Source of the DNA: Rhizobium sp. Q54
GTDB taxonomy: Bacteria > Pseudomonadota > Alphaproteobacteria > SMXS01
DNA length: 52,261 nucleotides
Direction: 5' to 3'
NCBI GenBank assembly: GCA_945907245.1
Contig: CAMDTB010000017.1
Location: forward strand, 1-52,261
The stretch's first letter is position 1. Each line of letters begins with the position of its first letter. The notes beneath the pieces are model-generated. The model had not been told where the DNA came from, did not search any database, and saw nothing but the letters and a program-made list of their open reading frames with translations. Position numbers and translations under genes: made by a program. Positions 1 through 52,261 of the stretch are shown here, in pieces.

Positions 1-157
1 GCGGCGTCAGCGCCAGCGCCGTGCCGGCGACCAGCGCGAAGCCCGGCCCCCAGAATGCGTCGGCGATGCTGGCGTCGCGCCGCACCAGGCTGACGATCCA
101 CAACAGGGTCATGGCGGCCCACACCGCCAGTCCGCACGCCACGAGGATCCACGTCAT
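1..157 (-). CDS. DUF1295-type membrane protein, N-terminal part (runs off window)
   Basis: Reading the minus strand from the ATG at 157 gives 52 residues before the window edge. They begin with a hydrophobic helix (MTWILVACGLAVWAAM), followed by SLVRRDASIADAFWGPGF and another hydrophobic stretch. The D-x-S-I-x-D-x-F-W-G pattern is typical of DUF1295 (steroid 5-alpha-reductase-like) integral membrane proteins. The rest lies outside the window, so catalytic residues cannot be judged. The gene is divergent from nothing nearby; the next gene upstream ends at 343 on the same strand. Confidence 0.6.
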   Translation of the reverse strand, partial: MTWILVACGLAVWAAMTLLWIVSLVRRDASIADAFWGPGFALVAGTALALTP

Positions 158-213
158 GTCCCGGCCTCCGCTTCAGAGAGGTTTCAGTGAGGACTGAACG
201 GCCCTTGCCTGAA

Positions 214-229
214 AACACTCTCGAGTGTT
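214..229. promoter_or_regulatory. 16-bp palindrome upstream of the DUF1295 gene
   Basis: AACACTC-TC-GAGTGTT is a perfect 7-bp inverted repeat with a 2-bp spacer. It lies 57 bp upstream of the DUF1295 start. Its size and position fit a dimeric repressor operator, but no regulator can be assigned. It lacks a T-tract, so a terminator is less likely. Confidence 0.3.
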
Positions 230-279
230 ACGCGCGCCGCCGCCTCACGGATGATTCCGCCGCCGATGGCCGGCGCCGC

Positions 280-309
280 AAAAGAAAACGCGGACCCGGG
301 GGCCCGCGT
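280..309 (-). terminator. Rho-independent terminator of the acyl-CoA dehydrogenase gene
   Basis: On the minus strand an ACGCGG/CCGCGT stem (288-309) with a GC-rich interior is followed directly by a T-rich tail (TTTTCTTTT, 280-287). It lies about 35 bp after the stop of the acyl-CoA dehydrogenase gene, as expected for an intrinsic terminator. Confidence 0.7.
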
Positions 310-342
310 GAAGTTGAGGGTTGTGGATAGAGAAGAATATAG

Positions 343-1581
<1,239 letters not shown>

Positions 1582-1613
1582 GATGTGTCCCCAGGTGAAT
1601 GCTGAACCGGCTC

Positions 1614-1633
1614 CTTCGCGTCGTCGCGCGAAG
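1614..1633. promoter_or_regulatory. Inverted repeat upstream of the acyl-CoA dehydrogenase gene
   Basis: CTTCGCG-tcgtcg-CGCGAAG is a perfect 7-bp dyad with a 6-bp spacer, 33 bp upstream of the acyl-CoA dehydrogenase start. It may be an operator or a 5'-UTR stem. Nothing else clear was seen in the 243-bp gap 1582-1824, which must hold promoters for both divergent genes. Confidence 0.3.
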
Positions 1634-1824
1634 CTTCTGGTGATTCGGTGACAATGTTAGCAGATATCAGGAAAGCGGCTGACGCCATTCGCGGCGTCAT
1701 CGCACCGACGCGCCGGATCGCAGGTCTCGGCGCGCTTGCGTGCGAGGGCATCCCGGTCCGATGGCTTGACGCTGAGGGGCCGGACCAATAGCGTCCGCCC
1801 GAACGAACCAGACGGGGACACTCC

Positions 1825-2592
1825 ATGGCGCTGCCCAATTTCGACCTGACCGGCAAGGTCTGCTTCATCACCGGCACCACCAGCGGCCTGGGCCGCCAGT
1901 TCGCCCTGTGCCTGGCCGAGGCGGGCGCGAAGGTGGTGATCACCGGCCGCCGCAAGGAACGGCTCGAGGCGCTGGCCAAGGAGATCAACGACGCGGGCGG
2001 CTTCGCCTGGCCCATCGCCTTCGACGTCACCGACCTTCCGGCAGGCGCCGCCGCCATCGCCGAGGCCGAGGAGAAGGTCGGGCCGATCTGGTGCCTGGTG
2101 AACAATTCCGGCATCACCATCATGGGCGCCAGCCAGAAGATCAGCCAGGAAGACTACGACCGGGTGATGGATACCAACATGCGCGCGCCGTTCTTCCTCA
2201 GCCAGGAAGTGGCCAGGCGGATGATCGACCGCGGCGCGCCGGGGCGCATCGTCAATATCGCGTCGATGCATTCCTATGTGGAGCTGAAGGGCGGCATCAC
2301 CTACTGCATGTCGAAGGCGGCGGTGCAGATGATGACCCAGGTCATGGCGCTGGAATGGGCCCGCTACGGCATCAAGGTGAACGCCATGAACCCGGGCTAC
2401 ATCCGCACCGACATCAACAGCGAGTACTACGACAGCGAAGCCGGGCAGAAGGACATCAAGGGCTGGCCCATGCGCCGCATCGGCAAGGACACCGACCTCA
2501 ACGGCCTGTTGCTGCTGCTGGCCTCCGAGGCCGGCGACTTCATGACCGGCGCGGGTGTCCGCATCGACGACGGCCAGGCGCTGGGCTTCTGA
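1825..2592 (+). CDS. Short-chain dehydrogenase/reductase (classical SDR)
   Basis: A 255-residue NAD(P)-dependent oxidoreductase of the classical SDR family. The cofactor motif TGTTSGLG is near residue 14, the NNSG segment follows, and the catalytic pair is YCMSK with a Ser in the preceding NIASMHS segment. The length is normal. The amidase gene starts 10 bp after its stop, so the two are probably cotranscribed. The substrate cannot be read from sequence. The start ATG follows GGGGACACTCC. Confidence 0.9.
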   Translation: MALPNFDLTGKVCFITGTTSGLGRQFALCLAEAGAKVVITGRRKERLEALAKEINDAGGFAWPIAFDVTDLPAGAAAIAEAEEKVGPIWCLVNNSGITIMGASQKISQEDYDRVMDTNMRAPFFLSQEVARRMIDRGAPGRIVNIASMHSYVELKGGITYCMSKAAVQMMTQVMALEWARYGIKVNAMNPGYIRTDINSEYYDSEAGQKDIKGWPMRRIGKDTDLNGLLLLLASEAGDFMTGAGVRIDDGQALGF

Positions 2593-2602
2593 GGAGGGTG
2601 CG

Positions 2603-3988
2603 ATGACGGACCTGGTGCATCTGTCGGCGATCGAACTCACGGCCCGCTTCAGGGACGGCTCGCTGTCGCCGGTCGAGGTGGCCAAGGCGGTGTTCGACCG
2701 CATCGACGACCGCAACGAGGGCGTCAACGCCTTCATCCTGCTCGACCGCGAGGGAGCGCTGAAGGAGGCGGAAAAGTCCGAGGCGCGCTGGAGCAAGTGC
2801 AAGCCGAAGGGGCCGCTCGACGGCGTGCCGCTGTCGATCAAGGAGCATATCGACGTCAAGGGCTGGCCCAGCCGCAATTCGTCGCCGGTGATCCCGGAGA
2901 CGCACCGGGCCGAGCAGGACGCGCCCGTCACCGCGCGGCTGCGCGGCGCGGGCGGCGTCATCCTGGGCAAGACCGCGACGCCCGAGTTCTGCTGGAAGGG
3001 CGTCACCGACAGCGCGCTTTACGGCGTCAGCCGCAATCCGTGGGACCTGGACAAGACGCCGGGCGGCTCGTCGGGCGGCGCGGCGGCGGCCTGCGCGCTC
3101 GGCATGGGTGCGCTGCATGTAGGCACCGACGCGGGCGGCTCGGTGCGCATTCCGGCCGCGTTCTGCGGCGTGTTCGGCCTCAAGCCTACCCAGAACCGGG
3201 TGCCGCACAATCCGGGCGGCGTCTCCGCGCTGATCTCGCAGGCCGGGCCGATCACCCGCACGGTCGCCGACGCGGCGCTGATGATGAACGTCATCACCCA
3301 GCCGGACGCGCGCGATCCGCTCGCCCTGCCGCCCGACGCCGACTTCGCCGCCGGCCTCGACGACGGTATAAAGGGTCTGCGCATGGCGTTCTGGGACGGC
3401 GCGCGGCTGATCCCGTTCGATCCCGAGGTGTCGCAGGCGCTGCAGGGCGCGGCGGAAACCTTCCGCGTGCTGGGCGCCGACGTGGCCGAGGCCGATCCGG
3501 GCTTCGACAACCAGCTCGGCACCTTCCTCGCCTTCTGGCAGCCGATGATCGCGCGCTACCTGGAAAACGCGACCGAGGAAGCGCTGGCCGCCAGCGACCC
3601 GTTCCTGGTGCGCTCGGCGCAGAAGGGCGCGCAGCAATCCATCCTCCGGCACTACCAGGCCATGGCCGACCGGGGCGCGCTCGCCCAGCTCATGGCCCGG
3701 TTCCATGAACGTTTCGACCTGCTGCTATGCCCGGTCACGCCTGTGCCGCCGTTCAAGGCCGGGCGCGGCGTCTATGGCCCGGAAGGCGAGGCCTACAAGC
3801 GCACCTGGACGCCGTTTACCTTCCCCTTCAACATCACCGGACAGCCGGCCGCGAGCGTCCCCTGCGGCTTCACCGCGGCCGGCCTGCCCATCGGCCTGCA
3901 GATCGTCGGACCCTGGGGTGCCGAATCCCTGATCCTGCGCGCCGCCAGGGCGTTCGAGGTGGCTCGCCCGTTCGCCTTGCCCGTCTGA
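2603..3988 (+). CDS. Amidase (amidase signature family)
   Basis: A 461-residue amidase-signature hydrolase that cleaves carboxamides with a Ser-cisSer-Lys triad. The Lys lies in SIKEHIDVKG near residue 80, and the Ser residues in the glycine-rich GGSSGGAAAAC block and in TDAGGSVRIPAAFCG. The ATG at 2603 is preferred over an upstream one because GAGGAGGG sits just before it and family members start close to this point. It follows the SDR gene by 10 bp. The substrate is unknown; family members act on aryl amides, nitrile-derived amides or acyl-amides. It differs from GatA in context, as no gatB or gatC is nearby. Confidence 0.9.
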   Translation: MTDLVHLSAIELTARFRDGSLSPVEVAKAVFDRIDDRNEGVNAFILLDREGALKEAEKSEARWSKCKPKGPLDGVPLSIKEHIDVKGWPSRNSSPVIPETHRAEQDAPVTARLRGAGGVILGKTATPEFCWKGVTDSALYGVSRNPWDLDKTPGGSSGGAAAACALGMGALHVGTDAGGSVRIPAAFCGVFGLKPTQNRVPHNPGGVSALISQAGPITRTVADAALMMNVITQPDARDPLALPPDADFAAGLDDGIKGLRMAFWDGARLIPFDPEVSQALQGAAETFRVLGADVAEADPGFDNQLGTFLAFWQPMIARYLENATEEALAASDPFLVRSAQKGAQQSILRHYQAMADRGALAQLMARFHERFDLLLCPVTPVPPFKAGRGVYGPEGEAYKRTWTPFTFPFNITGQPAASVPCGFTAAGLPIGLQIVGPWGAESLILRAARAFEVARPFALPV

Positions 3989-4064
3989 GCAGCAAGGCGT
4001 TGTCCCGGGATGTTGCAACCTCCGTAAAACCTGTAGTGTCGAGAGATAACTGAGGGGGTTAGGG

Positions 4065-5408
4065 TTGCTCAGGTCCCATTCGAATACGCTTGTCTGGCCG
4101 GCGGTCATCGATCCGAGGCAGGCTCAGACCTTCGCCTATCTGAGCCAGCTGGAGCGAAGCCAGTGGCTGAAACCCGAGCGGTTGCGCCGGCTCCAGGCCG
4201 CGCAACTTGCTGCGCGCCTGCGCCATGCCGCCGAAGCCAGCACGTACTTTGCGCCCATGCTGCGGGGCCGCGAGATCAACCGCAACACGGCGTTCGACGT
4301 GCTCGCGTCGCTGCCGCTGCTGACCCGCGCCGACATGCAGAGTGATGCCGAGGGCATCTACTGCGAGCCGCCCAAGGACCACGGCGCGGTGAAGACCCTG
4401 CGGACGTCGGGTTCGACCGGACAGCCCGTAGCGGTGCGGTGCACGGCGGCGTGTTTCGCGCTGCGCGGCGCTGTCACCATTCGCAACCTGGGCTGGCGCG
4501 GCCTCAACACCATGAAAACCTTCGCGGCGATCCGTGCCAACATCAAGACCGGCACGGTCGATGCACCGGCGCGGTACCGGGGCTGGGGCGCGCAGATGAG
4601 CGCGCTGTTCCACACCGGCCCGGCGGTCGGCCTGCCGATCAACGTCCCGGTCCAAGAGCAGCTTGAATTCCTCGAGCGGTACAAGCCAGCCTATCTGCTG
4701 ACCTATCCCTCCAACCTGCGCGCGCTGATCGACCTGTCCCCCGACCGGCCCGCCGGGCTGGAATGCGCCATGTCCATGGGCGAGACGCTCCCTGAGGATC
4801 TCCGGGCGGACGTGCGCAGCCGCTGGGACATCCCTGTCTTCGACGAGTACAGCTCCGAGGAGATGGGGTCGATGGCCTCGCAGTGTTCCCATGGCAACTA
4901 TCACTGCACAGCCGAGGGCCATGTCCTGGAAGTGATCGGCGCCGACGGCCGGCCGTGCCAGCCCGGCGAGATTGGCCGCGTGGTCGTCACCGACATGGCC
5001 AATTTCGCGACCGCCATGCTGCGGTACGAAATCCGGGACTATGCCGAAGTTGGCGAGCCCTGCGGTTGCAAGCGGGGCCTGCCGGTGCTCAGGCGCATCG
5101 TCGGCCGCGAACGCAACCTGATGCAACTGCCCGACGGCAGCAAGTTCTGGCCGCAATTCGGCATGCGCGACCCGGAAGCAACACGCCTGGTCAAGCAGTA
5201 CCAGTTCATCCAGGTCAGTCTGGGTCGGCTGGAGATGAAAGCGGTCGCCGACCATCCGCTGACCGAGGACGAAAGGAACTGGATCACGGCGCTCGTGCGC
5301 CAGAAGATCAACCACCCGTTCGAAGTCACGATCGAACAGGTCGAAGGCCCCTTGCCCAAGGGTCCCAATGGCAAGTTCCAGGAGTTCATCTGCATGGTTG
5401 ATTCATGA
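4065..5408 (+). CDS. PaaK-like adenylate-forming enzyme (acyl-CoA/aryl-CoA ligase family)
   Basis: A 447-residue member of the phenylacetate-CoA ligase (PaaK/CapK) branch of ANL enzymes, which activate a carboxylate as an acyl-adenylate. The phosphate loop is TSGSTGQPVAV (about residue 112), the A5-like motif is DEYSSEEMG, and a C-terminal PLPKGPNGKFQEF carries a candidate adenylation lysine. The substrate pocket cannot be read by eye. The TTG at 4065 is the chosen start, preceded by GAGGGGG. It is the first gene of the plus-strand biosynthetic set and its stop overlaps the next start (ATGA at 5405). Most likely it activates an aromatic or amino acid for the later ligase; this is inference. 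Confidence 0.75.
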   Translation: MLRSHSNTLVWPAVIDPRQAQTFAYLSQLERSQWLKPERLRRLQAAQLAARLRHAAEASTYFAPMLRGREINRNTAFDVLASLPLLTRADMQSDAEGIYCEPPKDHGAVKTLRTSGSTGQPVAVRCTAACFALRGAVTIRNLGWRGLNTMKTFAAIRANIKTGTVDAPARYRGWGAQMSALFHTGPAVGLPINVPVQEQLEFLERYKPAYLLTYPSNLRALIDLSPDRPAGLECAMSMGETLPEDLRADVRSRWDIPVFDEYSSEEMGSMASQCSHGNYHCTAEGHVLEVIGADGRPCQPGEIGRVVVTDMANFATAMLRYEIRDYAEVGEPCGCKRGLPVLRRIVGRERNLMQLPDGSKFWPQFGMRDPEATRLVKQYQFIQVSLGRLEMKAVADHPLTEDERNWITALVRQKINHPFEVTIEQVEGPLPKGPNGKFQEFICMVDS

Positions 5409-6307
5409 CGACCACTTCGGCCTCGATCCGCGCGGGCATGACTCCAGCCGACGAGGAATTGCTGGAATCGGCACTGCTGGCGCATGGCTGGGCGCCCCGG
5501 CTGTGCCAGCATGGCAGCGAACGCGGCGGATGCGACTGGTATCACGGCGCCTGGCAGCTGCTGAGGATGCTGGGCATCATGTCCACCTCGGGCGTCAATG
5601 CCGCCCACTATGCCGCCGAGCTGGCGCGGATGGGCGGGGACCCGTCGTTCAGCCGGGTGCTGATTACCGGGTCCGCCGACTATTCCATGCTGAAGCTGAT
5701 CGCCGACGCCCGCGCGCCCTCCGATCCACCGCTGACTTATGTGGTGCTGGACCGGTGCGCGACCCCGTTGCGCGTCTGCGAGTGGTATGCCGAGCGCCAC
5801 GGCCTCGTGATCGAGACACTGCACCAGGACGTGCTCGATCCCTTGCCGGCTGGCGCGTTCGACGCCGTCTACACCCATGCCTTCATGGGCAATTTCAACG
5901 ATGCGGACCGGGCGTCGCTTGTCGGACAATGGGCTAGGGTGCTGCGGCCCGGGGGCCGGGTCGTCACGGTCCAGCGCGTGCGGCCCGATTTTCCAGGCGA
6001 GATGGTCCGCTTCTCCGACGCCGAGGCGGCGGCCTTCATCGAACGGGTGGCGGATCTGGCGCCGGTCATGCTGCCGCCCGAAGCGGCCGAACTCGACGTG
6101 GTCGCCATGGCCCGAGGGCATGCGAGCAATTTTTGGGCTTTTCCCGTACGCTCGGCCGATGACCTGCGCGCCCAGTTCGAGAACGCCGGGTTCCGGCTGG
6201 ACAGGTTCGAGCGCAGCGCGCCGGCCGGCCCGGCCGGCGTCACAGGGCCGTCGGTGCCCAACACCGATGGCCATTATCTGATCACTGCGGAACGCACGGA
6301 ACAATGA
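5405..6307 (+). CDS. SAM-dependent methyltransferase, class I-like (unknown substrate)
   Basis: A 300-residue protein with a Rossmann methyltransferase layout. RVLITGSADYSML stands where the glycine-rich SAM loop is expected but is poor in glycine. TYVVLDRCATPL resembles the acidic motif II, and FDAVYTHAFMGNF followed by ARVLRPGGRVV is the usual post-III region. The substituted SAM loop leaves some doubt about activity. The start overlaps the previous stop by 4 bp, and its own stop overlaps the next start the same way, so the three genes are translationally coupled. Confidence 0.7.
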   Translation: MTTTSASIRAGMTPADEELLESALLAHGWAPRLCQHGSERGGCDWYHGAWQLLRMLGIMSTSGVNAAHYAAELARMGGDPSFSRVLITGSADYSMLKLIADARAPSDPPLTYVVLDRCATPLRVCEWYAERHGLVIETLHQDVLDPLPAGAFDAVYTHAFMGNFNDADRASLVGQWARVLRPGGRVVTVQRVRPDFPGEMVRFSDAEAAAFIERVADLAPVMLPPEAAELDVVAMARGHASNFWAFPVRSADDLRAQFENAGFRLDRFERSAPAGPAGVTGPSVPNTDGHYLITAERTEQ

Positions 6308-7083
6308 CCATCAACACCCACATCATCGGCCTGATCGACCGCTGCGAGCGCCTGTGGGCGGCCGAAGCGGAAGTGGTCCGGACCTATTGGGATTCACCGA
6401 TCCGCAACGAAGACACCGACCGCCTCTGGCTGATGCGGCAGATGTACAAGGAACTGCTCGACGGCGCGCTGCCCAGCCTGCTCTGGGCGCATGGCAATTT
6501 CGAGCATGTCGGCTGCCTGGACTCCCGCGCCGAGTTCCTCGAGGAACTCGACGTGCTTCGCGAGGAATTCATCCACTACATGGGCTTCGCCGGCATCTAC
6601 GAGGCGCTGTCGGGGCAGGTTCCCAGCGCAGAGGCGTTGCGCGGCCTGGGCGCATGGCCGGAGAACGACACGCTGCAGGCGCTGCGCGCACGCCACCGGC
6701 GCGATCATGGCGACCTGGGGCTGCGCGCGCAGCGTTTCACCGAGGGCGGCTATTGCACGCTCTATTCGGAGGGCATGAAGCTCGCCGGGCGCGGCGGTAT
6801 CGACCGGATGATCGCCGCGGCCTGCGAAGTGGTGTTCAACGATGAATTCGGCCACATGCTGCGCGGCATCGGCGACCTGCATGGGTCGGTCGGCGACCTG
6901 TCGGACGCCGACTGGGCCCTGCTCGGCGAACTGGTCGAGGAGCAGCTCGTGCACCGCGTCGTCATGCGCAATGCCCAGTTTTCGGCTCCGGTGGCGCCAG
7001 AGCGGCTGGCGGCTATCCAGAACGGCGCCTGCGACCCACTGCCCTTCGACTACCAGCGCGCCTTCGGGCAGCCGCGAACCTGA
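6304..7083 (+). CDS. Putative ferritin-like/diiron helical protein
   Basis: A 259-residue mostly helical protein that I do not recognise as a named family. It has two E-x-x-H motifs, EFIH at residues 88-91 and EFGH at 181-184. Further Glu residues lie about 25-40 positions before each (E50 or E67; E147 or E156). This E...ExxH...E...ExxH spacing is that of ferritin-like or haem-oxygenase-like diiron oxidases, which in biosynthetic clusters carry out N-oxygenation, desaturation or C-C cleavage. Metal binding is inferred only. It overlaps the methyltransferase gene by 4 bp and precedes the chorismate-enzyme homologue by 2 bp. Confidence 0.5.
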   Translation: MTINTHIIGLIDRCERLWAAEAEVVRTYWDSPIRNEDTDRLWLMRQMYKELLDGALPSLLWAHGNFEHVGCLDSRAEFLEELDVLREEFIHYMGFAGIYEALSGQVPSAEALRGLGAWPENDTLQALRARHRRDHGDLGLRAQRFTEGGYCTLYSEGMKLAGRGGIDRMIAAACEVVFNDEFGHMLRGIGDLHGSVGDLSDADWALLGELVEEQLVHRVVMRNAQFSAPVAPERLAAIQNGACDPLPFDYQRAFGQPRT

Positions 7084-7085
7084 CC

Positions 7086-8315
7086 GTGGCAACCAAAGAC
7101 ACGCCGATTTCCGTCCACTGCACGCGCCGCGACGCCAGATGCAACGGCGCCAGGCTGCTGCGGGCCCTGCGCGCGGCGGGGACTTCCGGGCCGTATTTCC
7201 TGTATGGCGACGAGCGGGCAGCGGTCGCTTGCGCCGGTGCACGCGAGTTTCTGTCCATCATGCCCGAGGGCCGCGCCGAGGCCTGGTCACTGGCAGGCGA
7301 TTTCCTTGCCCGCCAGATCGATCGCTGCGTTTTCGGCTATTTTGGATTCGGCCTGAATGGCGGAATCGAAGAGGCACGGCCGTCGCCCTTTCCCGATTGC
7401 TGGCTCGGCGCCGCCGACGTCGCGCTCAAGGTAGGTCCGGACAGCTGGACGCCGATGGCCGGCGCGCCAATTGTCATCGACGTGCCGGCCTGCACCTGCG
7501 GCGACCGCCCGGTGCAGTTTGCCTCGACGCTCGACCGGTCGGCGCCGGACGACTATCTCCGGACTGTTCGACGTGCCCAGGCCTGGATCGACGGCGATGC
7601 CCGCAAGCGAATGACCGTTGCCCGTCGCCTCGCACTGCCGGCCCTCGACATGTTGCGCTCGGTGTCCTGCGTGCCCTCGGCAAGCGGCCACAGCCGCAGC
7701 TTCTGCCTGGACCTGGGCGATGTGGGACTGGCCGGCCAGTGCCCCGAGGTGCTGATGGTCGGCGATCGCCAAGGCTTCGTGTCCTACAAGCTGTCCGGAA
7801 CGTTTCCACGTAGCGCCGATCCAGACGCCGATGCCGAACTGCGCCGTCGGTTTGAGGCCGATCCCAAGAACCTCGCGGAGCATGCCAATTCCGCGGCCTC
7901 GTTCGGGGCGGCGCTTGCGGGGCTGGGCACGGTCACCTCGACCGGCCCGGAGGTTCTCGACCTGCGCCAGTTGCGCCACCTGATGACCAGGTTTCAGGTA
8001 ACCTATGGGCCGGGACGCGGCATCGCCGACGGCATCCGCGCCGTGCTGCCGCTGGGCGTCGCGCCATCGACCGGCGGATACCAGGCGCTGATGTCGATCG
8101 AGACCGGTGCCCGCGGGCCATTCTATGGCCTGGTCGGGCTGATCGAACCCGACGGCGCCGCGTCCATGACCCAGGTACTGCGCACCGTCTATCGGGCGGA
8201 TGACGAGTTTCATACATGGGTGGGCGCGGCGGTGACCAGCCAGTCCACACCCGAGGGAGAGTGGGCGGAGACGCTGATCAAACTGGGAGAGGTCGGCATC
8301 GTCCTCGCGGATTGA
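7086..8315 (+). CDS. Chorismate-utilizing enzyme homologue (TrpE/PabB/MenF fold), divergent
   Basis: A 409-residue protein with the C-terminal chorismate-binding domain of anthranilate, aminodeoxychorismate, isochorismate and salicylate synthases. In order: YLRTVRRAQAWIDGD (residue 157), CPEVLM (219), KLSGTFPRS (235), EADPKNLAEH (257), RHLM (297), LPLGVAPSTGGYQ (321), RGPFYGLVG (343), VLRTVY (364) and a final TPEGEWAETLIKL. Key Glu, His and Arg positions look kept. The usual GAPK-type loop is replaced by STGGYQ. No glutamine amidotransferase partner is nearby. The likely role is converting chorismate to an aromatic or dihydroaromatic precursor; which one cannot be told. The start is GTG at 7086, 2 bp after the previous stop. 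Confidence 0.72.
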   Translation: MATKDTPISVHCTRRDARCNGARLLRALRAAGTSGPYFLYGDERAAVACAGAREFLSIMPEGRAEAWSLAGDFLARQIDRCVFGYFGFGLNGGIEEARPSPFPDCWLGAADVALKVGPDSWTPMAGAPIVIDVPACTCGDRPVQFASTLDRSAPDDYLRTVRRAQAWIDGDARKRMTVARRLALPALDMLRSVSCVPSASGHSRSFCLDLGDVGLAGQCPEVLMVGDRQGFVSYKLSGTFPRSADPDADAELRRRFEADPKNLAEHANSAASFGAALAGLGTVTSTGPEVLDLRQLRHLMTRFQVTYGPGRGIADGIRAVLPLGVAPSTGGYQALMSIETGARGPFYGLVGLIEPDGAASMTQVLRTVYRADDEFHTWVGAAVTSQSTPEGEWAETLIKLGEVGIVLAD

Positions 8316-8418
8316 ACCAGCTCGGTCGAGGCGTGGTATTCTTCGCGTTCGCCTCTATCATACGGGGTGATTGCCGGGCAGTTACCGTCTCGGCTTGAAA
8401 TGAGGTCGACCGTCCAGC

Positions 8419-9060
8419 ATGCCGATGCCGCAGCTCCGCCAGCAGTTCAATGGCCAGCCCGACGAATGGGTCTTGCAGTTCTTCCAGGCAATGCTGTCGC
8501 AGCAGCTGGAGGTCGATGAGTTCGAAGTGGCCGTCCAGGCGTACTGGCAATCGGGCGATTTCATCGTGCGCGCGCCGCGGACTGCCGCCTGGCTGCGCGA
8601 CGTGGCGAGCAGCACCAGGCAGCGCGATGCCGGCTATGCCCACGAATCACCCCATCTTGGTTTCCGGAGTCAGTGGCTGGTCGGGGTGCCCGGACAGCCG
8701 GGGGCTATCCACATCCAGGCGCCCCGCGAAAAGCATCGGAAGGCGCGGTTCCCTGATCTGAACCGTCCGCCGCACCAGCATGATTCCGCCCGCATCGCGG
8801 TCATCACCCACGGCAGGGCGGTCTTCCACGTGTTGCGCGCGGCGCCAGGCGTGGGAGCCGTCGTGCTCGATTGCCCCGTCGAAACCGGTGACGTGATCTT
8901 CTGGCCCGCGTGGACGCCGCACACCTTCGACGCCAGGGAAGGCTTCTGGCTGGTGTCCGCCATGGCCCGCTATGTGTCGCCCGCCGAGGACGGCTTCGTC
9001 TTTCCGCTCGAAGGCGAGATCTACGGCGTCCCGAACCGGCCCTATCCGCCGGCTCGCTGA
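8419..9060 (+). CDS. Cupin-domain protein
   Basis: A 213-residue protein with both cupin motifs near the C-terminus. PPHQHDSARIAVITHG is motif 1 (metal-binding His residues) and GDVIFWPAWTPHTF is motif 2 with the last His. The first 90 residues are of unknown nature. Cupins in biosynthetic clusters act as oxygenases, isomerases or N-N bond-forming partners; which applies here is unknown. It lies 103 bp after the chorismate-enzyme gene, a gap in which nothing clear was seen. The ATG at 8419 has only a weak ribosome binding site. Confidence 0.65.
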   Translation: MPMPQLRQQFNGQPDEWVLQFFQAMLSQQLEVDEFEVAVQAYWQSGDFIVRAPRTAAWLRDVASSTRQRDAGYAHESPHLGFRSQWLVGVPGQPGAIHIQAPREKHRKARFPDLNRPPHQHDSARIAVITHGRAVFHVLRAAPGVGAVVLDCPVETGDVIFWPAWTPHTFDAREGFWLVSAMARYVSPAEDGFVFPLEGEIYGVPNRPYPPAR

Positions 9061-9081
9061 CCTCGCCCTAGCTGAAACGCT

Positions 9082-9852
9082 TTATCGTCCGAAATCCTCG
9101 GCCGACGGAAACTTGCCGAGTTGCGCGCCGCCGCTGATCTGCAGGTTGATCCCGGTAACGAACGCCTCGTCGCTGGCCAGCCAGAGCGCCGCGTTGGCGA
9201 TGTCGTCGACGGTGCCAAGCCGCGCCAGCCTGGTCTCCTTCAGGAACGCCTTCGGCACCACCGGCGCCGCGGCGATGATGCCATTGGTCATCTCGGTCGG
9301 GATGAAGCCCGGCGTGATGGCGTTCACCCGGATGTTCTGCTTGCCGAACTCGTTGGCCGCGATGATCACCGCGTGGTCGACACCGGCCTTGGTCGCCGCG
9401 TAGGCGGTCATGCCCTGCGGGTGCAGCGTGGCGGTGAGCGACGACGTCATGATGATCGAGCCGCCTGATTCAGGCATGGCGGCCGCCATGTGTTTGATGA
9501 ACAGGATGGCGCCGGTGAACTGGATGTCGATGGCGTCCTTCAGCTTGGCGGCGTCGATCTGGGCGATCGGCGACTGCACGTTGATGCCGGCGAAGTTCAC
9601 CGCCACGTCGATCCGGCCGAACTTGTCCACGGCCGCCCGGGCAAGCGCCTCGATCTGCTCGTCCTTCGAAATGTCACAGGGCACTGCCACCGCGCCGATC
9701 TCGGCGGCCAGCGCTTCCAGCGGCTCGGGCCGGCGCGCGGCGACGATGACCTTGGCGCCTTCCTCGACGAACCGGCGAGCGGTCGCCTGGCCCATGCTGC
9801 CCTTGCCGGATGCTCCCATGACCACCGCGACCTTACCGTCCAGACGTCCCAT
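9082..9852 (-). CDS. Short-chain dehydrogenase/reductase
   Basis: A 256-residue SDR. The cofactor loop is MGASGKGSMGQATA, slightly longer than the common TGxxxGIG. NFAGIN takes the place of NNAG, and the catalytic motif is YAATK with Ser in MTSSL. The ATG at 9852 is preferred over an upstream ATG at 9912 because it begins with MGRLDGKVAVV and is preceded by GGAGGACAGG. It is the only minus-strand gene inside the 4.07-12.97 kb set, so it may be an unrelated catabolic gene or a tailoring enzyme with its own promoter. Confidence 0.88.
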   Translation of the reverse strand: MGRLDGKVAVVMGASGKGSMGQATARRFVEEGAKVIVAARRPEPLEALAAEIGAVAVPCDISKDEQIEALARAAVDKFGRIDVAVNFAGINVQSPIAQIDAAKLKDAIDIQFTGAILFIKHMAAAMPESGGSIIMTSSLTATLHPQGMTAYAATKAGVDHAVIIAANEFGKQNIRVNAITPGFIPTEMTNGIIAAAPVVPKAFLKETRLARLGTVDDIANAALWLASDEAFVTGINLQISGGAQLGKFPSAEDFGR

Positions 9853-10025
9853 CCTGTCCTCCCTGTCCATTGGATGCGGCAGGGTACGACCGGAAGTGCT
9901 TTGTGTCGACACGACCGTGATCCTTTTGCAGGAACGTGGCTTCGGCCGTGGTCTTGTTCTAGTATCCGCCGACGTACCGGCGCATCCGTGCGCCGGGTTG
10001 CCGCGATGCCTAAGGATATGACGGA

Positions 10026-10811
10026 ATGGCCGGACCCAAGACTTCTCGATCGGCGAAAGACGCCGTTACGCCCCCGGCCAACTACGAGGAGCTGTTCCAG
10101 CTTCGCGGCGCTCCTTACGACGGCGCCATGACCCGCTTTCCCGAGGCGCGGGCCGAGGAATTCCTCAATACCATCGTCCGCGCCCGCCTTGTGCCGGGCG
10201 CGCATGTCGCCGACGTCCCCGCAGGCGGCGGATATCTGGCGAAATACCTGCCGGAAGACTGCATCTGGCTTGGACACGAGCCGTGTGCCTCGTTCGGTCA
10301 CGGCGCCACCGAACAGGACCGTGACCTGTTGCCGCTGCCCTGGGCTGACGCCAGCATCGATGCGGCGCTGTCCATCGCCGGCGTGCATCATCTCGACGAT
10401 AAGATACCACTGTTCACCGAACTGGCCCGGGTCGTCAGGCCGGGTGGCCGGCTGGTGCTGTCCGACGTCCACGAAGCGTCGGCGGTGTCACGTTTCCTCG
10501 ATGGCTGGGTCGATCGGCACAACAGCACCGGCCATGTCGGCAGCTATCTGGGCGACCACACGCTGGATGAGTTGCGGCGGGCGGGCTGGGACATCGTGTC
10601 GGCCGAGCGCGTGCCGTTTCACTGGCGCTTCGCGAACCTCAACGACATGGGAGAATTCGCCCACCGCCTGTTCGACCTGCGGACGTCCTCACCACACGAT
10701 ACCGCCCGCACCATCGCAGCCGAACTGGGCGTCGATGCCCTGCCCGGTGGTGTCGGCATGCGTTGGGAGCTGTTCATGGTGGAAGCGACGCCAACGGCGT
10801 CCCACCGCTAG
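10026..10811 (+). CDS. Class I SAM-dependent methyltransferase
   Basis: A 261-residue Methyltransf_11-type protein. The SAM loop is HVADVPAGGGYLAKYL (about residue 60), the acidic motif is WLGHEP, LPLPWADASIDAALS carries the D-A-S-x-D post-II signature, and ARVVRPGGRLVLSD is motif III. The substrate is unknown. It is followed 8 bp later by the ATP-grasp ligase gene, which suggests the methyl acceptor is a building block or product of that ligase. An alternative ATG at 10019 is out of frame. Confidence 0.85.
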   Translation: MAGPKTSRSAKDAVTPPANYEELFQLRGAPYDGAMTRFPEARAEEFLNTIVRARLVPGAHVADVPAGGGYLAKYLPEDCIWLGHEPCASFGHGATEQDRDLLPLPWADASIDAALSIAGVHHLDDKIPLFTELARVVRPGGRLVLSDVHEASAVSRFLDGWVDRHNSTGHVGSYLGDHTLDELRRAGWDIVSAERVPFHWRFANLNDMGEFAHRLFDLRTSSPHDTARTIAAELGVDALPGGVGMRWELFMVEATPTASHR

Positions 10812-10819
10812 CGCATCTG

Positions 10820-12967
10820 ATGACCGAGAAAAATACGGCAGTATTGTCTCGCCGCACGGTGGCCATCCTCAGGCGAGAGTTCGCTCCCGGTGGTCTAGGC
10901 TATGGCCTGAGGCAGCAATTCCTCAAGGCAACGGTGACGGCCAGGGCCCTACCCCAGACCGACTGTGCGCAGCTCCATGCCGCGATCGCGACGGCAATTC
11001 CGCGAGGCGCCGACGAGACCGACCCGCCGGTATCATCGATCGCCGATCTGATCATCTACTGGACCGCGGCACTGCAACGCGCCGGTGGCCAACCGGTCTT
11101 CGACCCGGGCCGGGTTCTGGGCGCAAGCAATGACGGCGAAGCGGTTATACTCGCCCTGCCCACCCACAACCTGGACGCCGTGGTCGCGGCGTTGTCCATC
11201 GTCGTCGATCTGCTCGAGGGCCTGCTGGACGGCGATGCACTGGCGTCCGATGTTCTGGACGGCGCAGAGCGTCGCATCGGCGCCTTCGTGGAACGATTTT
11301 CCGCCATTCGTTCCGGCGGGTCCAATACGCCCCATTTCCTCCGGGCAGCCTATGACAACAGGATGCCGTGGTTCCGGCTCGCGGCCGAAGTCTTCCAGAT
11401 CGGCATGGGCTCGAAGGGCCGCTGGCTCGAAAGCACCCTGACCGACATCACGCCGGCGATCTCCATGCGGCTTGCTCGGAGCAAGCTGGCAGCAGCCAGC
11501 ATGCTTCGTCAGGCGGGGCTGCCGGTACCAAGTCACCAGCTGGTGAAATCGGCCGACGAGGCGGTCGCCGTCGCGGGCCAGATCGGTTACCCGGTCGTCG
11601 TGAAACCGGCGGATCGGGACGGCGGCCTAGCGGTCGCTGCCGGGCTCACGGACGAGAATGGGGTGGTCCAGGCCTATGAGGCGGCAAGGGCGGCATCGCC
11701 CAATGTCATGGTCGAGAAGCATGTTGAGGGTCGCGACTTTCGCCTTGTGGTCCACAATGGCCGGATGATCTGGGCCCTCGAGCGTATCCCCGGCGGAGTC
11801 ACGGGAGACGGCGTCAGCACGGTGGCGCAACTGATCGAACGTCTCAACCGCGAGCCGGCCCGCGCCGTGCGCGCCGATGCGCCACTAAAGCCGCTGGTTT
11901 TCGACCGCGAAGCGGCCGAGTTGCTCGCCGAGCGCGGCATGACGCTGCAGACGGTGCCGGCCGCGGACGAGCGGATTCGCCTGCGCCGCGCCGCCAATGT
12001 CGCGTCAGGCGGCACGCCCGAGGGAGTCTTCGGGCAGGTGCACCCGGACAACGTTCTGCTCGCCGAACGGGCGGCCGCGGCGCTACGGCTCGACCTGGCC
12101 GGCATCGACCTTCTGATCCCGGATATTTCGCGGTCCTGGAAGGAGACGGGCGGGGCGATCTGCGAGGTGAATGCCCAGCCGACGATCGGCAACACCACCT
12201 CCAAGCACCTCTATGGCGAGATTCTCCGCACCCTATTGGACGGCGATGGCCGGATTCCTATCGCGATGGTCGTCGGCGCCGGGCCGGACTCGCCGGTCCC
12301 CGCGCTGCTGGCGCGGATACTGGGCGCCGCTGGTCTGCGCACGGCCGTCGCGTCGTCGCGACACGCCTGCGTCGGCAACAGGATACTTTACGATTTGCCG
12401 GGGAATCCTTACGCCGTCGCCCTCGCTCCGCTGATCGACAGCGAAACCGATGCGATGGTCGTCGCCGTGTCGGAGAGTTCGGTGCTGAAGACGTATCTGC
12501 CTTTCGATCGCTGCACGACCATCGTTCTGGCTGGGACCCGCTTCGACGGGGTGGACGTCGATGTGGCCGCCGTGAACGGTTTCGCGCGACTGTTGCTGCC
12601 GATCAGCCTCGGCGGCCTGGTCATCGACTCACGGGCAACAGCCTGGCGGCAGATGATCGGTTCGCTGCGGAGAGCGCGGATCGTGCTGGCGTCGGCGGGC
12701 GCCGAAATGGCGGAGGTCCGGGAACTCGTCAAGGCGGGGCACGAAGCCGTGCTCGTCGACCAGGGCGGTGGCTTGTGTCATCTGGCCGTTGGCGGCGAGG
12801 TGATCGATCTGGCGGACCTGCCCGACGGCGACGACACCGGGTTGTCCTGCACACCCGAAGACGTCGCCCTGGCGGCGGCGGCGGCGTGGAACATGGGGCA
12901 GGCTCCGGACATTATCCGTCGTGGCCTGGCGGGCATTCGCGTGGCAGCCGTGGGCGCAAATCCCTGA
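10820..12967 (+). CDS. Cyanophycin-synthetase-like ATP-grasp ligase with degenerate Mur-like domain
   Basis: A 715-residue protein laid out like cyanophycin synthetase CphA: an N-terminal domain (1-190), an ATP-grasp amide ligase (about 195-475) and a Mur-ligase-like domain (about 480-715). GMGSKGRWLESTLTDITPA matches the CphA linker, VVKP (K262) binds nucleotide, and D430 with ICEVNAQP (E449, N451) are the metal ligands. The Mur P-loop, GTNGKTTT in CphA, reads GAGPDSPV here, so the second ATP site is probably dead. It would then catalyse one amide ligation, not build cyanophycin. The ATG at 10820 is chosen; a TTG at 10763 is possible. It converges on chrA with a 3-bp gap. A broken paralogue lies at 35025-36828. 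Confidence 0.8.
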   Translation: MTEKNTAVLSRRTVAILRREFAPGGLGYGLRQQFLKATVTARALPQTDCAQLHAAIATAIPRGADETDPPVSSIADLIIYWTAALQRAGGQPVFDPGRVLGASNDGEAVILALPTHNLDAVVAALSIVVDLLEGLLDGDALASDVLDGAERRIGAFVERFSAIRSGGSNTPHFLRAAYDNRMPWFRLAAEVFQIGMGSKGRWLESTLTDITPAISMRLARSKLAAASMLRQAGLPVPSHQLVKSADEAVAVAGQIGYPVVVKPADRDGGLAVAAGLTDENGVVQAYEAARAASPNVMVEKHVEGRDFRLVVHNGRMIWALERIPGGVTGDGVSTVAQLIERLNREPARAVRADAPLKPLVFDREAAELLAERGMTLQTVPAADERIRLRRAANVASGGTPEGVFGQVHPDNVLLAERAAAALRLDLAGIDLLIPDISRSWKETGGAICEVNAQPTIGNTTSKHLYGEILRTLLDGDGRIPIAMVVGAGPDSPVPALLARILGAAGLRTAVASSRHACVGNRILYDLPGNPYAVALAPLIDSETDAMVVAVSESSVLKTYLPFDRCTTIVLAGTRFDGVDVDVAAVNGFARLLLPISLGGLVIDSRATAWRQMIGSLRRARIVLASAGAEMAEVRELVKAGHEAVLVDQGGGLCHLAVGGEVIDLADLPDGDDTGLSCTPEDVALAAAAAWNMGQAPDIIRRGLAGIRVAAVGANP

Positions 12968-12970
12968 TCC

Positions 12971-14335
12971 CTAGGCGAGGTGCCGCAGCGCCACGCCGGC
13001 CATGGCGCATCCAGCGAGCACCCGGAGCACACTCCACCTGAAGCGCAGCAACGCGATCGCGGCAACCCCGGCAAGCAGGAGCGCGGCTGGATCGAGCGAC
13101 GATGGAACAGGGAGTTCCAGCGACAGCGGCCCCAACGACACAAGCCGGTGCGATGTGAACACCACATGAAGGCCGAACCACAGCGCCAGGTTGAGGATCA
13201 CGCCGACCACGGCGGCGGTGACCGTTCCCAGCGCCAGCGCCAACGTCCTGTTACCCAGCAGCCGCTCCACATGGGGCGCGCCCAGCAGGATCCACAGGAA
13301 GCATGGCGCGAAGGTGACCCAGGTGGCCAGCAGCGCGCCGAGCAGGCCGCCAGTCAGCGGGTCGAGCCCGGCCGCGTCGCGAAAGCCGGCGATGAAGCCG
13401 ACGAAGGTCAGCACCAGGATCAGCGGCCCCGGCGTGGTTTCGGCCAGTGCCAGACCGTCCAGCATCTCGCCGGGCTTCAGCCAGCCATAGGCGCCGACGG
13501 CCTCTTGCGCCACGTAGCTCAGCACCGCGTAGGCGCCGCCGAAGGTCACCACCGCCATCTTGGAAAAGAACAGCGCGATGGGCGGATAGACGCTGTCCCA
13601 GCCGAACAGGGCGATCAGCAGCAGCGGCAGGCTGGCCCAGATGCCGCCCCACACCGTGATCATGCCAAGCGCCCGCCGCCAGGTCGGGTGCACCGGCGGG
13701 AGCGCGTCGATGGCGCGCGAACTTTCGGGGACGCCGTGGCCAGCGGGCGCGGCGAGCAGGTCGGGCCTGACCCGCGCGACCAGAAATCCGCCCAGGCCCG
13801 CCGCCGCGATCACCAGGGGGAAGGGCGCGCCGAACAGGAACAGCGCCAGGAACGCCATCGCCGCGACCGCGAGCATCAGCCGCGTTTTCAGGGCGCGCCG
13901 CGCCACGCGCAGCAAGGCCTCGATCACGATCGCGAGCACGGCGGCCTTGAGGCCGAAGAACACGGTGTCCAGCCACGCGCTTTGCTGGAACAGCATGTAG
14001 GCCGCGCTCAGGCCCACGATGACGCAGAAGCCGGGCAGGATGAACAACAGTCCGGCGGCGACGGCGCCTCGGGTCCGGTGCAGCATCCAGCCGATATAGG
14101 TCGCGAGCTGCTGCGCCTCGGGGCCGGGCAGCAGCATGCAGAAGTTGAGGGCGTGCAGGAACCGGCCTTCGCCGATCCACTTCTTCTCGTCGACCAGGAT
14201 GCGGTGCATCAGCGCGATCTGCCCGGCGGGGCCGCCGAACCCCAGCAGGCCGATCTTGCCGAAGGTGCGCAACAGCTCGGCGAAGGAAGCGCGGGGCGTC
14301 CCTGACGCGCTTCCCGCAGGTTTGTCGTGGTCCAT
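12971..14335 (-). CDS. chrA: Chromate efflux transporter ChrA
   Basis: A 454-residue membrane protein of the CHR family that exports chromate with proton exchange. It has two homologous halves, each starting with the family signature: FGKIGLLGFGGPAGQI in the N-half and KMAVVTFGGAYAVL in the C-half. The N-half also has LLPGPEAQQLATYIGW and the C-half ETTPGPLILVLTFVGF. About ten to twelve hydrophobic segments are visible. The ATG at 14335 is preferred over a TTG 9 bp upstream. It stands alone, converging on the ATP-grasp gene. Confidence 0.93.
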   Translation of the reverse strand: MDHDKPAGSASGTPRASFAELLRTFGKIGLLGFGGPAGQIALMHRILVDEKKWIGEGRFLHALNFCMLLPGPEAQQLATYIGWMLHRTRGAVAAGLLFILPGFCVIVGLSAAYMLFQQSAWLDTVFFGLKAAVLAIVIEALLRVARRALKTRLMLAVAAMAFLALFLFGAPFPLVIAAAGLGGFLVARVRPDLLAAPAGHGVPESSRAIDALPPVHPTWRRALGMITVWGGIWASLPLLLIALFGWDSVYPPIALFFSKMAVVTFGGAYAVLSYVAQEAVGAYGWLKPGEMLDGLALAETTPGPLILVLTFVGFIAGFRDAAGLDPLTGGLLGALLATWVTFAPCFLWILLGAPHVERLLGNRTLALALGTVTAAVVGVILNLALWFGLHVVFTSHRLVSLGPLSLELPVPSSLDPAALLLAGVAAIALLRFRWSVLRVLAGCAMAGVALRHLA

Positions 14336-14438
14336 AGCCTGCAAGATGGCGGCCTTTCATGACGGACGGGTGACGGTCTTCCCTCCAGACGGGAAGATTT
14401 CTATGCTGGCGCCGCGTTCGCTCTGAAGGGAAACGGCA

Positions 14439-15323
14439 ATGGCGGAGAAGGTAGCATTTCTGGGCCTGGGCGTGATGGGCTATCCCATGGCCGGGCATCT
14501 CGGGACCGCGGGCTACGACGTCACGGTCTTCAACCGCACGAAAGCGCGCGCCGATGCGTGGGTGGCGCAGCATGGTGGCTGCGCCGCGCCGACGCCCGCC
14601 GAGGCGGCCGAGGGCTGCGACATGGTGTTCTCCTGCGTCGGCAACGACGATGACGTGCGCCAGGTGATCCTCGGCAGCGACGGCGCGTTCTCGGCCATGA
14701 AACCGGGCAGCATCCTGATCGACCACACCACGGCCTCGGCCGTGCTGGCGCGGGAGCTGGACGAGGCCGGCAAGGCGCGGGGCGTCGGCGTACTGGACGC
14801 GCCGGTCTCGGGCGGCCAGGCGGGCGCCGAGAACGGCAAGCTGACCGTAATGGTGGGCGGCGATCCGGCGGTGTTCGCCAGGGCCGAGGCCGCCATGACC
14901 GTGTTCGCCAAGGCGGTGCGGCTGATGGGACCGGCGGGCCACGGCCAGCTTACCAAGATGGTCAACCAGATCTGCATCGCCGGCGTGGTGCAGGGCCTGT
15001 CCGAAGGCATCCACTTCGCCAGGCAGGCGGGCCTTGACCCGCGCGCGGTCGTCGACGTCATCCGCCACGGCGCGGCGCAGAGCTGGCAGATGGAGAACCG
15101 CTACGAGACCATGACCGATGGCAAGTTCAATCACGGTTTCGCGGTCGACTGGATGCGCAAGGACCTGGGCATGACCCTCGACGAGGCGCGGCGCAATGGC
15201 GCCCACCTGCCGCTGACCGCGCTGGTCGACCAGTTCTATGGCGAGGTGCAGGGCCTGGGCGGCGGCCGTTGGGATACGTCCAGCCTGATCGCCCGGCTGG
15301 AGGCGATGACCCGGCGCGACTGA
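14439..15323 (+). CDS. 3-hydroxyisobutyrate/tartronate-semialdehyde reductase family dehydrogenase
   Basis: A 294-residue beta-hydroxyacid dehydrogenase. The Rossmann loop is GLGVMGYPMAGHL near residue 9, DAPVSGGQAGAENG is the substrate-binding signature, and the catalytic Lys is in GQLTKMVNQ near residue 170. The stop overlaps the start of the glycerate kinase gene (TGATG). That partner points to tartronate semialdehyde reductase (GlxR/GarR type), giving D-glycerate, rather than 3-hydroxyisobutyrate dehydrogenase. The choice rests on context only. Confidence 0.88.
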   Translation: MAEKVAFLGLGVMGYPMAGHLGTAGYDVTVFNRTKARADAWVAQHGGCAAPTPAEAAEGCDMVFSCVGNDDDVRQVILGSDGAFSAMKPGSILIDHTTASAVLARELDEAGKARGVGVLDAPVSGGQAGAENGKLTVMVGGDPAVFARAEAAMTVFAKAVRLMGPAGHGQLTKMVNQICIAGVVQGLSEGIHFARQAGLDPRAVVDVIRHGAAQSWQMENRYETMTDGKFNHGFAVDWMRKDLGMTLDEARRNGAHLPLTALVDQFYGEVQGLGGGRWDTSSLIARLEAMTRRD

Positions 15324-16546
15324 TGGACCTGTTCCGGCGGATGTTCGATGCGGCGGTCGCCTCGGCGAAGCCCGCCAACTGCCTGCCGTCGCACCTGCCG
15401 GCTCCGCCGCGCGGCCGCACCATCGTCGTCGGTGCGGGCAAGGCGAGCGCCGAGATGGCGCGGGTGCTGGAGGTGCACTACCCCGTGCCGGTCGAGGGCC
15501 TGGTCGTCACCCGCTACGGCCACGGCGCGCCGACGACATCCATCGAGATCGTCGAGGCCGGCCATCCGGTGCCCGATGCCAATGGCGAGCGGGCCGCGCG
15601 GCGCATTCTCGACATGGTCGGCGGATTGACCGCCGATGATCTCGTCATCTGTCTGCTGTCCGGCGGCGGCTCGGCGCTGCTGCCGCTGCCCGCGCCCGGC
15701 CTGACCCTGGCCGACAAGCAGACCGTGACGGCGGCGCTGCTCAGGGCGGGCGCGACCATCGCCGAGATCAACGGCGTGCGCCGCCATCTCTCGGCGGTCA
15801 AGGGCGGCAGGCTTGCGCAGGCGGCCAGGCCCGCCCGGCTGCTGACGCTCGCCATCTCCGACGTGCCGGGCGACGATCCGCTGGTGATCGCGTCGGGGCC
15901 GACGGTTTCCGATCCCACCAGCTTCGCCGACGCCCGCGCGGTCGTCTCTCGCTACCTTGTCGATGTGCCCGCAGCCGTCCGGGACCATCTCGACGCGGGG
16001 AAGGATCTGTTCGCCGAACCGTGGGGCGACTATGTGCTGGTCGCCCGGCCCGCGGATGCGCTGGCCGCTGCCGCGGACGTCGCCGATCAGGCCGGCTACA
16101 ACGTGGTGTCGCTGGGCGACTCGGTAGAGGGTGAAGCGCGGGAGGTCGCCGTCCGCCATGCCACCTTGGCAAAGGGCTTCCTGGCGGGCGGTGAAAAGGT
16201 GGCGCTGGTCTCGGGTGGCGAACTCACCGTCACCATCACCGGCGACGGCATCGGCGGACCCAGTCACGAATACGTCCTGGCGCTGATGATCGCCTGCGGC
16301 GGCGATTCGCGTCTCTCGGGCATGGCGTGCGATACCGACGGGATTGATGGAGCGACCGACGCGGCAGGCGCGTGGTTCGACGCCGGAACGCTCGCGCTAG
16401 CGGCGGCGGCCGGCCTAGATCCGCTCGATGCACTAGGCCGCAATGATTCGGGCTCGTTCTTGGCTGCGCTGAACCGGCAGGTGGTCAGCGGACCGACGCG
16501 GACCAACGTGAACGACGTGCGGGTGACCCTGGTCGACCCGCGATAG
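15323..16546 (+). CDS. Glycerate 2-kinase (MOFRL family)
   Basis: A 407-residue protein of the DUF4147/MOFRL glycerate kinase family, which makes 2-phosphoglycerate from glycerate and ATP. Visible are VVGAGKAS near residue 36, LLSGGGSALLPLP, HLSAVKGG, SDVPGDDPLVIASGPT, LVSGGELTVTITG with GGPSHEYVLAL, and DTDGIDGATDAAG. The ATG at 15323 overlaps the previous stop and is preferred over an ATG at 15269 inside the reductase gene. With the reductase it forms a two-step route from tartronate semialdehyde (glyoxylate carboligase or tartrate pathways) into glycolysis. Confidence 0.92.
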   Translation: MDLFRRMFDAAVASAKPANCLPSHLPAPPRGRTIVVGAGKASAEMARVLEVHYPVPVEGLVVTRYGHGAPTTSIEIVEAGHPVPDANGERAARRILDMVGGLTADDLVICLLSGGGSALLPLPAPGLTLADKQTVTAALLRAGATIAEINGVRRHLSAVKGGRLAQAARPARLLTLAISDVPGDDPLVIASGPTVSDPTSFADARAVVSRYLVDVPAAVRDHLDAGKDLFAEPWGDYVLVARPADALAAAADVADQAGYNVVSLGDSVEGEAREVAVRHATLAKGFLAGGEKVALVSGGELTVTITGDGIGGPSHEYVLALMIACGGDSRLSGMACDTDGIDGATDAAGAWFDAGTLALAAAAGLDPLDALGRNDSGSFLAALNRQVVSGPTRTNVNDVRVTLVDPR

Positions 16547-16548
16547 GT

Positions 16549-17160
16549 TTATTCGGCGGCGCGGGTGGACACCACGGGGCGCAATTCGCGCAGCCGGGTT
16601 TCCAGATAGTCCAGCATCCGCTCGCTGTGCACGTTCGGGCGGCCGTCGCCCAGGTTGAGGGCCATGCCGTCCAGCACGTATTGCAGCAGGTCGAGCGCGG
16701 TCTCCAGGCCTTCCGGGTCGTCGCGCCACTCCGGGAACAGCTCGCGGGCCGTGTCGGCCCATTCCTCGTCGAACGCCGCCTGCGCCGGATCGAGGATTTC
16801 GGCCAGCTCCGGATCGGTACGGCCATTCACCTTCAGCTCGACGAAGGCGAAGAACAGCGGGTGGGTGACATGCGTCCAGTAGGCGCGCAACGCCGAACGC
16901 ACCTGGTCGTTCCCCGGCTGGATCGCCGCGATCGCCTTGCGGAACGCCCGCAGGCGCTTGGTGTGCAGATAGTCGATCGCCGCCTTGACGACTTCCGCCT
17001 TCGACGGGAAGTGATGCAGCATGGCGCCGCGCGACAGGCCGGCCCGGTCGGCGATCAGTGTGGTCGTCGTGCGGGCGTAACCTACCTCGACGAAACAGGC
17101 GATCGCGGCTTCAAGGACGCGGCGCTGGGTCGCGGCGCTCTTCTGGGCCTGCCAGCCCAT
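16549..17160 (-). CDS. TetR/AcrR family transcriptional regulator
   Basis: A repressor of about 203 residues. The N-terminal helix-turn-helix reads RRVLEAAIACFVEVGYARTT followed by TLIADRAGLSRGAMLHHFPSK, a clear TetR_N domain. The C-terminal ligand domain is unassigned. The start is uncertain: the ATG at 17160 is used, while in-frame TTG (17244) or GTG codons would add up to 28 residues. It converges with the glycerate kinase gene and is divergent from coxG. Palindromes in the 17245-17499 gap are candidate operators, so it may control the cox operon and itself. Confidence 0.88.
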   Translation of the reverse strand: MGWQAQKSAATQRRVLEAAIACFVEVGYARTTTTLIADRAGLSRGAMLHHFPSKAEVVKAAIDYLHTKRLRAFRKAIAAIQPGNDQVRSALRAYWTHVTHPLFFAFVELKVNGRTDPELAEILDPAQAAFDEEWADTARELFPEWRDDPEGLETALDLLQYVLDGMALNLGDGRPNVHSERMLDYLETRLRELRPVVSTRAAE

Positions 17161-17247
17161 GGCCGCCGTCTGGCCGTTGTCCAGGTTCAGGTCGCGCCGG
17201 CGGGCTCGTCTTATCACTGGCACTTTGATTCTCCATCCAAACAAATC

Positions 17248-17279
17248 CGTCAGGACTGTCTAAAAAAGACAATCTGACG
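17248..17279. promoter_or_regulatory. Inverted repeat upstream of the TetR gene (candidate operator)
   Basis: CGTCAG-gac-TGTCT-aaaaa-AGACA-at-CTGACG is an almost perfect dyad: both 6-bp outer and 5-bp inner arms match, with one extra base on the left side. It lies just upstream of the longest possible TetR reading frame. Autoregulation by the TetR protein is a reasonable guess. Confidence 0.5.
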
Positions 17280-17324
17280 ATAATCTAGCTTTTTCCACGC
17301 CACCGGACCAGCAAAAGTTGGAGG

Positions 17325-17338
17325 GTCATGCGCATGAC
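17325..17338. promoter_or_regulatory. Perfect 14-bp palindrome with a nearby half-related copy
   Basis: GTCATGCGCATGAC is a perfect palindrome. It is framed by CAAAAGTT (17312-17319) and AACTTTTG (17346-17353), forming a larger dyad. A related sequence, CATGCATGACTGC (17358-17370), repeats CATGCGCATGACTGC (17327-17341). Tandem sites of this kind suggest cooperative binding of a regulator between the TetR gene and coxG. Confidence 0.45.
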
Positions 17339-17415
17339 TGCGTTGAACTTTTGCCTTCATGCATGACTGCACAATGCGTGTGCGGGGAAGGCCGGTCAGG
17401 ACATAAAACAAAACT

Positions 17416-17435
17416 CTTGGACATCAATGTCCAAG
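17416..17435. promoter_or_regulatory. Perfect 20-bp palindrome 64 bp upstream of coxG
   Basis: CTTGGACAT-ca-ATGTCCAAG is a perfect 9-bp inverted repeat with a 2-bp spacer. It sits where a promoter or operator for the coxG-coxS-coxM-coxL operon would be expected. The sequence differs from the other dyads in this gap, so a second regulator may act here. Confidence 0.5.
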
Positions 17436-17499
17436 GCTCTAGTTTGCCATTGCGGCGACGCAAGGCGGCCCTGCGCGTGGCATTGGAGAGCATCCCGGC

Positions 17500-18120
17500 A
17501 TGGATATGAAAGGTGAATATCGCATTCCGGCCCCGCGCCAGCGTGTGTGGGAAGCGCTCAATGACACGGAGACGCTCGGCCGCTGCATCCCGGGGTGTGA
17601 ATCGATCCAGAAGACGTCGGATACCTCCATGTCGGCGGTGGTTCAGGCAAAGGTCGGTCCTGTCAGCGCCCGATTCACCGGCGACGTGACCCTCGAGGAT
17701 ATTGACCCGCCCAATGGCTACACCATCCGCGGCGAGGGCAAGGGCGGCGTCGCCGGTTTCGCCAGGGGAACCGCGAAGGTTGGCCTGGCGGACGACGGAG
17801 ACGGTACCCTGCTGACCTATGCGGTCGATGCGCAGGTCGGCGGCAAGCTGGCCCAGGTCGGCGCCCGGCTGGTCGCGGGGACAGTCAAGAAAATGGCGGA
17901 CGAGTTCTTCGGGACGTTCACGGAGATCGTCGGCGGCGCGCCACAGGTTCAGTCGCAGTCTCAATCGCAAGCGCAATCGCAATCGCAATCGGTACCCGCG
18001 GGCGATGCCGCTGCGCCCGTCGGGCTGCCCGCTGCTCCAAAGAAGAGCTGGGGCTCGCCGTTCACCATCGGCATGCTCGTGATTGCCGTGATTCTGGTGA
18101 TATACTTTCTGGTAACGTGA
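17500..18120 (+). CDS. coxG: CoxG-like SRPBCC membrane-anchored protein
   Basis: A 206-residue CO-dehydrogenase subunit G (CoxG) homologue. Residues 1-145 form the SRPBCC domain, with [18 protein letters not shown] at the N-terminus and the family's [17 protein letters not shown] segment. Residues 150-164 are an unusual Gln-Ser repeat encoded by cagtcg/caatcg-type codons (about 17950-17995). A Pro/Ala linker and one C-terminal transmembrane helix (about 188-205) follow. CoxG proteins recruit the Mo hydroxylase to the membrane and may bind a quinone. The downstream gene overlaps or follows within 40 bp. It is first in the cox operon. Confidence 0.88.
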
Positions 18121-18158
18121 CAGGATTCGCGGACTTTATCGGGGGATTCGGGGACATT

Positions 18159-18629
<471 letters not shown>

Positions 18630-18630
18630 G

Positions 18631-19425
18631 ATGTATAATTTCACCTATCACCGTGCCGGAAGCGTCGACGCGGCGGCCGCCAAGCTGGCCGAATCCGGCG
18701 ACGCCAAGCTGCTCGCCGGCGGCATGACCCTGCTGCCCACCATGAAGCAGCGGCTGGCCCAGCCCAGCGACCTGATCGATCTCAACGAGATCGACGGGTT
18801 GAAGGGCATCACCGTGTCGGGCGGCACGGTCACCATCGGCGCCATGACGCGCCATGCCGACGTGGCGGCCTCGGCCGAAGTGCAGCAGGCGATTCCGGCG
18901 CTGGCCAAGCTGGCCGGCCTGATCGGCGATCCGGCCGTGCGCAACCGCGGGACCATCGGCGGCTCCATCGCCAACAACGATCCGGCGGCCGACTATCCGG
19001 CGGCGGTCGTGGGCCTGGGCGCCACGGTCGTCACCAACAAGCGCGAGATCGCCGGCGACGACTTCTTCACCGGCATGTTCGAGACCGCGCTCGACGAGGG
19101 CGAGATCGTCACCGCCGTGCGCTTCCCGGCGCCGCAGAAGGCCGCCTATTTCAAGTTTCCCAACCCGGCGTCTCGCTATGCGGTGGTCGGCGTGATGGTG
19201 GCCAAGACCGCTAGCGGCGTTCGTGTCGCCGTGACCGGCGCCGCTCCCTGCGTGTTCCGCCAGTCCGACATGGAACGCGCGCTGTCCGGAAACTTCAGCG
19301 CCGACGCGCTGTCCGGCATCACCCAGGACGCCGACGGCCTCAACGAGGACATCCACGCCTCGGCCGAGTACCGGGCGAACCTGGTCGTGGTCGGCGCGAA
19401 GCGGGCAGTGGCGGAAATGGCCTAG
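18631..19425 (+). CDS. coxM: FAD-binding medium subunit of a molybdenum hydroxylase (CoxM-like)
   Basis: A 264-residue flavoprotein subunit. It has the two FAD motifs of this family, LLAGGMTLLP near residue 30 and GTIGGSIANNDPAADYP near 108, and a C-terminal CO_deh_flav_C region. It takes electrons from the [2Fe-2S] subunit. Spacing to coxS is 1 bp and to coxL 38 bp, so the operon order is G-S-M-L. The length is slightly short for the family but complete. Confidence 0.93.
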   Translation: MYNFTYHRAGSVDAAAAKLAESGDAKLLAGGMTLLPTMKQRLAQPSDLIDLNEIDGLKGITVSGGTVTIGAMTRHADVAASAEVQQAIPALAKLAGLIGDPAVRNRGTIGGSIANNDPAADYPAAVVGLGATVVTNKREIAGDDFFTGMFETALDEGEIVTAVRFPAPQKAAYFKFPNPASRYAVVGVMVAKTASGVRVAVTGAAPCVFRQSDMERALSGNFSADALSGITQDADGLNEDIHASAEYRANLVVVGAKRAVAEMA

Positions 19426-19463
19426 CTGTCCCGCGATCTGCCGGCTGCTGAAGGGGAGGCGGC

Positions 19464-21764
19464 ATGCGGAAGTTCGGCATCGGCCAGCCGGTACGCCGGG
19501 TGGAGGACGTGCGCTTCATCACCGGCGCGGGCGCGTATACCGATGACCTGAATCTGCCGGGACAGGCGTATGGCTACCTGCTCAGATCGCCCTGGGCCCA
19601 TGCCGCCATCAGGTCGATCGACGTCTCCGCCGCTCGTGCCGCTGATGGCGTGCTCGGCATCTGGACGGGAGCGGATCTCGCCGCTGCCGGCGTCGGCGAT
19701 CTCCCCTGCGCGATCAGCGGCGTGCTGCGCAACCGGGACGGATCGGTGCTCGAGGTCGCCGGACGGGCGGTGCTCGCGCGGGACCGGGCGATGCATGTGG
19801 GCGACGGGCTGGCGTTCATCGTCGCCGAGACCCTGGCGAAGGCGAAGGCCGCCGCCGAACTGATCGTCGTCGACGCCGAGGAGCTACCGGCCGCCGCCAA
19901 CCTCGCCGACGCCGTCCACGGCGAAGCGCCTCGATTGCGGGAGTCCGCGCCCGGTAACATCTGCTTCGACTGGGAGGGCGGCGACGCCGCGGCGGTCGAT
20001 GGAGCGTTTGGCCAGGCAGCCCATGTGACGTCCATCGACCTGCTCCACAACCGCCTGGCGCCAAGCCCGATCGAGCCGCGCGCCGCGCTCGGCCATGTCG
20101 ATGACGGACGGCATGTATTGCGCACCTCGACCCAGGGCGCCAACCTGTTCCAGCGCGTGATCGCGCCGGTCCTGGGCATCGATCAGGAGGCCCTGCGCAT
20201 CATCACCGCCGACGTGGGCGGCAGCTTCGGCATGAAGGAGTTCATCTACCCGGAGCACATCCTGGTACTGTTCGCCGCCGAGAAGCTCGGGCGGCCGGTC
20301 AAGTGGAGCGGCGATCGATCCGAATCTTTCATGAGCGACCTGCATGGCCGGGATGTGATCAGCCACGCCGAGATCGCCTTCGACGCCGATGGCCGCGCCA
20401 CCTCGCTGCGCGTCCACAACCGGGCCAACATGGGCGCCTATGTCTCGCTGTTCGGGCCGGGCATCCAGACGCTGGGCGGCGCACGCCTCACCGGCGGCCT
20501 CTACGCCATTCCGGCGATCAACGTCCGCGTGACCGGCTACTATTCCAACTCGGTTCCGGTCGATGCCTATCGCGGCGCCGGCCGGCCCGAGGCCGCCTAT
20601 GTGATCGAGCGGCTGATGAACAAGGCGGCGCGCGAGCTTGGGCTGGCGCCGGACGAGATCCGTCGCCGCAACTTCATCCGCCCGTCCCAGCTCCCCTATC
20701 GCCATCCGCTGGGCTTCGTCTTCGACAGCGGCGCGTTCGAGGCGAACATGGACGAGGCGATGCGGCTTGCCGACTGGGCCGGCTTTCCCGCGCGCCGCGA
20801 CGGGGCACGGGCGCGCGGCAGGCTGCGCGGCATCGGCATGTCCTGCTACATCGAGAGTTCGGTGGGTTTCGGCTACGAGGCGGCCGAGATCCGCTTCCCC
20901 GAGGACGGCACGATCGAGATCGTCGCCGGCACCATGTCGGCCGGGCAGGGGCACGAGACCGTCTGGGCGCAGATCGTGACCGAGCAGCTGGGCGTGCCGT
21001 TCGAGGCGATCCGGCTGGTGCAGGGGGACACCGACAGGGTGAAGACCGGCGGCGGCACCGCCGGCTCGCGCTCCACCTACATGGTGGCGGGCGCATTCCG
21101 GCTCTCGGCGGATCAGGTCATCGACAAGGGCAAGGCATTCGTCGCGATGCTGCTCGGCGAGCCGCCGGAGTCGATTGAATTCTCCGACGGCATGTTCCGG
21201 TCGGCCGGATCGAACAGGTCCATGTCGATCATGGAGACAGCCGCCGCCGCGCGCCGCGATGGCGAGGGACTGGATTCCGGCGCCACCTTCAACCACGACA
21301 TCTCGACCTTCCCGAACGGCTGCCATGTCTGTGAGGTCGAGATCGATCCCGACACCGGCAAGGTCGAGGTGGTTCGGTATCTGGTGGTCGACGATTTCGG
21401 TCGGATCGTGAACCCCATGGTGGTCGACGGCCAGGTCCATGGCGGCATCGTTCAGGGGCTGGGCCAGGCGCTGATGGAGCACAGCCTGCATGATCCGGAA
21501 ACCGGCCAGCTGGTCACCGGCTCGTTCATGGACTACGCCCTGCCGCGCGCCGACGATCTGTGCGCCATCGAGTCGAGTTATAACGAGGTGCCCTGCACCA
21601 CCAGTCCCTATGGCGTGAAGGGCTGTGGCGAGGCCGGCACCACCGGCGCCTGTCCGGCGATCATGAACGCGGTCCTCGATGCCCTGGCCGAGCGCGGTGT
21701 GACCGAACTCGACATGCCGGCGACGCCGCTCAGGGTCTGGCAGGCATTGCGCGGTGCCCGATAA
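19464..21764 (+). CDS. Molybdopterin-binding large subunit, form II CoxL-like
   Basis: A 766-residue catalytic subunit of the xanthine oxidase/aerobic CODH family. The active-site loop reads AYRGAGRPEAAY, the signature of form II CoxL, not the AYXCSFR of form I CO dehydrogenases. The conserved catalytic Glu is in GCGEAGTTGACP near the C-terminus, and the Mo-pterin contacts include GQGHETVWAQ and GGSFGMKE. Form II enzymes have poorly known substrates, so CO oxidation should not be assumed. It is the last gene of the plus-strand operon and converges with the Mo-cofactor gene 3 bp away. Confidence 0.92.
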   Translation: MRKFGIGQPVRRVEDVRFITGAGAYTDDLNLPGQAYGYLLRSPWAHAAIRSIDVSAARAADGVLGIWTGADLAAAGVGDLPCAISGVLRNRDGSVLEVAGRAVLARDRAMHVGDGLAFIVAETLAKAKAAAELIVVDAEELPAAANLADAVHGEAPRLRESAPGNICFDWEGGDAAAVDGAFGQAAHVTSIDLLHNRLAPSPIEPRAALGHVDDGRHVLRTSTQGANLFQRVIAPVLGIDQEALRIITADVGGSFGMKEFIYPEHILVLFAAEKLGRPVKWSGDRSESFMSDLHGRDVISHAEIAFDADGRATSLRVHNRANMGAYVSLFGPGIQTLGGARLTGGLYAIPAINVRVTGYYSNSVPVDAYRGAGRPEAAYVIERLMNKAARELGLAPDEIRRRNFIRPSQLPYRHPLGFVFDSGAFEANMDEAMRLADWAGFPARRDGARARGRLRGIGMSCYIESSVGFGYEAAEIRFPEDGTIEIVAGTMSAGQGHETVWAQIVTEQLGVPFEAIRLVQGDTDRVKTGGGTAGSRSTYMVAGAFRLSADQVIDKGKAFVAMLLGEPPESIEFSDGMFRSAGSNRSMSIMETAAAARRDGEGLDSGATFNHDISTFPNGCHVCEVEIDPDTGKVEVVRYLVVDDFGRIVNPMVVDGQVHGGIVQGLGQALMEHSLHDPETGQLVTGSFMDYALPRADDLCAIESSYNEVPCTTSPYGVKGCGEAGTTGACPAIMNAVLDALAERGVTELDMPATPLRVWQALRGAR

Positions 21765-21767
21765 GGA

Positions 21768-23384
21768 TCAGTCCGCTGCCTCGAACGCCTCGGGCGTATC
21801 GAAATCCCGCAGGATGCCGGTGTCTTCCATCGGCACCTCGCACAGCTTGTCGGCATAGGTGTGGAGCAGTTCGCGGGCGCCCTTGTCGCCGCTGATCGCC
21901 AGCATCTCCGGGAAATAGCGGCGCGACCATAGCACAGGGTTGCCCCATTTGCCGTCATGGGTGGGGATGCAGATCGTCCGGCCCTCGTCTTCGTCATAGG
22001 CGGCGATCAGCCGGTCGATGTGGTGCGCGGTCACGAACGGCATGTCGCCCAGCGCCACCACGACGCCGTCGGTGTCGTTCGGCACCGCGGCGATGCCGGT
22101 CTTCAGGCTGCCCGCCATGCCCGCTGCGAAATCCGGATTGTGCGCGAAGGTGACGTCGAGGCCCGAAAGCGCCTCCCGGATCTCGGCCTCGTCGCGGCCG
22201 GTGACCACGGTAACCGGGCCCGCGCTGCTGGCGTGCGCCGCCTCGACGCTGCGGCGAATCATCGGCATGCCGCCGATCTCGCGCAGCAGCTTGTTCCGGC
22301 CGCCCATCCGGCTCGACATGCCGGCCGCCAGCACCACGGCGGCGATGCGCGGCGCACGGCCGGTGGACGGGGCGTCGCCGGTCGCCTGGGCGCGGGGCAG
22401 GGGACGCACGCCGATCTCCTTCAGCAGACCGCCCGCGCCCATGCGCATGATGTCGCGCGGCGTCACCGTCAATCCGGCAGCCAGCCGCTGCAGCACGAAA
22501 TCGAAGCCGTTGACCTTGGGCGACCGGGCGCAGCCCGGGAGGCCGACGACGGGAACGGCGCCCACATGGCCCAGCAGGAGAAGATTGCCGGGGTCGACCG
22601 GCATGCCGAAATGGTCGACCGCGCCGCCCGCTGCCACGATACCGGCCGCCACCACGTCGCGCCGGTCGGTGGTGGCGCTGGCGCCGGCGATCAGGACGAG
22701 GTCGCAGCCCGACTCCAGCTGCACCCTGACATTGTTCGCGACGTCGCCGGCATCGTGCGAGCATTGTGCCGACCCGAGCAGGGTGGCGCCGACGCCTTCG
22801 AGCCGTTCGCGCGTCACCTTCACCAGCTTGTCCGACGGCTTGTTCCGGCCGCCGGGAATGATCGTCTCGATCAGCCCGGCCTTCAGGCCCTTGTAGGCAG
22901 CGACGGAGAAAAGGCCGCCTTTTGCCAGCAGGTCCATGCTGCGGGCGAGCACGTCCTGCGGCACGGCGAACGGGATGATCTTCACCGTCGCCAGCATCTG
23001 GCCGGTCCGCACGGCCTCGTAGGGTGGCAGCGCGGCGATAGTCACCGATTCGTCGAGCAGGTTGAGCGCGTCCAGCTTGTCCCGCTCATAGACCAGCACG
23101 CCGTCGGCGTCGGCGAACAGGTTGCAGCGGCCGGTGAACGCGGCGCTCTGCCGGATCAGCGCGCCGGCGCTGATGGCCGCGATCCGCGCGGCGGCTTCGT
23201 CCTCGCCCACATCGCCCGGCTCGAGCCGGAACCCGGCGACGGACACGACGCCCGCTGTTTTCAGCGCGGCGATATCGGCAGCGGAAACCTTGTGACCCTT
23301 CTGGAGCTTGCGTGCGCCGGCGAACTGGCCGTGGGCGAGAATGGCACCCTCGGCCTCGTCGACAGGCATGTCGGCATAGATCAT
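21768..23384 (-). CDS. MoeA/MoCF-like molybdopterin-binding domain fused to MobA/MocA-like nucleotidyltransferase
   Basis: A 538-residue two-domain protein. The N-terminal 340 residues resemble molybdopterin-binding proteins (LVLIAGASATTDRRDVVAAG and VPVVGLPGCARSPK). The C-terminal 190 residues are a MocA-type cytidylyltransferase with VVLAAGMSSRMGGRNKLL and VVALGDMPFV. This fusion makes the cytosine dinucleotide form of the Mo cofactor used by CoxL-type enzymes. The ATG at 23384 overlaps the xdhC stop by 4 bp and is preferred over a longer frame that runs into xdhC. The genes match the needs of the two flanking large subunits. Confidence 0.9.
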   Translation of the reverse strand: MIYADMPVDEAEGAILAHGQFAGARKLQKGHKVSAADIAALKTAGVVSVAGFRLEPGDVGEDEAAARIAAISAGALIRQSAAFTGRCNLFADADGVLVYERDKLDALNLLDESVTIAALPPYEAVRTGQMLATVKIIPFAVPQDVLARSMDLLAKGGLFSVAAYKGLKAGLIETIIPGGRNKPSDKLVKVTRERLEGVGATLLGSAQCSHDAGDVANNVRVQLESGCDLVLIAGASATTDRRDVVAAGIVAAGGAVDHFGMPVDPGNLLLLGHVGAVPVVGLPGCARSPKVNGFDFVLQRLAAGLTVTPRDIMRMGAGGLLKEIGVRPLPRAQATGDAPSTGRAPRIAAVVLAAGMSSRMGGRNKLLREIGGMPMIRRSVEAAHASSAGPVTVVTGRDEAEIREALSGLDVTFAHNPDFAAGMAGSLKTGIAAVPNDTDGVVVALGDMPFVTAHHIDRLIAAYDEDEGRTICIPTHDGKWGNPVLWSRRYFPEMLAISGDKGARELLHTYADKLCEVPMEDTGILRDFDTPEAFEAAD

Positions 23385-24343
23385 TTCATCGCGCCGCGCT
23401 GGACGGCGATGATCTGGGCAAGGATGGAGACGGCGATCTCGGCCGGCGACTGGGCACGGATGTCGAGGCCGACGGGGCCGTGGATCCGGCCGATCTGCGC
23501 GTCGGTGAACCCGGCTTCCTTCAGCCGCGCCACGCGCTTGGCCTGGGTCCGAGTCGAGCCTAGCGCGCCCACATAGAAAGCGTCTGACGCCAGCGCCACG
23601 TCGAGCGCGGGGTCGTCGAGCTTGGGATCGTGGGTCAGGGTGACGATGGCGGTGCGTGGGTCGATCTCCAGGTCGCGCATGGCCTTGTCGGGCCATTCGG
23701 TCGACAGCTTCACGCCGGGGAACCGCTCCGGGCTGGCGAACGACTGGCGCGGGTCGATCACGGTGACGTCGAATCCGGCGCGTGTCGCCATCGGCACCAG
23801 TTCCTGGGCAATGTGCACCGCGCCGACGATGGCGATGCGGCGCGGCGTGTTGAACACCCGGACGAAGTCGCGCTCGCCCACGGGCTGGCTCTTGTCGTCG
23901 CGCATTGCATTTCGGATCGGCTCGGGAGCCGAGGACACGTCGAACAGCTCGTGCCTGCCGGTTTCCAGGTCGGTGGTCAGCGCCACCGACTGCTTCCTTC
24001 CGGCGGCGTCGAGCACCGTGTCGATCTCGGCCGGCGCCGGCTCGACGAATACGCGGATGGTGCCGCCGCAGGCGAGACCCACTTCCCAGGCCTGATCGTC
24101 GGAGACCGAGAATTCCAGGTTGCGGATCTTGCCGTCCTTGATGGACTTGCGCGCCTCACCGATCACGGCGCCTTCGATGCAGCCGCCCGAGACCGAGCCG
24201 ACGAAGTTGCCCTGATCATCGGCGGCCAGCTGGCTGCCGACCGGGAACGGTGCCGAGCCCCAGGTGCTCGACACCGTGGCGATGGCGACGCCGCGCCCCT
24301 GCTTGCGCCAGTCCCGCGCGGCCTTGAGGACCTCGATGGACAT
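23381..24343 (-). CDS. XdhC/CoxI family Mo-cofactor maturation protein
   Basis: A 320-residue protein of the XdhC family, which binds Mo cofactor, helps its sulfuration and loads it into the apo-hydroxylase. The N-terminal XdhC_CoxI domain holds STWGSAPFPVGSQL and GSVSGGCIEGAV. The C-terminal Rossmann part holds IAIVGAVHIAQELV and VIDPRQSFA. It lies between the second large subunit (10 bp) and the MoeA/MobA-like fusion (4-bp overlap), so the three form a minus-strand operon. Confidence 0.92.
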   Translation of the reverse strand: MSIEVLKAARDWRKQGRGVAIATVSSTWGSAPFPVGSQLAADDQGNFVGSVSGGCIEGAVIGEARKSIKDGKIRNLEFSVSDDQAWEVGLACGGTIRVFVEPAPAEIDTVLDAAGRKQSVALTTDLETGRHELFDVSSAPEPIRNAMRDDKSQPVGERDFVRVFNTPRRIAIVGAVHIAQELVPMATRAGFDVTVIDPRQSFASPERFPGVKLSTEWPDKAMRDLEIDPRTAIVTLTHDPKLDDPALDVALASDAFYVGALGSTRTQAKRVARLKEAGFTDAQIGRIHGPVGLDIRAQSPAEIAVSILAQIIAVQRGAMK

Positions 24344-24353
24344 GGCGCCGAGC

Positions 24354-26717
24354 CTACTCCGCCGCCTGCCGCGCGTTCGCCTGCACGGCCTTCCACACCC
24401 GCAGCGGGGTCGCGGGCATGTCCATGGCGGTCACGCCATAGGGCAGCAGCGCGTCGACGATGGCATTCATCAGCGACGGGCAAGCGCCGATGGTGCCGGC
24501 CTCGCCGCAACCCTTGATGCCGTACGGGTTGGTCTTGCACAGGATCTCGTTGTACGAGAAGTCGATGTGGCACATGTCGTCGGCGCGCGGCATGCCGTAG
24601 TCCATGAACGAGCCGGTGATCAGCTGGCCGCTCTCGCTGTCATAGAGCCAATCTTCGGTCAGCGCCTGGCCGATGCCCTGCACGACGCCGCCATGCACCT
24701 GGCCGGCGACCAGCAGCGGGTTCACCAGCTTGCCGAAATCGTCGACCACCGTGTAGCCGACGATGTCGACCTTGCCGGTGTCGGGATCGACCTCGACCTC
24801 GCAGATGTGGCAGCCGTTCGGGAACGTGGAGTTGTTGTACTTGTACTTGGCGGCGCTGTTCAGGCCGTCGACGAACATCTCCTTCGTCTCGGCATCCAGG
24901 TCGAGCTCGTTGGCCCGGCGCGCCTTGGCGGCCACGTCCATGATACCGACCGACTTGTTGCTGCCGGGGACGCGGAACAGGCCTTCGTTGAACTCGATGT
25001 TCTGCGGCTGGTCGTCGAGCATCAGGGCGGCGATGATCTTGCCCTTCTTGATGACGACGTTGGAGGTCTCCTGGAACGCGCCGGCCGCCATGTAGAGCGA
25101 GTGCGAGCCGCCGGTGCCCTGGCCGGACTTCACCCGGTCGGTGTCGCCCTGGACCAGCCGGATGCTCTCGAACGGCACGCCGAGCTGCTCGGACACGACC
25201 TGCGCCCAGGCGGTCTCGTGGCCCTGGCCGTTGGACATGGTGCCGGTCACGATCTCGACCGTGCCGTCCTCAAGGAACAGGATCTCGGCGGCCTCGGTCG
25301 GCATGCCCAGCGTGGTCTCGATATAGTAGGCCATGCCGATGCCGCGGGCCTTGCCCTTGGCGCGAGACACGGCCTTGCGCTCGGCCAGGGTCGACCACTT
25401 GGCCTTGCGCTTGGCGTCTTCCATGTTGCGCTCGAACTCACCCGAATCGAACACGAAGCCGAACGGATGCTGGTACGGCATCTGCTCCGGCGTGATGAAG
25501 TTGATGCGGCGGAACTCGTCGGGCGCCAGGCCCAGCTCGCGCGCCGCCTGGTCCATGGCGCGCTCGATGATGTACGCCGCTTCCGGCCGCCCGGCGCCGC
25601 GATAGGCATCGACCGGCACCGAGTTCGACATGTAGCCCTTCACGTTCACATAGACGTTCGGGATGTTGTAGACGCCGCCCAGGATGCGGGCGTGGGCGAT
25701 GGTCGGGATGAAGGGGCCGTTCATGGACATGTAGCCGCCCATGTTGGCCTCGTTGACCACCCGGAACGCGGTGACCCGGTTGTTCTCGTCGATGGCCAGC
25801 TGGGCATGGGTGAACATGTCGCGGCCGCCGGTGTCGCTGGTGAAGGCCTCGATGCGCTCGCCGTTCCACTTCACCGGCCGGCCCAGCGCCTTGGCGGCGA
25901 ACAGCACCAGCACGTGCTCGGGATAGATGAAGGTCTTCATGCCGAAGCCGCCGCCCACATCGGGCGTGAAGATGCGCAGCTTGGAGGGGTCGATACCGAA
26001 CACCGCGCCGGCAATGCCGGCCTGCATGCCGTTGGCGCCCTGGGTGCAGGTGCGCAGCACGTAGCGGTCCTCGCCGGTGTTGAACTCGCCTATGGCGGCG
26101 CGGGGCTCCATGGCGTTGGTGGCGATTCGGTTGTGCGTCAGGTCGATCTTCGTGACGTGCTTGGCGCCCGCGAACGCTGCCTGCGATGCCGCATCGTCTC
26201 CCATCTCCCAGTCGAACGCCAGATTGCCCGGCGCGCCGTCCCAGATCGTATGCGCGCCCGGCGCGATGGCGTCCTTGAGATTGGCGGCCGACGGCAGGTC
26301 CACGACGTCGACCTGGATCAGCTCGGCGGCGTCCTTCGCCTGGTTGACGGTCTCGGCGACGATGAACGCGATGCCGTCGCCAACATACAGCAGGCGATCC
26401 TTGGCCAGCGCCGGACGGCCGGGCGCGAAGATGTTGCTGCCGTCCTTGTTCTTGATGAATCCACCGGCGAAGCAGGGGATGTCATTGACGCCCGCCGCCG
26501 CCAGGTCGGCGGCGGTGAACACGCCGATGACGCCCGGCGCGCGCTTCGCGTCCGCGGTATTGATCGACTTGATCACCGCATGAGCGTAGGGCGAGCGCAG
26601 CACGTAGCCGTGGGCCTGCCCCGGAATGTTGATGTCGTCGGTGTAGGCGCCGTTGCCGGTGACGAAACGAACGTCCTCGGTGCGGCGGACCGGCTGACCG
26701 ATGCCGAATTTCTGCAT
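24354..26717 (-). CDS. Second molybdopterin-binding large subunit, form II CoxL-like
   Basis: A 787-residue homologue of the large subunit at 19464-21764, sharing the opening FGIGQPVRR, AYRGAGRPEAAY and the catalytic GCGEAGTIGACP. It has an insertion around residues 630-660 and many conservative differences, so it is a true paralogue rather than a recent copy. No small or medium subunit is encoded next to it. It probably borrows the CoxS and CoxM subunits of the plus-strand operon, or others elsewhere. The ATG at 26717 follows GGGGAG; the upstream extension of the frame is not family-like. It is first in the operon with xdhC and the Mo-cofactor fusion. Confidence 0.92.
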   Translation of the reverse strand: MQKFGIGQPVRRTEDVRFVTGNGAYTDDINIPGQAHGYVLRSPYAHAVIKSINTADAKRAPGVIGVFTAADLAAAGVNDIPCFAGGFIKNKDGSNIFAPGRPALAKDRLLYVGDGIAFIVAETVNQAKDAAELIQVDVVDLPSAANLKDAIAPGAHTIWDGAPGNLAFDWEMGDDAASQAAFAGAKHVTKIDLTHNRIATNAMEPRAAIGEFNTGEDRYVLRTCTQGANGMQAGIAGAVFGIDPSKLRIFTPDVGGGFGMKTFIYPEHVLVLFAAKALGRPVKWNGERIEAFTSDTGGRDMFTHAQLAIDENNRVTAFRVVNEANMGGYMSMNGPFIPTIAHARILGGVYNIPNVYVNVKGYMSNSVPVDAYRGAGRPEAAYIIERAMDQAARELGLAPDEFRRINFITPEQMPYQHPFGFVFDSGEFERNMEDAKRKAKWSTLAERKAVSRAKGKARGIGMAYYIETTLGMPTEAAEILFLEDGTVEIVTGTMSNGQGHETAWAQVVSEQLGVPFESIRLVQGDTDRVKSGQGTGGSHSLYMAAGAFQETSNVVIKKGKIIAALMLDDQPQNIEFNEGLFRVPGSNKSVGIMDVAAKARRANELDLDAETKEMFVDGLNSAAKYKYNNSTFPNGCHICEVEVDPDTGKVDIVGYTVVDDFGKLVNPLLVAGQVHGGVVQGIGQALTEDWLYDSESGQLITGSFMDYGMPRADDMCHIDFSYNEILCKTNPYGIKGCGEAGTIGACPSLMNAIVDALLPYGVTAMDMPATPLRVWKAVQANARQAAE

Positions 26718-26926
26718 GTCGAAGTGCTCCCCTGGAGGTATCCCGTGGCCTTGGCCATTGGACCGTAGTCTGCCCCGCCCAAGGCCCGATTGCCAAGCAT
26801 TCCTTTGAACGCCGGTTCCGCGTTTTCGCACGGGAATCTGCAAGCGCGCCGAATGCTTTGCGAGTTCCATTGCCGTTGCGTTACTATCGGGTTGCTTGGG
26901 GCACTCAGCGCGAGGGGGCGCGGTCG

Positions 26927-27592
26927 ATGTCGGGTGCGGCGGACATTTTCATCAGCTATGCCAGCGAGGATCGTGGCGAGGCGGAAAAGCTCGCCCGCCG
27001 TCTGGAGACTTTCGGCTGGACAACCTGGTGGGACCGGCGCATTCCGCCCGGGCAGGATTATGCCAAGGTGATCGAGAACGCGCTCGTCAGCGCGCGCTGC
27101 GTCATTGTCCTGTGGTCGAAGGATTCGGCTGCGTCGCGCTGGGTGGTGAACGAAGCCGGCGCCGCCGCCGACCGGGGCGTGCTCGTCCCGGCGCTGATCG
27201 CCCAGACGGACATTCCGTTCGAGTTCCGCCGCATCCAGGCCGCCGACCTGATCGGCTGGGAACCGTCGGTGCAGAACGAATCATTCAACCAGCTGGTCGA
27301 TGCCGTCGCCGGCATCCTCAAGCAGCCGCGTCCGCCACAGCCGCCGCCGACACCAACCCCAACCCCCGCGCCGACTCCGACGCCGACACCCAAGCCGCCG
27401 CCGCCACCGCCGCCGGTGACCAGAAGCAACAAGAAGACCTGGCTGCTCATCGGCGCAGTGGCGAGCCTGCTGTTCTCCTTCGGCGGCTGCGTCGATGTGA
27501 TGTCGACCGGCGATTCGGACACCCTGATCGGGGCGTTCTTCTTCCTGGGGCTTTCGGTGTGCCTGTTCGTCATGGGCGTGAGGGCGAAATGA
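26927..27592 (+). CDS. TIR-domain protein with proline-rich linker and two C-terminal TM helices
   Basis: A 221-residue protein. Residues 5-130 are a TIR domain: DIFISYASEDR at the start, WTTWWDRRIPPGQDY, VIVLWSKDSAASRWVVNEAG. E76 in the last motif is in the position of the catalytic Glu of TIR NADases. Residues 134-163 are a Pro/Thr repeat, then two hydrophobic helices (about 171-189 and 200-217). The ATG at 26927 follows GAGGGGG. Its stop overlaps the next gene (ATGA). Membrane TIR proteins act as NAD-cleaving or signalling effectors; this role is inferred. A 209-bp gap upstream separates it from the divergent coxL paralogue. Confidence 0.85.
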   Translation: MSGAADIFISYASEDRGEAEKLARRLETFGWTTWWDRRIPPGQDYAKVIENALVSARCVIVLWSKDSAASRWVVNEAGAAADRGVLVPALIAQTDIPFEFRRIQAADLIGWEPSVQNESFNQLVDAVAGILKQPRPPQPPPTPTPTPAPTPTPTPKPPPPPPPVTRSNKKTWLLIGAVASLLFSFGGCVDVMSTGDSDTLIGAFFFLGLSVCLFVMGVRAK

Positions 27593-28053
27593 ACATGGAC
27601 AGCGGATATGAGCGGCTCGAGGACCAAATCGCCTGGTACGATCGCAAGAGCCTGTGGCACCAGCGGCAGTACAAGGTCCTCAAGGTCGTCAGCATGATCG
27701 CCGCGGCCCTGGTGCCGCTGACGGCGGCGGTCACGAACTGGCCGGTCATACCCGGCGCGCTCGGCGTCGTCGTGGTGATCGTCGAGGGCTTGCAGCAGAT
27801 GAACCAGCATCACCGCTACTGGGTCCAGTACCGGCAGACCTGCGAGCAACTGAGGCGTGAGAAGTTCCTCTATATGGGCCGCACCGGCACCTACAACCTG
27901 CCCGAGGCGAAGGCGTTCAGGCTGCTGGTGGAGAATGTCGAAGCGCTGGTTTCCGACGACAATGCGTCATGGATGCAGGGGCGGCGCGAATCCGAGCAGA
28001 AACCCCGCGATTACGAACCCGACATCGAGACTCCCGCGCCCCGCGCGCCCTAG
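27589..28053 (+). CDS. DUF4231/SLATT-like two-TM protein, coupled to the TIR gene
   Basis: A 154-residue protein with RLEDQIAWYDRKSLWHQRQYK at the N-terminus, two adjacent transmembrane helices (about 33-49 and 54-68), and a C-terminal helical region with HHRYWVQYRQTCEQLRREKFLY. This is the pattern of DUF4231, which I recall as part of the SLATT group of two-TM proteins linked to nucleotide-signalling and defence systems. The ATG at 27589 overlaps the TIR stop by 4 bp, and an ATG at 27595 is an alternative. A pore-forming or membrane sensor role with the TIR protein is inference. Its end overlaps the convergent gene by 4 bp. Confidence 0.75.
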   Translation: MNMDSGYERLEDQIAWYDRKSLWHQRQYKVLKVVSMIAAALVPLTAAVTNWPVIPGALGVVVVIVEGLQQMNQHHRYWVQYRQTCEQLRREKFLYMGRTGTYNLPEAKAFRLLVENVEALVSDDNASWMQGRRESEQKPRDYEPDIETPAPRAP

Positions 28054-28781
28054 GCCGGTTTCGGCGGCATCGTCCTCATCCGGTAGACGATGGCATGCAG
28101 CGACGCCATCGCCGTGATGGCCAATACCGAGAACAGTCCGGCCGCCAGCTTCGCCGTCAGCGTCGCGCCCAGCACGGCAAGGACGCCCGACACCAGCGTC
28201 TGCAGCATCAGCAGCATGAAGCTCGCTGCGGCGAGCAGCGCGGCGAACCGGAAGTGGTCCTCCATGGTGACGTTGGTCCGGCGCTGCCCCTTGGGAATGT
28301 CCATTGACGCCTCGACCAGCCGGCGCGACAGCAGCGAGAACAGGAACGAGATCGCCAGTGTCGCGACGATCTGGGTGAACGCCCCCAGTGGGAGCAGCGC
28401 GAAAACGCCACCCAGGCCCGCGATGGAGAACAGCAACATTGTCCAGAGGATCCGCACTGGCCATCGCACCGCGTCGCCGGTCAGGGCCGCGCGCGGCCCG
28501 ATCAGCGTCAATCGAACCCAGAAGACGAAGATCGCGGCGCTTAGGATGATCACCGCCACCACGCTCGCGAGGAACGTGCCGCGCATCGCGGCGTCGATCT
28601 CTTCGACGCGGTCGGGCGGGATTTTCGCCAGTTCCAGCATGGCCGGCGTGAGCCCGAAGATCAGCGGCGGTGCGTAGACCGCGGTGATCGCGAACAGCAT
28701 CAGCACATGCCGCCAGTGGAGGCGTAGCGCCTCGGCGAGGATAGCGAAGACCGGAAGGAGTCTGTTCGTCGGCTGCGTCAT
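28050..28781 (-). CDS. Uncharacterised integral membrane protein
   Basis: A 243-residue protein with about six hydrophobic segments (for example VLMLFAITAVYAPPLIFGL and SVVAVIILSAAIFVFWV). It is not recognised as a named family. The ATG at 28781 gives MTQPTNRLLPVF and is preferred over a much longer frame that runs antisense into the next gene. It follows the DUF3237 gene by 11 bp, so the two may be cotranscribed. The general shape resembles DUF975/YciC-like membrane proteins, but no specific motif supports this. Confidence 0.7.
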   Translation of the reverse strand: MTQPTNRLLPVFAILAEALRLHWRHVLMLFAITAVYAPPLIFGLTPAMLELAKIPPDRVEEIDAAMRGTFLASVVAVIILSAAIFVFWVRLTLIGPRAALTGDAVRWPVRILWTMLLFSIAGLGGVFALLPLGAFTQIVATLAISFLFSLLSRRLVEASMDIPKGQRRTNVTMEDHFRFAALLAAASFMLLMLQTLVSGVLAVLGATLTAKLAAGLFSVLAITAMASLHAIVYRMRTMPPKPA

Positions 28782-28792
28782 CGTCCTCGACT

Positions 28793-29290
28793 TCAGGTTA
28801 CGGCGTAGAGTCTGTAGGCCAGTCCGGTCTCCGTATACCGCCCGGCCCCGACCGCGACCAGATTGTTCAGCCAGCCATGTTCGGCCGACGCGGTTTCGAA
28901 CACCGGCGCAACCCGCCAGTAATACTCCTTCGGGTCCACCAGGTGGTTCCGCGTCGGGTCGAACAGCGCCTGCTTCAGGTGCGGCGGAGTCACCAGCCGG
29001 CCGAAGTAATACACGTAGATAAGGTCGCCATTGTCGGCCTGCCACACCGATCGCACGTCGAGCGCCACGGTCGTGGTGTCGTTGTGCGCGGTCATGGGGT
29101 AGTCGCTTCCCGAATGCACCGTACCGTTGAGGCGTGGTCCTTCGAACCTGCCGCCGCCGATGTGGAACACCGAACGGGTGGCGAACGGCCCCTTCGTGGT
29201 CAGGCCGACCGTGTTGGGCGCCAGGTCGATGGTGACGTCGCACAGGGGCGCCAGCCCGGCCGACAGGCCGTCGAACAGCTTGGAATCCAT
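28793..29290 (-). CDS. DUF3237 (UPF0311) family protein
   Basis: A 165-residue protein of the DUF3237 family, with the conserved GGGRFEGPRLNGTVHSGSDY near residue 45, YVYYFGR and a C-terminal EHGWLNN. The family forms a small beta barrel and its function is unknown. The ATG at 29290 follows GAGGGGAAACTA and begins MDSKLFDG, a good family start. An in-frame ATG at 29362 lies inside the inverted-repeat element and is rejected. Confidence 0.85.
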   Translation of the reverse strand: MDSKLFDGLSAGLAPLCDVTIDLAPNTVGLTTKGPFATRSVFHIGGGRFEGPRLNGTVHSGSDYPMTAHNDTTTVALDVRSVWQADNGDLIYVYYFGRLVTPPHLKQALFDPTRNHLVDPKEYYWRVAPVFETASAEHGWLNNLVAVGAGRYTETGLAYRLYAVT

Positions 29291-29312
29291 TAGTTTCCCC
29301 TCATTAAGTCTT

Positions 29313-29418
29313 GTCATCCCGGCGAAAGCCGCGACCCAGTGTCGATGAGGAGAATAGCCCATTCGACACGAGGGCGAAGCCGTCCAGCCATATGGGTCGC
29401 GACTTTTGCCGGGATGAC
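29313..29418. repeat. Intergenic inverted-repeat element (REP/MITE-like)
   Basis: Two 26-bp arms, at 29313-29338 (beginning GTCATCCCGGCGAAAGCC) and 29393-29418 (ending GCCGGGATGAC), are inverted copies with about two mismatches. An inner GTGTCGA/TCGACAC pair (29339-29345, 29363-29369) extends the stem. The sequence resembles a dispersed alphaproteobacterial element that I recall with a GTCATCCCGGCGAAAGCC core. It sits between the DUF3237 and SDR genes and no other copy was seen in the window. It may also act as a transcript stabiliser or terminator. Confidence 0.75.
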
Positions 29419-29444
29419 GATCCAGAAGGGATGATTTTATCGGG

Positions 29445-30206
29445 CTACAGCGTCGTGCCGCCGTCCAGCACCAGTTCGGTGCCGTTGGCGTAGCGGGAGT
29501 CGTCCGAGGCGAGGAACAGTACCCCGGCGGCGATGTCCTCGGCGGCGCCCAGCACGCCGAACGGGCTGACCTGACCCGGCTTGAACTGGGTGTGGGCGCC
29601 CTGGCCCATGGCGCCGTCGAGCACGTTGTTGGTCATCGGCGTCAGGATAGGTCCCGGGAAGATACCGTTGACGCGCACGCCATTGCCCGCCTCCTTGCAG
29701 TACTTGGCCTGCGACCGCATCAGCGAGCGCACCGCCGCCTTCGACCCGCAGTAGCCGACGAGGCCGGGCGACGCGGAATAGGATGCGATGGAGCAGAACT
29801 GGATGAGCTGGCCGCCGCCATGCGCCGCGAGCAGCGGGATGCTGTACTTGCCGGCGAGGAAGCTGCCGTCGACATTGATGCTGAACACCCGTTTCCAGTC
29901 TTCCAGCGGCATGTCGACGGGATTGCCGGTGAGGACCACGCCGGCGCAGTTCACCACGATGTCGAGCCGGCCGAAATGGCTGCGGGCGACTTCCAGGTTG
30001 GCGGCCCAGTCGGCTTCCTTCGTGACGTCATGCTTGAGGAAGATGGCCTTGTCGCCAAATGGCGCCGCGACTTCCTGGCCCGCGGTCTCGTTGATGTCGG
30101 CCAGCGCGACCCGTGCGCCCTCGCGCACCAGCCACGCCGCGGACTCCTTGCCGATGCCCGAAGAGCCGCCGGTGATGTAGATGACCTTCCCGTCGCAACG
30201 TCCCAT
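29445..30206 (-). CDS. Short-chain dehydrogenase/reductase
   Basis: A 253-residue classical SDR with TGGSSGIG at residue 11, VNCAG, a Ser in FCSIASYS and catalytic YCGSK. The length is normal and the C-terminus ends with NGTELVLDGGTTL. The ATG at 30206 follows GGGGAGGACAAG. A perfect CCAAATTTGG palindrome (30217-30226) lies just upstream. It lies 76 bp after the TonB receptor gene on the same strand. The substrate is unknown. Confidence 0.9.
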   Translation of the reverse strand: MGRCDGKVIYITGGSSGIGKESAAWLVREGARVALADINETAGQEVAAPFGDKAIFLKHDVTKEADWAANLEVARSHFGRLDIVVNCAGVVLTGNPVDMPLEDWKRVFSINVDGSFLAGKYSIPLLAAHGGGQLIQFCSIASYSASPGLVGYCGSKAAVRSLMRSQAKYCKEAGNGVRVNGIFPGPILTPMTNNVLDGAMGQGAHTQFKPGQVSPFGVLGAAEDIAAGVLFLASDDSRYANGTELVLDGGTTL

Positions 30207-30282
30207 CTTGTCCTCCCCAAATTTGGAACAGGGTTCAGAAATACCGCGTGTGATCGAAGAGGGGAAGGGGCGTTTTGTCCCC

Positions 30283-32334
30283 CTAGAAGCTGAATCCCAG
30301 GCCGCCGAACAGCGTCCGCGGCAGACCGGGCTTCAATTCCTGGCCGCCGAAGGCGGTGTAGCGGCTATTGGTGGCATAGCGCGCATTGGTGACGTTGTGC
30401 AGGCGCACGAACAACTCGACATTCTTCACCACGAACATGTTGGCGGCGATGTGCATCAGGTCGTGGCCTTCGTAAACCTGGGTATTGTCGTCGTCCATGA
30501 AGTACCTGCCGGCGTGCTCCCACTGCACCTCGAAGCGGCCGCCGTTGAGGAACGACGGGCGCCAGACCACGCGGGCGTTGCCCACGTCCCTGGGCGACCG
30601 GTTGATCTTGTTACCGGACAGGTCGGCGGTCGCCACCGGGAACCACTCGATGAAATGGTTGTCGGTGCGGGCATAGGATACCGAGGCGCTCAGCGTGTCG
30701 GTGATGTCGACGCTGACGCCCAGCTCGACGCCCTTGTGCCTGGTGTCGCCCGCGTTCTGGATGTCGCGGACGCCGGTGGTGTTGTTGGTGAACACCAGGA
30801 TGTCGTCCTTGGTCTGCATGGTGTAGACCGACAGGTCGAAACTGACCCTCTCCCAGCCGCCGCGCAGGCCCAGTTCGAAGCTCTCCGCCTTCACCGGCTT
30901 CAGGTCGGTCGAGCGCGACGAGGTGCCCGGCCGGAACAGTTGGGTCGTGGTCGGCACGCGGAACGCCTGGCGGTACGAGAAGAAGGCATTCAGTTCGTCG
31001 GTGATGTCGTAGGTCAGGCCCGCTTTCGGGGTGAAATTATTGTAGTGGAAGCTCTGGCTGGGCGGCCGGTTGTGGGGAGCGCGGGGGTTAACCACGGTCG
31101 ACAGGTTGTTGGTGTAGTCATAGTGCGTGTAGTCGTAGCGCACGCCGGCGGTGGCGCGCAGCCGACCGGTGATCTGCCATTCGCCATGGATGTAGGGCGA
31201 CAGGGTCAGCGCCTTGGCCTCGAAATCGTAGATGGTCCCCAGCTCGGTGTAGGAGACAAAGAACCGGCCGTTGCGTACCGGACGGATCTGGGTATCGACC
31301 CGGCTGCCGGTGGTGTAGTCCACGTCGCTTCCGGCGATCAGCCGCAGGCTGTCGGAGAAATCGTGGCGGAACTTGAGCTGGGTGCCGACCGACGTTGCGT
31401 TCTGATCAAAGTAGGCCGGGTCGAACGCCAGCTGGAAGAACGGCATCAGCTTGGTCCGGCCCCAGCGCACATAGGGATTGAGGCTGAGCAGACTGTCGCC
31501 GAGGTCGTAGTCGATCTGGCTGTAGAACCGCACCCCTTCGACCAGCCGGAAGTCGATGGGCGACAGATTGATCCTGGGGGTGTTCTTGTACTCCGTCCGG
31601 TTCAGGTTCGAGCCTGGTGAATCCTGGCTGACCCGGGTCAGGATCAGGGTGTTGCGCACCGTCAGCTTGCCGCCATTGTCGACGTTCCAGGTGAGCGTGC
31701 CCATCTGGTGGTCGGCTTCGGTGTCGTCGCGCCAGCCGCTGTCCTGCGCGAGGTTGATGTCGGCGCGCAGGCCGTGGGCGCCGCTGGTACCGCCCACCGA
31801 GATCAGCGCCTGCTTGTAGCCGCGCGTGCTGCCTTCGAGCTGGATGCTGCCGGAAAAGTCCTCCGGCGGCGGCAGCGTGAACAGGCTGATGACGCCGGCG
31901 ACGGCGTCCGAGCCGTAGAGCGCGGTGCCGGGTCCCTTGGTGATCTCCATGCGCGAGATCTGCGACACGTTCATGTCGAACATGGCGTTGGTTTCGAAGA
32001 AGCCCGGCGCCTGCTTGGGAATGCCGTTTTCCAGGTAGAGATAGAGCGGATTGAAGTTGATCGGCTGGCGGATCGCCGTGACGTGGTGGTTACCGCTCAG
32101 CCAGGCCTGATAGACACCGGGGATGCGTCCCATGATCTCCGACGGATGCACCACATGGGCCTCGGCCAGCGCCTTCTCGTCGATCACGCCGGTGTTCTCC
32201 GGCACTTTCGAGCGTTCCGTCGCCTCGCGGGTGGCGGTGACGACGACCTGCTCGGCGGCCTGCCGGGAGCTGTCGCGTCCTGCGGCATGGCCCGGGGCCT
32301 CGGCGGCGGACGCGCCGTGCGGCAGCGTCGCCAC
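30283..32334 (-). CDS. TonB-dependent outer membrane receptor
   Basis: A receptor of about 683 residues from the GTG at 32334. The plug domain shows VVVTATRE, ISRMEITKGPGTALYGSDAVAGVI, and the barrel ends in LFGGLGFSF with the terminal Phe expected for BAM assembly. It imports a ligand such as a siderophore, cobalamin or other large molecule; which one is unknown. Just upstream in the same frame is a good signal-peptide sequence (IKQVLKSIATVTFVATL...ASA), but its ATG is one base out of frame (ATGAA-ATC). A one-base loss in an A run would explain this. It probably follows its own promoter at 32400-32428. Confidence 0.88.
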   Translation of the reverse strand: MATLPHGASAAEAPGHAAGRDSSRQAAEQVVVTATREATERSKVPENTGVIDEKALAEAHVVHPSEIMGRIPGVYQAWLSGNHHVTAIRQPINFNPLYLYLENGIPKQAPGFFETNAMFDMNVSQISRMEITKGPGTALYGSDAVAGVISLFTLPPPEDFSGSIQLEGSTRGYKQALISVGGTSGAHGLRADINLAQDSGWRDDTEADHQMGTLTWNVDNGGKLTVRNTLILTRVSQDSPGSNLNRTEYKNTPRINLSPIDFRLVEGVRFYSQIDYDLGDSLLSLNPYVRWGRTKLMPFFQLAFDPAYFDQNATSVGTQLKFRHDFSDSLRLIAGSDVDYTTGSRVDTQIRPVRNGRFFVSYTELGTIYDFEAKALTLSPYIHGEWQITGRLRATAGVRYDYTHYDYTNNLSTVVNPRAPHNRPPSQSFHYNNFTPKAGLTYDITDELNAFFSYRQAFRVPTTTQLFRPGTSSRSTDLKPVKAESFELGLRGGWERVSFDLSVYTMQTKDDILVFTNNTTGVRDIQNAGDTRHKGVELGVSVDITDTLSASVSYARTDNHFIEWFPVATADLSGNKINRSPRDVGNARVVWRPSFLNGGRFEVQWEHAGRYFMDDDNTQVYEGHDLMHIAANMFVVKNVELFVRLHNVTNARYATNSRYTAFGGQELKPGLPRTLFGGLGFSF

Positions 32335-32399
32335 GAAGGTGACTGTGGCGATCGATTTCAGGACCTGCTTGATTTCATTCTCCCGTCCGGCTGGCGCCG

Positions 32400-32428
32400 A
32401 GTTAAGGGGAGGTACGGAAGCGTGTCAA
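32400..32428 (-). promoter_or_regulatory. Candidate sigma70-type promoter for the TonB receptor
   Basis: On the minus strand TTGACA (32423-32428) is followed 17 bp later by TTAACT (32400-32405). The -35 box is a perfect consensus match; the -10 box matches three of six positions. It lies in the short gap between the phosphatase-superfamily gene and the receptor, about 25 bp upstream of the out-of-frame ATG. Confidence 0.4.
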
Positions 32429-32429
32429 C

Positions 32430-34019
32430 CTACGCGATCGGCCTGCCGTCGATGTGGTCCGGAATGCCGACACCGAGGCGGTCGAGGATTGTAGCGGTGA
32501 CGTCCGGCGTGCTGATGCCGTCCACGCGCAGGCCGGGCTTGAAACCCGGGCCGCGCGCGATCACGAAGCCTTCGGTGGCGTGGCCGCCGCTGCGGAAATA
32601 CGGAATCGGGCCGATCTGGCCGAGGCGCGGATGCTCGACGGAATCGGCGGTCAGGTCGTCGCGCCACAGCACCATCAGGTCGGCGGGCGACCTGTCCACG
32701 GTGTCTTCCCAAGGCGTATTCCGCACCCTCACCACCTGCTGGGCGACGGGCTGGCCGGTTCGCGGATCGACGATCTCGGAAACGAGTTGCTCGATCTCGC
32801 GGCAGATGGCGTCGAAGTCGGCGGGATCGACGCCGTCGGGCCCGTCGCGTCCGGCGACGTTGACGCGGATCAGGCCCTCGGAATAGCCGGGCATGGTGAA
32901 GGCGCGCATCATCGGCCAGGCATGCCGGAACCAGTTGCCTGGATCCCAGTCCAGCGGATCATGGCGCGCCTCCTGCTCGGCCGGAGATTCCAGGATCGTG
33001 TCGCCATGCGCCGACCTCAGATCCCAGACCTCCTGGCTCCAGTGCCGCCGGAAGTCTACCCGGTGCGACGGGACGTCGCCGCCCGCGGCCTGGCCGATGA
33101 ACGCCGCCTCTCCGGTGCTCCAGCGGTAGAGCAACTCGGGCAGAAAGAACATGGAATAGAGGTCGATGGAGTTCGCCTGCATGCCATGGGGCGAGAACAG
33201 GAACAGCTGCGTATCGTCGGGCATCTCGTCGATCAGCACCGCCAGGTCGGCATCGATGGCCTGCAGGATGTCGAGCAGGAAGTCGCTGCCGGCCTGCGGC
33301 CGCATCGTCTCATGAAGCGGGTGGGGCTGGCTGAGGTGCCAGAACATGTGGCCGGCGGTATGGATTTCCGCGTAGATCGCCATCAGGAAATCCCAGCGCT
33401 CCTGCCGCATCAGGTCGCGGATCATCGCCGTGCGCTGATGGACCGCCGCGATCAACTTGTCGCGGATCGACCGCAGGATATCCATGTCGTAGAGGCAGGG
33501 GATGCGGTAGGACAGGGTCTCGGAGCCGTCATCGGCATTGGTGATCGTGTCGTAGAGCGGATGCCGCCCGTGGCGTTCGATCATCCGTGTCATCAGGTCC
33601 GGTGGCGACGACTCGCGCAGGATCTGGTTGACTTCGGTGCCCCATCCCAGCACCTGGACCCCGTTGACGCCCTCGACCAGACCGGTCAGCGGCACGTCGA
33701 ACACCGCGACGCGCTTCCGGTCGCCCAGCGCGTAGAACGGCTGATAATGCTTGAATTCGTAGGCCGCCCGTTCCGTGAACTCGTAGCTACCCTCCTCGTA
33801 ATCCTGGTGACCCCATTCATGGCTCGTCTCGGCCGAGCAGCCATGTAACAGGGTGAGCCAGCTGTTTTCGGTGCGGTACAGGCTGAAGTTCCGTTGCCGG
33901 GCGTAGAGGCTCTGCCGCATCAGCGTCGCCAGAGTCGGCAGCTTGCCCTCGGCCGTCCATGCTTCAAGCAGGCCGGGCGCCAGGGCGTCGAGGCCAATCG
34001 CGATTACGGGGGCTGGCAT
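32430..34019 (-). CDS. Alkaline phosphatase superfamily protein (phosphodiesterase/pyrophosphatase-like)
   Basis: A 529-residue protein of the type I phosphodiesterase/nucleotide pyrophosphatase group. The N-terminal metal Asp is in IGLDALAPGLLEAW, a candidate nucleophile Thr in YRTENSWLTLLHG, and later metal ligands in EIHTAGHMFWH, FSPHGMQ and YFRSGGHATEGF. The usual SDHG metal motif reads SPHG, so one ligand is altered; a subfamily with this variation may exist. No signal peptide is seen, so it is probably cytoplasmic. It follows the glycosyltransferase gene by 15 bp, in an operon led by the broken ATP-grasp gene. Its substrate is unknown. Confidence 0.75.
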   Translation of the reverse strand: MPAPVIAIGLDALAPGLLEAWTAEGKLPTLATLMRQSLYARQRNFSLYRTENSWLTLLHGCSAETSHEWGHQDYEEGSYEFTERAAYEFKHYQPFYALGDRKRVAVFDVPLTGLVEGVNGVQVLGWGTEVNQILRESSPPDLMTRMIERHGRHPLYDTITNADDGSETLSYRIPCLYDMDILRSIRDKLIAAVHQRTAMIRDLMRQERWDFLMAIYAEIHTAGHMFWHLSQPHPLHETMRPQAGSDFLLDILQAIDADLAVLIDEMPDDTQLFLFSPHGMQANSIDLYSMFFLPELLYRWSTGEAAFIGQAAGGDVPSHRVDFRRHWSQEVWDLRSAHGDTILESPAEQEARHDPLDWDPGNWFRHAWPMMRAFTMPGYSEGLIRVNVAGRDGPDGVDPADFDAICREIEQLVSEIVDPRTGQPVAQQVVRVRNTPWEDTVDRSPADLMVLWRDDLTADSVEHPRLGQIGPIPYFRSGGHATEGFVIARGPGFKPGLRVDGISTPDVTATILDRLGVGIPDHIDGRPIA

Positions 34020-34034
34020 GCACGGTCTCCGGCG

Positions 34035-34961
34035 TCAGTAGGGAAACGGGTAGGGCGTTATCGTGTCGAGATTACCACGGGCGGCTTTTTCGGCGGCGTC
34101 TTCGAGCCAGGGCCCCAGGCGAAAGTTGACCTTGATCTCGAAATCATCGGCGACCTGACGGTGGTACTGCAGCGCTTCGGCGAGCACCGCCTCCGTCGCC
34201 GCCCGTTCGCCGCGCGCGGCGTGGATGGCCGCCAGGACCATCGACGCATTGAGGGATTCGGCAGGAAACAGCGGCGGACGGCTCTCGTGCATCGTCCGCG
34301 TCAGCGCCTCGGCTTCCGCCTCGTGCCCAAGCCGGTAGGCCATGTAGCCGCTGAACCAGTGGTAGCGCAGCCAGTCCGGTTCGCGGCGGAGCGCGCAGTC
34401 CAGGCGCCAGGCGTACCAGTCGTCCTTGCGCGCGATGTCGGGCAGGTTCGGATAATGCCGGATGCGCATGAGCGGGGACCAGCAGGCCGACTCTCCGGTT
34501 TCCCGCAGGCTCGGCTGCGCGGTGTCGTGGACGAGTCCGCGATGGCGGTGGTGACGGCGGAAAAGGATGAGCTTGTAGTCTTCCACGATCCGGTCCGGAC
34601 CGTACGACGTGTCCCAGCCGAACATGACGCCCGCCGGCAAATCCCTTTCGTCGAACGATATCACGGCTTCCAGTTCCGCGCGGTCAAGGCGCTCATCTGC
34701 ATCGAGCGTCAGCAACCACGGCGTCGAAAGCTGGTCGAATCCCATATTGCGTCGGCTCGACAGCGCGCAGCACTCGTCGGGATCGAGCGGCATGAACAGC
34801 GGTTCGATGCCAAGGCGTTCGCGCAACAACTCCCGTGTGCCGTCTGTGGAGCCGGTGTCGATGATCACCACCTGCGCGAACAGGTCGACGATGCCCGCCA
34901 GACAATCGACAATGTTGGCCGCCTCGTTCTTGACGGTCATGCACAGTCCGATATCAAGCAT
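34035..34961 (-). CDS. Family 2 glycosyltransferase (SunS/TPR-like)
   Basis: A 308-residue GT-A enzyme. MLDIGLCMTVKNEAANI starts the domain, VVIIDTGSTDGT is the nucleotide-sugar motif, and LLTLDADERLD carries the metal-binding D-x-D. After about residue 165 the sequence becomes helical, with Trp/Tyr-rich repeats like TPR units. No membrane segment is present. It lies 15 bp before the phosphatase-superfamily gene and 63 bp after the broken ATP-grasp gene. It may glycosylate a protein, peptide or small molecule. Confidence 0.85.
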   Translation of the reverse strand: MLDIGLCMTVKNEAANIVDCLAGIVDLFAQVVIIDTGSTDGTRELLRERLGIEPLFMPLDPDECCALSSRRNMGFDQLSTPWLLTLDADERLDRAELEAVISFDERDLPAGVMFGWDTSYGPDRIVEDYKLILFRRHHRHRGLVHDTAQPSLRETGESACWSPLMRIRHYPNLPDIARKDDWYAWRLDCALRREPDWLRYHWFSGYMAYRLGHEAEAEALTRTMHESRPPLFPAESLNASMVLAAIHAARGERAATEAVLAEALQYHRQVADDFEIKVNFRLGPWLEDAAEKAARGNLDTITPYPFPY

Positions 34962-35024
34962 GCGTGACCTTTGCTGTGCGGTAGGGGCGTCGTGGATCGA
35001 AAAGGTGGGTGGGGGCCGCTTTCA

Positions 35025-36828
35025 TCAGGTCAAGAACTGTTCCGCATGGGGCTTTGCCATGGGAACAAGCCATTCAAACTCGCGCTTGTGACTGTCCGTG
35101 GCGTGGTCACGGCCGAAGACGCGAATGGAATCGAAGCGGTCCGCGGGCAGGCCCTTGTCGAACACATCCTGTGTCGAGACGATGCAAAGCGCCGAACGGG
35201 CGGTCGTCTCGGCGAGCAGGATCGTCGCCGCATGGTAGGCGCCTTCGGGACGCGCGGCGAGGCGCTGGCCGTCGATCCACACGCCCGAGCTCGTGGAAAG
35301 CCCGTTGCAGTTCAGCTCGCTGGCGCATTGGGCCGCGGCGGCCTGATCGATCGCCGCGCCTGACAGGGTGACGATCAGATGGGCGGGAATGCGGCTGCCG
35401 CCGGCCATCAGCCCGGAAAGCACCTCGCGGTAGATTTCGGGGGTGGTGCGCACGCCGATCTGGGGCTGGGCGTTCACCTCGCAGATCAGTGCGCCTGATT
35501 CCAGTCATGAGGCGGCGATATCCGGGATGAGCAAGTCGATACCGGCGAAATCCAGGCGAAGCAGCGCGGCGGTCCTGACGGCGAGCGAGAGATTGTCCGG
35601 ATGCGCGTCGCCGAGGGCGATCCTGATCTGCAGTCCGCCTGTCGAGACGTTGTTCTTGCGCCGCAACACGACGTACTCGCCGGCGGGTGGGACGGTTCTG
35701 GCCGTCATGCCGGCCTCTTCCAGCATTCCGAGGGCCTCGGCGTCGAGGCTCAGCGGCACCTTGCCGCTGTCGCGGAGGATCTTGCGGAACCGCGGCGTGT
35801 CCTGCTCCCGGCGCACCAGGTCCTCGACGGTCGAAACGCCGTCCCCCTCGACACCGCCGGCGACCCGGTTCTCGATCTTGATGACCTCGCCGTGCGCCAC
35901 GGTCAGGCGGTAATCCCTGCCATGGAAGTGCTTTTCGACGAGCAGGATGCTGGAAACCTGCGCGGCGTCGTCGAAGGCCACGCGCACCGCGTCCGCGTTG
36001 CCAAGGTTGGCCGACACGCCGCGCCCCTGTTCCTGGTCGTTCGGCTTGACAACCACCGGATACCCCAGCCGCTCGGCCGCCCGGACGGCCCCGTCGCCGT
36101 CGCCGACCAGCATGTGTACCGGTGCGGGCAAGCCGGAACGCCGCAAAACTTCCGCCGTCATCATCTTGTCGTGCGCGATCCTGACCCCCAGTTGCGGTGT
36201 CTGATCGGTGATCGTGCTCAGTAGCCAGCGCGTCCGGGTGCCGGTGCCGAAACTGAAGATGTTTGACACCAGCCTGTTGAACGGAATGTCCAGCTCCAGG
36301 GCCGCCTGCAGGAAATGGAACATGTTGGTGCCGCCCACCGAATAGGGCTTGAAGGCGGTTTCAAGGCCCTGCAGGTCAAGCGTGTCTCGGACAAGGCTGG
36401 AATCGGCCGGTGCCGAGAGGACGGCGTTGATCGCCGCGATTACCCGCGTCAGACAGGCCTGGGTCGCCTCGCGGGAGTGGCACGGCGCCGCGATGACGAT
36501 GTCGCTCCAGCCGTCTTCGACCGGGCTGGGCATGCCCAGCCTGTAAAGGTCGGACACCGGGATATTGTGCTTCACCTGCAGCGCGGTGATCCACCGGAGC
36601 GCGCGCGGCCACTCCGGTGACCGCGGAAGACGCGGCCGGCGGGTTGTAGGGTATGTCTTCGAGGGACGCGGTCATCACCGAGTCCAGCGTCCCAAAGGCG
36701 TAATCCGGCGCGATCCTAATGCGAAGCTTGCCTGTCACGGTTGCCTGCCGGATACCGTACAGATAGCCGGGCCTGACCTTCCAGGGCGATGGAAGCCTTA
36801 TTCCGGCTTGAACGGAGTCATACTGCAT
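35025..36828 (-). pseudogene. Broken cyanophycin-synthetase-like ATP-grasp ligase (frameshift and in-frame TGA)
   Basis: A paralogue of the gene at 10820-12967. The N-terminal part (from ATG 36828, with GYLYGIRQATVTGKL) and the main part (VKHNIPVSDLYRLG onwards) are in frames one base apart, with the switch near 36610-36640. Further on, an in-frame TGA (35505-35507) replaces the Trp that the paralogue has in PDISRSW. After it, ALICEVNAQPQIG and about 140 residues continue in the same frame to 35025. The ATP-grasp motifs (VVKPNDQEQGRG, EKHFHGRDYRL) are otherwise intact. The Mur-like domain is short and degenerate. Two lesions suggest a pseudogene, or sequencing errors in a real gene. The GT and phosphatase genes follow. 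Confidence 0.85.
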
Positions 36829-36868
36829 CGTCGATGGGTTCGGGCAACGGACCTAATGGCTTGTACTA

Positions 36869-38116
36869 TCACACCTTGTCGAACTGGATATGCAGTTCCT
36901 TGAGACCGCGCAGGGTGAAGCCGGGCAGGTGGCTGTAGTCGTTCTTCCCCGGTGCCGGTCGGATGTTGTCGAGCCGGTCGAGCAGGATCTCGAAGGTGCA
37001 GAGCTGCTCCAGCCGCGACAGCGCCGCGCCCGGGCAGTGATGTTCGGCCTGGCCGAACGCCAGGTGCGCGGCCGCGTTCTTGCGGTTGAGGTGCGGGCAG
37101 GCGGCGTCGGGAAACTGCTCCTCGTCGCGATTGCCGGCGGCGAAACGCAGGTTCAGCACCGAGCCCTTGGGAATCTTCACGCCCCTGATCTCGGTATCCT
37201 CGGTGGCGCAGCGCATGAGGCCCATGGTCGGGCTTTCCATGCGCAGCACTTCCTCGACGAAGTTGCGCACCTTGGACCGGTCCGCCTTCAGTTCCTCGTA
37301 GATATCCGGGAAGCGGAACAGCAGCCAGATTCCCGAGGTGAGCGCGAAGGTCGTCGTCTCGTTGCCGCCGATCAGCAGGTTATCGGTGATGCCGATGATT
37401 TCATTGTCGGTCAGTGGGCGCTTGTCTGCGCCCTCGCCGACCGTGCCGTTGACGAGGGCGGTGATCACGTCGTCGCGCGGGTTGCGGCGGCGGTCCTCGG
37501 CCTGGGCGTGGATGTAGTGCTGGAACTCGACGCCCATCTCGGCGACGTATTTCTCCTGCTCCAGGGTCAGGCCGCGCGCGAACGGCCGCACCCAGACTTC
37601 CGACCAGTGCTTCAGCCTCGGCAGGTCCTCCATGGGGAAGCCGAGCATCCTGGCGATGACCGTCATCGGCAGCGGCATGGCGAACTCGCTGACGAACTCG
37701 CATTCGCCCTTGCCGATCCAGCCGTCGATCAGTTCGTTGATAAACCGGCGGATGAACGGCTCCATCACCTTCACGCCGCTCGGGCTGAAATAGTGGTCGA
37801 AATTGCGCCGGTACTGCTTGTGGATCGGCGGGTCGGTGACCATCGGCTGGAACCGCGGCCAGCCCCGCGTCTCGTAGATCTCCACTGCTTCGGGGAACTT
37901 GATCAGCGGGTCCGAACTCAGGCGCGTGGCGTAGGTCGAGAACAGGTTGGGCTCGCGCGAGATCGCCTGGATGTCGGCGTATTTGGTGACGACAAAAAAG
38001 CCGCCTTCCTCGCACCAGTAGACCGGCGCCTCCGCATGGAGAATCTCGTAGGCCGAATACCAGTCCTCCTGCACCGCCGGATCGAACAGGCTCAATTTCT
38101 CAAGTGCTTCGCTCAT
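36869..38116 (-). CDS. Cytochrome P450
   Basis: A 415-residue soluble bacterial P450. The oxygen-binding I-helix is LIGGNETTTFAL, the E-x-x-R motif is EEVLRMESP, and the haem-Cys motif is HLAFGQAEHHCPGAALSR. Length and motifs are complete, so it should be active given a ferredoxin and reductase. No redox partner is adjacent; a [2Fe-2S] ferredoxin lies at 48890-49216. The substrate is unknown. It is divergent from a TetR gene across 261 bp, a common arrangement for substrate-induced P450s. Confidence 0.95.
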   Translation of the reverse strand: MSEALEKLSLFDPAVQEDWYSAYEILHAEAPVYWCEEGGFFVVTKYADIQAISREPNLFSTYATRLSSDPLIKFPEAVEIYETRGWPRFQPMVTDPPIHKQYRRNFDHYFSPSGVKVMEPFIRRFINELIDGWIGKGECEFVSEFAMPLPMTVIARMLGFPMEDLPRLKHWSEVWVRPFARGLTLEQEKYVAEMGVEFQHYIHAQAEDRRRNPRDDVITALVNGTVGEGADKRPLTDNEIIGITDNLLIGGNETTTFALTSGIWLLFRFPDIYEELKADRSKVRNFVEEVLRMESPTMGLMRCATEDTEIRGVKIPKGSVLNLRFAAGNRDEEQFPDAACPHLNRKNAAAHLAFGQAEHHCPGAALSRLEQLCTFEILLDRLDNIRPAPGKNDYSHLPGFTLRGLKELHIQFDKV

Positions 38117-38322
38117 CGTTTCGCTCTCCCCTCAATCGGCTGCCGCACGAGTCGTTCGCAAGTAGCGCGTGCTGGCGACGGCTGTAGCCTCGCCTTCCCC
38201 GCAAGGCCCACGACCGAACACATGGTGGCCTTCAATTTACAAGGCCCGTTGCAATTGTGACACATTGGCGGTTGCCGGGCGCGTTCGTTGCACGATAAAT
38301 TAGACCCCAATCCAGTTAATAC

Positions 38323-38340
38323 AAAGTCGCGTCTGACTTT
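38323..38340. promoter_or_regulatory. Palindrome between the P450 and TetR genes
   Basis: AAAGTC-gcgtct-GACTTT is a perfect 6-bp dyad 38 bp upstream of the TetR start. It is a candidate operator for the adjacent regulator. Nothing else clear was seen in the 261-bp gap 38117-38377. Confidence 0.4.
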
Positions 38341-38377
38341 AAGGGCCGACGGCCGGCAGGGAGTAGATTAAAGGCAA

Positions 38378-39022
38378 ATGGCGACTTCAGTTGCTCTGGC
38401 CAGCGCGCGCCGCAGACGGGTGCGAAGCCTCGCCACCAGACAGGAAATCATCGAGGCCACGATCTCGTGTTTCGTCGAGATCGGCTATTTCCGCACGACC
38501 ACGACCGAGATCGCCAGGAAGGCGGGCGTGACGCGCGGTGCGGTGCAGCATTATTTTCCGACGACCCAGCATGTCCTCGAGTCGTCGATCGACTACCTGC
38601 GCGAGCAGTGGATGGAACACTATTACGAGGCTGCGCACCGGACGCCCGTCGACAAGGATTACATCGACCAGGCCGTCGACAACATGTGGGAGCTGGTCAA
38701 CAGCCGCTTGTCGACGGCGTGGCGCGAACTGCTTGCCGCCGCCCGCACGGACGATGAACTCTGCGCCATCGTCGAGCCGGCCGCCGCCCAGCACGAACGT
38801 GCCCGACTCGAGGCCGGCCGTCGGGCCTACCCTGATTATGCGCTCGCCTTGCGCGATGTATTCGAGCGCTGGCGTGACACGCTGGAGTTCCTGGCCGAGG
38901 GCATGAGGAGCTCGACCATCATCCAGGACCGCGAGAGGCGCATCCAGATCCAGCTCGACTGGATCAAGAAGGAACTGCATGCGGTCTGGGAGCAGCACGG
39001 CGACAAGGTCCGTATCCGCTAG
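38378..39022 (+). CDS. TetR/AcrR family transcriptional regulator
   Basis: A 214-residue repressor. The DNA-binding domain reads RQEIIEATISCFVEIGYFRT, then TEIARKAGVTRGAVQHYFPT. The C-terminal helical domain probably binds an effector. It resembles the TetR protein at 16549-17160 in its N-terminal domain. Its position opposite the P450 gene suggests it controls the P450, with the palindrome at 38323-38340 as a possible site. Confidence 0.9.
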   Translation: MATSVALASARRRRVRSLATRQEIIEATISCFVEIGYFRTTTTEIARKAGVTRGAVQHYFPTTQHVLESSIDYLREQWMEHYYEAAHRTPVDKDYIDQAVDNMWELVNSRLSTAWRELLAAARTDDELCAIVEPAAAQHERARLEAGRRAYPDYALALRDVFERWRDTLEFLAEGMRSSTIIQDRERRIQIQLDWIKKELHAVWEQHGDKVRIR

Positions 39023-39040
39023 ACCTAGCAAGCGAGCCAT

Positions 39041-39074
39041 GAAAAAGGGCCGCTCCGGCGCCGGGGCGGCCCTT
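39041..39074 (-). terminator. Strong hairpin terminator, best read on the minus strand (MFS gene)
   Basis: A near-perfect GC-rich stem (39045-39074, AAGGGCCGC...GCGGCCCTT) is followed, on the minus strand, by TTTTT at 39042-39046. It lies 19 bp after the stop of the MFS gene. On the plus strand only ATA follows, so termination of the TetR transcript from the other side would be weaker. Confidence 0.75.
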
Positions 39075-39092
39075 ATAGGTTGTGCCCGTGGC

Positions 39093-40433
39093 CTAGTGCC
39101 AGGCCTCGGCGGCCTTTAGCGCCCGGCGGAAGTAGCGCAGGCCGAAGCCGATGCAAACCGCACCGATGGTGTAGTTGATCGCCGCCAGCACCGAGATCGA
39201 CTTGCCCAGCGCCATCTCGTCCTGGAACACGAAGTCGTTCAGCAGCGCCGGCAAGGTCGGGGCGAAGGTGTAGGACAGGAAGTTCACCACGATCATGTAG
39301 AACGCCACCGACTGGCCGCGCAGCTCGTTGGGAGCGATGCTCTGCAGCGCGGTGATGATCAGCCCGGGCGGCATGGCCATCAGGAAGGTCAGCGGCACCA
39401 TCATCGCCATGGACGCCCAGGCGTTGGGCAGCAGGGTCATGGTGACAGCCAGCGGCAGCTGGCACAGGGCGGCGAAGAACACGATCCGCAGCGTCCCGTC
39501 CAGCCGTTTGCGTTTGATCAGCCGCATGGAAAGCCAGCCGCCGAACAAGCTGCCGGAGAAGCCCACGGTCATGGAGATGAAGCCGTAGGTCAGGCCGAAT
39601 TCGCCCTTGCTCCACTGGTGATTGCGCACGAAGTACTCGGCGATCCACGAGAACAGCGCGAAGCCTTGGGTCGACAGGCCCAGATAGCCGATGAAGATCA
39701 GGGTGAAGAACTGCCAGCGGCTCTTCACGAACGCCCATACCTCGCTGAAGCTTGCCTTGCCTTCGTCCGACATGCGGCCGGTCCGCTTGGGCTCGCGCAC
39801 CGTCAGCATCAGCAGCGCCACCAGCAGGCCGGGCAGGCCCACGGCGAGGAACACGAACTGCCAGGAATAGACCTCGCCGATAACCGGCACGATGGTGCTC
39901 GGCACGGATTCGAGATGCTGGATCAGCGGGCCGCCGATGATGTTGGCAAGGCCCTGGCCCAGGAACGGCGCTGCCGAGACGAAGCAGATGGCCAGCGGCA
40001 GCTTGTCGCGCGGGAAATAGTCGGATAGCAGCGAATTGGCGGCGGGCGCGAGCGCGGCCTCGCCGACGCCGACACCCATGCGGGCCAGAAACAGCATCAC
40101 ATAGGTGTGGGCGAGGCCGCACAGCGCCGTCATGACGCTCCACACGGCGACGCCGGCGGCCATGATGCCGCGGCGGTTGCCGGAATCGGCCCAGCGTCCG
40201 GCCGGATAGGAGACGACGTTGTAGAAGCCGGCGAAGGCGAGGCCCATGATCAGCGAAACCTGCGTGTCGGAAAGACCGCCAAGGTCGCGCTTCACCGGCC
40301 CGATCATCAGGTTGAGGATCTGCCGGTCGATGAACGACAAGGTCGATGCGATCATCAGGACGATGACCACATACCACATGTAGCGGTCGCTGAACTGCTG
40401 TCCCGACACCTGCTTATGCGCTTGAGTGCTCAA
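39093..40433 (-). CDS. MFS transporter
   Basis: A 446-residue major facilitator with about twelve transmembrane segments. The loop 2-3 signature appears as NVVSYPAGRWADSGNRR, and the start has SFIDRQILNLMIGPVKRDL, typical of the Spinster/hexuronate-like group in Alphaproteobacteria. The central cytoplasmic loop is REPKRTGRMSDEGKASF. The substrate may be an organic anion, but this is not fixed by the sequence. It is monocistronic with a terminator at 39041-39074. Confidence 0.92.
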   Translation of the reverse strand: MSTQAHKQVSGQQFSDRYMWYVVIVLMIASTLSFIDRQILNLMIGPVKRDLGGLSDTQVSLIMGLAFAGFYNVVSYPAGRWADSGNRRGIMAAGVAVWSVMTALCGLAHTYVMLFLARMGVGVGEAALAPAANSLLSDYFPRDKLPLAICFVSAAPFLGQGLANIIGGPLIQHLESVPSTIVPVIGEVYSWQFVFLAVGLPGLLVALLMLTVREPKRTGRMSDEGKASFSEVWAFVKSRWQFFTLIFIGYLGLSTQGFALFSWIAEYFVRNHQWSKGEFGLTYGFISMTVGFSGSLFGGWLSMRLIKRKRLDGTLRIVFFAALCQLPLAVTMTLLPNAWASMAMMVPLTFLMAMPPGLIITALQSIAPNELRGQSVAFYMIVVNFLSYTFAPTLPALLNDFVFQDEMALGKSISVLAAINYTIGAVCIGFGLRYFRRALKAAEAWH

Positions 40434-40582
40434 CGCCCCTTGCCTCCCCCTGCTTCTTGGTTGCGGGCTAGCCTAGCGGGCAGGCGAAAGCGGTCAACCA
40501 CATTCGGCGGGCGTGCCGCTTTCCAGTAGACGCTCCCTCCGCTGGTCGGTATACGCCCCCGGCAACCAAACGGAGGCGGTTA

Positions 40583-41224
40583 ATGGTCAAGGCGGTCATC
40601 TGGGATTTCGGCGGGGTGCTGACCACGAGCCCATTCGAGGCGTTCAACCGCTATGAAGCCGAGCGCGGCCTGCCGCTGGACCTGATCCGCACCATCAACG
40701 CGACCAATCCGGACACAAACGCCTGGGCGCTGTTCGAGCGCAACGAGGTCAGCCTCGACGAGTTCGACCGGCTGTTCGACCTCGAGGCGCACCAGCGCGG
40801 CTATCACCTGCCGGGCAAGGACGTGGTGGCGCTGCTGTCGGGCGACCTGCGGCCGAAGATGGTCGAGGCGCTGCGCCGGATCAGCGAACGGCTGGTCACC
40901 GGCTGCATCACCAACAATGTCCGCCACGGCGCCGGCGCCGGCATGGCCCGCACCGAAGAAAAAGCCGCCGCCGTCCAGCAGGTCATGGGCCTGTTCAAGG
41001 TGGTGATCGAAAGCTCCAAGGTCGGCGTCCGCAAGCCCAGCCCGGAAATCTACCGGATGGCCTGCGAGGCACTGGAGATCGAGCCGAACGAGGCCGTCTA
41101 CCTGGACGATCTCGGCATTAACCTGAAGCCCGCCAGGGCGCTCGGCATGCGGACCATCAAGGTCATCGACCCGGACGTGGCGCTCCAGGAACTGCAGGAT
41201 ATCGTCGGTTTCCCGCTGTCCTGA
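40583..41224 (+). CDS. HAD-like hydrolase
   Basis: A 213-residue haloacid dehalogenase superfamily enzyme. Motif I is VIWDFGGVLTTSP (nucleophile Asp), motif III Lys is in KVGVRKPSPEIY, and motif IV is YLDDLGINLKPARALGM. It resembles the N-terminal HAD part of ACAD10 and soluble epoxide hydrolases. It probably acts as a phosphatase on a small molecule. The ATG at 40583 follows GGAGGCGG. Confidence 0.88.
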   Translation: MVKAVIWDFGGVLTTSPFEAFNRYEAERGLPLDLIRTINATNPDTNAWALFERNEVSLDEFDRLFDLEAHQRGYHLPGKDVVALLSGDLRPKMVEALRRISERLVTGCITNNVRHGAGAGMARTEEKAAAVQQVMGLFKVVIESSKVGVRKPSPEIYRMACEALEIEPNEAVYLDDLGINLKPARALGMRTIKVIDPDVALQELQDIVGFPLS

Positions 41225-41227
41225 CAA

Positions 41228-42385
41228 TCAGGGCAGCCGGTCGAGCGTCTCCAGCCGCGGCGGCTCATCGGCCCAATGGCCGGTGCGGCCGATTTCCTGG
41301 CCAGCCTCGAACAACGGCCCCATTTCGTCCGACTTGAACTCGATCGGGCTGGTATCGGCCATGTCGTCGGGAACGAACGCCAGGTGGAAGCGGGCCTTGG
41401 CCTGGCGCGCGCGCACATAGGTGCGGTAGACGCTGGCATTGGTGTTCGCCTTCATCATCTCCAGAATCGCGCGGGGCACCGTGCTGGTGACGTTGGCGTC
41501 GGCGAAGCCGTCTCGGCGGGCATAGTCGATCTTGCCGTTGATGATGGTCCAGACGTCCTGGCTGCCGCCCTTGGCCAGCATGAACGAGTGGAACAGGATC
41601 GACGAATGGATGGTGCCGTCCACATGCAGCGAGGGCATCCGGCTGTTGCTCTGGATGTAGACTGGCTTGAAGAGGCCGGGGATCGCGGCCGAGGCCAGCA
41701 GGATCTTGCGGTAGAGCACCGCCCTGCCGGGTGAGGGGCTTTCGGCGATGCCGCACATGTCCCACACCACCTGCAGGCCCTTGTCCAGGTTGGTGGTGGC
41801 GATGAACAGCCGGCGGCCTTTCGCGCATTCCCCGGCGACCCGGGCGAGCACCGTGTCGGTAATTTCCTGCTCGAGCTGCCGCGCCAGCGGCTTCTGGTCG
41901 AACGCCGATCCTTTCAGCAGGCCGCTCAGCCCGCGCTTCTTGTAGATCTCGCCGTTCTCCACGTTGGTGTAGAGGTGGCGCAGCACGCCGTCGAACTCGG
42001 GTCCGAGGAAGGCGAACGTGGCCATCAACGCGCCGGTCGATACGCCGGTGACGATGTCGAATGCCGGCCGCTGGCCCGACTCCGTCCACCCTACCAGCAC
42101 GCCCGCGCCGAATGCGCCGTGCGAGCCGCCGCCTGACAACAGCAGTACCTGCTGGTTTCGCCCGGGCAGCGCCTCGGGCGCCAGATCGCGAGCGACGGGC
42201 AGCGGCGTGCCGTCACCGCGGTTGACCGCGACTTTGGCCGCCAATGCGAGGGCCAGGTCGTCGCCCGTGTCCTTGGGGCGCGACGCGCACGCGGTCACCA
42301 CGAGCGCCATCGCCAGAATCGCCAACCGTCCGAATGAGTTTTTCAAGCCCGTGAGTCCCCAACGCCCTGCTGCATGACGGATCAT
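41228..42385 (-). CDS. Patatin-like phospholipase, predicted lipoprotein
   Basis: A 385-residue serine lipase of the patatin family. The oxyanion loop is SGGGSHGAFGAGVL (about residue 84), the nucleophile Ser is in TGVSTGALMA, and the catalytic Asp is in VDGTIHSS. The N-terminus has a hydrophobic helix ending in VVTACAS, a lipobox that predicts lipidation and membrane anchoring. It converges with the HAD gene 3 bp away. The substrate may be phospholipids or acyl esters. Confidence 0.88.
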   Translation of the reverse strand: MIRHAAGRWGLTGLKNSFGRLAILAMALVVTACASRPKDTGDDLALALAAKVAVNRGDGTPLPVARDLAPEALPGRNQQVLLLSGGGSHGAFGAGVLVGWTESGQRPAFDIVTGVSTGALMATFAFLGPEFDGVLRHLYTNVENGEIYKKRGLSGLLKGSAFDQKPLARQLEQEITDTVLARVAGECAKGRRLFIATTNLDKGLQVVWDMCGIAESPSPGRAVLYRKILLASAAIPGLFKPVYIQSNSRMPSLHVDGTIHSSILFHSFMLAKGGSQDVWTIINGKIDYARRDGFADANVTSTVPRAILEMMKANTNASVYRTYVRARQAKARFHLAFVPDDMADTSPIEFKSDEMGPLFEAGQEIGRTGHWADEPPRLETLDRLP

Positions 42386-42422
42386 GCTACCGCACTAACG
42401 CCGGCGCACTGGATGAAGGTCC

Positions 42423-43070
42423 ATGGCGCGGTTAAACTCTTTGCGCATGGACAATCCACTGCAGCCGCATCACTTCGCCCGCGTCGACGAAACGCCGGAC
42501 ACCTGGTTCTACCAGCCGCCGCGCATCGTCACCCACATCGACGAGCCGGCCTGCGCCGCGCTGGCGTTGTTCTACAGGGAACGGCTGCCGGCGGGCGGTC
42601 GCATCCTCGACCTGATGTCGTCCTGCGTGTCGCACCTGCCGAAGGATGTGGCCTATGACCGGGTCATCGGCCACGGCATGAACGTGACCGAGCTGAGCGC
42701 CAACAAGCAGCTCACCGGCGCCTTCGTCCAGGACCTCAACAAGAACCCGGCGCTGCCCTTCGCCGACGCCACATTCGACGGCTGCACCGTCGCCGTATCG
42801 GTGCAGTACATGACTAGGCCGGTGGAGATTTTCCGCGAGGTGGCGCGCATCCTGAAGCCCGGCGCGCCGTTCATCCTGTCGTTCTCCAACCGCATGTTCC
42901 CGACCAAGGCCGTGGCGATCTGGCGGGCGCTCGACGACAACCAGCATGGCGGGCTGGTGAACCTCTATTTCAGGCTGTCGGAAGGCTTCGGGCCGGCCGA
43001 GTTTCTGGATATCTCGCCGTTTCCGGGCCGGTCCGACCCACTCTACGCCGTGATCGCGCCGCGCGCCTGA
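42423..43070 (+). CDS. SAM-dependent methyltransferase (class I)
   Basis: A 215-residue protein with RILDLMSSCVSHLP in the SAM loop position, VIGHGMNVTELSAN, LPFADATFDGCTVAVSVQY and ARILKPGAPFILSFSNRMF. The first loop has few glycines for the class. Related proteins are annotated as methyltransferases without known substrate. The start may be at the ATG at 42447 instead. It converges with the aldo/keto reductase gene with no gap. Confidence 0.75.
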   Translation: MARLNSLRMDNPLQPHHFARVDETPDTWFYQPPRIVTHIDEPACAALALFYRERLPAGGRILDLMSSCVSHLPKDVAYDRVIGHGMNVTELSANKQLTGAFVQDLNKNPALPFADATFDGCTVAVSVQYMTRPVEIFREVARILKPGAPFILSFSNRMFPTKAVAIWRALDDNQHGGLVNLYFRLSEGFGPAEFLDISPFPGRSDPLYAVIAPRA

Positions 43071-44075
43071 TCAGTCCGGACGCGGCGCGCCCGGTGCCAG
43101 ATCGTTCGGGCCGGGGATATGGGTCACCGGCTGCGTCACATAGGGCGCCTCCAGGATCACGATTTCCTCGGCAGACAGCTTGGTGCCCACCGCCTTGAGC
43201 GGATCTTCCAGCTGGCCGAGCTTGGTCGCGCCAATGATCGGTGCCGTCACGCCCGGCTTGGACAGCAGCCAGGCGATCGCCACCTGCGCCGGGGTTTCGC
43301 CGCGCGCCGCCGCGACCTGCTTGACCGCTTCGAGCACTGCAGTGTCGGCGGGCCGGGTGTAGCGTCCGCCGCCGCCCATGTTGGACTTGGCGCGGGTGGT
43401 GCCGGCCTCGCGGCTGCCGGCGAGGATGCCGCCGGCCAGTGGGCTCCATGGGATCAGGCCGACGCCTTCCTCGGCGCAGAGCGGGTTCATCTCGCGCTCT
43501 TCCTCGCGGTAGAGCAGGCTGTACTGGTTCTGCATGGTGACGAAGCGCGCCTTGCCCAGGCTGTCGGCCTTGTTGAGGTACTTGGCGAACTGGTAGCCGA
43601 GCATGGAGCTGGCGCCCACATAGAGCGCCTTGCCGGCCTTCACCACCTCGTCCAGCGCCTCGATGGTCTCCTCGATGGGGGTGTGATAGTCGAACCGGTG
43701 GATCTGGTAGAGGTCGACATAGTCCATCCCCAGCCGCTTCAGGCTGTCGTCGATGGAGTGCCGGATATGCTTGCGCGACAGGCCGCCCCGGTTCGGGCCC
43801 TTGCCCATGGGGATGTAGACCTTGGTCGCGACGACGATTTCCTCGCGCTTGCGGGCATATTCCTTCAGCGCCTTGCCAAGGATCGTCTCGCTCTCGCCGC
43901 GCGAATAGACGTCGGCGGTGTCGAAGAAGTTGATGCCGCCCTCGATCGCCCGCCTGACGATGGCGAAGCTGGCCTCCTCCGGGATCATCCAATCCGCCAT
44001 GCTGCCGAAGCTCATGGCGCCAAGGCACAGGCGCGAGACCTGGGTGCCCGTCGTTCCCATCCGTACGAATTCCAT
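43071..44075 (-). CDS. Aldo/keto reductase
   Basis: A 334-residue (beta/alpha)8 oxidoreductase. The catalytic tetrad is visible as FDTADVYSRGESE (Asp, Tyr), VATKVYIPMG (Lys) and YQIHRFD (His). IPWSPLAGGILAG is the usual cofactor-side loop, and PIIGATKLGQLED binds the NADP phosphate. The ATG at 44075 follows CAGGGGACGCAG. It is of the YajO/AKR-like group; the substrate is unknown. Confidence 0.92.
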   Translation of the reverse strand: MEFVRMGTTGTQVSRLCLGAMSFGSMADWMIPEEASFAIVRRAIEGGINFFDTADVYSRGESETILGKALKEYARKREEIVVATKVYIPMGKGPNRGGLSRKHIRHSIDDSLKRLGMDYVDLYQIHRFDYHTPIEETIEALDEVVKAGKALYVGASSMLGYQFAKYLNKADSLGKARFVTMQNQYSLLYREEEREMNPLCAEEGVGLIPWSPLAGGILAGSREAGTTRAKSNMGGGGRYTRPADTAVLEAVKQVAAARGETPAQVAIAWLLSKPGVTAPIIGATKLGQLEDPLKAVGTKLSAEEIVILEAPYVTQPVTHIPGPNDLAPGAPRPD

Positions 44076-44222
44076 CTGCGTCCCCTGGTTTTTGTGGCGG
44101 TCCCCGCCGCCGTCCGCCGGCATAGTGAAACGGAATCGCCGGTTTTGCGACCGGTCAAACGCTGGTCATCCGATACCCCCGGCGCTACTTGTTGCTGGGT
44201 TGGACCTCAGGGATGGCATGCG

Positions 44223-44627
44223 ATGATCGACCACTTCTCTCTCCCCGTCAGCGACCTCAGGAAGTCGAAGCCGTTCTACGAGGCGGTGCTCGGCGCGCTG
44301 GGCTATCTATCGCTGCAGGCGCAAGTGTTCGACGGCTATTCGGCGTTCGGCTTCGGCGACGACCCGGACGGCGAGCCGCCGTTCTGGATCGGCGGGCCGG
44401 CCGAGGCATCGCCGGAGAAGGCGGTCACGCCGGAAGGACAGCACATCGCCTTCGCCGCCCGCAGCCGGGCCATGGTCGACGCCTTCCATGCGGCCGGGCT
44501 GGCGGCGGGCGGCTCGGATAACGGGCCGCCGGGACTGCGCCCGCAATACCATGCCGATTACTACGCAGCGTTCCTGCTCGATCCTGACGGCCACCGCATC
44601 GAGGCGGTCTGCCACCGGCCCGAATAG
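44223..44627 (+). CDS. VOC (glyoxalase/bleomycin-resistance) family protein
   Basis: A 134-residue single-domain VOC protein. It begins MIDHFSLPVSDLRKSKPFYE and ends with FLLDPDGHRIEAVCH, the usual beta-alpha-beta modules with a His and a Glu metal ligand. It may act as a lyase, dioxygenase or binding protein; the sequence does not tell which. The ATG is at 44223; the frame upstream is not family-like. Confidence 0.88.
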   Translation: MIDHFSLPVSDLRKSKPFYEAVLGALGYLSLQAQVFDGYSAFGFGDDPDGEPPFWIGGPAEASPEKAVTPEGQHIAFAARSRAMVDAFHAAGLAAGGSDNGPPGLRPQYHADYYAAFLLDPDGHRIEAVCHRPE

Positions 44628-44721
44628 GCTATGTTTCCGGTGGAACGTCCCCTATCCATGCACGTTTAAACGTAACGCGCCGCCGCTAGGCTGTGCGGTC
44701 CAGCAACCAAGGAGAGACGCC

Positions 44722-44952
44722 ATGTGGACCGAGCGGGAAATGGACGACTTCTATGACGAGTTCGAGGCCCTGCTGCTCGCCCACACCATCCTCGTGCGCA
44801 CCCTGGTCAAGCAGGGCGTGCTGGACCAGGACCAGTGGAGCGGCGATATCCGCCTCGCCACCGACGACGAGAAGCTGCGCCCGGAAGTCCGCGCCACGCT
44901 GGGCCGCATCCTCGCCAGCGTGAAGAGCACGCGGCTGTCGCCGGTCAACTAA
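44722..44952 (+). CDS. Small protein of unknown function (76 aa)
   Basis: The ATG at 44722 follows AAGGAGAGACGCC, a strong ribosome binding site. The product begins MWTEREMDDFYDEFEALLLA, is acidic and helical, and ends TLGRILASVKSTRLSPVN. No known family was recognised. It is short and has no signal peptide or membrane segment. Its ribosome binding site and regular amphipathic pattern support a real gene. Confidence 0.6.
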   Translation: MWTEREMDDFYDEFEALLLAHTILVRTLVKQGVLDQDQWSGDIRLATDDEKLRPEVRATLGRILASVKSTRLSPVN

Positions 44953-44958
44953 GGGGCT

Positions 44959-45117
44959 TCAAAGTCCCCAGTGCCGGAACCTGTCCACCATGGCCTTGTA
45001 GTACGGGAAGTACCGGAAGAACGGCTGCGCTTCCCTGAGGACGCGGTCGACCGACGGCCGCGCCAGCAGCCGCGCGAAATAGGCGCTCAGGTTCGGGGAA
45101 GTGCCCAACGGCTCCAG
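44959..45117 (-). pseudogene. C-terminal remnant of a glutathione S-transferase
   Basis: The minus-strand frame ending at 44959 encodes LGTSPNLSAYFARLLARPSV and then REAQPFFRYFPYY, a recognisable end of a GST C-terminal domain. The N-terminal thioredoxin-like domain and most of the helical domain are missing. Upstream of 45117 the frame loses similarity before the next gene at 45220. This is a truncated relic, cut off on its 5' side by the RlmI-like gene region. Confidence 0.6.
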
Positions 45118-45219
45118 CGCAAGCCGCCATTCCCGGCGAAGGGAATGCTGGCGGTTGTGGTTGGCTGGGCGGGCAAATGCCGCTAGGTGTCTTAGCCCAA
45201 GATTTCTGCGAGACCTGAC

Positions 45220-46404
45220 ATGACCGCACCCGCCATCCGTCTCAATCCGCGCATGCACATGCGGGCGCTGTTCGGCCATCCGTGGATCTACTCCAACGAG
45301 ATCGGCATGGACGTGGCGATCCGCTCGCTGCCGGCAGGATCGATCGTTCGGTTCCAGTCGGCCGAGGGCCGTGCGCTCGGCACCGGCTATTTCAATCCGC
45401 ACACGCTGATCGCCGGGCGCATCCTGACCCGCGATCCGGAGCAGCCGGTCGACGCGGCATTCTTCCGCGCCCGGTTTGCCGCGGCGCTGGCGCTGCGCGA
45501 CAAGCTGTTCGACAAACCGTTCTACCGGCTGATCCATGCCGAGGCCGACGGGCTGCCCGGCCTGATCGTCGACCGCTTCGGCGGCGTGGTGGTGGTGCAG
45601 GCGAACACGGCGGGGATGGACGCGCTGATCGAGCCCGTCGTCGCCGCGCTGAAGGAAACGGTGAAGCCCGACGCCATCGTGCTGCGGCTCGACACGCCGG
45701 CGCGCCAGACCGAGGGCCTGTTGCAGGATGTGCGCGTGGTCCATGGCAAGGTCGACGGGCCGGTGCGGCTGGAGGAGAACGGCGTCGCCTTCTTCGCCGA
45801 CCTGGCCGGCGGCCAGAAGACCGGTTGGTTCTACGACCACCGCGACAACCGGGCTTTCGTGGCGAAATTCGCCAAAGGCGGCAAGGTGCTCGACCTCTAC
45901 ACCTTCGCCGGCGCGTTCGGCGTGCAGTGCGCGGCGGCGGGTGCCAAGGAAGTGGTCGCCATCGACCGGTCGGAGCCGGCGCTGGCGCTGGCGAAGCAGG
46001 CGGCCGAGGCGAACGGCGTCACCGCCGTCATGGACATCCGCCGCGCCGAAGCGTTCGAGGCCATGGAGAGCATGGGGCAGGGCGGCCGCAGGTTCGACGT
46101 GGTGATCGCCGACCCGCCCGCCTTCGTGAAATCGAAGAAGGACCTGAAGCCGGGCCTCAAGGGCTACCGCAAGATGGTCAAGCTGGCCGCGCCGCTGGTG
46201 CAGCCGGGCGGCATCCTGCTCGCCGCCTCCTGCAGCCACAATGTCAGCCCCGAGGCGTTCGCCGAGGAAGTGGCCCGCGGGCTGGGCGACGTGCGGCGCT
46301 CCGGCCGCATCCTGCGATCGGCGGGCGCGGGGCCGGACCATCCGGTGCATCCGCTGCTGCCGGAAAGCGCCTACCTGAAATGCATGGTGCTGCAACTCGA
46401 CTGA
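45220..46404 (+). CDS. RlmI-like class I rRNA (cytosine-C5) methyltransferase
   Basis: A 394-residue protein. The N-terminal 80 residues form a PUA-like domain (GHPWIYSNEI, GTGYFNPHTLIAGRIL), then the RlmI central part (DGLPGLIVDRFG, NGVAFFADLAGGQKTGWFYD) and a SAM domain (VLDLYTFAGAFGVQCA, DVVIADPPAFVKSK, LLAASCSHNV). It probably methylates a cytosine in 23S rRNA, as E. coli RlmI does at C1962; the homologue's target is inferred. The start ATG is at 45220. Confidence 0.9.
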   Translation: MTAPAIRLNPRMHMRALFGHPWIYSNEIGMDVAIRSLPAGSIVRFQSAEGRALGTGYFNPHTLIAGRILTRDPEQPVDAAFFRARFAAALALRDKLFDKPFYRLIHAEADGLPGLIVDRFGGVVVVQANTAGMDALIEPVVAALKETVKPDAIVLRLDTPARQTEGLLQDVRVVHGKVDGPVRLEENGVAFFADLAGGQKTGWFYDHRDNRAFVAKFAKGGKVLDLYTFAGAFGVQCAAAGAKEVVAIDRSEPALALAKQAAEANGVTAVMDIRRAEAFEAMESMGQGGRRFDVVIADPPAFVKSKKDLKPGLKGYRKMVKLAAPLVQPGGILLAASCSHNVSPEAFAEEVARGLGDVRRSGRILRSAGAGPDHPVHPLLPESAYLKCMVLQLD

Positions 46405-46475
46405 GCGGGCGGAATGGGGTAGGAGTTTTCCGCACTCGCGCTTAATTTGCGCATAAGTTCTATGGGAGACGGCAC

Positions 46476-47621
46476 ATGACCGAAGTCTGCATCATCGGTA
46501 TCGGCATCCACAAATTCGGCCGCACCGAAGGCAAGTCCGGCCGCCAGCAGGGGGCGCACGCGGTGCGCGACGCGCTGCGGGACGCGGGCCTCGACTGGGC
46601 CGACATGCAGTTCGCGTTCGGCGGGTCGGCCGCCTCGGGCAACGCCGATTCGCTGGTCAACGAACTGGGTCTCACCGGCGTGCAGTTCGTCAACGTCTCG
46701 AATGGCTGCGCCACCGGCGGCAGCGCGCTGATCTCGGCCTATACCGCGATCAAGTCCGGCCAGTACGATCTGGGCGTGGCCGTCGGCTTCGACAAGCATC
46801 CGCGCGGCGCGTTCAATTCGGACCCGGCCAGCCGCGGCCTGGAGCACTGGTACGGCGACACCGGTCTGAGCCTCACCACCCAGTTCTTCGCCATGAAGAT
46901 CAACCGTTACATGGCGGACTACGGCATCTCGCACGAGACGCTGGGCATGGTGGCGCAGAAGGCGTTCCGTAACGGCGCGCTCAATCCGAACGCCTGGCGC
47001 CGCGAGCCGGTCGACCTCGACACGGTGCTGAACTCCGAGATGCTGTCCTACCCGCTCACCAAGTACATGTTCTGCTCGCCGGCCGAAGGCGGCGTGGCGC
47101 TGATCCTCGCCAGCGAGGAGGCCGCGCGCCGCTATACCAACCGGCCGGTGCAGCTGCGCGCCTGCACCCTGCGCACCCGTCATTACGGCGCGTTCGAGGT
47201 ATTCAGCCCCTACCTGGCGCTGGACCGCGCGCCGAGCCCGACCGTGTTCGCCTCGAAGGCCGCGTTCGAGATGGCGGGCGTCGGTCCCGAGGACATCGAC
47301 GTGATCCAGATCCAGGACACGGAGTCCGGCGCCGAGATCATGCACATGGCCGAGAACGGCTTCTGCAAGGATGGCGACCAGGAAAAGCTGATCAAGGAAG
47401 GCCATACCGAGATCGGCGGCAAGATGCCAATCAACACCGACGGCGGCTGCATCGCCAATGGCGAGCCGATCGGCGCGTCGGGCCTGCGCCAGGTCTACGA
47501 GGTCGTCCTGCAACTGCGCGGCGACGGCGGCGCCCGCCAGGTCCCGAACAGCCCCAAGACCGGCTACACCCACGTCTATGGCGGCCCGGGCGTGTCGGCC
47601 TGCACCGTGCTTCAGGCCTAG
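46476..47621 (+). CDS. Thiolase-like protein (SCPx/lipid-transfer type), copy 1
   Basis: A 381-residue thiolase-fold protein. The nucleophile Cys is in VSNGCATGG (C78). In place of the usual GHPxGxTG it has GEPIGASGLRQ, so the catalytic His of biosynthetic/degradative thiolases reads Glu. This resembles non-decarboxylating lipid-transfer or SCPx-like groups rather than acetyl-CoA acetyltransferase. It could act as a retro-aldolase or a variant thiolase. The next gene is a close tandem copy. A partner DUF35 protein, common in such systems, is not adjacent. The ATG at 46476 follows ATGGGAGACGGCAC. Confidence 0.85.
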   Translation: MTEVCIIGIGIHKFGRTEGKSGRQQGAHAVRDALRDAGLDWADMQFAFGGSAASGNADSLVNELGLTGVQFVNVSNGCATGGSALISAYTAIKSGQYDLGVAVGFDKHPRGAFNSDPASRGLEHWYGDTGLSLTTQFFAMKINRYMADYGISHETLGMVAQKAFRNGALNPNAWRREPVDLDTVLNSEMLSYPLTKYMFCSPAEGGVALILASEEAARRYTNRPVQLRACTLRTRHYGAFEVFSPYLALDRAPSPTVFASKAAFEMAGVGPEDIDVIQIQDTESGAEIMHMAENGFCKDGDQEKLIKEGHTEIGGKMPINTDGGCIANGEPIGASGLRQVYEVVLQLRGDGGARQVPNSPKTGYTHVYGGPGVSACTVLQA

Positions 47622-47675
47622 CAGCCGATTATATCGCGGTATAGAATGTTCTCCTCTTAAGCGGGGAGATATTCC

Positions 47676-48821
47676 ATGACCGAGGTTTGCATCATCGGCA
47701 TCGGCCTGCACCCGTTCGGACGCACCGACGGCGTCAGCGGCCGGTCGCAGGGCGCTTACGCGGTGCGCCAGGCGCTGAAGGACTGCGGGCTCGAGTGGGA
47801 GGACATGCAGTTTGCCTTCGGCGGCTCGGCGGCGGCGGGCAATGCGGACAGCCTGGTCAATGAACTCGGCCTCACCGGCATCCAGTTCGTCAACGTCTCG
47901 AACGGCTGCGCCACCGGCGGTTCCGCGCTGCTGTCGGCCTATGCGGCGATCAAGGCGGGACAGTACGACCTCGGCCTCGCTGTCGGCTTCGACAAGCATC
48001 CGCGCGGCGCGTTCAATTCGGACCCGCGCAATTCCGGTCTTGAGACCTGGTACGGCGAGACCGGCCTGATGCTCACCACCCAGTTCTTCGGCATGAAGAT
48101 CAACCGGTATCTCGCCGAGCACGGCATCTCGCAGGAGGCGCTGGGCCTCGTCGCCAACAAGGCGTTCCGCAACGGCGCGAAGAACCCCAACGCGTGGCGC
48201 CGCGAGCCGGTCGACATGGACACGATCATGAACTCGGACATGCTGTCCTATCCGCTGACCAAATACATGTTCTGCTCGCCGGCCGAGGGCGGCGCGGCGC
48301 TGATCCTGGCCAGCGAGAAGGTGGCGCGGCGCTATACCAACCGGCCGGTCTACCTGCGCGCGGCGGCGCTGAGGACGCGGCATTATGGCTCGTTCGAGGT
48401 ATTCAGCCCCTATCTGGGCCTGAAGCGGGCGGCGAGCCCGTCGACCATCGCCAGCCGGGCGACATTCGAGATGGCGGGCATGGGACCCGAGGACATCGAT
48501 GTGGTCCAGGTCCAGGACACGGAATCCGGCGCCGAGATCATGTATCTGGCCGAATGCGGCTTCTGCAGGGACGGCGAGCAGGAGAAGCTGCTGCGCGACG
48601 GCGATACCGAGATCGGCGGCCGCATGCCGGTCAACACCGACGGCGGCTGCATCGCCAATGGCGAGCCTATCGGCGCATCGGGCCTGAGGCAGGTCTGCGA
48701 GGTGATAGCCCAACTCCGCGGCGACGCCGGCGACCGGCAGGTGCCGGGCAATCCGAAAACCGGCTTCACCCACGTCCACGGCGCGCCGGGGCTGTCGGCC
48801 TGCACCGTGCTGCAGGTCTGA
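47676..48821 (+). CDS. Thiolase-like protein, copy 2 (tandem paralogue)
   Basis: A 381-residue close copy of the preceding gene, with about four of five residues identical by eye and equal length. It keeps the Cys (VSNGCATGG) and the GEPIGASGLRQ motif. The tandem arrangement with a 54-bp gap suggests duplication. Conservation of both suggests different substrate preferences or a heteromeric enzyme. The differences are spread over the sequence, so the duplication is not very recent. The gene is followed 68 bp later by a ferredoxin gene. Confidence 0.85.
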   Translation: MTEVCIIGIGLHPFGRTDGVSGRSQGAYAVRQALKDCGLEWEDMQFAFGGSAAAGNADSLVNELGLTGIQFVNVSNGCATGGSALLSAYAAIKAGQYDLGLAVGFDKHPRGAFNSDPRNSGLETWYGETGLMLTTQFFGMKINRYLAEHGISQEALGLVANKAFRNGAKNPNAWRREPVDMDTIMNSDMLSYPLTKYMFCSPAEGGAALILASEKVARRYTNRPVYLRAAALRTRHYGSFEVFSPYLGLKRAASPSTIASRATFEMAGMGPEDIDVVQVQDTESGAEIMYLAECGFCRDGEQEKLLRDGDTEIGGRMPVNTDGGCIANGEPIGASGLRQVCEVIAQLRGDAGDRQVPGNPKTGFTHVHGAPGLSACTVLQV

Positions 48822-48889
48822 CAGGAGGGGTTGCGGTTGGCGTCTCGGCAGGCTACCGGATGGTCTCGAACGATCTCCCGGGAGGAACC

Positions 48890-49216
48890 ATGCCGCTGAT
48901 CCGCTACATCGAACATGATGGCACCGAGCACGAGCAGGAGGTGCCTGTCGGCTGGTCGCTGATGGAAGGCGCGTCGAAGAACGGGATTCCCGGCATCCTG
49001 GGCGATTGCGGCGGCTCCTGCGCCTGCGGCACCTGCCATATCTACGCCGACGAGAGCTGGCTGGAGCGGCTGCCGGAAGTCGATGAGGGCCAGGACATGA
49101 TGCTGGAATACGCCATCGACCGGCGCCCCAACAGCCGGCTCGCCTGCCAGATCACTGTGACCGCCGACATGGACGGCTTCGTCGCCCGCACGCCCGTCCG
49201 CCAGCACACGGAATAG
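48890..49216 (+). CDS. [2Fe-2S] ferredoxin (adrenodoxin/putidaredoxin type)
   Basis: A 108-residue ferredoxin with the cluster cysteines in GDCGGSCACGTCHIY (C-x5-C-x2-C-type spacing) and a fourth Cys in SRLACQITV. The EVDEGQDMMLEYA segment is typical of ferredoxins that serve P450s and Rieske oxygenases. The ATG at 48890 follows CGGGAGGAACC. Its likely partners in the window are the P450 at 36869-38116 and the Rieske oxygenase at 50807-52192, but no ferredoxin reductase is seen. Confidence 0.92.
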   Translation: MPLIRYIEHDGTEHEQEVPVGWSLMEGASKNGIPGILGDCGGSCACGTCHIYADESWLERLPEVDEGQDMMLEYAIDRRPNSRLACQITVTADMDGFVARTPVRQHTE

Positions 49217-49316
49217 CGGCGGGCCGCCGCTCAACCGAAAGTTGATCGTCGGGCGCTTGTCATCCGGTGTGAAGCGGGTACGCTCCCGCTCTGAGATCAA
49301 TGGCTTGGGCTAAAGC

Positions 49317-49892
49317 GTGGGCGAGGGATATGGAAGGGCAGCGTGCGGCGGCACCCATCGGCGGGTTGCAGTTCTACTGATCGCGGTCTTGCTCGCAGCG
49401 CCTGCCTGGGCGGAAGACTTTACCGCCGGTCCACTCGATCCTGCCCGCAGCCTGGTGATTGCGTCGCATTCCACCGTCGCGCCCGTTTCGCCGACGGTGG
49501 AGCAGTTCAACGAGACGCCCGCACATATCGGTGACGCCGAAGCCAGGGATCCGTCCATCGCCGCCGCGCTGACCGTCAACGACGTGTTCGGGGTGGCCGA
49601 GGGCAGCGCCCACGAACCCCTGGTCAGCGTCGAAGTCGAGCTTGCCAAGGCCGAGGATCCGGCGCGCCTGTGGAGAGATCTGTCCGGTCCCTTCGCCATC
49701 GCCAACGACCTGCCGCTGGGTGCGATCAGGGCAATGATGATAGCGCCGCCGGACCTGTTGCCGGATGACGGCGCTGCCGTGCCCGTCGCGCTCAACGCAT
49801 CGGGCCCGACGCTAGAGGCCAGCGATCACCTGTTCGAGAAACGCGATGTGCCCCGGAACGTCCGTCGCTCCCGTCGCCATGGAATGCAGTGA
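49317..49892 (+). CDS. Secreted protein of unknown function
   Basis: A 191-residue frame from a GTG at 49317. It starts with a signal peptide (RRVAVLLIAVLLAAPAWA, cleavage before EDF). The mature part has no recognised domain. Its 3' end overlaps the convergent LLM gene by 81 bp, which is unusual and may mean that the real stop or the frame is different. The ribosome binding site is weak, so the start is uncertain. Confidence 0.5.
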   Translation: MGEGYGRAACGGTHRRVAVLLIAVLLAAPAWAEDFTAGPLDPARSLVIASHSTVAPVSPTVEQFNETPAHIGDAEARDPSIAAALTVNDVFGVAEGSAHEPLVSVEVELAKAEDPARLWRDLSGPFAIANDLPLGAIRAMMIAPPDLLPDDGAAVPVALNASGPTLEASDHLFEKRDVPRNVRRSRRHGMQ

Positions 49893-50699
49893 TACGTGGG
49901 TGACGCCCTCGGCGCGCCAGACCTCGATGTCGTGGAACGCGTCGTCGAGGGTCGAGACCCGGCCGCCGAAGTCGGGCCGGTCCTCGGGATGGGTGAACAC
50001 CACCGCCTCCATGCCGAATCCGTCCAGCGAGCGGCCTTCGGCTTCCATCACCTTGCGGAAGGCGTCCATCATGGCGGGCGCCTCGCGGGCGGGCGCGTAG
50101 GGAATCCAGCCGTCTCCGGTGCGCGCGGCGCGGCGCATGGCGGGCGCGCTGGTGCCGCCGATCCAGATCGGGATGCTGCGGTTCGGCGGCAGCGGGCAGA
50201 TGCCGGCGTCGGTCACCGTGTGGAACCGGCCTTTGAAGCTGATGGCGCTGTCCGACCACAGCGCGCGCATCAGGTCGATCTGCTCGTCCATCACCGCGCC
50301 GCGGTTGGCGAAATCGGCGCCCAGCGCCTCATATTCCGCCTCGTTCCAGCCGCTGCCGACACCCAGCCGGATCCGGCCGCCCGCCAGCACGTCGCAGATG
50401 GCGGCCTGCTTGGCGACGAGCGCGGCCTGGCGCTGGGGCAGGATCAGCACCGCCGAGAAGAATTCCAGCCGCCGGCTGATCGCCGCCATGTGGGCGAACA
50501 GGGTCAGCGGATCGTAGAACGGCGACAGGTGAGTAAACGGCATGGAGAATCCGGGCCGGCTGGCGGGATTCGAGCCCAGCACATGGTCGTAGACGACGAT
50601 ATGGTCGTAGCCCAGGTCGTCCACCCCCTGGACGAAATCGCGGATGGCGTAGGGATCATCGCCCACATCGGTGAACGGAAATACGGCGCCGAGTTTCAT
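49812..50699 (-). CDS. LLM class flavin/F420-dependent oxidoreductase
   Basis: A 295-residue (beta/alpha)8 luciferase-like monooxygenase-family protein. It starts MKLGAVFPFTDVGDDPYAIR and shows LGYDHIVVYDHVLG, GRIRLGVGSGWNEAEYEALG and PIWIGGTSAPAMRRAARTGDGW. This is the TIGR03619-like group, often annotated as F420-dependent. Cofactor choice (F420 or FMN) is not clear from sequence. The substrate is unknown. Confidence 0.9.
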   Translation of the reverse strand: MKLGAVFPFTDVGDDPYAIRDFVQGVDDLGYDHIVVYDHVLGSNPASRPGFSMPFTHLSPFYDPLTLFAHMAAISRRLEFFSAVLILPQRQAALVAKQAAICDVLAGGRIRLGVGSGWNEAEYEALGADFANRGAVMDEQIDLMRALWSDSAISFKGRFHTVTDAGICPLPPNRSIPIWIGGTSAPAMRRAARTGDGWIPYAPAREAPAMMDAFRKVMEAEGRSLDGFGMEAVVFTHPEDRPDFGGRVSTLDDAFHDIEVWRAEGVTHVSLHSMATGATDVPGHIAFLEQVIAGL

Positions 50700-50806
50700 G
50701 AAATCCTCCCCGGGATTCCACCCAGCATAGCCGGAATCGGCTTCTGGCCAAGCAGCGCGACTCCTGCCATGCTTGAAATTCAGCGCACGTGAATGGGGAG
50801 ACCGCC

Positions 50807-52192
50807 ATGAATGTCCAGAACCCGGAGAAGCTGAAGCCCGGCGAAGCCCGCTGCCCGGGCCCGAGCACCCGCGACCTGATCCTGCGCGACGGCTGGGAGG
50901 TTCCGGCCGAACTGGTCACCGAGAGCTACGAATTTCTCGGCGACGAGGACATTCCCTACGAGCGGTACACCTCGAAGGACTTCTTCGACCTCGAGATGCG
51001 CAAACTCTGGCCGAAGGCGTGGCAGTGGGCGTGCCGCGAGGAAGTCATTCCAGAGGTCGGCGACTACCATGTCTACGACATCGGCCCGTATTCGATCCTG
51101 GTGACCCGGGTCGCGCCCGACGAGATCAAGGCGTTCGTCAATTCGTGCCTGCACCGTGGCACCCAGCTGCGCCCGTCCGACTCGACCGGCAGCGTGCAGA
51201 ACTTCCGCTGCCCGTTCCACGGCTGGACCTGGAACCTGGACGGCTCGCTGAAGGAGATTCCCTGCCGCTGGGATTTCCCCAAGGTCACCGACGAGGAATT
51301 CCGGCTGCCCGAGGTGAAGGTGGCGCGGTGGGGCGGCTTCGTCTGGATCAACATGGACGAGAACGCCGGTCCGCTGGAGGAATGGCTCGAGGTGCTGCCG
51401 AAGCACTTCGCCAACTGGCCGCTGGAGAATCGCTACACGGCGGTCCACGTGCAGAAGGTGCTGCCCGCCAACTGGAAGGCGACCCAGGAAGCCTTCGCCG
51501 AGGCCTACCACGTGCTGGAGACCCATTCGCAGGCGCTCTATACCGCCAGCGACGCCAACGCCCAGTACGACGTGTTCGGCGAGCGCACCAGCCGCTTCAT
51601 CCACACCGTCGGCATCCCGAGCCCGCATCTTGAAGGCCCGGTCAGCGAAGAGGACATCCTGAGCCGCATGCGCGGCGGGCAGGGCGGCATGGACATCCCC
51701 GAGGGCGGCACCGCCCGTTCGGTGGTGGCCGATCATCTCCGGTCGGCGCTCAGCGAGGCCTATGGCATCGACCTGACCCAGACCAGCCCGTCCGAGCTGA
51801 TGGATTCCATCCAGTACCATCTGTTTCCGAACACCTACCTGCACTCGGGCGTGGTGCTGCCGCTGATCTACCGGTTCCGGCCCAACGGCATGGACGTCAA
51901 CAGCACGATCTTCGACATCCTGGTGCTGCGGCCGATTCCGGAGAACGGCGAGGCGCCCGAGGCCGCCGAGACCCATTACCTTAAGCCGGGCGAAAGCTAC
52001 ACAACGACACCCGGCCTCGATCCGGGCCTCGCCGTGGTCTACGACCAGGACACCGGCAATCTGGAGATGCAGCAGCGGGCCTTCCAGGGCGCCAGCTACG
52101 GCCTGGGCAAGCAGGGCGAGACGCTGGGCAACTACCAGGAAATCCGCATCCGCCGCATGCACAAGACCCTGGAGACGTTCCTGAAGGCCTAA
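50807..52192 (+). CDS. Rieske-type aromatic ring-hydroxylating oxygenase, alpha subunit-like
   Basis: A 461-residue Rieske non-haem iron oxygenase. The Rieske centre is in SCLHRGTQL and FRCPFHGWTW (C-x-H...C-x2-H). The mononuclear iron His residues are in NWKATQEAFAEAYHVLETH. The ATG at 50807 follows GGGGAG; a shorter alternative at 50789 adds six residues. No beta subunit is adjacent, so it may be a homo-oligomer (as in KshA-type or phthalate oxygenases). The ferredoxin at 48890 is a possible electron donor. The substrate is unknown. Confidence 0.92.
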   Translation: MNVQNPEKLKPGEARCPGPSTRDLILRDGWEVPAELVTESYEFLGDEDIPYERYTSKDFFDLEMRKLWPKAWQWACREEVIPEVGDYHVYDIGPYSILVTRVAPDEIKAFVNSCLHRGTQLRPSDSTGSVQNFRCPFHGWTWNLDGSLKEIPCRWDFPKVTDEEFRLPEVKVARWGGFVWINMDENAGPLEEWLEVLPKHFANWPLENRYTAVHVQKVLPANWKATQEAFAEAYHVLETHSQALYTASDANAQYDVFGERTSRFIHTVGIPSPHLEGPVSEEDILSRMRGGQGGMDIPEGGTARSVVADHLRSALSEAYGIDLTQTSPSELMDSIQYHLFPNTYLHSGVVLPLIYRFRPNGMDVNSTIFDILVLRPIPENGEAPEAAETHYLKPGESYTTTPGLDPGLAVVYDQDTGNLEMQQRAFQGASYGLGKQGETLGNYQEIRIRRMHKTLETFLKA

Positions 52193-52261
52193 ACACCAAG
52201 GAGCGGCGCGATCAGCGGGTGGAGGAACGCCATCCACAGCCACGCCGCCGCCAGCGACAGC
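52189..52261 (-). CDS. C-terminal end of a hydrophobic (membrane) protein, partial
   Basis: The minus strand from the window edge reads LSLAAAWLWMAFLHPLIAPL and ends at TAG (52189-52191), overlapping the Rieske gene stop by 3 bp. The 23 residues are strongly hydrophobic, as in the last helix of a membrane protein. Too little is present to name a family. Confidence 0.35.
   Translation of the reverse strand, partial: LSLAAAWLWMAFLHPLIAPLLGV

Follow-up and report, generated by a model that had tools for sequence, protein, structure and literature searches.

A variable locus of Rhizobium sp. Q54 with a divergent chorismate-family enzyme, a probable diiron oxidase and a CphA2-like ligase: a candidate biosynthetic site built of two modules

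Introduction

In the salicylate synthase MbtI, Lys205 is the catalytic lysine that activates water, and the glutamates of the MST family bind Mg2+, while in the aminodeoxychorismate synthase PabB a Lys precedes the GT motif (PIKGT). Heme-oxygenase-like diiron oxidases display an HxxxDxxH motif. Chorismate enzymes and CphA-like ligases are anabolic families, and bacilysin biosynthesis, which follows a prephenate route, likewise unites a cupin and a short-chain dehydrogenase/reductase (SDR) with an ATP-grasp ligase. CphA2 links beta-Asp-Arg dipeptides. For the cyanophycin synthetases, the available part of one account describes CphA2 as lacking the P-loop of the M domain and the Mlid, and places His267 and Arg458 of CphA1 in the G domain (PMC9427784). 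According to an initial annotation of the locus described here, no characterised pathway is known to have this set of genes, and among the best-ranked matches listed from open-access full text neither such a pathway nor a paper on the combination was found.

Layout of the locus and its chromosomal site

The window, that is the whole stretch of Rhizobium sp. Q54 DNA that was analysed, comprises 52,261 nucleotides. Reading of its positions 4065-12967 revealed seven plus-strand ORFs, termed A, B, C, D, E, G and H (Table 1), all of which had been listed in the initial annotation with their exact spacings: A/B and B/C overlap by 4 bp each, and gaps of 2 bp and 8 bp separate C from D and G from H, respectively. 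Pfam and NCBIfam matches agree with the families assigned there to A, B, D, E, G and H, with A just under the cut-off of 29.9 bits. The seven-gene inventory is incomplete, since the minus-strand SDR gene F, between E and G, had been overlooked. Gene I converges on H. The amidase gene Z forms the left flank of the variable site and J, which displays 73-95% identity in six other genomes, its right flank. Compared with one congener, A, B, C, D, F, G and H, the genes included, present pN/pS values of 0.15-0.34 and no internal stops, indicating purifying selection. The window flank encodes an acyl-CoA dehydrogenase as well as an SDR and an amidase.

Table 1. Genes of the locus and its flanks (window coordinates)
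Gene	Product	Coordinates	Strand	Evidence
Z	Amidase (left flank)	2555..3988	+	Amidase 323.5 bits
A	PaaK/CapK-like adenylate-forming ligase, 447 aa	4065..5408	+	Pfam/NCBIfam scores, motifs
B	Class-I SAM methyltransferase	5405..6307	+	Methyltransf_11 35.7 bits
C	Probable diiron oxidase, TenA/heme-oxygenase-like fold	6304..7083	+	Alignment and AlphaFold model
D	Divergent chorismate-binding (MST-type) enzyme	7086..8315	+	PF00425 Chorismate_bind 118.7 bits (cut-off 27)
E	Cupin-like protein	about 8419..9060	+	AraC_binding 23.8 bits (cut-off 21.1); Cupin_2 24 bits (cut-off 27.2)
F	Short-chain dehydrogenase/reductase	9082..9912	-	adh_short_C2 194 bits
G	Second SAM methyltransferase, paired with H	10026..10811	+	Methyltransf_11 38 bits
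H	CphA2-like ATP-grasp ligase	10820..12967	+	Cyanophycin synthetase model 338.8 bits
I	ChrA-type chromate transporter-like protein	12971..14344	-	Chromate_transp 246 bits
J	3-hydroxyisobutyrate dehydrogenase-type protein (right flank)	14439..15323	+	NAD_binding_2 171 bits, NAD_binding_11 116.6 bits

Chorismate-family enzyme D

D lacks a glutaminase domain, and its best relative in the PDB is MbtI. The equivalents of the Mg-ligand glutamates, E265, E392 and E395, are present in all four aligned rows, and the counterparts of MbtI T271, H334, R405 and K438 are retained. At the position of MbtI Lys205 D displays Arg175, which is Arg in 4/4 rows. Ser237-Gly-Thr is likewise found in each of the four, so the PabB-type Lys ahead of the GT motif is absent. 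Scores remain below the curated family cut-offs, both for salicyl_syn (93 versus 325.15 bits) and for isochor_syn (90.1 versus 224.75 bits), and relatives at an E-value of 1e-24 or better were recovered from 3 of 385 genomes of the class, every one within the genus. Nothing on point concerning MST enzymes without the catalytic Lys was present among the best-ranked matches listed from open-access full text. With this Lys missing and the SGxPK segment incomplete, chorismate can be proposed as the substrate of D only from its family membership.

Protein C, a candidate diiron oxidase

C has no Pfam or NCBIfam match at an E-value of 0.001 and no sequence relative of solved structure at an E-value of 10. 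Residues E21, E88xxH91, E147 and E181xxH184 are invariant across 41 aligned homologues, and E23 is present in at least 90% of them; the leading His of HxxxDxxH was not seen in this 41-row alignment. The two ExxH motifs first suggested a purely ferritin-like (AurF/PaaA-type) fold. The AlphaFold model (pLDDT 93.1) ranks TenA/heme-oxygenase-like folds first and MiaE lower. Structural comparison with VIA-align, in which Z values below about 13 carry little weight where helical bundles are concerned, gave TenA (Z 15.3, rmsd 3.4 over 204 aligned residues), CT610/CADD (Z 12.9, rmsd 4.0 over 201), UndA (Z 12.6, rmsd 4.0 over 205), HrmI (Z 12.2, rmsd 4.3 over 203) and MiaE (Z 11.8, rmsd 3.8 over 185), while Foldseek returned no match at an E-value of 0.001 or lower. 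AurF-type structures do not appear among the best 50 structural matches, which by itself does not speak against an AurF-type assignment. The invariant Glu and His residues together with the model support the designation "diiron-like" of the initial annotation, and C is probably a diiron oxidase for which the model suggests a TenA/heme-oxygenase-like fold, a ferritin-like assignment being possible.

Ligases, methyltransferases and accessory proteins

A matches Pfam AMP-binding with 26.8 bits and the NCBIfam models of the DVU_1553 family, FlxY and BagE/FevW with 109.7, 90.7 and 55.4 bits, respectively, each below its cut-off. All eight aligned homologues share the TSGS(T/S)G loop, the Asp within the RYxxxDxAE segment and a C-terminal Lys. 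B carries an N-terminal region of its own. Its best PDB matches span only about residues 100-205, and C43 and H47 are conserved in 12/12 aligned relatives. A scan of 398 genomes of the phylum with a B profile gave matches in 115, including the own genome, whose match scored 491.5 bits; the next best, a generic methyltransferase, scored 35 bits and covered the profile in part, and the remaining matches were therefore not counted as B relatives. Around one gammaproteobacterial relative, a scan of 145 genomes recovered only that relative itself, and no plasmid record contains relatives of B or C at an E-value of 1e-5.

The match of H to the cyanophycin synthetase model covers residues 121-713 of 871 and compares with a cut-off of 877 bits. 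K262, R308, R322, D430 and E449 are conserved in 5/5 rows. The Mur-ligase domain is degenerate and without its C-terminal part, and the Mur P-loop is lost in all five rows, GTNGKTT of 7lgm aligning to GAGPDSP. Gly268 and Gly457, again in each of the five, occupy the positions of CphA1 His267 and Arg458. The start of E is uncertain, the reading frame being open from 8404.

Comparison within the genus

The locus consists of two modules, a variable upper one, A-B-C-D, beside a constant lower one, F-G-H-I. The upper module is found in five of the seven genomes of the genus; in one of these, G004, it is readable only to a contig end inside D. In G002 it is swapped for A, an enolase-superfamily MR_MLE enzyme, a 31% relative of B and a hydrolase, beside the same F-G-H-I. 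In G006 the site holds F-G-H-I without A-D, an absence that refers to this site. F-G-H-I was present at 6/6 readable sites, with identities of 77-91% for F in five other loci of the genus, 69-85% for G in five other genomes and 74-84% for I in G001, G002, G003, G005 and G006. In a related genus the site is empty, with Z adjoining J in G007 and no match to I there. E is known so far from the Rhizobium sp. Q54 genome alone: it is missing from the three congeners with a readable gap, G001 (L008), G003 (L007) and G005 (L090), where D is followed directly by F, and its presence is unreadable in G004.

Wherever the site is readable, A-D of the genus lie beside G-H. As the flanking genes are syntenic too, this co-location carries little evidential weight. 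Dividing the divergence of H by that of F, hand-calculated from identities, gives about 2.3-2.5 for G002 and G006 and 2.5-4.2 for G001, G003 and G005, which does not support faster change of H when A-D are absent. H is thus not faster-changing relative to F without A-D, and there is no sign of its co-evolving with the upper module.

Related loci outside the genus

Related loci beyond the genus centre on B. Among seven such B loci, several of them cut by contig ends, A adjoins B or B-C in four, C is present in four and D in one; a relative of G is near in one, H is near B in none, and the seven-gene set is complete in none. The B-C pair occurs in L009, L010, L032 and L043, extended in L009 to B-C-D with the D gene cut. 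A ends beside B or B-C in L043, L144, L145 and L146, and in L032 a 38% relative of G lies about 7 kb from B-C. Catabolic or uptake genes neighbour several A-B loci, namely hydantoinase/oxoprolinase in L144 and L146 and TctA/TctC in L145.

One genome scan, which recovers only relatives sharing an exact short peptide with the query, identified 50 loci related to C. A, D or G lies near B-linked C in 3/4 loci versus 0/43 of the other C loci (p = 0.00025, treating loci as independent and with unequal flank lengths). In a tree that took in 33 of the 43 lone-C loci, the other 10 being absent from alignment A1, the B-linked C proteins fall to the same side of a single branch (SH-aLRT 80), with two of them, L032 and L043, on long branches that meet. 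B linkage requires a single change in this tree, compared with a mean of 7.4 for shuffled labels, and 0/500 shuffles were as low. Genes near lone C include those for a TctC receptor in L012, a Rieske ring-hydroxylating oxygenase in L017 and a luciferase-like monooxygenase in L018.

The initial annotation's expectation of co-location elsewhere holds for relatives of A, B, C, D and G, which recur in each other's vicinity outside the genus. It does not extend to the full seven-gene set, given the cupin missing from the readable congeners, H near B in none of the seven non-genus loci, several of them cut by contig ends, and F-G-H-I standing without A-D at the G006 site.

Three mutually related proteins of 343, 307 and 352 aa, encoded next to B-C in L009 and close to G in L032, were considered as ATP-grasp ligases, an assignment that was not retained: Pfam, NCBIfam and PDB sequence searches (the last for one of the three) gave nothing convincing, profile comparison with H gave a probability of 0.3, and the model has a pLDDT of 47.7. 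CphA-like proteins scoring 224-301 bits are encoded elsewhere in three of the four genomes with non-genus B-C loci.

Proposed function and alternative explanations

The reading that we tentatively prefer, and hold to be somewhat short of an even chance, is a small, variable locus for the biosynthesis of a chorismate-derived acid that is methylated, oxidised and amide-linked, at a fixed site between amidase and dehydrogenase genes. D, using Mg2+, would turn chorismate into an isochorismate-, salicylate- or related acid, A may adenylate a carboxylate, C may oxidise the carboxylate with O2, B and G would provide methylation steps, and H, with its ATP-grasp site only, could couple a carboxylate to an amino acid or amine via an acyl-phosphate. 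The tight, overlapping arrangement of A-B-C-D, purifying selection and the recurrence of A, B, C, D and G outside the genus are consistent with this, as are the ATP/Mg residues of H, the diiron-type residues of C and the Mg-site residues of D. The initial proposal of a biosynthetic set without NRPS, PKS or RiPP genes remains the best reading, amended in that the set comprises two modules.

Against this reading stand the missing catalytic Lys and shortened SGxPK segment of D and the catabolic and uptake neighbours of several non-genus A-B and lone-C loci, and A-D and G-H may be separate pathways because G006 has F-G-H-I alone at the site and H is near B in none of the seven non-genus loci. Two independent pathways could share one site, G-H (with F and I) giving an amide-type product genus-wide and A-B-C-D being a separate acyl-activation, oxidation and methylation module that was acquired or swapped. 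The replacement in G002 favours this account, the constant pairing of A-D with G-H at readable sites of the genus counts against it, and the G relative near B-C in L032 leaves a link between the sets possible; we regard it as a doubtful but serious alternative. It is unlikely that the genes form a catabolic module, in which A would convert an aromatic or cyclic acid from the environment to its acyl-CoA, C would oxygenate this and B modify it, as in aryl-CoA degradation. The neighbours named above and the acyl-CoA dehydrogenase, SDR and amidase of the window flank would fit such a role, but both the chorismate enzyme and the CphA-like ligase come from anabolic families, and among the genes scanned in 4065-12967 there is neither an aryl-CoA oxygenase reductase nor a beta-oxidation gene.

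A diverged form of a known pathway, whether a salicylate-type siderophore, a bacilysin-like dipeptide or cyanophycin, is highly improbable. D is closest to salicylate synthases, H to cyanophycin synthetase, and the cupin, SDR and ATP-grasp ligase recall bacilysin, but A, B, D, G and H miss the NCBIfam cut-offs widely among the matched families listed, the cupin is not conserved and the set contains no NRPS. The salicylate and cyanophycin readings are already weakened by the residue tests of D and H, the former lacking the catalytic Lys and the latter the equivalents of His267 and Arg458.

If the preferred biosynthetic reading is right, uncultured alphaproteobacteria would gain a further route to small amides that uses neither NRPS nor PKS. 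The locus would also contribute a divergent chorismate-family enzyme whose chemistry is not deducible from known members, a diiron-type clade that has no Pfam family, and a CphA2-like ligase redirected from cyanophycin. A bolder version, which we consider quite improbable, holds that D follows a different catalytic logic and that the locus makes a new class of small molecules, a chorismate-derived acid that is PaaK-activated, diiron-oxidised, methylated and amide-capped by a CphA2-type ligase. In that case Arg would replace the general-base Lys within an enzyme with a shortened SGxPK segment, oxidation would fall to a new diiron clade and capping to a single-site amide ligase derived from CphA2. 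Searching for A-B and B-C pairs would be a cheap way to find further loci of the kind.

Comparison with known systems

A shares the adenylate-forming ligase motifs of the PaaK-like ligases (AjiA1, BagE/FevW, DVU_1553 family), although it scores far under every curated cut-off. According to its model, C has the overall fold of TenA and the heme-oxygenase-like diiron oxidases (CADD, UndA, HrmI, FlcD, BesC, PolF), with identities of 7-16% among the matches listed, and its invariant E88, H91, E147, E181 and H184 could be metal ligands, judging from the alignment. The two ExxH motifs and further Glu of C resemble ferritin-like sites at least as much. D belongs with the MbtI/EntC salicylate and isochorismate synthases in the Chorismate_bind family and matches them at E265, E392, E395, H298, R366 and K399, but displays Arg for Lys205, Asn for Glu294 and Phe for Tyr385, and its SGIPK segment is three residues shorter. 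In contrast with cyanophycin synthetase, whose model it matches with 338.8 of the 877 bits set as cut-off, H adjoins methyltransferases, and measured against the available part of the CphA1 description its growing-chain/aspartate residues are altered (His267 to Gly, Gly456 to Thr, Arg458 to Gly). Like CphA2, as far as the same part of that source describes it, H keeps the ATP-grasp site while lacking the Mur P-loop and the C-terminal Mur part.

Cluster genes

The seven plus-strand open reading frames of the initial annotation, with their gene overlaps, are present as stated, but it overlooked the minus-strand SDR gene F. Family scans upheld the families named at the superfamily level, with all listed NCBIfam scores of A, B, D, G and H lying far under the cut-offs and none returned for C and E in the same scan. 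Compared with the congener locus L007, the eight genes tested (A-D and F-I) display pN/pS values of 0.15-0.34 and no internal stops, and are thus working genes. In the N-terminal region of B (residues 34-47), Cys43 and His47 are found in 12/12 relatives and Cys34 in 11/12, a possible metal site.

Features of the cluster, its flanks and the second CphA-like block (window coordinates)
Feature	Coordinates	Strand
Amidase, flank Z	2555-3988	+
A, PaaK-like ligase	4065-5408	+
B, methyltransferase	5405-6307	+
C, diiron-like protein	6304-7083	+
D, chorismate enzyme	7086-8315	+
E, cupin	~8419-9060	+
F, SDR	9082-9912	-
G, methyltransferase	10026-10811	+
H, CphA-like ligase	10820-12967	+
I, ChrA-type transporter-like	12971-14344	-
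Dehydrogenase, flank J	14439-15323	+
Second CphA-like block	30283-38116	-
TonB-dependent receptor, type I phosphodiesterase, family 2 glycosyltransferase	in 30283-38116	-
Second CphA-like ligase	35025-36828	-
P450	36869-38116	-

Organization of the site within the genus

The window derives from a 3.3-Mb draft genome, and its site is recognisable in other genomes by the flanking genes Z and J. In a member of another genus of the same family (G007), J lies 267 bp after Z with no gene called between them, and this is an empty site. In three congeners, G001 (locus L008), G003 (locus L007) and G005, the order is A-B-C-D-F-G-H-I; these lack the cupin, and 13-15 bp separate their D and F matches. E has so far been found only in the genome of the window. 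The G004 contig ends within D, while G006 has F-G-H-I at the site, without A-D. In G002 the order is A (54%), an enolase-superfamily (MR_MLE) enzyme whose nearest relatives are muconate cycloisomerases, a B relative (31%), a hydrolase, F, a 364-residue protein, G, H and I; C has no match genome-wide at E 0.001 and D none at E 1e-24. Comparison of the genus sites thus reveals a constant part, F-G-H-I (6/6 readable sites), and a variable part, A-D. In G002 (L087, 3457-8281), the MR_MLE enzyme, the B-like methyltransferase, the alpha/beta hydrolase and the 364-residue protein replace C and D beside the same G-H pair. Gene I converges on H in 6/6 readable genus sites, with no copy at the empty site, and might export the cluster product or oxyanions.

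Active sites of D, C and H

The best solved relative of D is the salicylate synthase MbtI. In the alignment, MbtI Lys205, Glu294 and Tyr385 are replaced by Arg175, Asn262 and Phe346, and D is three residues short in the SGIPK segment, whereas Glu252, Thr271, Glu297, His334, Arg405, Glu431, Glu434 and Lys438 have equivalents; the D residues at these aligned sites are identical in 4/4 rows. Chorismate is the likely substrate given the family of D. Identity as PabB was rejected because D lacks the PIKGT motif that marks that enzyme. No glutaminase was identified among the locus proteins scanned. Close D relatives were confined to the genus and a fragment in L009 across 385 class genomes, four non-genus genomes with B beside C, and 50 C loci.

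C displays no sequence relative in the PDB at E 10, and Foldseek with its structure model (pLDDT 93.1) gave only weak matches, none at E 0.001. VIA-align matched it to TenA (Z 15.3, rmsd 3.4 over 204 residues) and, with lower Z, to CT610/CADD (12.9), UndA (12.6), HrmI (12.2), MiaE (11.8), FlcD (11.3) and BesC (10.8), although for helical bundles a Z under ~13 may reflect shared arrangement alone. Residues E21, E88, H91, E147, D180, E181 and H184, invariant over 41 sequences, form a set that could hold two metals, and we infer that C is an O2-dependent diiron oxidase.

For H, CphA is the best solved relative (7lgm; E 2.9e-72). In the published account of CphA and CphA2, CphA2 is described as lacking the M-domain P-loop and Mlid, Lys261, Arg309, Arg323, Asp431 and Glu450 as surrounding ATP and substrates, and His267, Gly456 and Arg458 as handling the chain and aspartate (PMC9427784). 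The Mur P-loop of H is lost in all five rows, its match to the CphA family stops at 713 of 871, and, by alignment and spacing, K262, R308, R322, D430 and E449 are kept in 5/5 rows; H therefore has the CphA2 architecture. The second set of positions is instead occupied by Gly268, Thr455 and Gly457 in 5/5 rows, and the substrate of H probably differs from that of CphA2. CphA-like relatives at E 1e-60 occur in 20/385 class genomes, genus members counted; in G564 such a gene comes directly after another methyltransferase gene. The second CphA-like ligase of the window is broken into several frames and contains a TGA, through either decay or assembly error; in congener G003 (L127) it is a single 601-residue frame.

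Recurrence outside the genus and proposed pathway

C is present in 5/7 genus genomes, own genome counted, and in 0/89 non-genus genomes of the same search. A scan of genome contigs, which picks up only relatives that have a short peptide identical to one in the query, gave 50 C loci: 3 from the genus, 4 non-genus with B beside C (L009, L010, L032 and L043) and 43 without B. An A, D or G relative accompanies 3/4 non-genus B-C loci (A in L043; D in L009, ending at the contig edge; G in L032, ~7 kb off) versus 0/43 lone-C loci (p = 0.00025, taking loci as independent and with flanks of unequal length). B-linked C occupies one side of one branch (SH-aLRT 80; 41 rows), the L032 and L043 branches being long, and B linkage requires 1 change, compared with a mean of 7.4 over shuffles (0/500 shuffles as low). 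At E 1e-10 no A relative occurs in G749, the L009 genome; the genomes of the remaining three non-genus B-C loci contain one or two each, the single one in G751 being weak (22%).

A B-profile search matched 7 of 385 class genomes, 3 of them non-genus (L144/G677, L145/G010 and L146/G576). In these three A converges on B, the stops overlapping by 4 bp in L145 and being separated by ~20 bp in both L144 and L146. The A gene of L043 runs towards C and overlaps it by 4 bp. Over the seven non-genus B loci, several ending at a contig edge, A adjoins B or B-C in 4, C adjoins B in 4, D occurs in 1 and G nearby in 1, which makes B the hub, with A-B and B-C as the pairs that recur. The expectation that homologues co-locate elsewhere thus held for these pairs, but not for H (0/7) or the cupin.

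Beside B-C or G recurs a family of proteins of 307-352 residues (L009, 7992-9023; L032, 15549-16472 and 16462-17520) without a Pfam or NCBIfam match; a conserved DY...ExN pattern hints at ATP-grasp identity, which further comparisons did not confirm. The wider C family without B includes L016/L030, L017/L026, L021/L031, L034/L055 and others, and some Defluviicoccus drafts carry it twice; genes encoding a Rieske ring-hydroxylating oxygenase, a TctC receptor or a luciferase-like monooxygenase are examples of what lies nearby.

In the proposed scheme, D would yield a chorismate-derived acid, A would adenylate a carboxylate, C would perform an oxidation, B and G would methylate, and H would form a single amide bond through an acyl-phosphate; the steps are listed in no set order, and A-D may feed H. 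Almost as likely are two pathways side by side, the main rival, supported by the G006 site with F-G-H-I alone and by the missing H at non-genus B loci. Judging by the neighbours of their relatives, A-B-C may act in catabolism: hydantoinase/oxoprolinase (L144 and L146), TctA and TctC (L145) and a chromate transporter (L144) near A-B lean towards uptake and catabolism.

Comparison with known systems

Consistent with the earlier statement that no characterised pathway is known to have this set, no paper on it was found among the matches listed from the open-access literature. The locus resembles small biosynthetic loci of non-NRPS/PKS type that use ATP-grasp ligases. Its parts belong to known superfamilies; unusual are the way they are combined and the active sites of D and H.
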